DNA of 64,000 nucleotides. Source: Isoetes taiwanensis (taxonomy: Eukaryota; Streptophyta; Lycopodiopsida; Isoetales; Isoetaceae). Below, in pieces: positions 1-64,000 of this stretch. Below the pieces are notes generated by a model. The model worked only from the letters and a program-made list of their open reading frames with translations, searched no databases and was not told the DNA's origin. The number at the start of each line of letters is the position of its first letter. Position 1 is the first letter of the stretch. The stretch is taken from NCBI GenBank assembly GCA_021234155.1, contig JAJEKV010000001.1:20403243-20467242 (forward strand). The letters are read 5' to 3'. Position numbers and translations under genes: made by a program.

Positions 1-1713
1 CAATGATTCAACATGCAAGGATATGGCAGATAGTTCAAATAGCTAGAAATAAGCTAAGAAATTGATCCACCTGTTAACAAGCAAGTAATTGTGATGCTAC
101 CACAATAGAAATAAAGTAGACACATGGGTGATAGTATGAGAATAGTCCCAAAATCACGTGGATGTGCTCAATAAGTGAAGGAACACTATAGGGTCTAGCA
201 AGACTATGAAACAATTGGTGATCATAGAGTGTAGATTAGGATTCATGTTTGTGATGAAATTTGGATTGCAAAGGTGAGAAGCAAATGACAGATCTCGAAA
301 GAACATGGACACCAAATACATATGCAGGGTAATAAAGTGTGAGAGCCTAGACAAAAAATTCATAAGGCCTCTGCGAAGATGTGTAGAAAGAGAAAGGAAT
401 TGAAACTCAAATCAAGCTTGGAAGATGATGGTTCAGATACTAGGAACTCGACACGTGAAGAAGTTTTGGTTAACACAAACGCAAAAGTGAGAAAATATAA
501 GAAACTCAATATAAACTGTGGACTAAGGGCTAAAATTTGAGCTTAACCTACGGAAAAGAAAAGGCTATAGGTGCGACAATTAAAGAAGGTACCTCCATAG
601 TTAAAACGTTAAAAAATGGAATAAGAGAAGAAAGTAATGGCTTAACAAAAGGTATCGTGCTAGCCAAACATTCAAAAATCCTGCATATTCCCCCATGCTA
701 GACATAGCAGAAAGCATTAAGGGAGCAAAGCAAAAGTTTGAGCAAGTAGAGTAGAGCAAAGGGACCAATTCGGCCATGGGATACAACTTGATGAGGGAAA
801 TGGAAGAGCTAGGAACAAAAGATAGGTCAAAATAGATAGGAAAAAACATAGAGCAATGGAGATAAAAACATGGCACTAAGGACATAATAGAATAGAAATT
901 GAAGCAGCAATGGAAAAAATAAGGAGTAGAACAAAGCTGTAAGCGTCGGGGCAACAAACCACACTATGGGGAGCAAACTTAAAATAATTGGGAAAAACAT
1001 GCATATCACAAATAAACCAAAAGATCCACCTGGAAAGCTAACAGTACAAGATGAAGAAGCTACACAAAAAGTTAGGAGCATTTTTAGAATCCCTAGTGCA
1101 AGAGTGCAAACAAAAAAGTAAGAGAAACATAGCATAATCTTGACTAGCAATGGAGCTTAAAAACCGAATAGAAAATAACAAAAAAGGCATTGTTGAGGGC
1201 ATAATTCGACAACTAAAAATCAAGTAGATGTGCCCAAATTTACAAACCATTTCGTAATTGTCAACCTACATGGGTAACACAATATTTCTTTGACATGGAG
1301 TTACCATTGAAATAAAGAAAGTCGGATGTTCCCTAATTCTAATGTTACACTAGTGCAGAGTGACATATTCTATGCCTAGGGGCATTGACAACTATGTCTA
1401 AGGCATTGGTATAGTTTAATTACCAAATAGCCAAAGACAACTATGTCTAAGGCATTGGTATTAATTAACAAATAGCCAAATAACAAATTCGCATCAGACT
1501 CATAGGGGATGTGTGCTATAGTCTCCATGCTCAAGTGGTTAACAACTATGTTCATGAGCATTTAAATTGCAGCAAAGTGCAAAATGCGACCCTTAATATC
1601 AATGCAGATTCTATTCCACCCAATGAGAGATGTAACACCATGGTGTAGGCGACCGCAAACTCCCAAAGGGAGCAAAAATATGATCTCTAGCTAAGGATAT
1701 AAAAACCCCTTAA
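1..1713. other. AT-rich intergenic DNA, no gene seen
   Basis: Open frames here are short, low-complexity and hydrophobic, as expected by chance on the complement of purine-rich DNA. The one local structure is a tandem pair of about 49-bp units at 1387-1435 and 1436-1480, each containing ACTATGTCTAAGGCATTGGT. Confidence 0.6.
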
Positions 1714-1722
1714 TAAAAAGAA

Positions 1723-2667
1723 GGGAAAATTTTAAAAATGCCCTTATAGTTTGGGGTATTTGCAAAAATGCCCCAATATTTTCGAAATTTGCAAAATTGC
1801 CCCTAATTTTTGCCCGTAGACTACAAAATGATGAGAACGGCTATTTTTTTTCGCGGGAATTGCATGTCGGCAGAGGAAACCTGAAATGAAATCGGCATAG
1901 CTCTGAGAATTTCGGCACCAGAATTTCGGCACCAGGATCTTTTGCATTCAACAGGTATGTATGCATGTGATTTCTTTTCCTGATGGAAAATTCGGAAAAA
2001 AGAGTAATTCCAGAAACTGAAGCTGAGGACATTTCTGTTCATGAGCTGCTTTGTATAGGGAACACTTTGATTCGTGAATGGTTGATTATACCTAATTACC
2101 TGGTTAAACCACTCAAATCCGTAAAGTTAAGTGGCCTGCTATGCTGTGTTTTCTCTAAGACTGGAACAGCAAAGGATTTTGCCCCCTTTGTTAAAAATTA
2201 TGTTTTTATGCTCTGTGTTGAGCGGCAAACTTGAGCATGGAAGCAATTTTTGCACAACTCTGTAGATATAACAGGAGAAACCTTGCCTTGATAAGCCTAA
2301 CTTTTTACCAATTATTTGAAATGCTTTCAGATCTTCAATCTCTCTGTTTTTGAAAGTGTAAGCTAAGTCAATCATTTATGGAACAACTTAAAACATTGGG
2401 TGTTGCCCAAGTGACAGATTCTTGGACTGCAGTTCTCTACACAAAATGAATGCATCCCTATGTTTGTGAAAACATCCTACTACCAAAGAACTTCGAAGGA
2501 ATCACAGCATGGCATGAAGTTCTCTATCTCTGTTTATCATTGAAAACCACTTCCGGCGAAAACCATTAGCCGTTCTCATGCATTTAGGGGCAATTTTGCA
2601 AATTTTGAAAATATTGGGGCATTTTCGCAAATACCCCAAACTACAAGGGCATTTTTAAAATTTTCCC
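1723..2667. mobile_element. Non-autonomous Mutator-like element (MULE) with long TIRs
   Basis: A 945-bp element has long terminal inverted repeats, left 1723-1842 and right 2568-2667. Both begin GGGAAAATTTTAAAAATGCC and stay closely matched for over 80 bp, with a roughly 20-bp extra stretch in the left arm. It is flanked by a perfect 9-bp direct repeat TAAAAAGAA (1714-1722 and 2668-2676). Long TIRs with a 9-bp target duplication are diagnostic of Mutator-like elements. The interior lacks a transposase and holds only an 83-codon open frame (1983-2234, plus), so it needed a transposase from elsewhere. The interior might be captured host sequence (Pack-MULE), but I do not recognise it. The low TIR divergence suggests a fairly recent insertion. 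Confidence 0.9.
1983..2234 (+). CDS. Hypothetical open frame inside the MULE
   Basis: An 83-codon frame lies between the two TIRs of the Mutator-like element. Its N-terminal third is acidic (ENSEKR, PETEAED) and the rest is hydrophobic with two cysteines. I recognise no domain. Non-autonomous MULEs often carry captured host exons, so this may be a gene fragment, but a chance open frame is equally likely. The interior contains no splice sites or coding pattern that settles the matter. Confidence 0.2.
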   Translation: MENSEKRVIPETEAEDISVHELLCIGNTLIREWLIIPNYLVKPLKSVKLSGLLCCVFSKTGTAKDFAPFVKNYVFMLCVERQT

Positions 2668-2676
2668 TAAAAAGAA

Positions 2677-4100
2677 TATAGCAAAAATAAGGGAGATATG
2701 AGCGCCCCTAAAATCGGGGAGCACCGACATGGTTCCGCCATGAATCCGGAGGCAGCCAGAGCTGCCGTTTCCTCTGCAGAGCGGTCTCATCTGCATGCTA
2801 AGATGAATAAAAAAGAGGTGGTGCGGCAATTTACAGAAACTACAGAAGACCGAAGGAAAAGCTATGAATCGTGACAACAGATCTTTGCAAACTGCATCAA
2901 AGGTATATAAACGAATGCTTGGTATGGGGCCAGATAGCTGAAGAAGGCTGGAAAAAATAAAGAAATAGATCTGCAGAGTTCTTCAATAGGGCACAACTCT
3001 GAGGTAAGAATATTTAGATAGCCTCAGAAAATTCATGAGAAGCAGATGAAACCACGGTTTTGGAGCTTTGGATCCGGGTAACAAAAGTAGCAGAAAAGCC
3101 TCACCTTAAGAAGATTAAGACAGAGCAAGAAAGAAAGGCCCACTGTAAGGAAATAGCCGGACAAAAACAGACCTGATAGCTATTTTTAAAAGACAATAAG
3201 AGATACTAAGAAGAAAAATCGAGAGGCAAAACAAAGACTTTTAACATTCTAGACAAAAGGGACAAACAAGACAGAATCAGAGCTACAATCTGTGCAAAAA
3301 ACTACCTGCCTCCTTCCTTATCTATGTTACAACAGTTTTGGACGACAAGCTGCCATCGAATGTGCAAGAAAAAGAAGAGTAGGATCAAATTAGAAGTACC
3401 AAAAAAGCCAAATTGGAAGGCCAGCACCTCAGAATAGAACATGGATGTACGAAGAAATTAGGACAGAATTGGGCAAACTAATCTAACACTATCCATGAAA
3501 GGTATCAGAAAAGATCAAGAAGAAGATACTTACTGGAAATCTCCAAAATTGGATTCAGAAAAGATCAAGAAGAAAATGGAAATCTCAAAACTGGAATCAG
3601 AAAAAATATGCATGGATAAACAGAAACGCAAATGTTTATGAACATGAGATTTTAATCACAAATGTGATGTTTACAGGACATCAGCCTGATGAAAAGCAGA
3701 ACACGTTTTCAGACTGACGAAAAGCAGAACCTGTTTAAAAAATTTTACTACTCTAAAAAGGAGAGAGTTGGAAGAGAGCATAAATTTCTATATCATTCTG
3801 AGCAAACGACTCCTATGAGTTAAAATCAAAAGTAGAATCAAAAGGAAAATCGAACGACTCCTATGTAGAATCGAAAGGAAAATCAAACTTTCAAGTTCTT
3901 AGCATCTAGAAAGAATAACGCCAATATGAAGAGCACGCCTATCAAATTCTAAACCTAAACAAACTAACTAGGAAAGCTAATAAACAGACTAACTAGGAAA
4001 GCTAGAAGCACAACATAGACAAAGATGGAAACGCTCAAAAAGAAGGCCGATGAAAAAAACCTGAAACTGAATCAATATATAGGCAAAAGTGCAAAAAAAA
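2677..4100. other. AT-rich intergenic DNA with short local duplications
   Basis: No gene is supported. A local duplication containing CAGAAAAGATCAAGAAGAA lies at about 3500-3600, and a short duplicated segment with CGACTCCTATG lies at 3808-3860. Confidence 0.5.
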
Positions 4101-4156
4101 GGTCTAAGCTATTTCCATCTTTCCAAGTATGATGGTTCTATGTTTCCATAGAACCA

Positions 4157-4802
4157 TTGCATATCTTTTGTAAATGAAGCAACAAATTTATTATTTGGGG
4201 CAGTAGTGCCTTTTGTGTAAAACATATGACTTAGGTAGCACAACGTTTGGAATATATGCATGCACCAACTTATTGCTACAAACATATCCACACAACACAT
4301 AAAGAAATTGGTCGATATTACAAGCTCTGCAATATTTATTAAATATTTGATCTTTGCTGGAAAACTAGATTGAATGTAGTAAATTCATTGACAAACAATA
4401 ATTAATGTAGATGTGCATGAAACTTAGTGTGCTTAAGCAAGGTTACTTAACACAAACATTGACCTCTTACAATATGAAGGAATTAAACAATAGCTGGTAA
4501 GTTCATTGACGGGTTTTCTATAGTTAATGAGGCCCAAAGTTTTTGAGAGCCCATAGGCACAACTTAAACGTGGAGTAGAGTACGTGACAACTAATGATAA
4601 CTTCTCTATAGAATTGCCTAAGTATATTGAATTTTATTTATGACAAGGAGTTTGAACTGAATAGCTTTCGTTCACACAAGCTCCCAACGTATAGATTTGC
4701 CTAATTATATTGAATTTTATTTATGACAAGGAGTCTGAACTGAACAGCTTTCGTTCACACAAGCTCCAACGTATACCCAGCAACGTTGGGCACCATTACT
4801 AG
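4157..4802 (+). mobile_element. Helitron 3' portion, copy A
   Basis: The segment ends with a hairpin (CCCAGC-AAC-GTTGGG, with one G-T wobble) at 4777-4791, about 7 bases before the terminal CTAG (4799-4802), which is followed by T. A 3' hairpin, terminal CTRR and insertion before T are Helitron hallmarks. Segment 4157-4590 is closely matched in reverse orientation at 33570-34006, and the last 100 bases before the hairpin are matched at 30616-30760, so this is a repeated family. Just before the hairpin a unit of about 82 bp is tandemly duplicated (4615-4697 and 4698-4770). The 5' end was not located and no Rep/helicase frame is present, so the element is non-autonomous. Confidence 0.75.
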
Positions 4803-6030
4803 TATAATTAAATAATGTACTTATGCATTTCAAGCAATAGTTTCTTACAATTGATTGACCCATTCATTGCCGTTGTTTCCAATTTGATTCTAAACATTGC
4901 TCATTTAAAGACAACACCATCTCTTTGTCCCTAGAATCTTTTCAACTCATAATAGACCTTTGTTTAATCCAAGTTGTTAATTTCAAGCCCAGCTTGAGAC
5001 AACTTACATTGGATTAACAGAGTCGCTTTGCAGTATCCCAACTGCTAATTGGTATGGGTTCTTACCCAGAAGCCCATTAAATAAATAATCATTTAGTTTT
5101 ACACAACTAGCCTGTAGTTGTAGTATCAAGTAGAATCATAGCGTTGTAACCTAATTGATGAATAGAGTTGCCTTAAGCATACTTATTCACAATATATATT
5201 GCCTATGCTCCACTGTTCTCAACATTAGTGGACAATTAGTAGATCCATCCATAAGGGTTAGTCTATAATTGCAAACACCCCAGGAGTTTGCTCCCTTCAA
5301 CCTTAGTAAAGTTTTACACGAGCAAGCATCTTTGCATAACATTTCCTTTACTACCTAGCTTGTATATTTAAAATGTCACCATAAAACAATAACCTTAAAA
5401 CTTGCTACAATATCTAAGTTACTATAGAAATGGAATCTAGTCATTGCATATCAATTCCCAACACCACAAACATATATTACAAGTAAACCGAAACTATTAT
5501 ATTTTCTATCACTGCATTCATCTTTGTTTATATTATGTCAATCCGGCCGCTAAGCCAAACCGACCTTTTAACTTATTTTTCAAATAGGTTTCGAAACCAT
5601 ATTGGCTCCAAGCCATTCGACCTTCTCTATATTACTTAACATGTCAAATGCATATTAAGCAAGCATTTCATTTAGCCCTTGGAATGTTCATATGATATTG
5701 GCTGTGCAGGTTTCACCATATAATTTACCATACGAGATGAATTATCTCCAACCAAGTTTCACCACCCATGTCATACCTTCAACTTATTAGAACAGATAAA
5801 TTACTCAGGCTCCTGTTTCACTTGTCCCTATATCATTATAATCTATTGCATTATCAAAGCTTTAGCTTGTATGTGTCTTAACCATGTGATATTACATGAT
5901 AAGTTCTAACACCATGTGCTAAGCCAGTAGAAAAGTACTGCCTCACTGCAACGTAAATAGAGGCCACTGCTATTATTAAGACTCATCCAAACTCTCAAGA
6001 AATAAATCTTCACAGGGTCAAAGGAAGGAA
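4803..6030. other. AT-rich intergenic DNA, no gene seen
   Basis: I see no supported open frame, RNA gene or repeat boundary here. It lies between the Helitron end and the 3' end of the GC-rich LINE. Confidence 0.5.
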
Positions 6031-6585
6031 CGAAGGTATTTTTATCGTCCACGGAGACCAATCGGTCTATGGGACCCAATACAAAAGCGCAGCAAACATA
6101 ATGTGAAGTCTATATGGCATGTGCGTGCATAGGGTCAAGAGAAATTACCCCTACCATATTTCCTTACAAATATATACGGAATTAAAGCAAAAAAAATCCC
6201 CTCCCATACTTATACTGCATGCAAGACACGATGCGGTTTTGGCCCAAAAAGACCCCCTACCGCACTGCGCACATGTTTTGTAACGGTTTTTTCGTGTGCA
6301 CCCCCGGGCGACAAGCGGATTACTACCGGATTAAAACCCCCGCCTCGAAGGTTTCGGGGGAAAAACCGTGGCGACAAGCGGCGGCCGACAAACCGCCCTA
6401 ATACATAAAATGCAAAAACACGTAAAATATATACACTCATGCAACCGCAGTAGTGCCTAATCGCCCGACCCAAAGCGGGGCAAGGTGAGCTCGCGCAGTC
6501 TAGTACCTCCACGAATGTATGACCCTGTGGCACGCATCCGACCCGGTGTGTTCATCAACAAATGTAGGGGCAAGTCCGGCCGTAT

Positions 6586-7270
6586 TTAAGGAGGCTGATC
6601 GCCCGGATCGATCAACGGTAGGCGGCTTTGGAAAGTGTGAGACTCATCCTCAATGGCACCCGTTTGACAAAGACCGACAGAGCTCGCCCCTAGCGGGGCT
6701 CCCCAATCTACCGCCCATCTCGATGCGAAGATCTTTGGGCACCTGTATGCGAATGGAGGCAATGAGTCTGGCTTTTTTGAGGGGCACCGGGAACCGCAGT
6801 AGAGGCGTGGGCCCCGAGGGGCTAACACCTGGGGTTGATGTGCTCCTTGTAATGGGCCATTTTGACCTTTCCCAAGCGCCCGGGGTCCCGAGCTTGCCAA
6901 GGAAGCAAGCGCCCGGTACTCCCGCCAGTCGCCATGATCGGCCTCTGTATCCACTGCTGCACGCACTGCTCCCCCATCGTTCCATCTGGCGAACCCGATC
7001 TCTCTTACCCTCCAATAGGCCCCTTTGAGCCGTCGGGCCCATTGCCACAACGTAAGCCAGGTGCGGGAGCCGAGCATTATCCATAGTAACCACTTTACGA
7101 AAATAGGCGATGTGTCTATCAAGGGTCGCCCGGGGCGGCAAGAATCCGTTTTCTGCCGGCGTGGGAGAATCGATAGGGACTGAAGGTTTCACCCCAAGTG
7201 CCCGTGCCAAAATGCCTATCGCACTGCTCCAAGTCATTTCGAGGTCAGCCAAAAGGCGGCCGGGCCCCAA
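6586..7270 (-). pseudogene. LINE ORF2 C-terminal region
   Basis: Two overlapping minus-strand frames (206 and 178 codons) lie downstream of the RT. Pieces such as LPHLAYVVAMG and PPFAYRCPKIFASRW suggest the conserved C-terminal portion of ORF2 seen in related plant and algal LINEs. I recognise no catalytic motif. The homologous region of copy 2 lies at about 28390-28860. The two frames alternate in plausibility, as expected for a decayed ORF. Confidence 0.5.
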
Positions 7271-7273
7271 ACC

Positions 7274-8330
7274 TCAACCCGGTCTGTAAGGACAGTTTCG
7301 ACCGGTGTCCCAAATAGATGTGGACCGATGGCCCCAATCATAGAGCTCTACCGGTATTTGTTCTCGCATGGCATAAAGCGCTTTCCGCCTTTCTTTGTCA
7401 CCGCATAGCCGGATAGACGCCTCCCAACAGAGGCCGAGGAGGGGAACTCCACCCCTAGGTACTTGTAGGTGGGCGTGAGTCGTCCCCATTATGTGAGTGC
7501 GTGAGGCGTGGGGTGGCGTGAAGAGGATATGAGAACCACCCGGTCTTGGCCGATTCACGCCAAGCATGTCTCAGCCCGACGTAATGTGTCTAGGGCATCC
7601 AGATGAGACCGTGATAGCTTCGGGTGTGGGCGGAAGGTCAACATCGTCTGTATAGATGAGCCGGTGGATGACCCGATGCAAAAGTTGTATGCCATCCCCA
7701 TGCTCGGTAAGCGGGGCTCTAACCGATCAATGTAGAGGCCAAAAGTGTTGGTGAGAGGGGCAACCCCGCCGGACCCCGATACTACTTGGTGAATGCTTGG
7801 CCTGCCGATCGCATCCTGCCAAAACAACTCTCATACATCTTGTATGGCATGGCATTGTGCAGCAAGAGCCCCGATTGACGAAGATCGCCCATAGCTTTTC
7901 CCAGGGGACCGTATCAAAAGCCTTCAAGTCCACAAAGCAAACAATACAAGTCCTCCGCCGATGGTTCCAATCGTCTTCAATCGCGTTCAGTAGTAAAAGA
8001 TATGGTCAATCGTTGAGTGGCGGGGTCTAAAGGCTCGCGACATTTTTGCCTCCTTGGCCGGGTCAAGCTGCCGCCGAGAATGCCCGCCAACATTTGGCAA
8101 ATACCGGGCCGACCATGATCGTCCGTAATTGGTCTGGACAATGTGGGTCGCCCACCTTGGGAACAACCCCCGCTTGTGGTCCATTGCCTGGGAAACCTTC
8201 CGCAATGCTCGCTGGAACAGTGGTAGTGAGGACGGCACCGCCGGCTGCCCGCCCATTTGAGTAACTCGCCCGCGATACCATCGAGGTCACCGCCTTCCCA
8301 TTAGCCGGCCGTTGCGGGCCCTCCACAATA
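7274..8330 (-). pseudogene. LINE ORF2 reverse transcriptase region
   Basis: The minus strand shows reverse transcriptase blocks in order: an RHSTIDHIFYY-type stretch near 7990, LKAFDTVPWEKLWAIF (7885-7930, the block-A aspartate of the RT active site), then GVRRGCPSHQHFWPLH (near 7730-7780, a decayed version of the usual RQGCPLSPTLFGLYID block), and an overlapping frame with LTNTFGLYIDRLEPRL. Frameshifts and stops separate the blocks. Copy 2 of this family (28.0-30.2 kb) preserves PGCPLSPTLFGLYIDQLE and YVDDVDLL, which confirms the assignment. Confidence 0.75.
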
Positions 8331-8899
8331 TCCTCCCTGCAAGAACCAATGGGGCCATCCCGTGGGGGTATGGGCGCATGCCGCGTCCCGGGTGGGTCAT
8401 AGAGTGGCGCAAAATCGTTCCCACCGCCGGTGTGATATCCCCGAGGCCGGGCTGGCCTTCGAAGTACTCAAGGCCAAAAGGTTCGGAGGATGAGTGTCAA
8501 AGCAGGGCGAACATCTCCCCACGATGCACGGCAAGGTACCGCGCCTACCCAAACGGTACACGGATCCGTATCGACAGAAGCCGCTTGTGTTCTTTACACT
8601 CCGCATCAAACCATCGGTTACACGGAAATGTTGCTGACCCCGGCGGCAAGCGGGGATCCGCCAAAGCACCTGGCCCGGCCGCATCCCGTAACAACGGTCG
8701 GCTGATCCGCTGCTGCTCTAGTGTGGGAGTCCAGAGAATTCTTTGGGAGGGCGCCCATGAGCATCTCGGCGTAGTCCTCTGCGCCTTTCGTAATCTAGTC
8801 GATGGCGAGGGCACGGCATAGTGGGGGTTACGGCGCTTGCCAAACCAGGTCCAAATAAAGTGGGAGGTGATCTCGAGTCCGACCTCCTCATCCCGGTTT

Positions 8900-9665
8900 G
8901 CGGTGCGCCGAAACGGCCCGATGAGATGCATATCTTGGCGCAACTATTGAGCACATAGTCCACCACACTAGCCCCTCCCCCGATTGTCCCGCGCCGCATG
9001 TGCACCGGTGAGAAGCGGGCCCCTTTGACGAGCAATTGCAAATTATCAAGTCAAAATACCACATAGCAGAGCAACCGTCACAAAAGCGGAAGTGCGTCAT
9101 CCGATCCGTGGCCCTGCCGGGACGCAGCCGCGGGACGTCGTCGGCCGAGGGGGTCAAGTCTCATGGGCTACTCTACTCCCCGTCCGTGCATTGAAATCTC
9201 CAAGAAGGACGACCCTACCCAACTGGCTTTGCGGTGTTGCGTATGTCATCATATAGATCGACATAAGGGTCCATCCTATCCGCATCGGGGTGGCTGCGAT
9301 AGAAGGTGCTCTCTGGCGTGAGGGAAATAATAGGCGCCGTAAAAGAGAGTTGCCATTGGTATTATGCACCCGAATCCACAAGTACCGGGTTGTGTCTGTC
9401 CCGTCTTCTCGGAGGATAACCGAATGTGCCAAGGTTGTCCCGGTAGTAGCAAGCCACTCCACCATGACCCCTCCGTCTGTCGACGGTATTGAAGACCGAG
9501 AAATGTTGGTAACTCGGCAGATCGTAGCTCAGGCCAAAGATGCTCCCATGTCTCCATGAGAAAGATGAGATCCATATCGGCTGCCACGGAGTTCGTGACC
9601 GCTCTTCGCCAAGGGAAGCCCTCGACAATTCCATGAGACCACCCGGAGGCACAATTCCTATTTGT
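8900..9665 (-). pseudogene. LINE ORF2 endonuclease (APE/EEP) region
   Basis: Minus-strand frames between 9665 and 9154 carry endonuclease/exonuclease/phosphatase family signatures. An opening of the type VVSWNCRGLP lies near 9640, and VVLLGDFNARTGS lies near 9160-9220; the GDFN motif marks the catalytic core. The enzyme nicks target DNA to prime reverse transcription. The region is split over several frames with stops, so it is non-functional. Downstream (9157-8545) is GC-rich decayed sequence leading into the RT domain. Confidence 0.65.
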
Positions 9666-10854
9666 CAGCAGCCATGGTATGCGCAACCGAAGTCGCCGGG
9701 GGAGGGCGGAAGCGAGGCGAAGTGAGAAGTAGATGGAGTGGAGGCAAAGATGTGGCGAGAGGGCATGGGTCGTGAGGGAGCAGGAGTAGGAGAGGAGGAG
9801 AAGGGGGGCCGGTGGGAGAAGCGAAGCAAGGGCCACGCGGAGTCAGCGGTTGAATGCTGGGTCCGCAGCGCAGCGTGGTTGTCGAAAATGTGCATCCCGC
9901 CCGAACCAATCCACGGCACCCTTTTGGTGGCAAATGCCTCGACCTCGACAAGCTCCTGTCTGCGTGCCTCCTGTTGTGCGGGTGTGAGGTCCCGGTCCAC
10001 GTACAGGGATGTCCCGTTCAGCATCTTGCTCTGGCGCAATATGGCATCACGCACCTGCGCATCCGCAACCGCGAATATGACAATGCGGTCACGGCCCGGG
10101 CGCTGAGCCCCATGGCGGGCTGCTCGAGAAATGTGAACTGGCTCCGGGAATGTCATCCGATCGAGAATGTGTGTTCGGATGCGGGCAGCCAAGACTCTCC
10201 CCTCCTGTTCTGGCATGCCTGGATTACCGGATTGTGGCCTCTCCGCCTCAAGGCTCTTGGAGTTCTGGCTACCGCTGGGTCAATGGTGGGCCAGGGCCGG
10301 GCCTGTGGCTGGGGGTGGTGGTGGTGGCTGGGATGGCGTGGGGTGGCTTGGAGTCGCGGGTAGCGGTCGGGCGGTCCGGGCCGCCGGCGTGGAGGCTATG
10401 GCGTGGGTAGCGCCCGAGCCGCCGCCCTCGCCTCAGGAAGTCGGGAGCACAGCTCTTGCGAGCCTCGCCGCTGGCCATCTCCCGCCCCGCAGACCGCCAG
10501 AGTCGACTATGAACCTCGGTAGGGGAGACCCTAGCTCGGTTTATGGATGGCTGCCCGCAACCCCCGGAGCTCTGTGCTCGGTAGCGAGCGTGCTCGAGCC
10601 CCAAAGACACGGGCATCCGAGCGGGCTTGTTGCTCCGTCGCACTCAAGATTCGTCAGACCGGTCGCAGGCGCAAGAGCAGCAAGGCCTCGCGTGCCATGG
10701 TGGTGGCTTCCTCCACCTCTGACTGAAGCCGAGACACCGTGACCATCGTCTTATGCATTGCGCGCTCCCTTTCCTGTGTCATGGTGTCTAGAGTGATGAA
10801 CACAAAGTCTAGGCGAGCCCGCATGTCAGCGACCTCCTGCCTGGCCAAGGCCAT
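9665..10854 (-). pseudogene. LINE ORF1 remnant (coiled coil and RNA-binding type)
   Basis: The frame starting at 10854 encodes a helical, heptad-like segment (LARQEVADMRARLDF, TMTQERERAMHKT) typical of the coiled coil of L1-like ORF1 proteins. A second piece at 10216-9665 contains RIVIFAVADAQVRDAIL and YVDRDLTPAQQEARRQELVE, a pattern I associate with the C-terminal nucleic-acid-binding part of LINE ORF1 proteins. The pieces lie in different frames separated by a proline/arginine-rich stretch, so the ORF is broken. Its place just upstream of the endonuclease region fits ORF1. The assignment rests on motif style, not on a database match. Confidence 0.6.
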
Positions 10855-10960
10855 CTTCTACGTCTTTGCGTCACGGTCCGCGCAGACTGCGGATGCGGTT
10901 CTTCTCGACCACCAGTTGCCTTTTGAGCACATGGGATGCCGAGGACTCCATAACCATCAT

Positions 10961-11960
10961 TCAATTAAATTGGGATTATGTCTATTCTAAAATCGCGCCG
11001 TATAAGCATTTTATTGACCATTATATTGAATTAACCACACTTTTGCACTGTGTTCATTTCGGGCTAGGAAGATGCATTTTACGTTAAAATGCAAAGGCAT
11101 TCAAATATCCGATGCAAAATGACCCATATTATGACGTATCGTTGGCAATAGAAAAAGCAGGAAATTGCTTATTAACCGCACATTCACGGGACTAATAAAC
11201 GAAATCTAAACATTGAAATTGTAATGCTTTACTTAATAAATAACAAAGCAAGCAAGTTGCTACAAAACGTAGATTTTTTCGTGGTTCAAATCGCGACGCG
11301 GGCGATTTGCTTGGCATAAATAACGCATTATAATAGAACATAAACTTAAAAACTAATCCGATTCATCGCCGCTGTCGCGGCCGCAGCGGTCCCGAGATCC
11401 GGCTAATCATGAACAAACCATGCTCGATTCCATATAAGATGGATTATAACATCAAAGGGATCAGGATAGAAGCGGGACGGATTCATAGCAACGACATCAA
11501 GCCGATCCCAAGTTCTATTTCTAGCTCGCGGCACCGCAGAGGTCCGCATGGTTCATCTTGGTAATAGAATGTGCCATAATAACAAGCGTATATGGAGATC
11601 GGGCCGATGGTTTGCCAATTTCATGCATACCTATTTATACACACCTAAATTATTGACAGTATATACATACAAATTATTGCAAGTATAGCAAACCATACAC
11701 ATAATATAAAAAAACAATACGTACACAGAACCAATAATGCTGATATAAGAACACAATATATATTCAAAACCTTTCGTGTAAAGTATATCTACTTATTTAA
11801 AAAGTTTTTGAGGCGGTGCGCTCATGCCGGCGCTAACGCTTTTTTCGGCAGATGTAACGCTTTTTCCGGCATAGTTTACTCACATTTCATGTTTTCGGGC
11901 ATCATATTTCTTTTTCGGCGAGGAGCAACGGTTCCATAAGCATTTCTTTGGGCCGAGGGC
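10961..11960. other. AT-rich stretch with remnant of the ParB/methylase-gene family tail
   Basis: No intact gene. The minus strand at 11401-11353 encodes a short acidic tail (SRDRCGRDSGDESD, then stop 11353-11355). About 50 bp beyond that stop, at 11287-11310, is a palindrome-like motif AAATCGCGACGCGGGCGATT. The same arrangement, an acidic tail ending in DEADSN-stop followed by AAATCGC...GCGATTT palindromes, is seen at 44575 and 44335-44356. This looks like a scrap of a second copy of that gene family. Confidence 0.4.
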
Positions 11961-13030
11961 AAAGGCTAAGCATTTCTTTGGATGGCGTTCCCTGGCGATC
12001 AATCACCGTTTCCCAGCTTAATCCAAAGTTTTTTTGTGATTTCTTTCTGCCAATATTTTCGGAAGATTAACTGGGGTGTGGTTTCTTTAGCTGCCGCATT
12101 GGAGTACTATGAAAAGGCGATGGCAGATACGGCATCCAGTCGCTGGTTTTTATCCATCAGCTTTATTTATTAACTTGGCGGTCATCATCCTCAGCTCCTT
12201 TCGGACTCAGTAGATTGCTCTTTCTTCATTTTCTAAGCTTGCGGACCATTATTCAGAACTGTTTAAAAATGCAGGGAGTTGCCCACTGTTATTTCACAAT
12301 GGAGCTTGAGATCTCCTTTCGTACTTAGAAGGTTATGCTCTTTCCATTTTATACATTTTATACATGTTTTAGGCTTTCGGTTCACTTCCATGATCATCTT
12401 AGAGCTCAAGACGGCCCATCTGATATAGCTTTTTAGCTGTAAGGATCAGGAGCTTCCAGGATTGAAGAGTCAAGTTTAGCCAGGTCTTCAACAAAAACTC
12501 CAGCATCCATAGAAAAGATTTGGATCTTAGTTTCGGGCATCCATGGCAGCATCTTGGTAAGCAGGGTTCAATCCATGATCTTTGCTCAACGTTCTTCCTC
12601 TTCTATTCGTTTGGGGATTTTTAGGAGTTCGATTTAGAACATGATCTGCATCAGGGTATGGAAAAGTTTTTCTGCTCTCATTTTCCCCTCTATTGCTTTT
12701 GAGTTTGGTCAAAACAGTGATGGAGATCATTTTTCTTTCTCTTTGTTACTTTCTGCCATCGTTTGTTTTGCAGGCATTGAGGACAAAGGCATGCGGTCTA
12801 ATCTAAATAGCCAATTTGTGTGTAAGTTTTCTTCACCATTTTCTAGCTATATTTGATACATTAAGTTTGTCCATCTTGATAGTGGAGATTTGCAAAATTA
12901 AAACTGAAGCCATCGTCGTTTCATGCTTTCTATTGTATTTCCCTATTTTACTTTAAAGCACTATATGATGTATTGTGAGTATATTTGCCAGTCAAATCTG
13001 TAGATCCTTTTCCACTGAGCCCCACTCAGA
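11961..13030. other. Intergenic sequence, no gene recognised
   Basis: Several open frames of 60-70 codons on both strands (for example 12641-12856 plus) look like chance frames. A short transcript-like region is possible, because pyrimidine-rich stretches precede AG (for example near 12773, TTTGTTTTGCAG), but no protein family is recognisable. Confidence 0.4.
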
Positions 13031-13040
13031 CTACAAGTCC

Positions 13041-14057
13041 ATTCTAGAATGGGACTCGCATGAAACCAACAAACCGCCCATAGATAGGCTTCTCATTCAT
13101 CTCAGCAGATTTTCTACAATGGTGGATAGTGGGTAGCCACACACGTGCGAACTACCCACGAACAATAAAGGGAAAATCCAATTATATCATTTGGACCCCA
13201 AAAATACAATGCTAACGGATGTTTGGTTGGTGTACCGCCCAAAGCTTATCACTTAGGGATTAAAAACCCGCCCTTCGGGTTTTCGAGGAAAACCCTAGTG
13301 ATAAACCTTCGGCAAGGGCTTAGACAAATGCAAGGCGTAGAAATCGCTCCCAAAACCCACGAATGGAGAAGTCGTAAACAGATACCGCCGCCAACCTGGA
13401 CCGCACATCATCAACACCAAAAACAAAACAAAACAAACCTCCCGAAAGTGGAGGGGGTTGATTACGCCGTGCCACGCGACAAACATAATAAACAAAGAAG
13501 GGGGGAGGGCGGGTTCAAAGAGAAATAGGTAACTTGTTGAGAGAGAAGAGGAAGCCGATGAGACGTTGATGCGTAAACGCCGCCTAAAATAGCGAACTCC
13601 CAACTGGAACGGGCATGCGCCCGCATGCATGCAAATGATATGCATGCTCGCCCCATTCTAGAATGGCGATCCGATGTCTCGGATCGATGGGATTCTAGAA
13701 TGGGACTCGCGATGAAACCAACAAACAAACCCAGAATACCAAAGGACTTCCTTACAAACTAGGATCGAGGAGGAGGTCACAGGACGAAGGCTAAAGGCCG
13801 GAAAAGGACAGCATGAAAGAAACGCCAAATTGGCCAAACCAAGCAGGAAGAAGCCCCTCCCCTGCCTGGAAAACAATTCAAAGAGAAATAGGTACTGCTG
13901 AGAGAGAAGAGGAAGCGCCGATGAGACGTTGATGCAGAAACGCGCCTAAAATAGCGAACTCCCAACCAGAACGGGCATGCGCCGCCCGCATGCATGCAAA
14001 ACATGCATGCTCGTCCCATTCTAGAATGGCGATCCGATGTCTCGGATCGATGGGATT
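13041..14057. repeat. Direct duplication of ~180 bp with TCTAGA palindromes
   Basis: Segment 13514-13694 is repeated at 13877-14057 with high identity; both run from AAAGAGAAATAGGTA to CTCGGATCGATGGGATT. The palindromic dodecamer-like ATTCTAGAATGG occurs at 13041, 13656, 13692 and 14018. The longer stretch ATTCTAGAATGGGACTCGC, followed by ATGAAACCAAC, is at 13041 and 13692. A nested duplication or repeat-mediated rearrangement would explain this. There is no convincing coding sequence. At 13261-13300 there is a run similar to the 3' region of the GC-rich LINE (compare 6332 and 28105). Confidence 0.7.
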
Positions 14058-14288
14058 TTGTGACTCATTATGATATCCCTCCTGCAGCAAATTTTTAGCA
14101 ACAAATTCTCTGATCACGTTCCTCAACTCTATGTTCTTCGGCTTCTCTATATTTAATGAAGCCTTGAGTTTGTTATGAACTAATAGAAAGCAAAGGTTTC
14201 TTTTCTAAAACAGAGAATATAGACATAACCACCAGTGTTCCACAGATTTGCTTTCAAAAGGATTTTACTGACCCTGTAGATTTTGCAG

Positions 14289-14372
14289 ATGAGCAGAGTG
14301 ACCTGGATACTCTTGCAACTTTTGCTGATTTAGCTTTGAGTGGCCTGCTTCCTTCCCCAATGCTAGAATCGG
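14289..14372 (+). pseudogene. Exon resembling plant ALWAYS EARLY (LIN9-like) protein
   Basis: The sequence between an acceptor (TTTTGCAG, ending 14288) and a donor (GTTAAT, from 14373) reads EQSDLDTLATFADLALSGLL followed by PSPMLES. Plant ALWAYS EARLY proteins, homologues of LIN9 in the MuvB/DREAM complex, have a segment of the form LxTLADLSLxxLLPxxxxES, so the match is suggestive. The exon joins in phase to the next one (14563), which supports genuine splicing history. No MYB-like or DIRP domain exon was found nearby, so this is probably a fragment, perhaps captured by a transposon. Family assignment is from memory and moderate. Confidence 0.45.
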
Positions 14373-14562
14373 GTTAATTTCGTTCTGTCTGTTCATGCTT
14401 CTGTACATGTTTTTTGTTCAGATAAATTGTTGGCATCTTTTGTGCTATATCTTTTTTGCAACCATGCAAAATATAATTTGTCAGTTTTCTGTACCTCATT
14501 GCACATTAAAAAGATTTTTGAACAATTATGGGCAGTAAATTATTATTATGGTTGAACTTCAG

Positions 14563-14770
14563 CCAAGGTTTCCGATGAAGAAGAGCTGGAAAAATTGGAA
14601 GGTGAGGATGTGGCTACTGAAGTCATGCATTTGCACCAAGAGAAGCTGTTGGAGTATCAAGCTATTAAACACATATCAAGGAAGCTGGAGGTTGAAGTCA
14701 AGGAGCAGAACATAAACCTGGAAGCCGTGCATCAGTCTCCAAGCAAGAAAAAGAGAACAAGTGTGGACAA
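14563..14770 (+). pseudogene. Second exon of the ALWAYS EARLY-like fragment (coiled coil)
   Basis: This exon starts after CTTCAG (14557-14562) and continues the frame of the preceding exon through a phase-1 junction. It encodes a strongly charged helical segment (KVSDEEELEKLEGEDVATEV, then HLHQEKLLEYQAI and HISRKLEVEVKEQN) ending in a basic SPSKKKRTSVDK patch, followed by a possible GTTTAT donor. Acid-rich coiled-coil and basic nuclear-localisation-like character fits a nuclear regulator. The 208-bp exon has no stop. Continuation exons were not found. Confidence 0.45.
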
Positions 14771-14889
14771 GTTTATACTTCACTTTATTGGACAAGTGTT
14801 AAACCTGAGCTACATTTGCATTCTTTATGTTAAATACCACGTTACTTTGCCTTTGCCTTTATTTGCCTAAACAACACTATCTAACGTTG

Positions 14890-15920
14890 CAAAATAATAT
14901 TCTGTTTAAAGTTGCAGGTTAAAAGTGAATCGACTTTCAGAACGCTGTTATTATTGCCATCTTTATCTCCATTCCGAAGTCCCACTATAACACAGTTATA
15001 TACACCTACAACAAATCTATGAAACTTAGATTTATCCAAACATAGATACATTCATGCCGATAGCCTAGACATAACAAGTGATGTTTTGCCAAGCACAAGT
15101 GAGGCTTTGCCATGCACACATAAATAACAAGTGAGAGCTTTGCTAGAAACACTGGACAACGAAATGGAATAGTCAAGTTTTGTTTACGAACGTATAGCTA
15201 ACAATGCTCTCCTTAGGATTAGATTTTACATGGTTAAGATTTTAAAGTTTAGAGTTTTTATATTGTAATGTTGAGCAAAGTACCCTTCACTTCACATACG
15301 CAACAATGGTCCAAATATGACATCTAAAGAAGGCTTCAAACATGATATAAGATCCATGGCAAAATATTGTTTGACACAAATACATACCCATTCGTATATC
15401 AAATGCACATATAGCCATACACCCCTATGTATGCTTGGCATGGCTACTGAGGCTCTTTTATAGCAAAAGCTTTCAAGTGAAAGGAATGTTGTAGACAATG
15501 AGACATAGTCATTGACTCAATTTTCCACTATTCCATATACTTCTATGTCTATCACTCATCTTATATTATAATGTTATACCGTAAGTGCGTAGTGCATCGA
15601 GCCCTAGATCTGACGGCCACAAATGACCCGACCAGATCCAACGGTCCAAACAAAGCTCCTTTTTTTTTAAACGTGATCTCATGATCCCTTTTCTTTTGTC
15701 CCCCCCCTTTTTTTTTGTCGTCGGCCGGAGCAGCATGTCGACTCTTCAAACCCCAGAAATCAAGATGCTTTTGCAACCCCGAAAAGCAAAGGGCTTTTGC
15801 TTCGGGTAGCCACATCGACAACTAGGCATTTTTATCGCTTTGGTTTTGTTTCTTGGTCTCATGCCTGAATTTTCTTACGTAAATCAATTAGGTCTTCAAA
15901 CAAGCACGGCTATGGCGAGA
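14890..15920. other. Intergenic DNA with a dispersed repeat
   Basis: No gene is recognised. Segment 15560-15640 (TTATATTATAATGTTAT ... GTAAGTG ... GCCCTA ... ACGGCC) matches the region at 39008-39062, which marks a dispersed repeat end. Confidence 0.5.
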
Positions 15921-15925
15921 CTTTT

Positions 15926-16150
15926 TTGGGACCCGGACCCATAAGAGATCCACATTGTCGCCTTATGCCAAAAATCTTGAGTTTGGATGCCACGCCTTTA
16001 GAGCAAGATCAAGAAAGATTACGAGAATGTCTTGATGTTGGGTTAGGAGAAGCTTTTCAATCCATGGGATGCATCCATAATTTATTTTCAGATCTAAGAT
16101 GCGGCCATGGGGAGTTATGTGATTTAAGTTCTTTTTTATGGAATCAGGTT
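15926..16150 (+). CDS. Hypothetical exon-like open frame
   Basis: A 79-codon frame begins with GPGPIRDPHCRLMPKIL and continues with an acidic helical part (ATPLEQDQERLRECLDVG) before a possible donor at GGAATCAG|GTTCGTA. Composition is less biased than the surrounding chance frames, so it may be an exon or gene fragment. I recognise no family. An upstream acceptor is not clear. Confidence 0.25.
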
Positions 16151-16985
16151 CGTACAAATTCATAATTATCTAGCGAGATTTCCGAGAACTTCCTCTAGAA
16201 ACTATTCTATTGTCCGCTTGAATATTGCATTAGAATCCTCGGTAGAACGTTTAACTGGTTAAGGAAGTATTGGGCTTAGAGAAATCATTTCAATCTTCAT
16301 TGTGATCTTCAACTTGGATAGGGAAGACAATATCTTAGCTGTTTGAAGAAAATCCATTTTCTTTTTTCTTCTTCCAAATGTAATTTTCTTGACAAACTGG
16401 TGCATTAATTTATAGTCCAACCTTGGCAGGGGCTTTAGCAGAGGCAGGAAATAAAGGACAGGGCGAAAGATCTTCTTGAAAAGCAATGTGTAATATTCTT
16501 CAAACTTATCAATTCATTTGCTTTCCCTGCAAGCATTATCTTCATACCATTACATTGTCCAGCAGTTGGTCCAGAAGTAGCTTACACATTTGGCATCATT
16601 GGTGAGTATAATTGACTTTTTTAGAACCATAAATGGTTTCCCAGCAGATTTAGTGAGATGAATTAGTGGAACTTGAATTCACGCAGGACCTATCATTTTG
16701 CTACTGCAGCTAATGAACCATTATAAGCCTTGAATATAGGCATTTGTGTGTAATATATTGATTATGAGGCAAATGCATAGATAGGATGTAGGCTTGATAC
16801 TAAAAGGAAAATAATATTTGTAGGGGACCTTGGTTAGACAATCTCTTTATTGAATATGTAGCAAAATAACAGGGGGTTCCAGGGGGATTTGATATAGATA
16901 TAATTCTTGAAACCATAGACCATATCCCTACAACAATTCAATGGGTTATTATAAAAAAAAAAACATAGATTTAAGATAAAAAAAT

Positions 16986-17075
16986 AGTCACATTAGCTCA
17001 CTGGTTAGATTGGTTAAAGTAGTCGTATTAGGACATTGAGTTATTTTGGTAGAGGTTCGAATCCTCGATTCTAAA
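16986..17075 (+). repeat. tRNA-derived SINE head
   Basis: An A-box-like TAGCTCACTGGTTAGA (16994-17009) is followed 45 bases later by a B box GGTTCGAATCC (17054-17064) inside a 5-bp T-arm stem. No complete acceptor or anticodon stem forms, so this is a tRNA-derived SINE head with an internal Pol III promoter rather than a tRNA gene. The 3' end and A-tail are not clear. Confidence 0.5.
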
Positions 17076-17193
17076 AGCTTAAGCCAAACCGTATAGAGGC
17101 TCGAGATACCATCAAAACCTTAGGCAAACTCATGTTCGACATCTTAAAATCATAGGCGTCCCCAATCATAATTGAGCATAATCGAAACGAGAG

Positions 17194-17445
17194 GTGTCAA
17201 GAAGCTCCAACATACATCTGGGCCATAGGATTGACAGATCCGACGACTGTGGTAGTCCAGAGTGCACCTCGTTTAGGGAACAATGGATATATAGGTGGTT
17301 TATGCTATATGAAGTAGAAGATGGGACACTTGGGGACGTTTATTGGAGCCAAGCACTGCATTTCAATCCTGGATCTGGGCTGCTGCCATTTACGAGATTG
17401 AGCATAGAGGCAATTATGAACCTTGCTTCCGAGGGATGTATTTAA
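17194..17445 (+). CDS. Hypothetical open frame in block E1
   Basis: This is an 83-codon frame with balanced amino acid use (for example [20 protein letters not shown], then [20 protein letters not shown]). I recognise no family. It may be an exon of a captured gene. There is no clear splice-site pair and no homologous partner elsewhere in the window. Confidence 0.2.
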
Positions 17446-18367
17446 GAAAAAAGAACTGCGAAGCCCATTTTTGTTGGGAAGCATATGAAATGCAAATGGG
17501 AAGCCCATTCTAAGGATGCATCATTTTTGCCATGGCTGTTCCTATAATATCTGTATGGCTGCCCTATGTCACCCCCCGTGTGAATATGCACCCAAACCAA
17601 AGGGGGTTTCAGGGGGATTTTAATTTGAATGTGTTAAATGCAATGGTTTGTGTTAATTAATATTAATGGTAGATATGTGTTGTTTGTTATATGAAATTTT
17701 TTTTTGGGCCCTTCGGTCCCTAACAAAGCAAACTCCCCCAAGCTTGGGCTAATCCAAAGAGCAATGCACATTCAAATTTTAGAAAAGGTATTGCATATAA
17801 ACAGGTCGTTTAAATTATAATGATATTATATTAGAAACAATGAGAGAGACTGTATTAAATGAGTTAAATGAGGTAATGTGTATTTTTGGGCCCGAACACA
17901 ACATGGTTTTTATGGTAGGACATCTTAACACATTTACAATATTGTAGAAGCATCTCTTACACACATTCATAAAAAAATATACAAGCGGTAAAACCCCCGG
18001 GGAATCGAACGTCGGATTCAACCACAATGGCTTAAAATCCCATAATAGCCTCATGATCCAAATGACACATGTAATACTGACATTGTTTTTTATTTAACTA
18101 ACCACTCTAGGTACCTTTTGTCTGATATTCTCATTTCTTCTTCATTATCTCCTAAGCCCAAAAATGAAGATGGCAATAATGGTCTCACTTCTAAATAACT
18201 TGAACTCTGCATTAGAATATCTCTGATTGCCCTTGTTTTTACTAGTTCAATATAGAACATGTTTTTGTCGGAACAATATTTCATATCCCTTATTGATCAC
18301 TGCTAGTTTTCCCGATTGAGTGAAGAAGAAGACAGCCAAGTCTGTAGGCTTCAAGGTAAAGGTAAGG

Positions 18368-19383
18368 TAAAGGTAATCCGTGAGCTGCATATCAGTTTTA
18401 TTGGAAGCCACGACTGCAGATGCCAGCAAATGTTTTCAAAGGGACTGCAACAATTCTTCATGACTCAGGGCTCAGCTGCCCTTTCTTTATATTCTCTATC
18501 ATTCTTAACCACTGCCAACTACTCTACATAAAGTTCCCTGTCATAAAATTCCTTATCATTCTCACCATTGCCCAACTGCCTTTGCATTCACAGATAAGAG
18601 GAATTTTAGCTTATTGCTAATGGGCCTTGTGAAAATAAGAGGAATTTCAGCTTATTGCTAATGGGCCTTGTGGAAAATGATAAAGGCAAACAAGAAGCAC
18701 ATACGGTATCCAGTTCCAACTACACAGAAAACCAGCTAATAGTGTATTGGTTCTTAGACAGATCATGTGCAATAGCTTTGCCCAGAGTCATGTTTCGTGA
18801 ATGTATAGCACAAATAAAATGAGACAAAGATCATACATCACTAAATTGGCAAATGCATAACCAGAATAAGTAAATAAAATAGAGATCATACATTAAAAAA
18901 AATCAAGCCCTGGCATTTTAAAAAATGCATACCTGTGATTATGATTACATCATTTGGTCTTGCCATCATTTCTTAAAGCAGCATAGTATATAAAGTTTAC
19001 CGCTTCCAAATATAAGGTCGGAATGCAAAGGTAATCTGTGAGCTGCATATCGGTTTTATTGGAAGCCACAACTGCAGATGCCAGTATAATGTTCTCAAAG
19101 GGATTTTGATGACTCGTGGCTCGGCCGGCCCTTTCTTTATATTCTTTATCATTCTTAACCAATGCCAACTACTCTACATAAAATTCCCTGTCATAAATTC
19201 CTTATCATTCTTACCATTTCCCAACTGCCGTTGCATTCATAGATAAGAGGAATTTTAGCTTATTGCTAATGGGCCTTGTGGAGATAAGAGGAATTTCAGC
19301 TTATTGCTAATGGGCCTTGTGGAAAATGACAAAGGCAAACAAGAAGCACATCACGGTATCCGGTTCAACTACACAGAAAACCC
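18368..19383. repeat. Direct duplication (~360 bp, spaced ~660 bp) in block E1
   Basis: Segment 18368-18735 is repeated at 19028-19383 with roughly 90% identity. Each copy also holds two tandem copies of a 37-40 bp unit containing AGCTTATTGCTAATGGGCCT. On the minus strand both copies encode LASAVVASNKTDMQLTDYL (18429-18350 and 19100-19036), which is conserved between copies and looks like coding sequence. This may be a duplicated gene fragment carried by the element; I do not recognise the protein. Confidence 0.7.
18950..19168 (-). pseudogene. Unrecognised gene fragment, duplicated
   Basis: The minus-strand frame reads KNDKEYKERAGRATSHQNPF, then ENIILASAVVASNKTDMQLT and DYLCIPTLYLEAV. The central part is shared with the copy at 18429-18330, where the C-terminal sequence differs because of divergence. 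Conservation of the peptide between copies and the mixed hydrophobic and polar pattern suggest a former exon of a housekeeping protein. I cannot name the family. No start or splice signals are certain. Confidence 0.3.
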
Positions 19384-20449
19384 AAGTCCTGAACTCCAAG
19401 TTTTGATTGACCAAAACATCAAAGGAAGGAAATTAACTGGGAGCTTGGAATTATCAGCACAAGATCAGATGCCACGGTTCAATTTCTACTAGTTTTGTTG
19501 CTGGAGGATGGAAACTTGAGTCAATTCCAGGAATGGTGAACACTTCGCCAATGATGTTTTAGCTCCAGACACTTGTTGCGGGATTTGGAATATAGTGAAT
19601 TGGCCTTGTTTCAATAGAGAAAACTCTTTCTTGCTTTATCACAGATGGCTTCTGAGACATTACTCTTTCTTCACCTACTTTCCTTGAAACCAGGGCTTTT
19701 CCCGGGTGGTGCATCCGAGAACATTTCGGCATTTCGTAATCATCTCGCATGAATTAAATTTACCTCGAAAATGCCATGCGCACTTAGAGGAGAAAAGAAG
19801 CTCAAACCTAATCAATCGAAGTAAACCAAAATAAAATGCCCATGCCTTCAACAATACGATTACGTGCGATTACACGGAGGAAGAAGATCTTTCTGTATTT
19901 CCATGACCGTCATAGGTGCCGTATTACGATTAGGAAGAAGGTCTTCTGTCTTTCCATGACCGCCATAGGCAAATGAATCCTTTTGATTCCAAAGGCGGAC
20001 TTTAAACGAAAAAACAAAAAGGAATGAATAAAAGAACAAAGAAACCCTAGAATAGAAGAATCGAGCTTTGCATGCGCTCGACTTTTCACAAAGGAAAGTT
20101 AGGGGTAAACCATGGAGAAATGGATTTTTAATCAAAAAAATACTAGGAACACTCTAGATATACTGATTAGTACACCTCGCGCAATACGCCCATCAAATCA
20201 TATGAAAACCATAGCAAAAACTGTACAAAAATACAAAAAAAAACCCCCTGTTATTATGCTACATATTCATCAAACCAAAAGATGATTGAAGCTTTATTAA
20301 CTGTAACAAATGCATGCATGTTAGCAGAGGTTTGATCTAAATCCCTTTTGAAAACTCTTGATAGATCCATGCTGAAGAAACAGTCACTTCAGTTGTCTCT
20401 ACGATGAGAGGAACATAAAGGAATAAATCTCAAGAGCTCAGTAAAAAGG

Positions 20450-20842
20450 TCAAGGAGCTTCACAATACAATGATGCACAATGCACATTATTTTGACATGC
20501 ATCAATCGTTTTAAGAAATTTTGAAAGAAGCTGGATATACTTGGCGATCCACAGGTTCTTCAAGCTTCTTCTACATACTATTTCTGGCCTGAACTTTGAC
20601 ATTTTGGCAGTATCTTCTTGGCCCTTATATATATTTGGCATTTCGAGAAGTTTAGACACTCTTATCTTTCCTTCTTCGTAGGTGCAAGATGTTTGTTGTT
20701 GTGGCATCTTTAATGAAGAAATGATTTTATTTCTTGCTGGAAGCTCGAAAAGACTGCGGAATAGAACTACGGGCATGGTAGTTCTCATTTTCCTTCCTTC
20801 GTGCTTGATAAGCCATAACAGAGAATGGAGATTCAAGCCCAT
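20450..20842 (-). CDS. Hypothetical open frame
   Basis: A 130-codon uninterrupted frame has balanced composition and a basic C-terminal half (KSLKNLWIAKYIQLLSKFL-like helices, three cysteines near the end). It starts at MGLNLHSLLWLIKHEGRKMR. I recognise no domain or signal. It is longer than most chance frames in this AT-rich context, so it could be a gene fragment, but nothing in the neighbourhood supports expression. Confidence 0.2.
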   Translation of the reverse strand: MGLNLHSLLWLIKHEGRKMRTTMPVVLFRSLFELPARNKIISSLKMPQQQTSCTYEEGKIRVSKLLEMPNIYKGQEDTAKMSKFRPEIVCRRSLKNLWIAKYIQLLSKFLKTIDACQNNVHCASLYCEAP

Positions 20843-20879
20843 CCTCAGGCATGAGCAATTTTCCAGCTACACTTAGCTA

Positions 20880-21920
20880 CATATAACTAAAGTGTATTTG
20901 TCTTCATAATTACCACTTTTTTACCAGTTCATGCTGCATTTTTAGCATGTGTTTTGTCGTTTCTGTATCTGAGCAAAGGTTCTAACAATATTAGAGAACA
21001 TTTAAATGTAGATCCCTACTCTTCTTACTGTATCCATGGAGGCCCTGTATGAATTAATGAAGTTCAAGGAGATGTTAAAATCAATATCAATATAAATCAG
21101 GTCGTGTCACTCCTAATAGTTACATTGTTGATCAGTCAGGTGAGTAATTTTCCAAGTGTATCCAAATTCATATTGTCATATTAACATTCCTGTTTATGGG
21201 CAAATCAATTTTGGATAGAGCATTTTAAATGTTCTATTCCATGTCAAAACTATGCAGAGTATTTAAAAGCTTTCTAGAGCCAAATATTTGCATTCGTATT
21301 TAGTATTATATCAGATTTTGCTACAAGTTAAGATTTATCCATGTTAGTTTTGTAGGCTTATCACCTTCTAGAGCCCCACCTAATGCATTTACAAGATATA
21401 GATATAGAAGCTTCTAAGAACTTAAATGACTTTTAACAAGTTTATAAGCGGCTGCGACTCTGGTATAGCCATGTGCAGTAGATGGAGCTACATACGTGTG
21501 CATTGTTTTAGAAGATGCAGATCTAGGTCTGGATCTACATATATAAAGCTGGAGTTCCTTATAGGTTTACATTGAACTTTCCTCCAAGGTTTACATTGAA
21601 CTTTCCTCCAAGGTGCATAACACGTAAACTACACCTTTCTCAACTCCATCATAAAATTCAGCAATGGTTCAGTCTATCTATTTTTTACATGTAGAATTGA
21701 TTTAAAGTTTCTTCATTGTGCAATTTCGATTCAAGCCTTAAATCATAAGTCTATTGCGCTAATAGCCATGCAAAAAGAGAACAAGAAGAGAACACTGGCC
21801 ATCTGACATCTTATGGACAATAATGGAAACTACAGGCAAATAATGGTGTTTCGAAAACCTTATCTGCACTCTCAAAATATCTTATGGGTGCATCTCAATA
21901 AAGTTGTCTCATTATAATAC
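20880..21920. other. Intergenic DNA, no gene seen
   Basis: AT-rich sequence with one short tandem repeat (AGGTTTACATTGAACTTTCC at about 21564 and 21587). It serves as the left flank of the LINE insertion. Confidence 0.5.
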
Positions 21921-22080
21921 TATGTATGTTCTTTTTTTTTTTTTTTTTTTGAAGGATAAAGAATTTTCCATTTATCGGTAAATTATTACACAGCCTTATA
22001 GCAGATAGACACCCTCCTGAACAAGTTTGAAGAGGGGATAGCTACAAAGCCCTTTTAGAATGCATGTAGGTGCCTTCTTC

Positions 22081-23340
22081 TTAAGGTGGTAGTTTGATGA
22101 AGGTCTCCCAAACAAGGGAAACATCATCTTCGACTACACACTTGAACTTTCTAAGCTTCTCTATGAGCATGTGCAGTATTTGTGTGGCTGTAGTATATGC
22201 TTCTTTGCCTAGAGTGAAAGAATTGCGCCTTTTCCATATGACCCATACTGCCCATGATCTGACAATATGAAAAGCTTTGCGTTTTGAGACTGGCCATTCT
22301 ACTGGATATCTACCTAGAAGGAGATCATTGGTCCCCAGTGTAATGTTGAACATATCCATGCACCACGACCACACAACTTGTAGGTCAGTGCGCTCTACTA
22401 AGCAATGTTCCAGAGACTCTTCCTCCATCTTGCATAATGGACATAGAGGGCTCAAGTCAGCTTTAAATTTGGACACCCTTCTGTTTACCATAGGAACCCT
22501 ATGAATTACTTGCCATAAAAAAGAATTCACTCGGGGAGGGAGAAGTTTTATCCATACACCCCTCCAGATTTCCTTCAACTGGGTGTCAGTGACTTGCACA
22601 TTCCATTGAGCTGGTAGCAATAAAGTACCTTTTGTCTTCAGGCGCTTATATGTTGATTTCACAAATGACCCCGCCTGCAAAGATTGATCGAGAACCCAAG
22701 GTTTCTTACTCGTGCTATTTATGTGGTTTGGAAGACTTACTGCAATACATTCCCACATTGCTTTGTCGTTATTCTGGAGGCCGAATTTCTGCTTGAATAC
22801 CGTCCATTCTGTTAACTGACCACCTTCATACCACATTGCACACGAACCAATGCCACAGCTGATCCATCTTCTCACCACTCTGATGTCAGCTAAAAGGGCC
22901 AAAGGGCCATTCTTATTGCGGTAGTTGACTGGAATCCACCATGGTGGAGTAGTACTCGTTGCACAATTACTGATATTCAATGTGAAGAGCTTTTTCACCA
23001 CATCCCACGCAGAAATGAGACCTCTTAAGAACGGTGAGGCCTCGGAACTGGGTTTCAAGCCATAAAATAGAGACCATGGAAGAGATACTTGTGCTGATTT
23101 TTTAGCATGTGTGCATGAGAAACATATGGCCTGCGCTATGAGTTGGAGGCCTGGTGACTTCGTTTTCTCCTCTAAAATATTCCACATGAATTTGGCTACT
23201 AGTATTTTGCTTTGTAGGGCTAAGTCAATCATGCCTATTCCCCCTTCTTCCTTATCTCTTTTACATTTCCACCATGCTATTTTCACTAGTGCTCTTCCTC
23301 GTTGCCTCCCCCACACAAAGTTTCTAATTGTCCCTTCCAT
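22081..23340 (-). pseudogene. LINE ORF2 C-terminus with zf-RVT domain (419-codon intact frame)
   Basis: A long uninterrupted frame begins within the RT thumb region (EGTIRNFVWG, then KIAWWKCKRDKEEGGIGMID, the plant LINE pattern WxxVCxPKxxGGLGI). It continues to the zinc-binding reverse transcriptase domain at residues 250-330: PRVNSFLWQVIHRVPMVNRR, then CPLCKMEEESLEHCL with Cys300, Cys303, His312 and Cys313. It ends 130 bp before the A-tail. Intactness over 1.26 kb points to a comparatively young insertion. Related sequence is present in the LINE at 61.1-63.2 kb. Confidence 0.9.
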
Positions 23341-24935
23341 TTCTTTTACTTTCTCGGTGGGGCTATGAGGAAAGATGAGACATAGATGTGCGTCTTTGTG
23401 ACAAAGACATGCTTCGGGCTACTACTATCCTGCCCAGTTTTCGCGACTTTCCACCAATTCAGGATGCTTTCGTAATCCTAATATCATCTCATCCCATACT
23501 TTTGTTGAGGGTACTTTAATTCTGCTTGGGATTCCAAGAAGGTTAGAATACTCCCCATCTTTTATGATTTTTCCACGGGGGAGGCTCTAAACACCGGGAT
23601 GTGGTCCTTCCCACCCATTCTTGTAAAGCATTTCTTCGATTGATGAGACATCCCGAGGCCAAGGAGAAAGTATCTAACAACTTATATGGCGTTCTTTAGA
23701 TTACTCTCCTCTGCTACTAGAAACAGAAAAGAGTCATCTGCGTATTGATTGCATATCTGCTGAGATCCATCCCCCATTTGAAGACCCTCTACTAGACCAT
23801 CCCTTGAGGCCTGTAGAAATAGCTGTGAGAAAGCTGCTATGTTGAATAAAAATGGGGCTAGTGGGCATCCCTGTCTAATGCCTCTTTCGATGTCGAATAT
23901 AGGAGAGGACTCCCCGTTGAGAAGAACAGAGGCCCGTGCGGAGTGGAGTAACCTCTTAACACTTCGATTAAAAATTCCCAGAACCCAGTTTTAACATCAT
24001 TTTATATAAAAGCTCCATCCGATGCTATCGTATGCCTTAGTAAAATCGAACTTGATGTAAGCTACTTTTTGACTCGTGTTATTAGCCCAATACATACCCT
24101 CGTGCTGCTGCTATATTGTGCGAGAATGTTCCTTCACGGGAGAAAACCCGACCGGGCGGGGAGATAGTTTTACGCAAGTATGGGCTTTATTTTCTCTGCC
24201 ATTCCCTTTGCTATTATCTTATAAAATGCGGCGACAATGTGATGGGTCTCCGGTCATTGATAGTATTGGGTCTTTTCCCTTTGGAATCAAAACGATACAC
24301 TTTGTATTTAGCTTGGGGTCGGGTGGTGCGCTTGTTGGAAGTCCAGATACCGAGAATACATCAGTTTTAATCCATTCCCAATAGACCGAAAAACTCTATT
24401 GGAATCCCATCCATCCCCTGGACACTTCTCTTTGTCGAGGGCGATGGCCGCTGATGCAAATCCTCTATAGATAGTGGGCGGCTCAACATTTGGTGTTGCT
24501 CATTTGTTATGACCGGAGACACCTTGGAAACCACTAACTCTTCAAACTCGTCCCCGAGCGGCATACGCTTCTCAAGAAGAAGCTTTGAAAGTGATCGTGA
24601 AGAAACTTATGAAGCCCATCACAACTTTTTAGTATCGACCCATCATCAAGTGTAATCTTTGGATAATGCGGTTGACCATCTCTCTTCTTGGCAGCCTTAA
24701 AGAAAAAATTTAGAGCATTTATCCGCTTTGCCTAAGCCAAGTTAAACCTTTGCTTTGCTTCTCGTGGTCTTAGTCTCCTCGACTTTTTAATCTCATCCGA
24801 TAATTTTTTCCTCTTACGTACCATCGTTGGGACCCCGCTCTCGAGGGTTGTCAATTGATTTGTATAGTTTGTCCAAAGATGCTCTCTCCTCCGTACTTTT
24901 TCTCTCCCCACGTTTAGCAAATTGCTTAATATTTG
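23341..24935 (-). pseudogene. LINE ORF2 reverse transcriptase domain
   Basis: The minus strand shows RT blocks in several frames: VAYIKFDFTKAYDSIGW (about 24030-24080, block A with the catalytic Asp), GIRQGCPLAPFLFNIAA (about 23840-23890, block B) and QYADDSFLFLVAEES (about 23700-23750, the YADD active site). Upstream is the LINE-specific linker (LDDGSILKSCDGLHKFLHDH near 24600-24660). Stops and frameshifts break the domain, unlike the intact C-terminal part. The active-site Asp pair is still visible. Confidence 0.85.
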
Positions 24936-25805
24936 CTAGTCTTTGCCAATTAAGGCCTTCATACCTGAGTCTTTTATAAATGCCGCTTGCCAAATTTCTT
25001 TGCATTTTGCAGTAAAAGCAGGCTCTTTCAGATACTTGATATTCATTTTAAACACTGTTCTTGAGACTTTTTTCCTACATTCCTGGCATGAAATTACCTG
25101 AGGATTATGATCAGATATTGCATTGTCGGTGCAGTTTACTCTATGGAGAGTTGGGAAAGTGGCGAGTGTATTGTAATTCACGTAACACCTGTCATGTCTA
25201 GCGTAAGCTCTACCCTGTCCCACCCAACCATTGCACCATGTGAAACCTTTATCCCCCTCCAGCTCACTAAATCCACCGGCGTCTATCAGTTTACCCCACT
25301 GCTCTTTTTCAAAACCATTAACAATGTCAGATGTTGCACCACGTCTGTCTTCTGATGTCTCCACCATATTAAAATCGCCCATCATTAACCATGCTATGTG
25401 ATTACCAAGACTTTTGATTTTATGTCTGAGGGAGGCCCATAGTGCACCTCTTCCCCTAGGATTGTTATGTGCGTAAATGTTTAAAATTCCCCATGATTGG
25501 TTGTTCTGCTGCCACACTATGATGGACCACTTTCCAAATCTATCCGACATAGATGTTGTCACCTTAACCATGTTTTTCCATGCGATTAAGGTACCTGCAC
25601 TAGATTTTTCCTTTGCCGAGACTATTCCAACATACTCATTCCCTATTATTTTAAAACGTAACATCGCCTTTCCTCCTTCTTACATTTGTGTTCTTGAAAG
25701 CATATGATATCGCGTTCACTCTCTTTTTAGTGCTAGTGAAAGCTGTTGCTTTTTAAACTCAAGACTTTTCCTCCCGATATTCCAGCTCACGATTTTGAAA
25801 TTCAT
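24936..25805 (-). pseudogene. LINE ORF2 APE-type endonuclease domain
   Basis: ORF2 opens with MNFKIVSWNIGRK at 25805, the canonical start of plant L1 endonucleases (VxSWNxRG type). After an early interruption, a 242-codon frame (25664-24936) carries WLMMGDFNMVE (residues 93-102), ARHDRCYVN (156-163, the LDRxLVN-type motif with H for L) and ISDHNPQV (183-190, the catalytic SDH motif). It nicks genomic DNA at AT-rich sites to prime reverse transcription, which fits the T-rich insertion junction here. The domain is of usual length, about 230-250 residues. Confidence 0.88.
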
Positions 25806-26285
25806 TATGAGTTTTAGGAGTATGTCCAAAGACCTCTATTTACCACATCTAGTTTCCCTTCAATAGCACCTCACCAGCAGCCGAGTTGCTAACGGAGGGG
25901 GCTGAGGCTTTTTTTTCTTTTCATCTCACCCATGCTGTCTACATACACATTTGCATCCATCTTATTCTTCTTGCCTATTAGAGCTAATGGGTTATCCAAC
26001 ATTTCCACGCCATCTGCCGCGAACTATTTCTGACCCTGCTGAAGTTATCCTTGTGTATCACCAAAGCCATTTTTGCTTGCCACATATCACGTGTATCTTT
26101 GCTGTTTGTACTGCAAGCTCCCCTTTTTCTACGAAGTTGCCTCGCGTGATATATTTAGACAATCCACGACAATGGTCGTGGAGCCTCTGTAGTTTTAAGG
26201 CCCTTTGTGTTTTGGGAGCCTCGAACTTCCGGCAATATTTCTAGCTCTTGTCTTTGTGTTTGGAGGCTACCACTTGCCACTGACC

Positions 26286-27919
26286 CTACAGGATTGGGAT
26301 GTCCTCTTTGGGTTTTGGTCTATTGTGAGGCGTATTTTCAAATATATTTTCGGGAATGGGTGAGAATGAGGAGATGGCGGCAGCTTGTTTTGTAGTGGGT
26401 GTAAATGGAGGGGTGACAAGACACTGGAGAGCTTGAAGTGTCACTTGACTTATTTCTTTATGTGTAACATCAGCCGTAGTAGCAAAGGTGTTCCTCTCTT
26501 CTATCTTTGGCCCTGGAGGCCATGTTATCTTTGGCACTTGTGTGGTCTCGACTTTGATTACGCCTTCTAGCTCTAAGTTGGGGAACATCCTCCTTATTTC
26601 CCATCCATTTATGAGCTTAAGTAAAATTTGAAGCAACACATTCGCTTTTTCTTGTCCTCCTTTTAGGGATGTGTGCGTTTCTTTGGGATAGCAACACGCA
26701 TTCTAGGCCCCTTCGCAATTGAATGTGACACATTATGAGCCTAGTGTGTTAGCAATAGACTTTAAGAACTCTGGAACTAGCAAGTCTGGTGGTAGATCTT
26801 CTATTTCAAACCAACATGGGATTTTGATAGCAGAGGTTTGTTTAGGAGAGAAGCCTGGCGTATAGAACTGATACAGAATGAAGTCTCCTGCAAAAGGGTC
26901 TGCTGCTCGGGCAACTAGCCTATCTACCACTGCTTCACAATCAAACATAATAAGAAAGAAGTTGTTGCCCAATGCCTTAAGCGATTGGTGTTGGGGCAAC
27001 CCTAACCTCTTCAAGTGTGTTGATAGCCAAGTGCTTAATCTGCGCAGGTCCAAGAAGCCCCCTGTAAAAAAGCCTACAACTGAGCGCGAGATCAAGCTTT
27101 CTAAATACTTTCTATGCACCTCGTGATTAATTTCTGCCACTGGAAAATTATCTTCTACCTCCACAACTCTGTTGGTGCCAGTGGCCATTCCTGGTTTAGT
27201 GCTACTAATTTTTGTCCCAAGGTTCTGAATGAGGCCCATCTCAACCATTTGAAGCGCCTCTGTGACTCTTGTGCTTCTATTCTTATCTTGAATGTGGTTT
27301 TGAATCCATTCTGAAAATCTCGGCTTATTTACTACTTTCATGAAATCCTTGTCCCTTTCCCATTTGGAGCTTTTGGATGACCACCAATGCTTTCTGTTGC
27401 TACTTCTTTCATGGTTGAGTCTGATGTTTCTACATAAGTGGATTGGTTCTGCCCTTTGACACTAATTCCTGCCTCTGCTCCTGACATTGAGTTTTTCAGT
27501 TTTTTGATAGCCCCAAAAGCACTCACGCATGCAATGGGAGCCTGATCTTCCATTCCTTTTATCATCCCTGCTCCATTTTCGTTTGCCCCTTTTGGGGAGT
27601 GATCTATGCTATGTAAGACAGAGATACTTGTAGCTAGGCTAGAACTCTTATGAAACGGACTAATAGATTGGTTTACCTCTTGCAGGGCAGAAGCCCAAAA
27701 TTTTAGATAGGATTCGTTGAAAGCCCCTTCGACTGGGGAAGGTCGATGGGGATCCCCAATGGCCTGATCACTGGCGACTGTTGTCCTGCCCTGGGCTGCC
27801 GTAGAAGGGTGAATCGGAGGCCCTGTACCTCCGTTGTAATCACCTGGGTCGAACCCAGGCCTGTTACCTGCCGCTAACAATGTCGCTGAAGCCGCGCCTC
27901 CGTCCGTCATTTTGCTCAT
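26286..27919 (-). pseudogene. LINE ORF1 (DUF4283-like RNA-binding protein)
   Basis: The N-terminal frame (27919-27338, 193 codons) begins MSKMTDGGAASATLLAAG and is low-complexity and glycine/serine rich, as in plant L1 ORF1. The next frame (27341-26733) carries the DUF4283-like fold signatures: LSTWLSTHLKRLGLP, GNNFFLIMFDCEAVVDRL, then FTPG-type and IPCWFEIEDLPPDLLVPEF, ending near IANTLG. A C-terminal piece (26639-26286) is proline/threonine rich. The protein binds LINE RNA. The parts sit in different frames, so ORF1 is interrupted at least twice. The ATG at 27917-27919 overlaps the target duplication; the next in-frame ATG is three codons on. Confidence 0.8.
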
Positions 27920-27930
27920 GTATGTTCTTT

Positions 27931-28025
27931 ATTTCACTACAAGTCCATTTCCATTAACGTTCTTCTACACCTTCTATAATGCAACTTTATTGAAAATATT
28001 ACATAGAGAATAGAATAGAATAGAA
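27931..28025. other. Short gap between two LINEs
   Basis: About 95 bp separate the 5' end of the L1-type LINE from the 3' tail of the GC-rich LINE copy 2. It includes an AATAG/TAGAA simple repeat (28007-28027) that I read as the 3' tail repeat of copy 2. Confidence 0.5.
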
Positions 28026-30215
28026 TAGTTTTTTTATCGTCCACTGAGACCAATCGGCCTATGGGACCCGAGGAAGGAGCCTGACAAACTTATTTTGTCA
28101 GGGTTAAAAACCCCCCTTGAAGGGTTTCGAGGGAAACCGCGGGCGTAATAAGAATCTTTGTCAAACTGCACAAGTATACATCATCATGAAATAAATGTGT
28201 ATGTACATGTCAAGCGCGTGCGAGGACATAGCTGATCTCGCGATGTCCATGACCTCCCGGGGTATGATCCTAGCATCCGTGACGGATGCCGTGCTCAATG
28301 TCACATGTAGCGGCTGGCGGGCCCGACCAACTTCAAAGATAGCGCGTCGGATTTGATCATATCTTTGGGCAACTTTGAAGGGTATGAGATTCATCCTCAA
28401 TGACTCCCATTTGGCGGCGATGGCGAGCACGCCCCGGCGTGGCTCACCAATCCATCGCACCTGTCTCAACCGAAGATGATGTGCCCTCAGGCGAATGGAG
28501 GCAATGATGCGTCTTTTCATGGGCAAGTGGGTGCGCAGGTAGCATTGTGGGCCTCGTTCCAATGTGGGATTTATGTGGCGGTAGTGTGTTGTCTTGACTG
28601 TTCAAGGGCTGGCATCCCAAAGTTTGTCGATGAAGCAAGCATCAAGATATTGCCTCAAGCTATGGCGATCCGCCTCTGTTTGCACATGTATGCACCATTG
28701 CGGTTCCCGCACATTCCATCTAGCCATCCATTGAGCTCTCTTTTCCCTCCAAGAGGCCTTGAGGCGTTGTAGGCCCCATTGCCATGATATAAGCTAGTTT
28801 TGGGGAGCCCGGGCATCGTCCATGTTGACCACCTCTCGAAAATAGACAATGTGGCGATCAAGGGCCGCCATCCGAAGAGGCAAGAATCTGTTTCTAGGTA
28901 GAATTTGATATGGGATTTGTGGACTTCACCCCTAGTGCTTCATTACCAAGAAGGCTTTCGCGCAGACCTGCTCCAAGTCATTCCAAGTAGCGAGGGATAC
29001 TCATGGGCCCCATACTTCCACCCGTATAAAAGGGACAGCTCCACTAAGACTTTGAACAGTGTGACCGATGGGTCCAATCATACAACTCCGCTCTATGACT
29101 ATTGTTTTGCATTGCATATAGTGCTTTCCAGCCCGTAACTTCGTCAGAGCCGCATGGATGTGTCCCGGTGCATAGTAGACGGAAACTCCACTCCCAAATA
29201 TTTGTATGTGGATGCTACTTCCACATTACGCCCTCATTAGCGGAAGGAGGGGGATCCTCCGTCGTGGAAGATGATATGAAAACCACCTTAGTCTTGGCCA
29301 AGTTGACGCATATATCGATTCGCTTGACAAAATGTGTCGTGGCATCGAGATGTCGTTGCATGTCCTTTGGTGTGTGTAAGCTAGGAGGTCCACATCATCG
29401 ACATATATTAACCGCTTGATGATACGGTAGAGAAGGTGAGCCCCGTCGCCCCCATTATCAAGCCAGCTCTCCAATTGATCAATGTAAAGCCCAAACAATG
29501 TTGGGGAGAGAGGGCATCCTGGCGTAACCCAGATACTACTATCAAATGGTTGGCTTGTCGGCCGCAACCGGCCGAGCATCTTTCATAAAGCTCCGCATTA
29601 ATCGTGCATTCCCGCAAATCCACGGAACCCCCCACCGCCCAATCTTGCCCATAGTTTTTTCGAGGCACGTTGTCAAATGCCTTTGCAAAATCCCACGAAG
29701 CAACAATATAGATCGGCGGCGGTTCCTCGCCGTCTTCAACCGAGAGCTTCGCAATGTGAAGATGTGGTCAATGGTTGAGTGCGTCGGTTCAATCTACGCG
29801 GGGTGGGGCTCCGTATCTCGCCTGCCTCGGGCCCGTCAGCGCCGAGAATCCCGGCAAGCAATTTTGCAAACACCGAACCGACCATGATTGTTGGTGGTAA
29901 TTGGCTCCTCGCCTTATAGATGGGAACAACTCGCTATTGGTGCATTTGCACGGGAAGCCTTCTGTAATGCCTTGTTGAACAAGGCACATTGGTATTATGG
30001 ACGCCCGCGCCCACTTAAGCAATTTCTGCCTGCATGACATCCGGTCGGGGCTTTCCCATTGGCAAGACGCTGTAAGCCTTGTTCCACGTCTGAATCTGTG
30101 ATTTCCATCACTGGGCCTTCTTGCAGGGGTAATGCTGCATGTGCACCCTGAGGGTCGTATAGCTGTTGCAAGTATTGCCCCCACTGCTCGGGAGTGATGT
30201 TCCCTGCTTATCATA
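28008..30215 (-). mobile_element. GC-rich LINE, copy 2, 5'-truncated
   Basis: The 3' end (TTTATCGTCCACTGAGACCA on the plus strand, 28025-28045) matches copy 1 at 6040-6060. On the minus strand the 3' terminus is followed by about four TATTC units, a microsatellite-type tail. RT blocks are better preserved than in copy 1: TTCLEKTMGKIGRWG near 29650, PGCPLSPTLFGLYIDQLESW (29475-29535) and LIYVDDVDLLAYT (about 29375-29415, the xxDD active site). Upstream is LASCQWESPDR-type linker sequence. The element starts within ORF2 at about 30215, so ORF1 and the endonuclease are missing. Frames are broken. CpG-rich codons are partly lost relative to copy 1, suggesting an older or methylation-decayed copy. 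Confidence 0.85.
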
Positions 30216-30510
30216 GTCGAACTATGTAAACATTTGTTTGCCTGCTAATCGAAATGACAAACACTAAACTCACAATTGATTTGCAAGTTTAGTTCACGTG
30301 GCTCCCAAATAAACATACAACCAACTTTAAACTCTACCACTTCTCCACGTCGCATTGAGTAAATAAAGGCAGAAGAAAAAAGGAAGAAAATAGCTACATT
30401 ATTTGTTCTAATGTGAAGGAAAAAGGAAGAAATAGCTATGAGTGACAAAATTCACATACATTATTTGTTCTCATATAAAGGCAATCACTGAACCTAATAA
30501 TTGTCTTATA

Positions 30511-30538
30511 GCCCAGCAACGCTGGGCACCATTACTAG
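30511..30538 (+). mobile_element. Helitron 3' terminus (second subfamily)
   Basis: A perfect 7-bp-stem hairpin GCCCAGC-AAC-GCTGGGC (30511-30527) is followed by ACCATTA and terminal CTAG (30535-30538), then T. The upstream sequence differs from copy A, so this is a different element sharing only the terminus, as expected for non-autonomous Helitrons. Its 5' end was not located. Confidence 0.75.
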
Positions 30539-32283
30539 TTGCACATAATGCTCGAGATTGTCATGCACCAATTTACCATCTAGAGAACGAGCAAACACAT
30601 TTATTGAAAGACTAGTAATGGTGTCCAACGTTGCTGGGTATACGTTGGAGCTTGTGTGAACGAAAGCTGTTCAGTTCAGACTCCTTGTCATAAAATTCAA
30701 TATAATTAGGCAAATCTATACGTTGGGAGCTTGTGTGAACGAAAGCTATTCAGTTCAAACTCCAACAGCTCTCGTTGCCCTACGTCACCCCCCGTGTGAA
30801 TATGCACCCAAACCAAAGGGGGTCTAAGGGGGATTTTAATTTAAATGTGTTGGACTTAATGGTTGTGTTCATTAATGTTAATGGTAGTTAATGTTATGTG
30901 TTGGTTGTTATACTAAAAAACATTTTGGGCCCTTCGGGCCCTACAAAAAGCAAACATACGTAAAAACATGTGAAACATGCAAAACTCCTATGATTTTCTT
31001 TCTAACCTTCAACCTCTCTCACTCTTGCAACAATGCTATATAACCTTCAACCTCTCTCACTCTTGCAACAATGTATAGCAGTCTAACTCCTGCAACTATA
31101 TGTAGCAATCTAGAAAATATACCATGGAATTAAAAAGAGGAAATATTTTGTTATGCAAGCCATGAGAACACCTTGGACAACCCAAGCCACTCACATTGCA
31201 GAATGTGACATATGAATCGGCCAAGTAAAGAACACCATACACAAAGAACTCGAGTAACATCAAGCAATAAACCCATTCGATCATTGGTACATAAATGACT
31301 CAATTTATAGTGCTTCTAAATAAAATGCAAAGAATGGAGCATTAAATCTTATAGAGGCTATATTGTGCAAAGGCCAATATAAAGCCTGTAATTTACAAGC
31401 AAAGGAATGATAGTTCAGTAATAACAAAAAACAGAAATGCACATTCCTTGCATTTGCTCTCAACAACAAAGCTTCAAATTTTAGAAGCTCAAATGCAATA
31501 CGGCTGCAATTCTGTGCCACAACCTATAAAAAGGGGCTGCCGTGTTTATAAATCATGCTCTTGCGAAAGAGTTATCTTGTCAGTCATGAAACTGAATATG
31601 TGCTCTGGTTTACAGTTCATTGCTAAAATCACCAACTGCAATCAATGCTAACCTAACCTAGTGAATGACGAGCGCAAGAGGCTGCAATTGAGTTCCCATC
31701 GCCATCGGGTGCGATCGTTAGTGGGAAACCTGCAAATGAGCTAATGAATTAGGCCAAGTAATTTCTGAATGATGGCATATTTCATATTAATCAAATTTCT
31801 CCAATGTCCAGCTTTTGATAATGGTCTGCACTATCCGCTGAGAAAGGCTTGATAAATAATAACCACCAACATAATGCCTTCTACTGAGATCACGCTGCTT
31901 GGAACCATATGACTAGATACTCATTTCCTAATTTTATGGTTGCATCATATAATTCTTGGGACCACAATCCTTCATATCTTCCCATCTCAGCGGAGCAATA
32001 ATAACATAGCCCTGACTCTGGTTACCAAACAAACCGCACCAGCTCTTTATTAACATGTGTTCCAAAAACTTTGCAATAAGCATCCTAATATCGGTAAAAA
32101 CCAGAATCTATATACAATCCAAGTAACAGTTGGTACTGTCAGGCGCCTTGAATTCTGTGGAAGAGTATGTTCCAGCATACTCTCATCTTTTTCGTACTCA
32201 GCAAGATTACCCTGTTTTTATATTAATGATGAGATTTGAACAGATAAGTTTTTGAACACTGCAAAAAGCAGGAATTTACTCAC

Positions 32284-32412
32284 AGGAACATGCGCAACTT
32301 TCTCATGATTATCTTTCACATGTCTGTATGCAAATGAATTACCACACTTTTCACATGCGTAAGGCTTTAACTCTAAGTGAACCACTTTGATGTGTTTCTC
32401 TAGATTCGATTT
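32284..32412 (-). pseudogene. TFIIIA-like zinc-finger exon (C-terminal finger)
   Basis: This exon follows a TTCCTTCAG acceptor and reads KSNLEKHIKVVHLELKPYAC, then EKCGNSFAYRHVKDNHEKVA, ending at a GTGAGT donor. Plant TFIIIA has an almost superposable segment (SNLxxHxKAVHLExxPFxC...CGxxFxYKHVRDNHEKS). This is the clearest family match of the three exons. Downstream exons encoding the acidic end of TFIIIA were not found, so the copy is partial and probably captured by the surrounding repeat-bounded element. Confidence 0.75.
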
Positions 32413-32471
32413 CTGAAGGAAAAAAAAACCCCACCATCAGCAAAGACAATGACAAAAACAAAATCATATAC

Positions 32472-32644
32472 CCTAGAAAACCTCTTCCTTGAATCTGCTA
32501 TTGTATGCGTCTCAAAATGCCGTTTGCCTTGCTTCCTTAAGAAGGTTACACCACAGACCCCCATATGATCTTGTAGGTCAGCAGGGCTATCAAAGGTCTG
32601 GCAACACCCATCAACTCCACACATAATAACTTGATGTTTACACT
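32472..32644 (-). pseudogene. TFIIIA-like zinc-finger exon (middle fingers)
   Basis: After TGTTTCAG the exon reads ECKHQVIMCGVDGCCQTFDS, then PADLQDHMGVCGVTFLRKQG and KRHFETHTIADSRKRF, before a GTATAT donor. C-x4-C spacing (CGVDGC), the following DLQDHM helix and KRHFETHT resemble the later fingers of plant TFIIIA, where the sequence KKNIKRHLRTHE follows a CxxCG motif. Finger spacing is slightly irregular, as in the plant protein. Splice sites are intact and there is no internal stop over 173 bp. Confidence 0.65.
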
Positions 32645-33100
32645 CTGAAACACAAAGTAAAAAGAAGTTAACTAGCTGTCATATCTCCCAAAACACCGCC
32701 ACATTTCAAACCGCCCTTTGCGTGCTAACAGAGTTCGGAAAAACCAAGCTAACCTCAGTGCAACACCAGGACTTCTTGAGAGGTCTCACGGGATCTGGAC
32801 TTTTGCTGCACCCCTCTACTTCAGATACTGCACTTCCTTGATGGTGTGGCGCTACAACTGGCCTTTCATGAAATGACGTTTCAAATGACGTTCAAAATTC
32901 GACTTAGAAGAAGTTTCTAGCTTACGGCTTGGCGATGGCACTTAAACACACCGCCTTCATGTTTTGCCATATGTCGGTCCGGATGGTGTTTCCTTTTATA
33001 TTTGGCATCAAGTAGTTCTCGCCGGAAAGGACAAACAAATGGTCTCACGCCAAATTCCAATAAATAAGTCTACAAAGACCACAGCCCACTTAAAACCCAC

Positions 33101-33158
33101 CTCACCGCTATGCACCCTCAAGTGCTCTTTCAAGTACGCAGGCTCCCGCAATCGCTTC
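33101..33158 (-). pseudogene. TFIIIA-like zinc-finger exon (finger helix)
   Basis: Between an acceptor (TGTTTGTAG) and a donor (GTGGGT) the minus strand reads KRLREPAYLKEHLRVHSGE, the second half of a C2H2 finger with linker (xxxxLKxHxxxHSGE). Plant TFIIIA has an equivalent finger (PAHLKxHMQxHSxE). TFIIIA activates 5S rRNA transcription by RNA polymerase III. The exon is 58 bp with intact splice sites and no stop. It lies upstream, in gene orientation, of two further exons with the same resemblance. Confidence 0.6.
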
Positions 33159-34009
33159 CTACAAACAGGGACAAAGATCTATATCTTTCTTCTTCTTTTT
33201 GTCGCTAGCAGTATCCCCTCATGTTCTACAAAACTGACCCAAGCAACAGCCCCTTCATTAATCTCGACAACAGAATCTTATCTTGCTAATCCCTGTTGTT
33301 GCAGATTTGCAAGCCCCGTTTCGTGCCCTAAAATGCTATCACAGAGGCTTGCATGTTCAGCCCTAAAATAAAAAGAGGGCTTTTGTTGTGAGCCCTTGGA
33401 TGTTGGACCATTGAAAAAAAAAAGCTAAATCAACGATTAAGAAATGGTGCACTCTAGATATACGCATTAGTACATCCATTCGAATACGCCATGAAATCTT
33501 AGGAAAACCTTTGTGAAAAGCGTACAAAAACACAAAGAAAACCCCCTGTTATTATGCTACATATTCATTAGTTGTCACGTACTCTACTCCACGTTTAAGT
33601 TGTGCCTATGGGCTCTCAAAAACTTTGGGCCTCATTAACTATAGAAAACCCGTCAATGAACTTACCAGCTATTGTTTAATTCCTTCATATTGTAAGAGGT
33701 CAATGTTTGTGTTAAGTAACCTTGCTTAAGCACACTAAGTTTCATGCACATCTACATTAATTATTGTTTGTCAATGAATTTACTACATTCAATCTAGTAT
33801 TCCAGCAAAGATCAAATATTAATAAATATTGCAGAGCTTGTAATATCGACCAATTTCTTTATGTGTTGTGTGGATATGTTTGTAGCAATAAGTTGGTGCA
33901 TGCATATATTCCAAACGTTGTGCTACCTAAGTCATATGTTTTACACAAAAGGCACTACTGCCCCAAATAATAAATTTGTTGCTTCATTTACAAAAGATAT
34001 TTTCACATT

Positions 34010-35820
34010 GGAATATCATGACTACCCAAATAATATGATCTACCTTTCCTTCTTTAGGCTAACAAATATGCTAAATGTTTTATGCTTTTTAGTCTTTAAA
34101 ACATGACAGTGAGGCAGTTCAGTGGTATTTCTATAAATGTTTTTGTTAGCAAGTCAAATACCATACAAAGGCATAAATGTTAGAGATAACATGGCTCTTT
34201 TCACACAAAATCTTCCTATAGAAAATAAAGCGGTGGCATTCAATATTCAATGGCCATTGATTGAAACCATATATCCATCATTGAAATGTTAAGTAACACC
34301 TTATAATTGAAGCAATTATAGCAAAATATTTTTTAGGCCATATTACATGGATGCTTTTGCACCTGACACAATTAAGCTTGTGTGACCATGACTCATGACC
34401 TGACCACGTACGAAAGGGACGGTCATTTTCATAAAATGATCGATAGTACCTAGTGTTCAAGGTCTTTAAGCTTATCAGCATGTAAATCCTGCATTTTTTG
34501 TGTGTGCTGCTCTAAAAAGCGCTAGACACTGTCTTCAATTTGACTAACAGCTTATCTCTTTCTTTCGATAGTTTTCTCCTCTTGAAGCTCAATTAGCTTT
34601 CTTCTTAACATGTTGTTTCTGTACCAACTAAATCAGATTTCACAAACGTCTGCATTTATGTTACAATGAAGAGCTAAGCAAGCCCACACTATGGTTCGTA
34701 CTTTCATTCCTTTTGAGCTATTTGTTTGTTAAGCTTCAACAACTTTTTGTCCAAGTTGTCTTGCAAACAATTGTGCTCAAATAGTTTTTTTATGCAGACC
34801 ACCTGTATCTAGTGATTTTACATGTGAAGCAGAAATGATACAGGGAAAATAGAAAGCATAAGGGACATGTCAAATTGGTGAAGAATGGTTAATCACGTCT
34901 GCTCTAGATGTCCTAGATGCCTATAAATCCTATGGCACCTTGATCCTTGTCAAATAATTCTTCAACTTCTCAACACTCTGATGCAGCAAAGCAGCACTGC
35001 AACAATCAATCATTTGTAAATTTTTACCTTATAAACTGTTTGTGATCTCTTTACCTTCGTTTCTCCATTTTTATCAGGTTTAGCTGTCTTCCCAAGGCCC
35101 TCAAGTTGGGCTTCAAGTTGCTCTCATTTGATAAATGCTCGTAAACAGAGATTTAGCTTTGCTGCGTTAACTCTCTCGACTTGGCTAAGATCTGGTTTTC
35201 TATTCTATTCGTGGATTGGTTGTATACCTTATAATAATGAAAGGCCTACATGTTTGACATTGGAGAGCTGAAGAAATTCATATAGTGATCAAGAATGGCT
35301 AAAGCTGCCTCTGTAGAAGGTTCTATTTGCCAGACATTTAGTGTTGCATACTCTTGTAATCATTCTTTCAGCTGGGCCTCTAAATAAAGACCAGACTATA
35401 TTTAGATATAGAAGCTTTATGTAAATCGGAATGAAAAGGAGGCGACTAAAGCAAGAATGCAGAAACCGATTCTCAGAATCAACCTTCCTCAAAGGCCAGA
35501 ATGCTCTAGGCAGCTACCAATTAATCTCTGAGACCAACAACATGGAATCTATGTACTGCCAAAGCTTCAATCCAGCAAACCTTTCTACAAAATCGAACAA
35601 AAAACTTATCTGCATTGCTCGAACACAAAATGGACCCTTCTGACCTCTATAAACATAAAACAAACTGCTCCTTCTCACCGGTTTACGATCGACGAACTTT
35701 TTTATACTGCTTGGTAATATGATTATAATTTAATAGTTATGATTATTCTACAGATGCAAATACAGTAGAAATTTAATCATCCTTTATTCACTAAACCTGC
35801 ATGGCTGCACACAGTAAAAA
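34010..35820. other. Intergenic DNA, no gene recognised
   Basis: AT-rich sequence. Open frames at 34278-34481 (minus), 35289-35492 (minus) and 35431-35643 (plus) have no recognisable domains and no convincing splice context. I see no repeat boundaries beyond the Helitron end at 34006. Confidence 0.45.
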
Positions 35821-35829
35821 TGCTAGTAA

Positions 35830-35930
35830 AAATCATGTCATTTGGCTTAATTCCTATTTTCTACATGTCCTTGGGGCATTGCGCTGCAAGCTTGAAGTCT
35901 CCGCATTGAGCATAGCCTACAATGATGGCC
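35830..35930 (-). pseudogene. PPR gene scrap, duplicate of 36236-36350
   Basis: About 100 bp match the PPR fragment at 36236-36350 with roughly 85% identity (shared TCATTTGGCTTAATTCC, GCATTGAGCATAGCC and AATGATGGCCCCC). On the minus strand it corresponds to the GAIIAGYAQC...GIKPN part of a pentatricopeptide motif. It is too short and altered to code. Confidence 0.6.
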
Positions 35931-36143
35931 CCCCAAGATTATTGACCATTGAAAACTGCCCTATCATATAAAGAACACCATAAAAGAGACTTAGAAAAGA
36001 TCTACTCACAGAAGAGGACTAAAACACAGCCATGGCATCCGCCATTGGTACGCCTCGGGTCTCCTATTCTTCTTTCGGGCCTCTTCATCATTGTTTTTCA
36101 GGTATGGAGTTCAATTCGTTTCCCTTTGCATTGAATTGCATGT

Positions 36144-36547
36144 TTAAGAAACGTGAGCAAAACCGATGGTAGATTTGTCGCAGACTTCTATCTTTACTTG
36201 TGTTGCCTTTTTCGAGAACATACGAGTTGTGAATATGATCGTGTCATTTGGCTTAATTCCTTCTTTACGCATGTCCTTGAGACATTCTTGGCCGCAAGTT
36301 TGAAGTCTCTCGCATTGAGCATAGCCCGCAATGATGGCCCCCAAGATGGTGTATCACGCTTTGGCAAGTTCTTGATCACATCATGTGCCTCTTTTAACTT
36401 CCCACATGTAGCATACATATCTGCCAGGGTATTCCCCATGATTACATCTAAATGGAGTCCACTACCAATGATCTGTTTGTGGATTAAGGGCAAGATAATA
36501 CGCCCACAAATGGATGGAGTGTAGAACTGGGATCCATGGCATGGCAT
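36144..36547 (-). pseudogene. Pentatricopeptide repeat (PPR) protein fragment
   Basis: Minus-strand frames show PLS-class PPR features. One frame has IGSGLHLDVIMGNTLADMYA then TCGKLKEAHDVIKNLPKRDT PSW, the classic pattern GxxxDxxxxNxLxDMYxKCGxxxxAxxVFxxMPxRDxxSW. The overlapping frame continues with GAIIAGYAQCERLQTCGQEC and MRKEGIKPNDTII (WxxIIxGYAQ...MxxEGxxPN). At least one frameshift separates them and no start or DYW/E domain is present. PPR proteins bind organellar RNA for editing or splicing. Another fragment lies at 37696-37934 and a duplicate scrap at 35830-35930, so parts of one or two PPR genes are scattered here. Confidence 0.8.
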
Positions 36548-37405
36548 GCTGCAACTGCAAATTTATGAGCAGACATCATAATCTGATTTTCTCGAAGCCA
36601 TTTTTTAGCTGTAACAGGCCTGCACCGCTTGATATATCAGGAATAGCTCTACCATTGTCACAATGAAGGATAGTAGTAAATAGATTTTCCATAGCTCTTT
36701 TTGGACAGCAGCTTCAGCCTTAGCAGCACTGATTATACATTCTCTCTCTGAACTTCATGTGATTGTATTCCCAATTCTCAAAAACTCAAATCTTGAAGTT
36801 TTCAGCAAATATGTCCATGTGATACGATCAGGTTGATATGTCATACATTTGGCAAAACATTTAGCTCCATAAAAAATTAAATTGAAAATATTTCAACCTA
36901 TGCAGATGTTTGACATTAGAAGAAGAAGAAGAAGAAGAGATTTTAACGTCACGCCACAAGGCAGCGTCCTATCGGACATGTGACACTTTACAACACACCC
37001 AGATGGGTCTTGCTCCCACCACTTTACATTGCTGAAGTGTCTAATTTGCAAAATTTGCAAAAACGAATGTCCATGCATAGAGAATAACAAAATACATGTT
37101 TAAAACAACCCTCTATAAACACTTGCAAATGGAGTTCATACCCTTTACTTATTCTCACCTCTTTAGCAGCCATATTAAAAGTAACTTGCGCACACTTCAT
37201 AAATTTGAATCTTCTGGCACTCAAGCTCGTTTCACAAATTCATAGAAAACCAGTCTCTGACGTTACGATCACCTTCAAATGGTCAGAACGTAAGAACATG
37301 GATCGAACATCTTAAACTCAATTAGCTCAACTTAAATATCTACAGCCAAACTATGATTTCTTTAAGTAAAAAAATCTTTGACTTTTCCATAAAATCATCT
37401 ATCAA

Positions 37406-37675
37406 ATGCTATCAGAAAGCCTTGGCATTGTACTATTAATCGCCGATCAGAAAGCCATGCAGGTTATACTTTTAAAAAATGGATATATTATGAGGTCCAT
37501 TCTGAAGATAGGACTTAATAGTCATGCTGAGGAATGTTATTTTCAATGGAGAAAAGTTCATGATGTGACACAATTGAAAATAAAATGCAGTAAATGCCAG
37601 GAGAGCAAGATTGCAATGAATGGCGCGTTGAAGAGAAAATGTAGTAAGTGCAAGCAGAAAGAATGCAAAGAATAG
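37406..37675 (+). CDS. Hypothetical open frame with CxxC pairs
   Basis: An 89-codon frame ends in a lysine-rich segment with two CxxC pairs and a further Cys (KCSKCQESKI, KRKCSKCKQKECKE), reminiscent of a small zinc ribbon. The upstream part has no known pattern. Local sequence is purine-rich and repetitive (GTAAATGCCAGGAG and GTAAGTGCAAGCAG), so the Cys pairs may arise from a short duplication. A gene is possible but unproven. Confidence 0.2.
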   Translation: MLSESLGIVLLIADQKAMQVILLKNGYIMRSILKIGLNSHAEECYFQWRKVHDVTQLKIKCSKCQESKIAMNGALKRKCSKCKQKECKE

Positions 37676-37695
37676 TAGGTTGAGGCACTTACAGA

Positions 37696-37934
37696 TTAGG
37701 GACTCCACACTTTATGAATGGCAGCCAATCCTAAAAGGGACAACATTGAAACATTAGAGCAAGAATTCTGGATGGGGTGGATCTCATGCTGGATCCTTCC
37801 AAAATAACTGAATTGAATTGCCTCACTTTCATGTCCATGTTCAGCCAATACAGCAGCCATGGCATCCCATGCTGTGACATCTTTCTGTGGCAATTTTTCA
37901 AATATTGCATAGACATAGACCAATTATCACACAA
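37696..37934 (-). pseudogene. PPR gene fragment
   Basis: The minus strand encodes VYAIFEKLPQKDVTAWDAMA then AVLAEHGHESEAIQF, matching the plant PPR pattern xxxFxxMPxKDVxxWxAMxxxxAxHGxxxEAxxLF, followed by EIHPIQNSCSNVSMLSLLG (cf. GVxPxxxTxxxVLxACS). A small frame slip is likely around the SEAIQF stretch. It is isolated from the other PPR fragment by 1.1 kb of non-coding sequence. It is most likely a decayed or captured piece of the same gene class. Confidence 0.7.
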
Positions 37935-38691
37935 GCTCGCGAGATTAAAACAAACATTTAGAAGGGTGATCAGATATCTTTTATTAAGTAATCAGAGATG
38001 CTAATGACGGATATGCGGATGGTGGTTCTCATGATACCATATCTTCCACATTTCTTCTACGTTTGAAACTGTTGTTAAACTCAAATTGGAGCTCAGAATT
38101 ACCCAAATCCTTCACAGAACCATGATCTTTCTGATATGGTGTATTGCTAAACAAAGTAGCACCGGATCGATTAAAATTTTCCAATATGGCGCATAAAGGA
38201 GCACATTTATTTAGTAAAGACAGCACCATAGTCAGGGCCTTCATCCAAACATGATGATCCAAGCGCCTAAAAGCCCAAATTTTGAAGATAGATATGCAAG
38301 AATAATTCTCTTGTCATCCCATAGCCTATTGAACTCCACCTTAAACCTTGCCTTAACCAAATCATTTCATTGCCGATCAAAAAAGCACCTATAAAATTAC
38401 AATGTTGAATAGTTTGCCTTTTATAGAGTTTTTTTTTTGCCTCATACCTTGTAAGATGGGCATTGATTGTTGCTTTTAGAGGCAAGTGTGGCTATGACAT
38501 GTTGTAAATCCTTCATGCGTGTTCGCCCATGATGGCGGACATACAAAATAGCATCAACCATCTTCTCCTTCCCAAATTCTATGAATTCTTGGATCGCAAT
38601 TTAAATTCAAGTGCACTCGCTTCTCTATGATTTAATGATTAAAGAAAAACGCAAAAAGACGTGCTTAAACCAATAATTTATACGTGATCTC

Positions 38692-38949
38692 TCAATCATC
38701 TTCTATTCTAAGTATTTCCTTTAAATCTTCGCAGACATCTATCTTTCTAAGTGATGGAAAAACAGATTCAGCTGCGTATCCGGTCCTATGCCCATATCCT
38801 GTATTAGGGACGTGGAAACTTGCACGACTGACATAGAGCCAAGCATTCGCCGAAGCCCACAAGCTTTCGAAGGTGCCATAGTTTTTACAACCCCAGCAAA
38901 AACTCATCTTCAGGACGCGTGGCATCATCTCTTCCATCGATTTCATCAA
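38692..38949 (-). CDS. Hypothetical open frame
   Basis: An 85-codon frame begins MMKSMEEMMPRVLKMSFCWG and ends with PSLRKIDVCEDLKEILRIED D, an acidic tail. It has coding-like composition but I recognise no family. It ends close to a point where a dispersed repeat with palindromic ends begins (38973). It could be a gene fragment. Confidence 0.25.
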   Translation of the reverse strand: MMKSMEEMMPRVLKMSFCWGCKNYGTFESLWASANAWLYVSRASFHVPNTGYGHRTGYAAESVFPSLRKIDVCEDLKEILRIEDD

Positions 38950-38972
38950 ACTGGGCTTCAGTGGGCTATTTA

Positions 38973-39036
38973 GTCCAACACTTACACAATCTTATATTAT
39001 AACTTATATTATAATGTTATTGTGTAAGTGTTGGAC
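38973..39036. repeat. Perfect 18-bp inverted repeat with AT-rich centre
   Basis: GTCCAACACTTACACAAT (38973-38990) is the exact inverse of ATTGTGTAAGTGTTGGAC (39019-39036). Between them is an AT-rich 28-bp loop that is itself partly palindromic (TTATATTATAA twice). The right arm and beyond match the dispersed repeat at 15560-15640. This could be two element ends fused tail to tail or a tiny foldback element. Confidence 0.8.
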
Positions 39037-39370
39037 CCAGCCCTAATTTTAACGGCCCAGATTCGACCAAACCAATGGCGATGATGATGCCACGTCACAA
39101 AGTTTTGAGTTTTTTTTAGGGTTCGCGAGGGCGCCTATGGCGCCTGCTGCATTCCTCCAGTGGTATCCACATGCACGCCACAGGTGGAACGGCACTGCTA
39201 GGTTCGACAGCTTCTTCAGTAGTCAAGAATGGTTAGGGTGATGTTGGCGAGGGAAAATAAAGGAGCAACGATGTTGTGGAATCCCTCCTATCATGTCTTG
39301 ATCTTAGGGTTTAGTTTTAGCTGTATTGTGTAAGGACGAGGCTTTTTCCAGAGATTGGAACCGGTGAAAG

Positions 39371-39661
39371 ATGAATTTGGAGCACCTGACTGAAGAGCCG
39401 GTCCTGGAACAGTTAAAATCAATCCCATTCCTTTTTCCATTCAAGATTGGAACAAGAAAGAGTGTGGCGATGGCGTCGGATTTGCCTGGCTTTGCTTCCG
39501 GTAGGACTCCTGCGTGTGCCCATTGCTGTGTTGCAAATTGTCATGTTTATCTGGTTTGGCTGGACAAAGCAAAGGAAACGTCTATCAGGGAATGGGTTAA
39601 GGGCATCAGAAGGTCTATTCACATGAATCTCGAGCTTGGATATGCGGAATCTAAAACTTGA
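39371..39661 (+). CDS. Hypothetical open frame
   Basis: A 96-codon frame starts MNLEHLTEEPVLEQLKSIPF and includes ACAHCCVANCHVYLVWLDKA, a cysteine cluster, and IREWVKGIRRSIHMNLELGY near the end. It has coding-like composition and follows a GC-richer segment (39120-39200). The family is not recognised. Downstream sequence to 40330 shows intron-like T-rich stretches before AG, so a spliced gene relic is possible. Confidence 0.3.
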   Translation: MNLEHLTEEPVLEQLKSIPFLFPFKIGTRKSVAMASDLPGFASGRTPACAHCCVANCHVYLVWLDKAKETSIREWVKGIRRSIHMNLELGYAESKT

Positions 39662-40411
39662 GCATGGAATTGTAATAAGTTTTGGTGGTAATTTATGCAG
39701 GGTCGAGTCTAATTTTTGAAGTCTCCAGAGAGTTGTGGCAAGAAGAGGTCAGTGTATGCTTTTGAGTTTCTCTAAATTCTAAAATCGTACTAAATCCTAA
39801 AATTATGAATATGATTGGGTTTGCTTGGCAGAGCAAGTGCAAGGACTAGCAGCCATTCACATGCTGCAATTTTGAGGGCAGCATAACTCAAGTATCGAGT
39901 TTTTCTTAAGGTCATGTCTTATCTGAATAATTTGGGTTTTGTGCAAAGGGTTTTTGTGCCAAGCAGAGCATATGAAGCCCACATGACAGATTGTTACAAG
40001 GTATGTGATTTTAAAGCTTTGCCCTGTTTATCCTTCTTTTGTTATAAGCAAATTTTAGCTTGGAGTTATTGCTTGATGCAGGAAATGTGAATACCCTGTT
40101 GACATCAAGCATCCGCAAAGGCTCCGTTTACGAAGATTTGCATGTATACAGCTAAAACATGCACACAAAATGTGGAAACATGGAAAGATCAAGTTTTTCA
40201 GCACTGTCTAATGTAAATCATTTGATGCAAAAGCCGAACAGTTTGATATGTATTGTACAATATGGAGAGCAAGATCATCCTAGGGTTTACAGCCCAGATT
40301 TGCAAAACGTGAATGGGCAAGGTAAATTTATTTTATAAGTTTATATACGATTAATCTGCCAAATTATATACCACATATTCACCCAGTATGTACCACAAAT
40401 TGACATTTTCA

Positions 40412-41835
40412 AACGTCATTGCAGTTTTTTTCGAGAAACGAAAGCTTCATCCCGGTAATATCATGGGCAACAAGGTAATTCTGCTGCAATATGTTCCCAA
40501 TAATTCCCAGACCATCATCTGCAGGAGTGAGCAACAAGCACTTGATGGTCTTAGCAGAATCAACAAAAGCCAAGTAATTTGTCTGAGGAGGGTTCAATAA
40601 AGCCCCATCAAATTGGAAGCTGAGAGAAAGGAATTGAACAGAAGAAGAAACCCCTGACATATTAAAGCAGACATCAAAACCCTTATAGTTGCGGGAAGAT
40701 CAGGCAAGGCATTGACGAAGGCATCTTTCACATAATTGAAAAGATTAGTATCCAAGTATGTAAAGGTAGTGCCAGAGTCAAAGATGGTGCCTGCAGAATT
40801 GGAATGGGAGATAAGAGTGTCACCCACAGTGATGCTCTTGAGTTTGACATAGTAAAGCTGGCTTGAAGATTGGAGGATAGGGGTAGAGCTAACTGAAGGA
40901 TCTGAGATGGCAGAAGAATCGCCAAGGAGCAATACACTGTCGTTGCTTTCAGTATAGCTAGTGAGGCAGTAAGAGAATTTTCCATCCAGTGAAGAAACTT
41001 GAGATATCAAGGAAGAGGATTCCATCCCAAATCCAACCAGCAATCTCTCATAATTTCTATTTCAAACTATGTATGATGTTCAGTAGGGTCGAGTGGAAAA
41101 AACTTTGTAAAACTTGGATAACCTATGACGGGAGAAGAGTATAAAAAATATGATGATTGATCCCATCTCCACCACTGAAGTCCCCAGTGAGTGTATGAGC
41201 ACAACCTACAACCACATCAAAAGGTTGCGAAGGACCGGAGTCCGAAAGCAAATGAAGAGCTTCTGATACATACTGTCCATTGTTGTATGACTCATCGGCA
41301 TATCCATAGTGGTAATCACAAGTACCACTTTCAGCTTCTGAACATGTTACTTCAGGCAGATAAGAACATTGTGTTGAATTGCATGGTATAGCACAGTTGG
41401 AGGGCATGAATTGCAAGACGCAGAATCCGCCCTTTCGCAGGCGCTGCAAGGGTTGCATTTAAACCAAACTATATCGCTTCCTGTGTCAAGAATTGCTGTG
41501 AACTTCTTTGCTGGAGTTCCTACTAGCACCTCCATCAAATACTCCTCTGCATATAAAATTTTGGATCTGTATGTAGTATCTAACTGCCTCCCATGAAGGC
41601 TGAACGTTGTGAGGCTAGATTTTAGAGCCTCTAACCTTTTCTAACTCCTCGATTTTGCATTGCTTAGCTTCTCAGGTATTGATTTGCCTGCATCTATATG
41701 TCGCAAATTTGCTCTGCCTGAATCGGCAATTGCTGGGCCTGAATTTGCTATATTCAGTAGTGCAATTATCACAAAGACTAGAAGGCATTGCCTTTTAGAT
41801 CCAACCAGGTCTCTAATGCCTGATGTGCTACACAC
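40412..41835 (-). pseudogene. Nepenthesin-type aspartic protease pseudogene (A1 family)
   Basis: The minus strand encodes an N-terminal signal-like segment (QCLLVFVIIALLNIANSGPA, 41835-41641) and then the first active site, VGTPAKKFTAILDTGSDIVW (DTGSD at 41473-41487). Next come the nepenthesin-type Cys-rich insert (CDYHYGYADESYNNGQYVSE), FSYCLTSYTESNDSVLLLGD and the second active site GTIFDSGTTFTYLD (DSGTT at 40765-40779). The C-terminal part has ADDGLGIIGNILQQNYLVAH (IGNxxQQNxxxxxD type). There are no introns. Frameshifts occur near 41410-41420 and 40690, and about 100 bp of unrelated sequence interrupts the reading after GDFSGGDGI (41045-41160). It is therefore a pseudogene, though both catalytic motifs survive. 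Intact relatives are secreted or vacuolar proteases. Confidence 0.9.
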
Positions 41836-41849
41836 TTTGTAATTTCTTC

Positions 41850-42980
41850 AAGTGACAAGTGACATAAGTGGTTTAACATCAATCCTCAGGAATTGGAATT
41901 CGGTTTCTACCTACAAGGTTTGCTTCCATTCAAGACTGCATGGAAGCTATAATTTATCCCATTGTTGGTAGTCGATGGGTTTGTACATTGTGTTGCTTTT
42001 CCAGCATTGCAACTAAAAGCTTCAATTGTGCAAAATATAACGTGAAGTAGCAATTTTTTTCAAGACACAAGCTTTTTAAGTGCACTAGAAAAAGTGAACA
42101 AATTATAATGCATTTGAGATGTGACTTACTGTCTTAACACATCTCACAAAGTTAGTTCCAAAATTCATTGTAAATAATTCATAAAATATCCACATAATTC
42201 ATCAATGTTCATTCTTATTTCGCATTTAGGCAGTGTGATGCAATATATAGTAAGTAGGAAAAAAAAGCTATATAAACAACTCTATAACAACTCATCCTCC
42301 CCCTCCCCCTTCCTCCGCTTTTCCTTCCTTCTCTATTTTGATAATCTAGAGTACTTTATATTGGGCATCAATCAAGCTCCACAATATGAGTTTGCTTTAA
42401 TTTATACCATATTGGAATGTTGTTGTTGATGTTGTTGTCGTCGTCGTAGTGTTTTGTTCTATTTGTTCATTTTCTCATGTCATCATATTTAGGGTTTTGT
42501 AGTCGTTCCTCATAGAGCCGCCAGTTTATTACAATGTGGGAATGTTTGTTTGAGTTTATGCATTATAATCCTTTTTATACTTTCATGGAACATAGGTTGG
42601 ATAAAGTGGTTTCCTACAACAAAGACATGGAATTCTCAAGTTTGGTACATAGAACATTCTGAAGCCCCAATAAAAAACATTTAGGCTTTTGGAAAACCCC
42701 AATTACATCTCACTTTGTTTGCTAAGAAACCCCAATACCATCTACCTACATTGGCACCAAGCCAATGCTAATGCTACATGTATTCTACATGTATTCTACT
42801 GCCTTCTTTCCTAGCAATGCTGTGCAATTTTTCTACATTTACATATATTTTGACATTAGTGTCTCGCCACAACATTTTGAGCATGTAGCTATGATCTTTA
42901 TGTATACTAAGGATGATGGCGCGAGTTCATAATCTACGATGACTTTTCTCATTGCGGCCAAAATATTTACAAACTTCCAA
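41850..42980. other. Intergenic DNA, no gene seen
   Basis: AT-rich region with a CCT/CTT-rich run (42295-42330) and a GTTGTTGTCGTC run (42418-42452). No supported gene. Confidence 0.5.
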
Positions 42981-42985
42981 CATAA

Positions 42986-43013
42986 GCCCAGCAACGCTGG
43001 GCACCGTTACTAG
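42986..43013 (+). mobile_element. Helitron 3' terminus (third example)
   Basis: Hairpin GCCCAGC-AAC-GCTGGGC (42986-43002), then ACCGTTA and CTAG (43010-43013), followed by T. It is nearly identical to the terminus at 30511-30538 but has different upstream sequence. The 5' end is not identified. Confidence 0.75.
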
Positions 43014-43186
43014 TAACTTTATAATATAGGATTTGTTCTATATAGTTACACTTCAAGTGTTACCAAGTAAACAATATGTAGTTTAGACATTTGTTAAAAC
43101 CTTAGATTTACATACATTTCATTAGTTCCAAAACAAATAAAATATTACATCAAAAATACACACCGTGAACAAAATTGGCAAAAGTG

Positions 43187-43262
43187 GAAAACGCCAAGTG
43201 CCCCATAAACATACAACTCAAACTTGGCAAACGCCCAAGTGCCCACATAAACATACAACCCA
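43187..43262. repeat. Tandem duplication of ~40 bp
   Basis: Two units contain CAAGTGCCC(A)CATAAACATACAA, at about 43187-43224 and 43225-43262. Non-coding. Confidence 0.6.
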
Positions 43263-43739
43263 AACTATACGAACAAATTATCACTCTCCTTTATAACACT
43301 CGCACATCTAGCTAGCAACACCCGACCAACGCCCGTCAACGCATATGGATCAGAGAGAGGACCATCTATGGCAGAACTAAGAGGCCGATATAAATACACG
43401 CCCTACATACAACAATGCGGAAATATATGGGCAAAGTAAAGAACATTAACATGCATGTGGACGTTAAAGACCGGGTAAAACACATGTGGGAACATTAGTT
43501 AGCGAATGCCGGACACACGTTTACTAGTTTCATATTCAAAACTTTTTGTAAAGTGTATTTCCTGTATACATATATATCAAAAAAGTTCCCTTTCTAGAAC
43601 GATTTTCTCAAGGTCCCTGTCAATTTCCCCTGTCCGATCAAGGTTTGGGTATAGTGTTTGTATCTCTTCGACCGTTTTTCCTGAAGCTTATTTCATGCGG
43701 GACACTAACAAAGCGGCAGAAGTCAACTTTGTCAAAATC

Positions 43740-43930
43740 TTGAGGATGATAGGGTGGGCGGATTCAATGACTGGACTGATTGAAGCAACACTTTAGAGGC
43801 GCCATCATCCACCATGATCATGCCTTCCTTATCCTCAACACCTAGGGCATCCATCATGTTGCGCAAGCATTTCACAAATATCTTTTACCCGCCGGTTCTT
43901 TTTAGGGTTTGTGAATGAATCACATTTGCT
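43740..43930 (-). pseudogene. Unrecognised coding remnant
   Basis: The minus strand from about 43890 reads FVKCLRNMMDALGVEDKEGM, then IMVDDGASKVLLQSVQSLNP P. This is coding-like but not assigned to a family. It lies downstream, in the same orientation, of the methylase-like remnant at 44575-45026 and may be a further exon or an adjacent gene of the same mobile unit. Frame breaks flank it on both sides. Confidence 0.35.
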
Positions 43931-44334
43931 TTGATCCCGGATGGACGCCCAATTTCTATTTAGCTCGGGGCACTACTTTTCAAAAATCATCTGTATATTT
44001 CTATGCTCCATAGATGACCAAATTACTAACGAAAACGTAATCAAGGCCTGGTCCAACATCTCCTTCGTGATAAGGGCGGGTAAACATATTTGGTAAACGC
44101 GGTCTCAAATGGTTGCTTAGCATACCACTGACTTTTCAAACGTTGTTTTAGGTAACGTTCTACATAGCACACCATTCAAATCAAAGACCCGATTACTTTG
44201 GGGAAGCCAAATCATTTACGTAAGGAGAACAATAACGTGATGAGATAAAGAAATGGAAACGGAAAACGCTGGTAGCGATTTCAAGAATGATGCATGTCAA
44301 CATAATTTAAAAAATATGATCTCTAGGTAACTCT

Positions 44335-44356
44335 AAATCGCTACCGCACGCGATTT
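44335..44356. repeat. GC-rich palindromic motif near the 3' end of the ParB/methylase gene
   Basis: AAATCGCTACCGCACGCGAT TT is an imperfect palindrome of the same type as those in the introns at 50.2-50.5 kb and 51.8 kb. A half-like copy (GCTGGTAGCGATTTC) is at 44269-44283. Confidence 0.6.
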
Positions 44357-44574
44357 CTATATGCTTGTAGTTTGAAAAATGCATGGATATCAACAAAAGG
44401 AAGATTGTTACGATACCTTTCTTCTTCGCCATTCCCCGCGGTGTATTCTTAGTAAGGTCCTTATTCGAAGTTGTCTATTCGATAGAAGCACCAACCACAT
44501 CGGGCTTGAGATGCATGCGACAAGTGAACTATGCTTGATAGTTCATTACTCTTTACGCTTAACGGCTAGTGTTT

Positions 44575-45026
44575 TCAGTTGGAGTCCGCTTCATCATCAA
44601 TATTGTTGTTATCATCATCCTTGTTAGCTTCATCCGATCTATATTTTTCGGTGTCATGGATGTTGTTCGGGCATGTCAATATGTACATGTTGATCCTGGC
44701 TCTTCGATTTCATCCATCATGTTTTGGCCAACAAATAGCTTTCTCAAATTCTCCCGTTCCTTAAGCAAATCTGCAGGTATTTCGGCCTTAGAGCTAGAAG
44801 CTTTGTTTTTTGCACTGCCGATTGGTCCCCTAGGTGCTTCCTCTAGTACTTTCTCAAAGAAGAGGTCCAAGAAATTCCTGGCGAGATCATCGGAGACGAC
44901 GCTCTGACATTTCCTTGCTAACTTCAAAGCTTCTCTACCGATGTAACCTCCAACGTGAAGTTCCCAGCAAGTTGTTCCCAATGGACAAAATGCTTCAATG
45001 AGGTACTGGGAAAGGTCCATAAACAA
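44575..45026 (-). pseudogene. DNA-methylase-like C-terminal block with acidic tail
   Basis: The frame from 45026 reads DLSQYLIEAFCPLGTTCWEL then HVGGYIGREALKLARKCQSV VSDD. This recalls the motif I region of N4/N6 DNA methyltransferases of the beta class (FSPxGxxVLDPFxGSGTTxxAALxxGRxxIGxExD), where the SAM-binding motif follows a xLI/xxxSPxG segment. The DPFxGxG core is not preserved (WELHVGG), so SAM binding is doubtful. A helical segment (DLLKERENLRKLFVGQNMMD) follows. In another frame the strand ends with an acidic tail (NNNIDDEADSN, stop at 44575). The resemblance is from motif pattern only. Confidence 0.4.
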
Positions 45027-45055
45027 GGTGACGGATCAAACGCACTAATGACCTG
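45021..45055. repeat. Inverted repeat, left arm (partner 48724-48758)
   Basis: AACAAGGTGACGGATCAAAC GCACTAATGACCTG is repeated in inverse orientation at 48724-48758 with one or two mismatches. The arms enclose 3.7 kb. This could be the TIR pair of an inserted element or the inverted ends of two gene copies. Confidence 0.7.
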
Positions 45056-45363
45056 CAATTGCACTAATAAAAAGCATCTTTCGAAGATCCCCTAAGATTC
45101 CCTTAAATTCGACCACTTTTGGGGGGTCTTTTAAAAAAATGGACCACAAATTTAGATTTCGAGTGCCATTTTTAGGTCCTAGATTTTAATAAATGAAAGT
45201 CTTTAGACTTGTAGTGCATCGATATAGGGTCTGAAAATAAAAAGTAATTTTGTAAAAAGTAAGCACATACAGGAAATCTACAAACTGAAAACACCACTAG
45301 AATCCTCGTAAGTAGATTCGTTAACAACTATCAAGAAGGACGAAATCAAGGTTCCTAGAATAG

Positions 45364-45498
45364 CCCATCGCGGTGGTGGTCTAGTGGTAAGGCCTTGGAT
45401 TGGGGTAATCCCACCGGGGTTCAAAACCCCCGGGCTACCACCTGGGGAGATGTGGGTGGCAAGTCCCACCAACCTTGCCCTTCAAAAAAAAAAAAAAG
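45364..45498 (+). mobile_element. tRNA-derived SINE with A-tail and 14-bp target duplication
   Basis: The body of about 135 bp has an A-box-like GGTGGTCTAGTGGTAAGGCC (45376-45392 region), a B box GGTTCAAAACCCC (about 45418-45430) and a 14-A tail (45484-45497). It is flanked by a perfect 14-bp direct repeat GGTTCCTAGAATAG (45350-45363 and 45499-45512). This is a textbook plant SINE, transcribed by Pol III and mobilised by a LINE. The perfect duplication indicates a young insertion. Confidence 0.95.
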
Positions 45499-45512
45499 GG
45501 TTCCTAGAATAG

Positions 45513-46280
45513 GCCTAAGGAAAAACAAAAACACAAAGGCTAGAGATAGACAATCAAAGGCGAGGAAAGACGGAGTTTTTTAATTAGAACACAAAATACT
45601 ACAAAAATCCCCCGCATACTTGACAAGCAACTTAAATACGTCGACCTCCTCTTAGAAGGTGACCCGGAAGAAGAAGAGAAGCATAAAGGACTATATGCAT
45701 GTAAGAAATTCTTGTTTTCCGTGTCTATGGCTATGCACGCATAGCACAATATAAAATCTTGTTACTTGTGGCTATGCAGCCATGAGAGAACATAAAAATA
45801 GTGTTACTGCATCTATGCAAGCATAGCATAAAACATCTAAGCGAGGCCACATAAGATAAAAAGCCTTTGTATGAGGTATTAATCCATGCTTGTAGCTTGC
45901 TCGTTGCTCATGGATTTTTGGAATCTTCCTAATCAAGTATCCACATTCAAAATTTCAAAACGAAGCCCCAATAGTTCCTATTAATCCATGGCATAAGATA
46001 ATGGTTCATTCAGCTTTGAAAATGTTTTCCAAAGGTGAAGTGAAGTGATATCAACCGATATATCAACCGGTCTTGAACAACGAAGCAAAAAATAAGAATA
46101 GGTGCTAAGTTTGCATACAAGTCCAAAAGTTGGACTTCGCGGTGAATCATGATAAGATAATACCACCGGAAGGCGATTCCTCACTAACGATGCCGCAATG
46201 TCTTGTCTAATGCAGGCGCTAGCTAGCAAAGAAGCCAAAATTGACATTACAATAAAACCATGAGGAGCATGAACTTAAAA
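45513..46280. other. Intron-like or intergenic sequence
   Basis: There are no gene signals except a weak frame at 46247-45981 (minus). The region is AT-rich and lies between the exon-like blocks of the ParB/methylase gene. Confidence 0.4.
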
Positions 46281-46282
46281 TT

Positions 46283-46830
46283 GTTTCACTACCTTAAGCC
46301 CAACGGACATATTGATGCCAAAGATTGGAATTCCCATGTATGATAGCTCTTCTAACTCCATTAAGTTAACCACACAAAAGATGAAAGATGAAAGAGCTCA
46401 ACTTTAATAGTCATGAGATTGACCAAAATCTATATGGTTCTAACAAAACATAATTACATAGGACCAACCTACCTCAACCATTGCATCTAAACCCTCTCGA
46501 TCCGGCAATTTTGACCAATGAACTTGTTCTGTATTATTGATCCCCATGTCAAGCGGAATGATTAATCACAAAAAATCATAAAATGTACATAAATACCTTT
46601 CTTGAGCACAATATGAATTCTTTGTGATGGCGAAGCACGAGATTCCCTTGTTTACGCAATCTTGAAAATGTGGCAAACAAGTAAGCAAAAATTCTAGTTG
46701 GGACAAGCGCCTTATAAAGATAAATTGTTCCATCGCCTATTCGAATAGGATGGATGATCCAGTCTTTCAAAGAACAGGCACATCCACAATTTGTAACATC
46801 AATTGGAAACGATATCGTTTAAAATTAGCA
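46283..46830 (-). pseudogene. Short exon-like blocks, same strand
   Basis: Three coding-like pieces lie in order on the minus strand. The first is LKDWIIHPIRIGDGTIYLYK then ALVPTRIFAYLFATFSRL. The second is LDMGINNTEQVHWSKLPDRE then GLDAMVE, ending at a GTAGGT donor (46472). The third is EELSYMGIPIFGINMSVGLK, ending at a GTAGTG donor (about 46293). The donors and coding-like pieces suggest small exons of the same gene as the flanking ParB-like and methylase-like blocks, or of a separate gene. I recognise no family. Confidence 0.35.
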
Positions 46831-46839
46831 TTGACATCA

Positions 46840-48700
46840 TGCGGCATAAAATAGACCTTAAGTCTTTGTGTAAAAGCTCCAAAGCCGTGGCAAAGCCTCA
46901 AGCAAAGATAAAATAGAAGCGGGGCTCGTTGTTGGCGCGGCAGTTAACCTATTCATCATTATCTACTCACGAAAATCTGTAAGTTTGAGGCTTTTTATTT
47001 GTGATTCATGCTCCAACTTGAGAAAAATCTAAACCGAAAGATGCAAAAAGAACCCCAATCGATGTTTTCCATCACAAATAATGGCACAAAAATTTCACAA
47101 AAAGCCCTTTTTTTTTCACAAATCTTACCTCAGAGCTTCTTCTTTATTATTTGCCAAGAACACTTTAGAACACAAAGGCTGCCTAAAATCGTCAAATCGT
47201 CCACGATACTTGAAGACAAGAAAAAAGTCGAGGAAAAAAGGTCTAGGTTGCTATCGGCGCATAGCATAAAAAGATTTTTGTCTATCGCTTGCTTATAGAC
47301 CACGACCTACCGTAAATTTCTACCTACCATTTTTTTACAACCTACTAATTTGTACCCCTCGCAATATTTTCCTACCTATTTATTTTACCAATGTTATTTC
47401 AAAGAAAATGGTTTCTAGACCATTTCTATTGTTTAGTTCATTGCAGATGTTAACAGGTATTTATGGTTTGAAAAGCTTCTAACATAGTGGCAACCTTAAC
47501 CATAGCTATATCTTTTTTTTTTGCCTCAACGTTGATTATGTGCACATAACTTGGGTCTCTTTTTTTGCACCTTTTAGATTATGCAGGCTTAGCTTGAAAA
47601 ATTATTTATCCTTCTAGGCAAAAGCCTGGCAACCTTCTTTTTCCTTCTAGTTGGCTCTAGGAGCCTAGCTCACCAACATTTCCTCTGGAATTGAAACATT
47701 GAAGCCATTAAAATGATGTAGTTGGATGAGGGTAGACAATTCCCCTTTTTATTTTTGTGCTTTGGAATTTTACTTGTGTTTTACACCATCTCAGATAATG
47801 AACTCGTGCTTTCCAGAATTAAAGGTGATTGGATTTGTGTCAACATTACAAAAATTGAATTGAAGTAAAGCCAGGAGATTAATTTGTTTTGCTTGGCATT
47901 GAATGTATTCTTGAGAACGACGTAGAAGCTTGAGGATACCAAAAATTGAGTATTTGGTTCAAGATAGATACATAAGCATTAATGGTAATTTGTAAAAGAA
48001 GGTTATACAATTATCTGGGTTTAGGTCGTCAAAGTCAATATAGAACTAGTATGGCTGCACCGCTACTTGTTCTTTTTCTGATGTAGACTCTTCTTATTGG
48101 AAATACAAAGGATAATTATTGTATGCTTTGTATTCACATTTGGACAAAGTCATGAAAGCCGACCATGTTTACAGAATTCTTCCGGGCTTTTTAATTTAGT
48201 TGCTTATACGTGAGACAATGTTTCAAAAGTTTTTTTAATGATGTTTTGGATCTTTGTGTATGTGGCTCATAGACAAACATTAAGGTTTACGCGGCACGCA
48301 AGGACAAACACTATCTTGTTGTGGAAAAAAAACATTATTTATTATTAATTATTGAATTTTCAAACAATGGTTTTAAAAAATGTGCATGTCTATGCGGCGC
48401 ATAGACATGCTTTTATCTTTAACTTTACATTTTGGCGAAAAGGGCCTTTGCATCATTATTTGCGTTTCTTTGATGCTTCTAACTGTTCATCGTATTGTGT
48501 TTGTGTGTACGTGCACCCAGGTCAAGTGCATAAACGTTTAAAATACTACAAAAAACGACCCCCCTTTTAATTATAAATGTTGTGTTTTGTTTGTTTGTTC
48601 CAAAAAATGCACCTTTTTTAAGGTCAAAGGACCGTTTCTCTAAATTTTTTCTTAAGATATGCCAAAAGTACCGAATTTTGGGGTTTTTTTAAAAGGAATC
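46840..48700. other. Intron-like AT-rich sequence, no gene seen
   Basis: T-rich on the plus strand with short chance frames. I see no repeat boundary until the hairpin at 48713. Confidence 0.45.
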
Positions 48701-48712
48701 TTTTTGTGTGCG

Positions 48713-48758
48713 CAATCGCACTACAGGTCATTAGTGCGATTGATCCGTCACCTTGTTC
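48713..48758. repeat. Inverted repeat right arm overlapping an 11-bp-stem hairpin
   Basis: CAATCGCACTA-CAGGTCAT-TAGTGCGATTG (48713-48742) is a perfect 11-bp hairpin with an 8-base loop. It overlaps the right arm (48724-48758) of the inverted repeat that pairs with 45021-45055. Confidence 0.75.
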
Positions 48759-50117
48759 ATAGAGAACCCGTTCTTGTTTAGCTTCCCCTTATGTGAAGTT
48801 AAGAGCTCATACTTAATGTGGCCCACAAGAATTGGGTCGTCCTCGTTTTCATCCTCTTCTTCCTCTAACTCTTCCACGACCTTGACAGCCTTCCCCTTGT
48901 TTTCTTGCTCCAGATAGAAGACATTTCGCATTATGCGTTCATCTAACTGATAGCACTGCCATGCTAGTTTTTCTCCATCTGTTTTTCCCTTAAGCCTTTC
49001 ATATTCCTTATCATCCATCATGGCTATCATAATAATAAGCACATGAGAAATTTTTTCTTTGTCTTTGAAGTCACCGTCCTTGTTTTCATCTATGAGGATC
49101 GGGCCTGTCGTTATGACTTTCATGCATTCTAAGTCATTTGCAAAAGACTTAGAGCATATGCATAGGACATGTCGGAGGGACATATAGTGACGATTGTGTA
49201 ATTCATTTTCGTCGTGCAACCCGTGCATATGTTGAAGAACGATTATAGTCTTCAAGCGACCATCACGGTGCCTCGGCTATCAAGCCGCGAAGAGTGTGAT
49301 ATCATGGGACCTTCACCCACTTCCGGCAAGGCACACTTGAAACCATTGGAGACTTGATAAAAAAAGCGTGGATTCGTCTCAGGGTCCGCTTCACCAACGC
49401 GACTTTTCGTTTCAAGTCGGATGCAACTTTGTGTGAATCCCATCTTTGCAACGTTCTTCAACTTCCGCTGCTTGACAAAGTCCTTGGACCAAAATACATA
49501 CTTCTTTAGGTCGCCGTTGGAGACGCGTTATACTTTTGCATGAGTCCTAACTCCGACAACGACCACTCTCCTGTAAGCCTTTGTAATTCCTCACCAACCG
49601 CCTTCTTGAGCACTCTAATATTTTTCAGCTCGTTGCATGCATCTTGAATGATTCCATAGCCTTTGTTTGCCGAGGTTTTTTTTTGTAAAGGATTTCCTTT
49701 CGATTAACCTATCCAGACTGGAGATGAGTTCTTGATCTTCCAATCTTCGGGCCTTCCTCATCTCTCGTTATATGGATATCAAAAATTGATGTGTCAACAG
49801 AGGAAATCTTCCTTGTGAATCGGCAACTTCTTCTCCACGTAGGGCGCCCCTGTAATTCATTCCATTTCTCCCAAACCGAATCTGAAGCAAAAACTATCTT
49901 GCATGCATCCTTGGGTACAATTGGTTCTTCGGCAGCGTCACCCTTTTCATCTCTTTTTTTTTTCTTTGTTCTGGTGCTCTTGGTCTTGTCCTGTATTATA
50001 GTCTGACTAAGTGTCCTATCCAAAGAACTTGAATTCGCCGCTTTTGGATGGCCCTCCCCGGGCCGGCATTGGCTTCCCATATTCAATCCATCGGGTTCCG
50101 AGCATGCCAAGTTGCTC
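48734..50117 (-). pseudogene. Middle charged block of the ParB/methylase-like gene
   Basis: Frames at 50110-49709, 49461-49252 and 49255-48731 follow in order with coding-like composition. They include a lysine/acid-rich linker (KSTRTKKKKRDEKGD), CKIVFASDSVWEKWNELQGR, KKAVGEELQRLTGEW-type helix sequence, KNVAKMGFTQSCIRLETKSR, RHYMSLRHVLCICSKSFAND and a long acidic run (VVEELEEEEDENEDD). I recognise no catalytic motif. Placement between the ParB-like block and the methylase-like end suggests a linker and helical region of one large protein. The block is broken in several places. Confidence 0.4.
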
Positions 50118-50182
50118 TATATAGGATCGCAAGGAATAACCGTTAGCTTCATAATCGTGAATTCAAACAATCCTTCTAGTTT

Positions 50183-50545
50183 AAAATCGCCACCACGCAG
50201 CGATTTCATATTAGAAGGCAAATCGCCAGCGTAATTGCCTTTCTAAATAGCAAAGGGTTTTTTGGAATGGTCCTATAAGCAAATCGCGCTGGTAGCGATT
50301 TCATATTAGAATACAACTTGCACCACGCTAATTTGCCTACTTTGAGGAGAAACGACTATCTTCTTCAATGACCATGTCTCTCTCGCATGGATGGCAATTT
50401 GTATTCTAATATGAAATTGCGCCAGCGCGATTTGCTTATTTGATTTAGAAACGCCTACCATCCCAGGAACCCTTTGTTATTTAGAGAAGGCAAATCGCTA
50501 CCGGGCGCGATTTGTTTCTACTATGAAATCGCTTGCATGATTTGC
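50183..50545. repeat. Cluster of GC-rich palindromic motifs (AAATCGC...GCGATTT)
   Basis: Six or so copies lie in an intron-like interval: 50183-50205 (AAATCGCCACCACGCAGCGA TTT), 50221 (partial), 50281-50301 (AAATCGCGCTGGTAGCGATT T), 50414-50433 (AAATTGCGCCAGCGCGATTT), 50492-50513 (AAATCGCTACCGGGCGCGAT TT) and 50526-50543 (partial). All are imperfect palindromes with AT arms outside a CpG-rich core. Confidence 0.85.
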
Positions 50546-50582
50546 AAATACGAAAAATAAAAATGTAGGAAGAGAATTACCT

Positions 50583-51699
50583 TTTGTATAAGAAAGTTTT
50601 TGCCATGTCATTTAGGAGTGCACTTATTTCGGCTAGTTCGGCAGGTGTTGTTGAGCCGCCAGAACCGGGTTTTCGGAATAAAGCTTATAGAACAACCGAT
50701 TCCCGAAAGATACGTGCCTTCTTGATGAGAATCTTCTGGGCCTCTATTGAATGCTGGCCATCTATTATCATAAAATGTATGTCTGGGTTCTCAATGAAGT
50801 CCTCCAGCTTGCTCCAAATGATTACCTTTTTTGTTCTGGTATCGTATGGCACTGACATTTGCAGGCATTGGCACCTGCCCTGGATTTTCGATCATGCTGT
50901 TCAATATCTCCAAAGAGTGCTGCTTGTCATACCTTCTGCTAATATAAATAGCTTTAGTGGACCTGAAAAGCCTGTCCACGTTGACTGGATGGGTGAAGCT
51001 GACTTGTCGGCATATTTCTTCAGTTTGCTCATTGCCTCCAACTGTCTGGCCTTGTCATCGTCACTTGTAAGAGCCTGCTGTCACTTCTGTGGTTTCCCTG
51101 CCTTTAGAGCTAGCTTCTTCCTTATCCTTCACTGCCTGTAAGTAGACACTGCCCGAGGGCCTCGTGCTAATGACTCGTCGAACAGTTGTAAGCCCCTCGC
51201 ATATTCTTCTAGGAGTCAATGGCTCGCCAACTGTCCAGCCAAATTTGAAGAGGTTATCGGCCATGTCGTCTGATCTTAAAGCAGTCTCTTTAAAAGAGCT
51301 CGCCTTTGCAATGATTGATCTTCTTTTAGGCTCTTCTTATGTTTTGGCCCACTTCAACTAGCATGTAACGTAAAGAATCGCCCCAGTACTTCACATGTAA
51401 TAAGAATTCCCGCTTCTTCATTTGATCTGGTCTCTCTTAACCTTGACATGAATATGAGGTCCGCTCTTCTTCCCCACCAGCTTTGAATGTCTCCACATAC
51501 CATTCTGACCCCTCTATAAGATCTTCTTCTGGACATGGAGGTTCTACCTGAGCCTTTATTATTCCAGATGTATCTTCTAACGTCAATACGTGCTGCAGGT
51601 TTGTAACAGTAACATCTTCATCTGTCCTTTGCTTTTTCTGGGCTGTAGAGATCTCGCCTTGCTTGGTCCTCCCTCTTTTGATTGTCTTTTGTGATCCTG
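50583..51699 (-). pseudogene. ParB/DGQHR-like domain block
   Basis: The block begins after TAATTTCACAG with a lysine-rich linker (SQKTIKRGRTKQGE) and an acidic part (CPEEDLIEGSEWYVETFKAG). Later pieces are NLFKFGWTVGEPLTPRRICE, RSTKAIYISRRYDKQHSLEI, MIENPGQVPMPANVSAIRY and, in another frame, ENPDIHFMIIDGQHSIEAQK. The last has the DGQH signature (50751-50762) of ParB/sulfiredoxin-like folds, seen also in DndB-type DGQHR proteins, and RYDKQHSxEI...NPGQxPxP fits the upstream ParB box. The block ends at a GTAATT donor. It is broken over several frames. Such domains bind or cut DNA or hydrolyse nucleotides; the activity here is unknown. Confidence 0.5.
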
Positions 51700-51763
51700 T
51701 GAAATTACAGCACATGGGTTAATCTTTTAATGCTCAAATATATGCTGTCGACACATATGCAAC

Positions 51764-51925
51764 AAAAACGCGCTTGGCGCGATTTGAAAATGAATACACA
51801 GCAAGTTCATTTAGTTTATTGGGGTCAGGGGCCAGGCGCGTTTTGTCCCAGTCAAAATGCAACAAATACGCGCTTGATAAAGAAACTAATGTAATGCCTA
51901 ATTAAACTGCGCCAGGGGCATTTTG
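51764..51925. repeat. Second cluster of GC-rich palindromic motifs
   Basis: Full motif AAACGCGCTTGGCGCGATTT at 51766-51785 and decayed versions at about 51828-51844 (CCAGGCGCGTTTTG), 51866-51880 and 51907-51924 (CTGCGCCAGGGGCATTTTG). These lie in the intron between exon 1 and the ParB-like block. Confidence 0.75.
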
Positions 51926-52271
51926 TCCGAATCAAAATGCTCAGAACACAACTAACTATAAAAAATGCAACTTAAAGAGTCGAATCTTCATTAGAGGACA
52001 CAACTAACTATAAAAAACACAACTAGTTAGTGAATACTGTTCAGCTAAGTATACAAGCTTCAAACAGCACATACTGCATTAAAAGAGAAACCAACATGTA
52101 CACATTAAGCATTTGTTTCCATACATTTTTGGGACATATGAACTCAAACATTAGAGGACACATGCTTCTTATTGGATAATAACTATATTATTATAGAAAA
52201 ACATCCTAAAAATCTAACAAAAAAAGGGACACAGAAATCAATTCTGAGTAACAAAAAGCAGATCAATTACC

Positions 52272-52388
52272 CGAGGGCTTTGTTGGATTTGTGCTCGCTT
52301 GTTCGCTGACCTCCGTGCTTGGGATTTGTGCTTTGGGTTGTCGCCCACCTCTACCAGCCTCGGGCCGGCCAGATCCTCTAGACGCCAT
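52272..52388 (-). pseudogene. Exon 1 of the ParB/methylase-like gene (basic N-terminus)
   Basis: The frame starts MASRGSGRPEAGRGGRQPKA at 52388 and runs through QIPSTEVSEQASTNPTKPS to a GTAATT donor just before a stop. The glycine/arginine-rich basic N-terminus resembles a nuclear DNA-binding or localisation tail. The start codon was chosen for its position after a stop-rich AT stretch and for the change in composition. The following intron (about 51700-52271) contains palindromes at 51764-51785 and after. Confidence 0.4.
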
Positions 52389-53354
52389 AGAACCGCAAGT
52401 GCGGATAATATGAGATGGGGGTTTTGGTTTAAACTTATATGTATCGTTCATAATCTAGGCCGCCGATTTACAACCCTAAATTCAAATTGGCGTCCTTTTA
52501 AATTTATACCATTTTTAATTAACCCTGCCCCCGCCATTTACAAATTTAAATTGTGTTGTTTTTCTTTTAGTGCAATTTCAAGATAACAATTAATTATTAA
52601 TTTCAAGAAACGATATGTGGCAATCTACTACCACCTAATCGGCCACCTACTATCATCGAGCGCCCAAGATCATTCCTACTATCGAGGCCCCCAAGAACAA
52701 TCGACTATCGAGGCCAAGACCCGATCTTCAATCCCATTCAATCGATCGAGCCACCTTCAATCCCATTCGATGTCTGTGAACTATGGTGAGTGTGATTCTA
52801 TTCGAATGCATTCTCTTGTTCTCTATTTTTCGTCCTCTATTTTTTTCCAATGCATTTACGGTTCTTTATCGATTGTCGGAGAAGAATGCTATCTTTAACA
52901 AAGAAACTTGAAGCGCCGAGTAGGCTTATGTAAAATCGAAGATCTGAATCCAAGTTCTATGTGTCATGGTGTTCCTCTTGAAAATAGTTTCTGTAAGATT
53001 TCCATTATAAACTGCAATTATGAAGATGAGGCTCTTCCAAGAAGACATCCCGGTGGCGATACAGTTGGTGAAAGTGTGGGCACATTTGTAGCATGGCCAA
53101 AAGAATGTCTGAAAAAGGTATGTATATTTGGATATTAAAAAAAAATGAATATATCATAACATCTGCGTGATGTTGTGAATTTTGAATTCTTTGATGTTCT
53201 TTAGCCAGTCATATCAACCCCATGAAACTACACATTAATGAAAATATGTAGTTTCTTGGGGTTGGTCATACTGGCTGGAGGGCATCAAAGGATTCAATGT
53301 TTTCGACATTGCATATAAAAAAACATAATAAACTAATGACATAAAAGTATAGTG

Positions 53355-53443
53355 CAAAATTGCGCCAGGCGTGAGTTTGTATTCATATTCCAAAAAAGTG
53401 TATGTACATTTCTTCTTCTGCAAAAATGCGCCAGGCGCGAATT
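53355..53443. repeat. Palindromic motifs (GCGCCAGGCG type)
   Basis: Two copies, AAATTGCGCCAGGCGTGAGT TT (53356-53377) and AAAAATGCGCCAGGCGCGAA TT (53422-53443), share the core GCGCCAGGCGCG with the clusters at 51.8 and 54.0 kb. Confidence 0.8.
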
Positions 53444-53459
53444 CTTTGTATCTCTACAA

Positions 53460-53806
53460 TCTGTCACATAGGCCCACTTCATCGGCCCAATACCATAAAA
53501 GTCCCACGAACCATCGGTGATATCACGGGATCCTCATCTTCCCTGCGAATGTCGAGTCTCCAAACCAGAGTGTTGTATCGATCCTTGATACTATAAATCA
53601 AATCCTCGTATTTATTTGTTGGCATGAGCCTTACTAAGAGCATGAGGAGCCCGATATGTCCGAGATGCGATGAAAGTGTTCCCATGGCCCCCGATGATCG
53701 TCTAATGGAATCTCCAACTCTCTTTGAACGTTTTGAACAAAGACAATCAAGTAATATCTTTGTACAGGGTCCAGAGTTGATGGTCGTTCAGGGGAAGTGT
53801 ATTTGA
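53460..53806 (-). pseudogene. Coding remnant upstream of the ParB/methylase gene
   Basis: The minus strand reads SSHLGHIGLLMLLVRLMPTN then KYEDLIYSIKDRYNTLVWRL and DIRREDEDPVISPMVRGTFM. It is coding-like with conserved-looking charged pairs. The pattern of a helix followed by a xLVWRLDIRRED strand could belong to a methyltransferase core, but I cannot confirm it. It is bracketed by palindromes at 53355-53443 and 53942-54119, so it likely belongs to a neighbouring copy or a displaced exon of the same family. Confidence 0.35.
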
Positions 53807-53941
53807 ACTAGAACCATCCAGTGTAGGATCAGCCAGTGTCCATGCATAAGGAAAATCCATGGCACTAGAACGAGAGAAATTAAGTAATTAGCAAATGATA
53901 TATTACTCTCCCCATAAAACGATTCTGAACATACATAATTC

Positions 53942-54119
53942 AAAACGCGCCAGGCGCGTTTGCTTTGTTTTTTTCACAGATCTATTTCACACGCGCCTGG
54001 CGCGATTTGTATAGAACCGTATGAAATAGAAAAGCCAAACTAAAAATGCGCCTGGCGCGCTTTGATTAACCTAGTGGAAAATCGGAAACCAAAAATAGAA
54101 ATGCGCCAAGCGCGATTTC
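53942..54119. repeat. Third cluster of GC-rich palindromes (four copies in 180 bp)
   Basis: Copies are at 53942-53961 (AAAACGCGCCAGGCGCGTTT), 53991-54009 (ACGCGCCTGGCGCGATTTG), 54044-54063 (AAATGCGCCTGGCGCGCTTT) and 54099-54119 (AAATGCGCCAAGCGCGATTT). They are the best-preserved members, with a core GCGCC(A/T)GGCGCG and orientation differing only in the central base. Confidence 0.9.
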
Positions 54120-54239
54120 TCCCATTCTAACATATTATTCTAACAGAATGCATAATCGTTGAATACATTATTTTAGTTCAATATTTAGTTCATTGTTTTA
54201 GTTCATTATTTAGAGTAGATAGAGGAAGAGCTAGTGAAA

Positions 54240-54363
54240 TAGAATAAGAGCAGATATAACAAAATCATATAAGCAAGATCATAGAGCAGATAGATCATAG
54301 AGCAGATAGATCATAGAGGAGATAGATCATAGAGCAGATAGATCATAGATCATAGATCATAGA
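54240..54363. repeat. AGATCATAG-type simple repeat
   Basis: Degenerate tandem units AGATCATAGAGCAGAT/AGATCATAG. The same repeat continues at 58961-59030, on the other side of the 4.6-kb insertion, which suggests the element landed in one array. Confidence 0.85.
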
Positions 54364-54516
54364 TAAGTCGTATTTAATTAAAGTGGGACAAATCTCGAAT
54401 TTTGGGAATCGGACTGAAAATGGGACTGATGCAAAAAAAAAAGTAAGTTGCCATTGAATCATTATTAGATTTTTCCTTGATAAAATAAGAATAACATTTA
54501 CACATGACAATCCGAG

Positions 54517-54790
54517 AAAATGAAGGGGGGGGTGGAGAAAGAAGAGTAGGGAAGGGAGACTGGAGGAAGGGAGGGGGGGGGGAAGGCAAATACCTAAGAG
54601 GGCAAAAAGGTAAAAGAGGAGGGGCTGAGCAAATGGGGGAGGGAGGGGAAGGGGAAGGCAAAGGGAGGGGAGGGGTAGGGTCTCTTGGGGGGAAGGGGAG
54701 GAGGGGGAAGGGCAAAGGGAAGGGGAGGGGCGGGGTCTCTTGGGGAAGGGGGGAGGGGAGGGGTCTCTTGGGGAAGGGGGGGGAAAAGGA
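54517..54790 (+). repeat. G-rich polypurine tract
   Basis: About 270 bp on the plus strand are almost purely purine with dozens of G-runs of 3-8, interspersed with GGGTCTCTTGGGG repeats. It could form G-quadruplex or triplex structures. The proline-rich frame on the other strand is a by-product. Confidence 0.85.
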
Positions 54791-54993
54791 GTTAGATAAT
54801 AAATTAATAGATAATAAGTAGATAATTAGATTAGATAATTAGATAATAAATAGATAATAAATTAAACAACTATTTAATTAGATAATAAATAATTAAACAA
54901 TTTAGACAATGCTGAGAAGTTTTTTCTCGCCTCACGAGGCGAGAATGGGCTAATTCTCCCTTTCAGGCTCCCCAAGCCTTCAGCAGAAGCCCC

Positions 54994-55320
54994 ATGTTGG
55001 ATGGCCGGCTAAGAAATGGGCACCAAATATTTCTTTTGTTGGGCGCCCATGGAACATTATACAAAATAAAAATAAAACTCACTCCTTTTAAACATTATAA
55101 TCCTTCTCGACTACCGAGTCGAGAAGGCACCTTCTGCTTTTTGAAGGCAATAGCCGAGAAGGCATCTTCTAGATCCACATATATATATGGAAAATATGGG
55201 CGTGATAAATCGCACTGTGAGGGAAATAGAAGCTCTCGATCCGAGAATAGAAGGAAAATGGCTAGTCTAGAAAAACACCCGTCTTGCAACAGGGGTCAAA
55301 AAGCTGTGAAGGGGGTTTGA
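54994..55320 (+). CDS. Hypothetical open frame in the MULE-like element
   Basis: A 108-codon frame starts MLDGRLRNGHQIFLLLGAHG and becomes basic and serine-rich (GKYGRDKSHCEGNRSSRSEN, RRKMASLEKHP). It has more coding-like composition than neighbouring frames, but there is no recognisable domain. It could be a captured exon or chance. Confidence 0.2.
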   Translation: MLDGRLRNGHQIFLLLGAHGTLYKIKIKLTPFKHYNPSRLPSREGTFCFLKAIAEKASSRSTYIYGKYGRDKSHCEGNRSSRSENRRKMASLEKHPSCNRGQKAVKGV

Positions 55321-55329
55321 AGTAAACTC

Positions 55330-56620
55330 TCAGGCATGTGCGAATCCGAGGGCTGGGAAGGACGCGAAGACACGGTGTAGAAGATCGAAAAGTCAATTTG
55401 GATTTTCAAATCTCTTAGCGGTTGAACAATGTATGGCGGCGCCCGAAGCATCTAGTTCTTGTGGTCGAGGAGAAGGGGCCCGCCATCAGAGTTCTTGTGG
55501 CCGATCGACGGAATTGATGGGTTAAAATCCCATTTGTGGGGGTACATTTGAAAAAGATCGACGGAATCGATGGGCTAAAATCGCCCATTTGTAGTGTGTG
55601 ACTAAAGGAGCTCTTAAACGAGGCTAATTCATCGTAGAATCAAGCTTGTAGAAAGGTCGGAAATCAAATCCACGCATCTAACCCACATGAAGAAACGGAT
55701 GAAAAGGAGCGTAAATCGCCCAAATCCCGCACGTTAACGATGGTTATTTTTTTTCGGCTTTTTGAAGCATTTGGTATCGTAAACGTAAAGAAGTGGGCGT
55801 AAATTGAAGAAAAGGAAGAATTTGGGAAGATCAAGAAGCTACATACATCCGTCGCCGAAAGCTGCCAGCTCAGATAAATAATGGGGAAGAGGGGGTGAAA
55901 AAAAGGCAAGCTTTGTATGCATTAAGAAGGAACTGAAACGGAGCCGAGATTCATAGAGATCAGAGTACACTCTAGAAACAAATTTTGCATCCGCCCCGGT
56001 GGTAAGGAAAAAAATAAGTCCGTGGGCCATAGAATCTGCAAGAGCTTACCGTAGAATGTGGAAAAGAATTTGCATCCATGAAAGCTCTTTTTGGCATATG
56101 AGATGCCATCCCGAACGAGAATGGCGAGGGATCCAAATGGCCCGAGAATATAAATCCGTGAGAAAAGAGCCCGGCGATTCGGTAATGAGATCCGCCTCCT
56201 ACAGGCGATTACTTCTTGATCGACTTCTTGGTGCCATTGTGTCACAAAGGCGAAAAGAATGAGATGAAGGCTGCCGGAGTTGAAGAAAGTGAGAGAAGCG
56301 GAGGATCTTTCGAGAGAAGAGGCTTCTCATCCGCCGGATCTTTTTCATCTGCGGATCTTTTTTTCATCTGCATTCTTTCATCCGCCTCCTTCTTTCGTCC
56401 TCGCTCTACCGGATCCTTTGCTCTGGGCTGGATCGGGTGAGTTTGAAAACTAGTTTGAAAACTAGACCATGGCTTCCGCCTTCAAATAACAAAGGGAAAA
56501 TAAAAATTTTGAGCCCTATGTCATTTTTATCTCGACTCTCCATAGATGTGAAGCTTTTGGTTATGGTCGATTTAGGTGGGAGCTATGCTCACGGAGCTTC
56601 TTCAAAAACAAAGAGTCCAA
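55330..56620. other. Interior of MULE-like element, no gene recognised
   Basis: Weakly coding-like frames on both strands (for example 55999-56262 plus and 56216-56440 plus) without a recognisable family. Degenerate repeats of GATCGACGGAAT and CATCCGCC(T/G)GATC occur. Confidence 0.4.
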
Positions 56621-56628
56621 GTGGTACA

Positions 56629-56985
56629 AAGGAGTTTCGTCTCAAAGGTATGTACCAAATTTTAAAATTCAAGCATGGGCGGGAAAAAGGAGGGTATTAG
56701 AAGATGGGGGGGAAAAAAAAGGCGGGGTATTAGAAAAAAAGGGGGTAAAATAATACGTTGAAAAAGGAAGTGTAAAATAAATGCTAATAATATATAGGAT
56801 TATATTTTGACGTGTCCCCAATTTAGAAAGGAGTTTCGTCTAAAAGGTATGTACCAAATTTTAAATTCAAATTTTAAAAAAAAAGCATTATTAGAAAAAA
56901 AAGGGGGTAAAATAATACGTTGAAAAAGGAAGTGTAAAATAAATGCTAATAATATATACGATTATATTTTGAGGTGTCCCCAATT
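56629..56985. repeat. Tandem duplication of ~155-200 bp
   Basis: Segment 56629-56824 is repeated at 56829-56985. Both share AGGAGTTTCGTCT, GGTATGTACCAAATTTTAAA, AATAATACGTTGAAAAAGGA and AATGCTAATAATATATA. They differ by an internal deletion or insertion. Confidence 0.85.
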
Positions 56986-57489
56986 TCTCTTTTTATGTGT
57001 GTGCTACTATGTTCACACCTTAAACATTATGTTGCCATGGTGCACGTTTTCTAGGCATATATTCTTATTCTAAGGTAAAAATTTAACTTTGCGAAGATCA
57101 TGATATAATTTACACCTTGTTTAACCCATTTTGAAGGTTCAAGACACAAAATGGGGACAAGTACATATTAATAGGTCTAATGCATATTAATAGATTTAAT
57201 GCATAGGTCTAAAGGCTCTCATAGGTTATATTGTGCATTATAGGTGCATATGTTGCTATTTACATGTGCATTAGGCATTACTCTTTACATAGCTAAATAT
57301 GAGCCCAATGGTCCCCTTTTCATATAGCTATATGGTATGGTCCATTAGAAAGGGGGAGGGTCCATTGGATATGTGTCCATTAGATAATACATGGGGAGGG
57401 TCAATTTTTCATGGAAAATACGTAAGAAATTTATGGGGAGGGTATTTTTTCATAGAAAATACATAGGATGTTTGAAGGTTATTCATTTT

Positions 57490-58195
57490 CGACCTTCTCA
57501 GACTCTGAGCTTTGAAATTGCCCTTTTTTTCTCTTCGCTTTTTTCGACTTTGAGTCGAGAAAGGCCCCTCAAACTTGCATTTTTCGCTTTTGTTGCTTTT
57601 TTCGATTTCGCTTGAGTCGAGAAAGGCCTTCGACCCTAAAAACTGCGTTTTACGGCTTTGGCGCCTTTCTCGACTTCGCGATGAGTCGAGAAATTCCCCG
57701 ATCCATAAAACTGCCTTTTTTTAAACCCTGGTACTTGCGTTTCTCGTTTTGAGTTGCCTTTCTTGGTCGAGAAAGACCTTCCGGCCCTAAAACTTGCGTT
57801 TTTTACTTTGGGCGCCTTTCTTCATGAGTCGAGAAAAAGGCCTTCGACCCCCTAAAACTGCGTTTTTGGCTTTGAAGGCGCCTTTTCGTCGCATGAGTTG
57901 AAAGGCCTTAATCCCCTAAAACTTTTTTTTTTAAACTTTGTTGCTTGCCTTTCGCCATTTCGAAAGGAGAAGCCTTAACCCTAAAACCTCGCGTTTCGGT
58001 TTGAGCCGCCTTTCTCGACTCGTGAGTCGAAAGGCCTCTCGATCCCTAAACCGCGCTTTTGCTTTGAGTCGCCTTTCTCGACTCGAAGTCGAGAAAGGCT
58101 TTCTGACCCCCTAAAACTGCGTTTTTTTTTTGCTTTGAGCCGCCTTTCGACTTTCATGAGTCGAGAAAGGCCTTCCGGGACCTATGTTTCTCCCT
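57490..58195. repeat. Degenerate minisatellite with TCGA-centred palindromes
   Basis: About eight to nine units of 70-100 bp contain GCCTTTCTCGACT...GAGTCGAGAAAGGC (a palindrome), CCTAAAACTGCGTTTT and GGCTTTGAG. Units vary in length and have lost parts. Each can form a hairpin around CTCGACTCGAAGTCGAG-like cores. Confidence 0.85.
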
Positions 58196-58300
58196 CATTT
58201 GCCTTTCTCATGCCTATATTTTCCAAAAATGGCCCTAAGAACTGTGTTTTTTTTTTTTGCATGTAGCATCACTTGACTAATTTGATTTTGTCTCTTGCAG

Positions 58301-58451
58301 TCCTTATCTTGACCAGATAGTACATGCTCGGGAGCAATGAAAAGAGCAGTTCATTGAAGAAAGGTGCCGAGAAGAGGGTGGTGACATCAGTTGGACATAC
58401 AAGCACGTGGCCCATAAAGGAACTCCTCATACAAATTTCTATCGTCTGTAA
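58301..58451 (+). pseudogene. Unrecognised terminal exon in the MULE-like element
   Basis: A strong acceptor (TTTTGTCTCTTGCAG, ending 58300) precedes PYLDQIVHAREQ, then, after one in-frame stop, KEQFIEERCREEGGDISWTY and KHVAHKGTPHTNFYRL with a terminal stop at 58449-58451. It reads like the C-terminal exon of a conserved host protein, probably captured. I do not recognise the family. The internal TGA shows it is no longer functional. Confidence 0.45.
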
Positions 58452-58960
58452 GTTGCTCCGTGACTAGGAGAGAGCTCCACGCACCCTTTGCACTAGGTGG
58501 TTCATGTGTGACGAGGGTGTAATTATTGTGCCCATACCACCACTATGGTCTCTTCACCCACTGTAATATATATATTGTAATGAGCCCATTTATAAATATA
58601 AGGTATCTCAAAACTAGTATTTTTGGGTGATTAAATAAACAATTTGCTTAATTTTTGTTGGGATTTGTGATCTATTGTCTACCCACCTAAGAAAATAGAG
58701 CCAAAATGTTCAACTAAGAATCTTTTTCAATTAGAACTTTGGTTTCGAGCTGTAATGAAATTCCTATGTTTGCATTGCATTGCTCTTGTTCTCGACACGC
58801 TATCCAAGAAAACTGGAAGAAAAGCTTGGATGCACACTAATAGACAAAAATTCCAATTATGGCCAGTTTTCGGGTCGGGGTGCTTCTTTTTGTGTAAATT
58901 AACAGGGTTCCCAAAAAAAGTGGGAATGGATTGAGTCCCAATTTAATTAAATACGACTTA

Positions 58961-59030
58961 GATCATAGATCATAGATCATAGATCATAGATCATAGAGCA
59001 AGATCATAGAGCAGATAGATCATAGATCAT
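58961..59030. repeat. AGATCATAG-type simple repeat, right side
   Basis: Continuation of the array at 54240-54363. After it, 59036-59110 repeats sequence found at 54167-54260 (ATTATTTTAGTTCATTA and AGAGGAAGAGCTAGTGAAAT AGAATAAGAGCAGAT), so the flanks themselves are duplicated. Confidence 0.75.
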
Positions 59031-59499
59031 TATTTACTTCATTATTTTAGATCATTAATTAGAACAGATAGAGGAAGAGCTAGTGAAATAGAATAAGAGC
59101 AGATCATATAGCCAAGATCACAGAACAAGATCATCGAGCATGATCTATATATGAAGGTGGTAGGGCAGTTTAGGCAGCTTTATGTAAAATAACTACTTTA
59201 TGTAAATAACAGGAAATGCTAACCTATTTGTGTTCTGTACCCGAGAATTGAGCCTTTGCCTTTGAGCCGAAACCAAAAAATCGAAAAACAAAGTTGATTT
59301 GATTCGAGAAGCCAATAGCAGATGATTTGAGCCTTAAGAAGCCGAGAAAAAGCAATAGCAGCTAATTTGGAAACCGAGAAGTCGAGAAGCTTTAACAGAA
59401 AAAACAAAAAACCACAAAACTTTGTTATTCAAAGACAGAGAGATTGTAGAGAGCCGAAAAGCCAAAAAAGCCAGAGACATTGTATAGAGCCTACAAACC

Positions 59500-59800
59500 T
59501 TTGAGCCAAAAACACCTTTGAGCCGAAAACCCTAAAGCAGATGATTGTAGACGCCGAAAAGCTCGAAAAACCAAGTTTAAAGCAGATAGAAGCCAAAAAG
59601 CAGATAGAAGTCGAGATTGAAGCAGATTGAAGCCCAGATAGAAGCCGAGAAGCAGATAGAAGTCGAGATTGAAGCAGATTGAAGCAGATTGAAGCCTATA
59701 TTGAAGCCGAGAAGCGCCTAGATTGCATGCAGAGATTGAAGCACCGAGATCGCATGCAGAAGCACCTAGAAGCGCCTGGAATGCCTGGAATTGGAAGCAG
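59500..59800. repeat. Degenerate short tandem repeats (GAAGCAGATAGAAGCCGA)
   Basis: Repeats of 16-20 bp such as AGATAGAAGCCGAGAAGC and AGATTGAAGCAGATTGAAGC. The 130-codon frame on the minus strand (59883-59491) is a translation of these repeats. Confidence 0.75.
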
Positions 59801-59959
59801 TAGCGGAAGCGCACGGAATTAGCCTGGAATTCGAAAAGTTCGAAAGTGAGAGAAAGCAGTTCGAAAAAGAATGCTAACTTCAAATAATAACTGCCTTAAA
59901 AATTTCGTACCGCGCAATCATCACTGCCGCGAAAATTTATTACAAAGATTTTTTGTTTT

Positions 59960-60290
59960 AAGGAGCGTGACTTTAAAAGTTTAAAAGTTATAAGTTAATA
60001 GTTAAGTTAGTTGAAAATAGTTTTAAGTTAATAGTTAATAGTTAAGTTATAAGTTATAAGTTAATAGTTTAAAAGTTATAAGTTAGTAGTTAAGTTAGTG
60101 ACCTTAAAACTAACCTTAAAACATAGTTCTAACCTTAAAACTTTTAACCTACAATAACTTTCCAACCTTAAAATTTCTAACCTATAATAACCTATAATAA
60201 ACTTCTTAACCTTAAAACTGCTAACCTATAATTAATAACCTTAAAAGTTGTTACTAAGGTTATTATAGGATAAAAGTTTAGAAGGTTATA
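59960..60290. repeat. AT-rich simple repeats
   Basis: Repeats of AAGTTATAAGTTAATAGTT followed by inverse-type AACCTTAAAACTNCTAACCT repeats, giving partial inverted symmetry across about 60110. No gene. Confidence 0.7.
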
Positions 60291-60468
60291 AGTAGAGGGT
60301 TTTATTTATATATAATGTTGAGGAAAATAGCTTGGGGAATCCCATTATATAAATAGAATGATCAAATACAATAAGACATATATGAGGCTTTCATTTATGA
60401 ACATGTTAGTGAGAGGTTATTTGGATATGCTAACTTACTATATGTTTTATGCATTCTAGGTCAATGGC

Positions 60469-60795
60469 ATGCAAAATGCTAAAAAAGCCCCAATGATGCT
60501 TGACCAAGGCAAGGAAAAATTCCCAAATGATGAAGATGATGCCCAAGGAAAGGAAAAGACTGCAAATGATGTTGATGATGGCAAAGAAAAGGAAAAGACT
60601 CCAAATGATGTTGATGATGGCAAAGGAAAGGAAAAGACCACAAATGATGTTGATGATGGCAAAGGAAAGGAAATTGTACTTTATACTGGATCGATTGGAA
60701 AAACAAAAAGGTCAAGATCCCCGCATGCATGCAACGGTGAGAGGCAAGAGGGAGAAGGGATTATTGTTCTAGCAGATCCTATCAATGTTGAATGA
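60469..60795 (+). pseudogene. N-terminal part of transposase-like gene with 13-residue repeats
   Basis: The frame begins MQNAKKAPMMLDQGKEKFPN and contains tandem 13-residue units (KEKTxNDVDDGKx), encoded by 39-bp repeats at 60553-60669. These are followed by a basic stretch (GKTKRSRSPHACNGE) and a stop after LADPINVE. Acidic, lysine-rich repeats suggest a flexible linker. A stop separates it from the following frame (60825 on), so either an intron lies between or the gene is broken here. Confidence 0.45.
60553..60669 (+). repeat. 39-bp coding tandem repeat, three units
   Basis: Three near-identical units contain AAATGATGTTGATGATGGCA. Each keeps the reading frame. Confidence 0.9.
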
Positions 60796-60824
60796 TGAAA
60801 GATTAGGGGGAGGACAAGTTAGGT

Positions 60825-61116
60825 GTGGCAATCTCAAAATTATATGACAATTGGAAGGAAAAGGGTTCAGGCAAACAAGAATGCCTAGCTTGTGTGAAGC
60901 AACTAGAGGTTCGAACTATTGTTGCATGGCCTAGGGACAGTATTCAACTGGAGGGGAACTACACATTTCCTATAGATGTAGAACCATTGTCAACAATGTT
61001 CACACAGTGTAGCAAGAGGCCACTTCCAACTTTCAAACATTATCCCACCAAAAGATGCAAGTCAGATTATGATTGTTCTCCTAAAGCTATGATGAAGGTT
61101 AGAGGAGGTGAATGTT
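60825..61116 (+). pseudogene. Transposase-like gene, part before the LINE insertion
   Basis: The frame reads MAISKLYDNWKEKGSGKQEC, LACVKQLEVRTIVAWPRDSI, PIDVEPLSTMFTQCSKRPLP and SDYDCSPKAMMKVRGGEC before it meets the LINE A-tail. Resuming at the second copy of the target duplication (63218), the same frame continues (WASCVRMFTIEELVGARATY), showing that the LINE interrupted a continuous frame. No domain is named with certainty for this part. Confidence 0.55.
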
Positions 61117-63217
61117 TTTTTTTTTTTTTTTGTGAAGAACCTGTGTGAATATATTAAAAGAATGGTAATGTTACAAAGCAAGTGAGGAGGAAGGAGAACT
61201 GCCCCAAAGAGACAGTGATACCTCGACACTCCACAACAACTGCAACTCTACTGCTGTACAAACTGACCATCACCATCTACCACACCCAAGAAGTCCCGCC
61301 AAATGGAAAACTTCCGCTCTACTAATCCCGGGAACACCAAAAAGCTTTGAAATAGCTTGTACCGAAGTCGAGGAATCGAGAGGCCGCAGTGGGGAATCCC
61401 CCGAAAAGATCCACAACCGCCGCCTAAATCAACCACACCAACCAAGCCACGCGACAGATGCAAGGCTTTGCCGCATGATGTGCCAAGCACCAGGATATAC
61501 ATGAAGCAAAGAATTGTTGGCTATTCAATCTCACCAAACAGTAGCCCCGACCCAATCCGTGCAACCCGCAAGTGAGGGCATAAAACCGCATAATGCTCCA
61601 CAATCTCAACGATGAAGGCCACAACAAGGGCAAAGAGGGCTCACACCCGCCTAAACCGACTCGCAAGGACATTCACCCCGATACAGCTGGTGCACCACCG
61701 CCACATAAGCACGAACCTTCGGTGGGGAAGTGAGCTCCATGTCCACGCCCAAACCGAAGCCATCGAGAACCCAAGAAGCTGCGAGACCACTTGCCCGGAA
61801 GGGGCGAGTGTCATGAATAGCCAACACCCGGTAACAAGACTGCACAAAACAAGAAGATACAACATCTGGATGAACCTTCCAAACCTGCACCACCACATCA
61901 CCATGAGGGACTATAGGTATGTGTAGCGGAATACTCCCCCGCCACTTGTTCCCGTGATAGCCCGGTCGCTTTGTTCTTCAGTAAAGCGAAGCTCCGAAGA
62001 ACTCCCCACGGCTAGCTAACCATCCCAATACCAATCCTCCAAGGTGAGCTGACAGCTTCGCCTCCAACGCCTCGCGCGGTCCGAGCATGCCACAAGTGGC
62101 AGCCAAGGGCAAGTACGCAGGAGGTAGAGGAACCCACAAGAAAGGAGAAGAGTGGTGATAAACCGAGGCATAATCTAGCTGGAAGAGCACACGACGCGTG
62201 ATCCCAAGCCCCCAACACCCTCGAGGAGAAAAGGGATGCATGTGGGAAAGGCAGGAGACCATACAACAGTGCCGTGGCAACTCTACATGCACAGACGACT
62301 TTCCAAATGCCACACAATGGCGAAGAGATTGCCACAATAGTGCGCATCAGGAGAAGATGCTCCATCCGTAATGCTCCAAATAAACTTAGAGACCAACACC
62401 TTACTATGCAGTGCCAAATCTAGAATGGCCAAGCCCCCATCCTCCGGGGCGGAGACACTTCCACCAAGCCACTTTAACAACCGCCCCCTTCATCATCCGC
62501 CCCACACAAAATTTGAACAATCTTATCCAAAGCCCGTATCTTACCCCGGGAGCTAACATCGCAGATGTTTGTACACATGAGTGCTACAAAATCGACTTGG
62601 CAATAGTGATCCTACCCGCCATGGACAACTTGCTACCCTTCCACCAATTGAGGTGTTTACGCAACCCGCAAAATCTCATCCCACACCCTCCCCATGGAAA
62701 CATCCCCTCCAAAGGGAATACCCAACATTTATTTTAGTACACACATTACTGAAGCACCTTCCAAGGGAATAGAGCCAAACAAGGGGGAGGCGGAGTCATT
62801 TGGGCCCATAATGTGGAGCATTTACCCCAATTCAGAAGAATGCTCGAGGCCAAGGAGAAAGTATCCAAAGAAACCCTTCACATTCCGCAAATTCCTCTCT
62901 TCGCCACCAAGAAGAGAAAAGTGTCATCGGGAATCGTTAATAATCTGCCGACTACCATCCTCGCATCCGGGCCCATCCACCACCCCCCTCCTCCATCGCA
63001 GCCAAAAAACAATCGAGACAAAGCCTCCGCCACAATCGTAAACAAAAATGGTGCCAAAGGGCACCCCTGACGCACCCCTCTACCTAAGGAGAAAAAGGCG
63101 GAGGGTTCACCCTGGCACACCACCGTAGCCCGCGGTCGACCGGCACCCCATGCTTCATGACGGCCTCGAAAGCGTGGACCACAGCCCAACGCTAACATCA
63201 TGGCAGACATGAATGTA
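61117..63217 (-). mobile_element. 5'-truncated plant LINE inserted in the transposase-like gene
   Basis: The T-run at 61115-61131 is the A-tail on the minus strand. A perfect 14-bp direct repeat AGGAGGTGAATGTT flanks the insert (61103-61116 and 63218-63231). The minus strand carries LGRGVRQGCPLAPFLFTIVA EALSRLF (about 63040-63110, RT block B), LPDDTFLFLVAKRG-like sequence (active-site region, decayed), and KWLGGSVSAPEDGGLAILDL (62420-62475, RT C-terminus). It lacks ORF1, the endonuclease and the first part of the RT. It is GC-richer than its host sequence and related to the L1-type LINE at 21.9-27.9 kb. Frames are broken. Confidence 0.93.
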
Positions 63218-64000
63218 AGGAGGTGAATGTTGTTGGGCTTCTTGTGTTAGAATGTTCACAATAGAGGAGTTGGTGGGAGCAAGAGCTACATATCAGGAAC
63301 ATAAGTGTGATAGCAGGAGGAATTTCATGTACACCATATTTGGCTATGCAATTCAGGATGAAAGATCAAAGAAGAAAAGATTCCCATTGAATGGAAAGTG
63401 GATATGTTCAAAAGCATGGATGGCTATACATGGAATTCCAACCTCTTCTTGGCACAACCGGCAAAAGAGACATGAAAATGGTAGTAAAATTGCATTGCAT
63501 GGGAACAACGGCCCGGTAAGGCCTACCTCAAGAACTATAGCCGCAAAGGAAATATTTGAAAGATATGTGGATTTCAATGCGTGAAAAACATGCCACATAA
63601 GAGTAAGAAGGATGAATGTGGTAGAGTTATTGTTGAAAAGAGATTGCCATCCCATTGTACCTTAAGAGCATATTAGAGGAAATAAATGCATTGCTTAGGG
63701 AACTTGGAGTGGCCTCTATATCCCAATTCTCGCTTTTAGTAGGCTATGGAATAAGCATTTCAAGCATGTGACCATAGCAACTTCAAACAACTTTGCCAAG
63801 TGCAATTTATGTGCTAAGTTGAAGGAGACACTAGATAAGACTGCAGGCAACCAAGTCTAAGGGCAAAGATAAGGGAACATATGAAGGACCATATGATCAT
63901 CAACTATCATGTAGATCAACTTATTGGATGTGGAGGACCTTATCCAATGGAACCTAATAACTATCTATGTATTATACATGATAAAATGGACCAACAGTAA
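63218..64000 (+). pseudogene. Transposase-like gene, part after the LINE insertion
   Basis: The frame 63252-63584 reads MFTIEELVGARATYQEHKCD, KKKRFPLNGKWICSKAWMAI, HGIPTSSWHNRQKRHENGSK, IALHGNNGPVRPTSRTIAAK and EIFERYVDFNA. Shorter frames follow with ECGRVIVEKRLPSHCT, NKHFKHVTIATSNNFAKCNL CAKLKETLDK and, at the window edge, IIHDKMDQQ. The CxxC pair and the DxMDQ motif suit a zinc-binding region followed by the first catalytic Asp of an RNase H-like DDE domain. The remainder lies outside the window. It is decayed, with stops and frameshifts after 63584. Confidence 0.5.

Follow-up and report, generated by a model that had tools for sequence, protein, structure and literature searches.

The closest described counterpart of the gene studied here lies in a brown alga. 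Sola1-1_Ec32 of Ectocarpus is, in the portion of the report available to us, a transposon with an accessory gene that encodes ParB-like and N4/N6 methylase domains and lies opposite the transposase (PMC12477816). The same portion cites ParB–methylase proteins on transposons of green and red algae (Iyer 2011; Petroll 2025). The Sola superfamily is characterized in the available part of a further source by terminal inverted repeats (TIRs), 4-bp target duplications and lengths of 2 to over 15 kb (PMC10741241), and a Physcomitrella Sola1 is listed in a table of PMC9033089. In bdelloid rotifers, N4CMT is described as a gene captured by the host and acting to silence transposons (PMC8885841, available portion). 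Our search of the open literature found no report of a land-plant transposon carrying a ParB and methylase gene; beyond the Ectocarpus paper, no title among those listed pointed to a ParB–methylase transposon.

The odd gene in the window, the 64,000-nucleotide stretch of Isoetes taiwanensis DNA analysed here, is not a host gene. It is a passenger, now decayed, of a cut-and-paste transposon of 12 kb that inserted in the genome of a land plant. Copy A (L011), in which the full element measures 12,432 bp, matches the window copy (L045) in segments 65782-63218, 61119-58959, 54364-48755, 45021-43528 and 11811-10952. The window copy thus extends beyond the end of the window and is broken up by four nested insertions (Table 1). 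The TIRs of this family are 32 bp long. Among 16 copies surveyed for their ends, both ends were located in 9, the 5′ end being absent from the retrieved stretch in the other 7; together with the window copy, all 10 copies with both ends located carry a perfect 4-bp target duplication, which is CCAT on both sides in the window. Inverted repeats and a duplication of fixed length are the hallmarks of a TIR DNA transposon. The first-pass annotation had proposed a repeat family, and this is borne out by 40 scored places with 88–100% identity, the window counted in, among 632 candidates. The unit, 12.4 kb long, contains two divergent genes, one encoding a DUF7869 protein and the other the accessory gene.

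Table 1. Features of the window copy of the transposon (positions in the window).
Feature	Position	Strand	Basis or remark
Whole transposon copy	10952..64000 within window (continues to 65782)	- (accessory-gene orientation)	Copy A matches; CCAT both sides
3′ terminal inverted repeat	10952..10983	-	Read on + as AACCATCATTCAATTAAATTGGGATTATGTCT; CCAT duplication at 10948-10951
Nested insertion(s), 31.7 kb, within element	11812..43527	.	Gap between copy A matches
Exon 4, NIF/FCP-type phosphatase-like domain	43577..44217	-	Approximate end; window match 44188-43580
Exon 3, second part (reads CPLGTT...GREALKLARK; acidic linker follows)	44418..45021	-	Separated from first part by nested insertion
Nested TIR element	45022..48757	.	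Ends AACAAGGTGACGG...CCGTCACCTTGTT; CATA duplication
Exon 3, first part	48755..50180	-	Approximate start; frameshifted in window copy
Exon 2, ParB/DGQHR-like block (IIDGQHSIEA)	50581..51696	-	Frameshifted in window copy; ParB support weak
Exon 1 (begins MASRGSGRP)	52271..52388	-	Reading frame; donor GTAATT
Nested insertion(s) within element	54365..58958	.	Gap between copy A matches
Further piece of presumed transposase gene	60935..61109	+	Comparison of copies
Nested insertion within element	61120..63217	.	Gap between copy A matches
Piece of presumed transposase gene	63219..63727	+	Divergent; DUF7869 domain at 64469-65298, beyond window

The DUF7869 protein encoded opposite the accessory gene (E=1.3e-19 in copy A) is presumably the transposase of the element, of the DDE type, and is named here solely by its domain of unknown function; the literature search found no paper on DUF7869. 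With 4-bp duplications, TIRs and a length within the range of 2 to over 15 kb, the element shows structural features given for the Sola superfamily. We call it Sola-like from its duplication length, TIRs, layout and precedent.

The accessory gene appears to comprise four exons. In its product, the block that bears the DGQH motif is followed by a long middle region and an acidic linker, and the C-terminus is NIF phosphatase-like. In the window copy the gene is broken: exon 2 is spread over three frames, exon 3 is split by a nested insertion, and exon 4 is degenerate, with the acceptor AG of other copies altered. Several other copies keep entire exons open, where the counts of open exons are lower bounds and L010, L022 and L016 fall outside them. 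With a tolerance of up to 3 substitutions, five GT/AG junctions, a set that excludes the exon 3 acceptor, were recognized in 19, 17, 19, 15 and 11 of 20 copies; they were canonical in 14, 14, 19, 14 and 9, respectively; the exon 1 donor GTAATT accounts for 14 canonical among 19 recognized. The GT/AG boundaries noted at first pass therefore recur across copies, but the interval 45022-48757 is no intron, since it is occupied by the nested TIR element with its CATA duplication. This nested element sits between the two blocks that had been read as ParB-like and methylase-like. Nonsynonymous and synonymous variants stand at 459:207 among variants found in a single copy versus 151:113 among those found in at least 3 copies (Fisher p=0.001), and stop variants number 31 versus 4 (p=0.03). 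These ratios are signs of past purifying selection on the accessory gene.

Exon 4 encodes the domain that the profiles do detect, NIF (PF03031, E=1.6e-17 in copy L026), which the first-pass annotation had missed. NIF/FCP-type phosphatases carry the catalytic motif DxDx(T/V). In three copies (A/L011, L026 and L009) the corresponding residues read DLNGV and depart from that motif, asparagine standing where the second aspartate is expected.

Sister families of the transposon, present in the same genome, carry a methylase. The sister element L052 is 8.2 kb long, with TIRs and the duplication CTTA, and matches DUF7869 (E=5e-52), N6_N4_Mtase (E=5.3e-18) and CcrM (E=3.1e-8); its methylase motifs read DLPY and FSGSG. 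A first look at the genome gave 1,443 methylase, 3,498 ParB-like exon and 9,903 DUF7869 candidates, of which 150 each were scored, and all 150 methylase loci scored above the PF01555 cut-off. Among the matches listed, 47 of the 150 methylase loci have a ParB-like locus within 6 kb, 46 of them on the same strand; in 45 of these 46 pairs, again among the matches listed, the ParB-like locus lies 1.7–2.6 kb upstream. A DUF7869 locus lies within 15 kb of 24 of the 150 methylase loci among the matches listed, on the opposite strand in 23. The sister gene order thus places the methylase domain downstream of the ParB-like exon and divergent from DUF7869.

We describe the upstream sister exon as putatively ParB-like on the basis of its GGNH motif, a DUF6551 match below the cut-off (E=0.04, the second of two Pfam matches), its place and the algal precedent. 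No ParB family scored above the cut-off for it in Pfam, and in PDB searches with the sister exons the methylase motif-I exon alone was matched, the ParB-like exon retrieving no ParB structure. We also considered the sister N-terminus as BAH-like but gave this up, as it had no Pfam support. By its predicted domains, then, a bacterial-type N6/N4 methylase is encoded beside a ParB-like exon, with introns, and has been amplified as a repeat in a plant genome.

Rather than being homologous to these ParB–methylase genes, the window gene might be another accessory gene in the same position, with a chance DGQH motif and an added plant-type phosphatase domain, an alternative that we consider possible but doubtful. 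The motifs noted at first pass are present on the minus strand: DGQHS lies at 50748-50762, and the block 50791-51054 contains RYDKQHSLEI and NPGQVPMP. Support for a ParB/DGQHR-like domain there is weak and mixed. Neither Pfam nor NCBIfam gave a ParB family above cut-off in the window family, and PF02195 matched nowhere in the genome. Sub-cut-off DUF6551, the single Pfam match of the window fragment, recurs in the sister exon and thus speaks for homology, but longer pieces of other window-family copies gave no DUF6551 match. The median score of the forward ParB HMM was reached by just 16–22 of 5000 shuffles (p about 0.003–0.004), whereas in the reciprocal test 704 of 5000 were equal or better, and the ParB pair was missed by pairwise local alignment, with 542 of 2000 shuffles as good. 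Comparison by hhalign gave probabilities all below 1% and E-values of only 0.07–0.47, yet the best matches land on corresponding motifs in corresponding order. AlphaFold models were of low confidence (pLDDT 33.5, for the window family, and 29.3), and alignments A2 and A3 found nothing significant when searched against the PDB.

The methylase tests count in favour of non-homology. In the second block (45035-44676), GREALKLARK is present as annotated, but the residues read CPLGTT rather than SPLG, and the first of the block come from the nested insertion. No Pfam or NCBIfam match to N6_N4_Mtase (PF01555) was found in the window family. Methylase HMMs, built from 6 of 7 sister loci (L047 was left out, its first motif being absent in one frame) and from 9 of 10 phage methylases (EdgarPoe was left out, its motif lying beyond the stretch), gave the window family at most 0.2 bits against shuffles reaching 6.1 and 8.6. 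Pairwise alignment did not recover motif I (411 of 2000 shuffles as good); for motif IV, 54 of 2000 were as good. The profiles thus rule against the methylase claimed at first pass, though weak alignments do fall at the expected places of DPPY and FxGxG, which read DMSY and FCPLG. The requisite domain search came out differently in the sister elements, where N6_N4_Mtase was found. Against non-homology also stands the gene layout, which is the same in the window and sister families.

The first-pass annotation had proposed direct transfer of a bacterial or phage ParB–methylase gene to the plant, where it acquired introns and then multiplied. Within the sequences searched, the sister methylase is indeed nearest to enzymes of bacteria and phages, CcrM and MboIIA among them, and the sister methylase with its ParB-like exon upholds a spread, intron-bearing architecture of bacterial type. 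The vehicle, however, is a TIR transposon, and direct acquisition by the plant is therefore unproven. The fully read copies (A, B and the sister L052) hold the gene inside a TIR element, divergent from DUF7869; among the matches listed, 23 of the 24 methylase–DUF7869 neighbours lie on opposite strands; and the algal transposon has the same arrangement in the available account (PMC12477816). Neither the window ParB block, among the viral contigs and phages searched, nor the sister exon, among the phages searched, has relatives there, and we dropped the idea that the ParB part came from a virus or phage. We regard direct transfer as very improbable. Also very improbable is Pack-type capture, in which pseudogenes derived from some ordinary plant gene with several exons would travel as chance passengers: plant genes include NIF domains and the window copy is broken, but unit, ends and gene order are alike in many copies and older variants show constraint.

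We therefore favour, as probable, the reading of the locus as a TIR DNA transposon of Sola-like type, now decayed, with an accessory gene and with sister families that carry a methylase. In such a transposon the accessory protein would bind the DNA of its own element through the ParB-like part, and in the sister families it would methylate the element at adenine (or N4-cytosine), perhaps for self-marking, as an aid to excision and repair, or to evade silencing. In the window family the methylase part would have been lost or have changed beyond recognition, and the phosphatase-like domain added there may, in the vicinity of the bound element, act on chromatin or RNA polymerase II. In its fullest form the proposal would have hundreds to thousands of transposons in a vascular plant, of a lineage that reportedly lost the usual eukaryotic adenine-methylation pathway, marking themselves with 6mA or 4mC by a ParB-guided bacterial-type methylase, one branch having swapped the methylase for a phosphatase-like domain and DNA marks for host phosphorylation; this we judge unlikely. 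The window variant, with an unrecognizable methylase and a phosphatase-like domain, opens a way to study the purpose of the accessory protein.

Set beside known systems, the elements resemble Sola1-1_Ec32 in being of TIR type and in having the accessory gene and the transposase, here a presumed one, on opposite strands; the ParB-like and N4/N6 methylase parts of the algal gene, as far as its available description goes, resemble the putative ParB-like part and the methylase of the sister families. They differ in size (21.5 kb for the algal element in that description versus 12.4 kb for the window family and 8.2 kb for L052), in their land-plant host, and, for the window family, in the added NIF domain and the lack of a recognizable methylase. 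The green and red algal proteins share the domain pair in a different host, likened here through citation in the available text alone. With the Sola superfamily, as partly available, the elements have TIRs and 4-bp duplications in common, while their protein is known by the DUF7869 name alone. The adenine methylases CcrM, MboIIA and RsrI match the sister methylase in the sequence of its motif-I exon; unlike them, the sister gene lies on a plant transposon, contains introns and has a ParB-like exon upstream. N4CMT, in the portion of its report available, is likewise a bacterial-type N6_N4 methylase in a eukaryote, but it is a host gene, whereas the methylase here is borne by a transposon. Brown, green and red algae are reported, in the sources as available, to have transposons with accessory genes of the ParB and methylase kind, and the many land-plant copies would extend that kind to vascular plants.

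Searching the genome (1,658,258,908 bases in 1110 contigs) with an 832-base piece of the repeat element yielded 632 candidate places. The 40 that were scored, the window among them, show 88-100% identity, bearing out the repeat family proposed in the first-pass annotation. A shared 3' end was readable in 17 of the 20 window-family copies surveyed, which were the next 20 places on the candidate list. Two copies, extended upstream, proved to be complete units of 12,432 and 12,396 bases, and the inverted ends of both begin AACCATCATTCAATTAAATTGGGATTATGTCT. Both ends were seen in 9 of 16 copies, all nine with a perfect 4-bp duplication; in the other seven, the 5' end lies outside the stretch examined. 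The copy in the window represents this same element, split by four insertions. One of these occupies what had been taken for an intron between the two annotated blocks. It begins with AACAAGGT, as does L052, a sister-family locus elsewhere in the genome; this shared start and the insertion's 4-bp duplication make it probable that the two are related.

Features of the window copy and side observations within the window
Feature	Position (strand)	Remarks
Window copy of the element	10952-65782	4-bp duplication CCAT
Long ORFs	22081-27928 (-)	within 31.7-kb nested insertion; LINE endonuclease / reverse-transcriptase-associated look, by eye
Fragment like plant PPR protein	36194-36562 (-)	within nested insertion; by eye
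Fragment like plant aspartic protease	40594-41061 (-)	within nested insertion; by eye
Nested TIR insertion	45022-48757	between the two annotated blocks; 4-bp duplication
A-tailed tRNA-like stretch (GTGGTCTAGTGGTAAGG...GGTTCAAAACCCC...)	45350-45515	between copies of repeated GGTTCCTAGAATAG; SINE-like, within the nested element
Numerous short GC-rich palindromes	50184-50532, 51765-54124	e.g. GCGCCAGGCGCG, AT-rich sides; occupy introns and flanks of the element
Low-complexity polypurine-rich tract	54517-54800	adjoins AT-rich tandem repeats; nested-insertion edge
DUF7869 domain, window copy	64469-65298	

One of the element's two genes contains DUF7869 (copy A, the complete 12,432-base element: E=1.3e-19), and the accessory gene, which would comprise four exons, is divergent from it. 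Exon 2 is open over all 382 codons in at least 3 of 19 copies and over 378 codons in at least one more, while exon 3 is open over 714 codons in at least 1 of 12 copies and over 685 in at least one other. Constraint was assessed in alignments of 21, 16 and 17 rows for the three exons, excluding variants found in exactly two copies. Single-copy variants look nearly neutral, whereas variants common to at least three copies include fewer amino-acid changes (nonsynonymous:synonymous 151:113 versus 459:207, p=0.001) and fewer stops (4 versus 31, p=0.03); these p-values are rough because copies that are related do not count as independent. A NIF-like domain makes up the last exon (PF03031, E=1.6e-17, in the family copy L026), with DLNG at the expected catalytic-motif position.

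The first-pass annotation had called ParB-like and methylase-like blocks in this gene. Re-reading recovered the motifs of both at the positions claimed, with the second block's "SPLG" corrected to CPLG. For the ParB/DGQHR-like block of the window family, no profile matched above cut-off. The sole Pfam match of the window fragment, DUF6551, is below threshold (E=0.17) and was not found in scans of longer pieces from another copy; the sister ParB-like exon also matches it (E=0.04). Against an HMM built from five sister sequences, the scores of five window-family rows ranged from 1.4 to 4.8 bits; their median was reached by 22 of 5000 shuffles (16 of 5000 after adding a phage ParB). The reverse HMM comparison failed, 704 of 5000 shuffles being at least as good. 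Pairwise alignment did not find the ParB pair either (542 of 2000 shuffles). On balance, ParB homology appears the likelier reading. The methylase call is not supported in the window family: methylase HMMs gave at most 0.2 bits against shuffles reaching 6.1 and 8.6. Pairwise alignment was equalled by 54 of 2000 shuffles at motif IV and 411 of 2000 at motif I. In the hhalign comparisons of the window family, the best matches fell at corresponding motifs, though insignificantly (E 0.07-0.19, probability <1%).

A methylase is carried by sister families. First-look candidates numbered 1,443 places for PF01555, 9,903 for DUF7869 and 3,498 for the sister ParB-like exon, with confirmation limited to the best 150 scored of each; all 150 exceeded the cut-off for PF01555 (best E=3e-17) and for DUF7869. 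The DUF7869 and N6_N4_Mtase candidates in this one plant genome are very numerous, far exceeding the window family. Among the 150 listed methylase loci, at least 47 lie no more than 6 kb from a ParB-like locus (46 of these pairs share a strand) and at least 24 have DUF7869 within 15 kb (23 on the opposite strand); at least 26 of the 150 listed ParB-like loci have DUF7869 within 15 kb, all 26 on the opposite strand. These counts are lower bounds, being drawn from the best-scoring 150 of each candidate set. L052, the only sister copy followed from end to end, spans 8.2 kb; its ends read AACAAGGTT...AACTTTGTT and its duplication is CTTA. Its DUF7869 domain (E=5e-52) is divergent from both a ParB-like exon (VLGGNHSFKARRQL), whose label no profile above cut-off supports in profile and structure searches, and a methylase with DLPYG and DAFSGSGTT motifs (PF01555, E=5.3e-18), for which CcrM is the best match among solved structures (E=3.1e-8).

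Beyond the parts, order, constraint and abundance observed here, the DUF7869 protein may mobilise the element and the ParB-like part may bind its DNA. The sister-family methylases would be active, and the NIF-like domain would target host proteins.

The description of Sola in PMC10741241 includes 4-bp duplications and TIRs, and we therefore class the window element as Sola-like, short of proven membership. Our literature search of open papers found no land-plant ParB-methylase transposon, and the AMT1-6mA pathway is reported lost in plants (PMC12695648). In PMC12477816, similar ParB-methylase proteins are cited for green and red algae, and a 21.5-kb Sola1 element of Ectocarpus carries, on the strand opposite its transposase, an accessory gene encoding ParB-like and N4/N6 methylase domains. 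The L052 sister unit likewise has ParB-like and methylase parts opposite its DUF7869 gene, within 8.2 kb rather than 21.5 kb.
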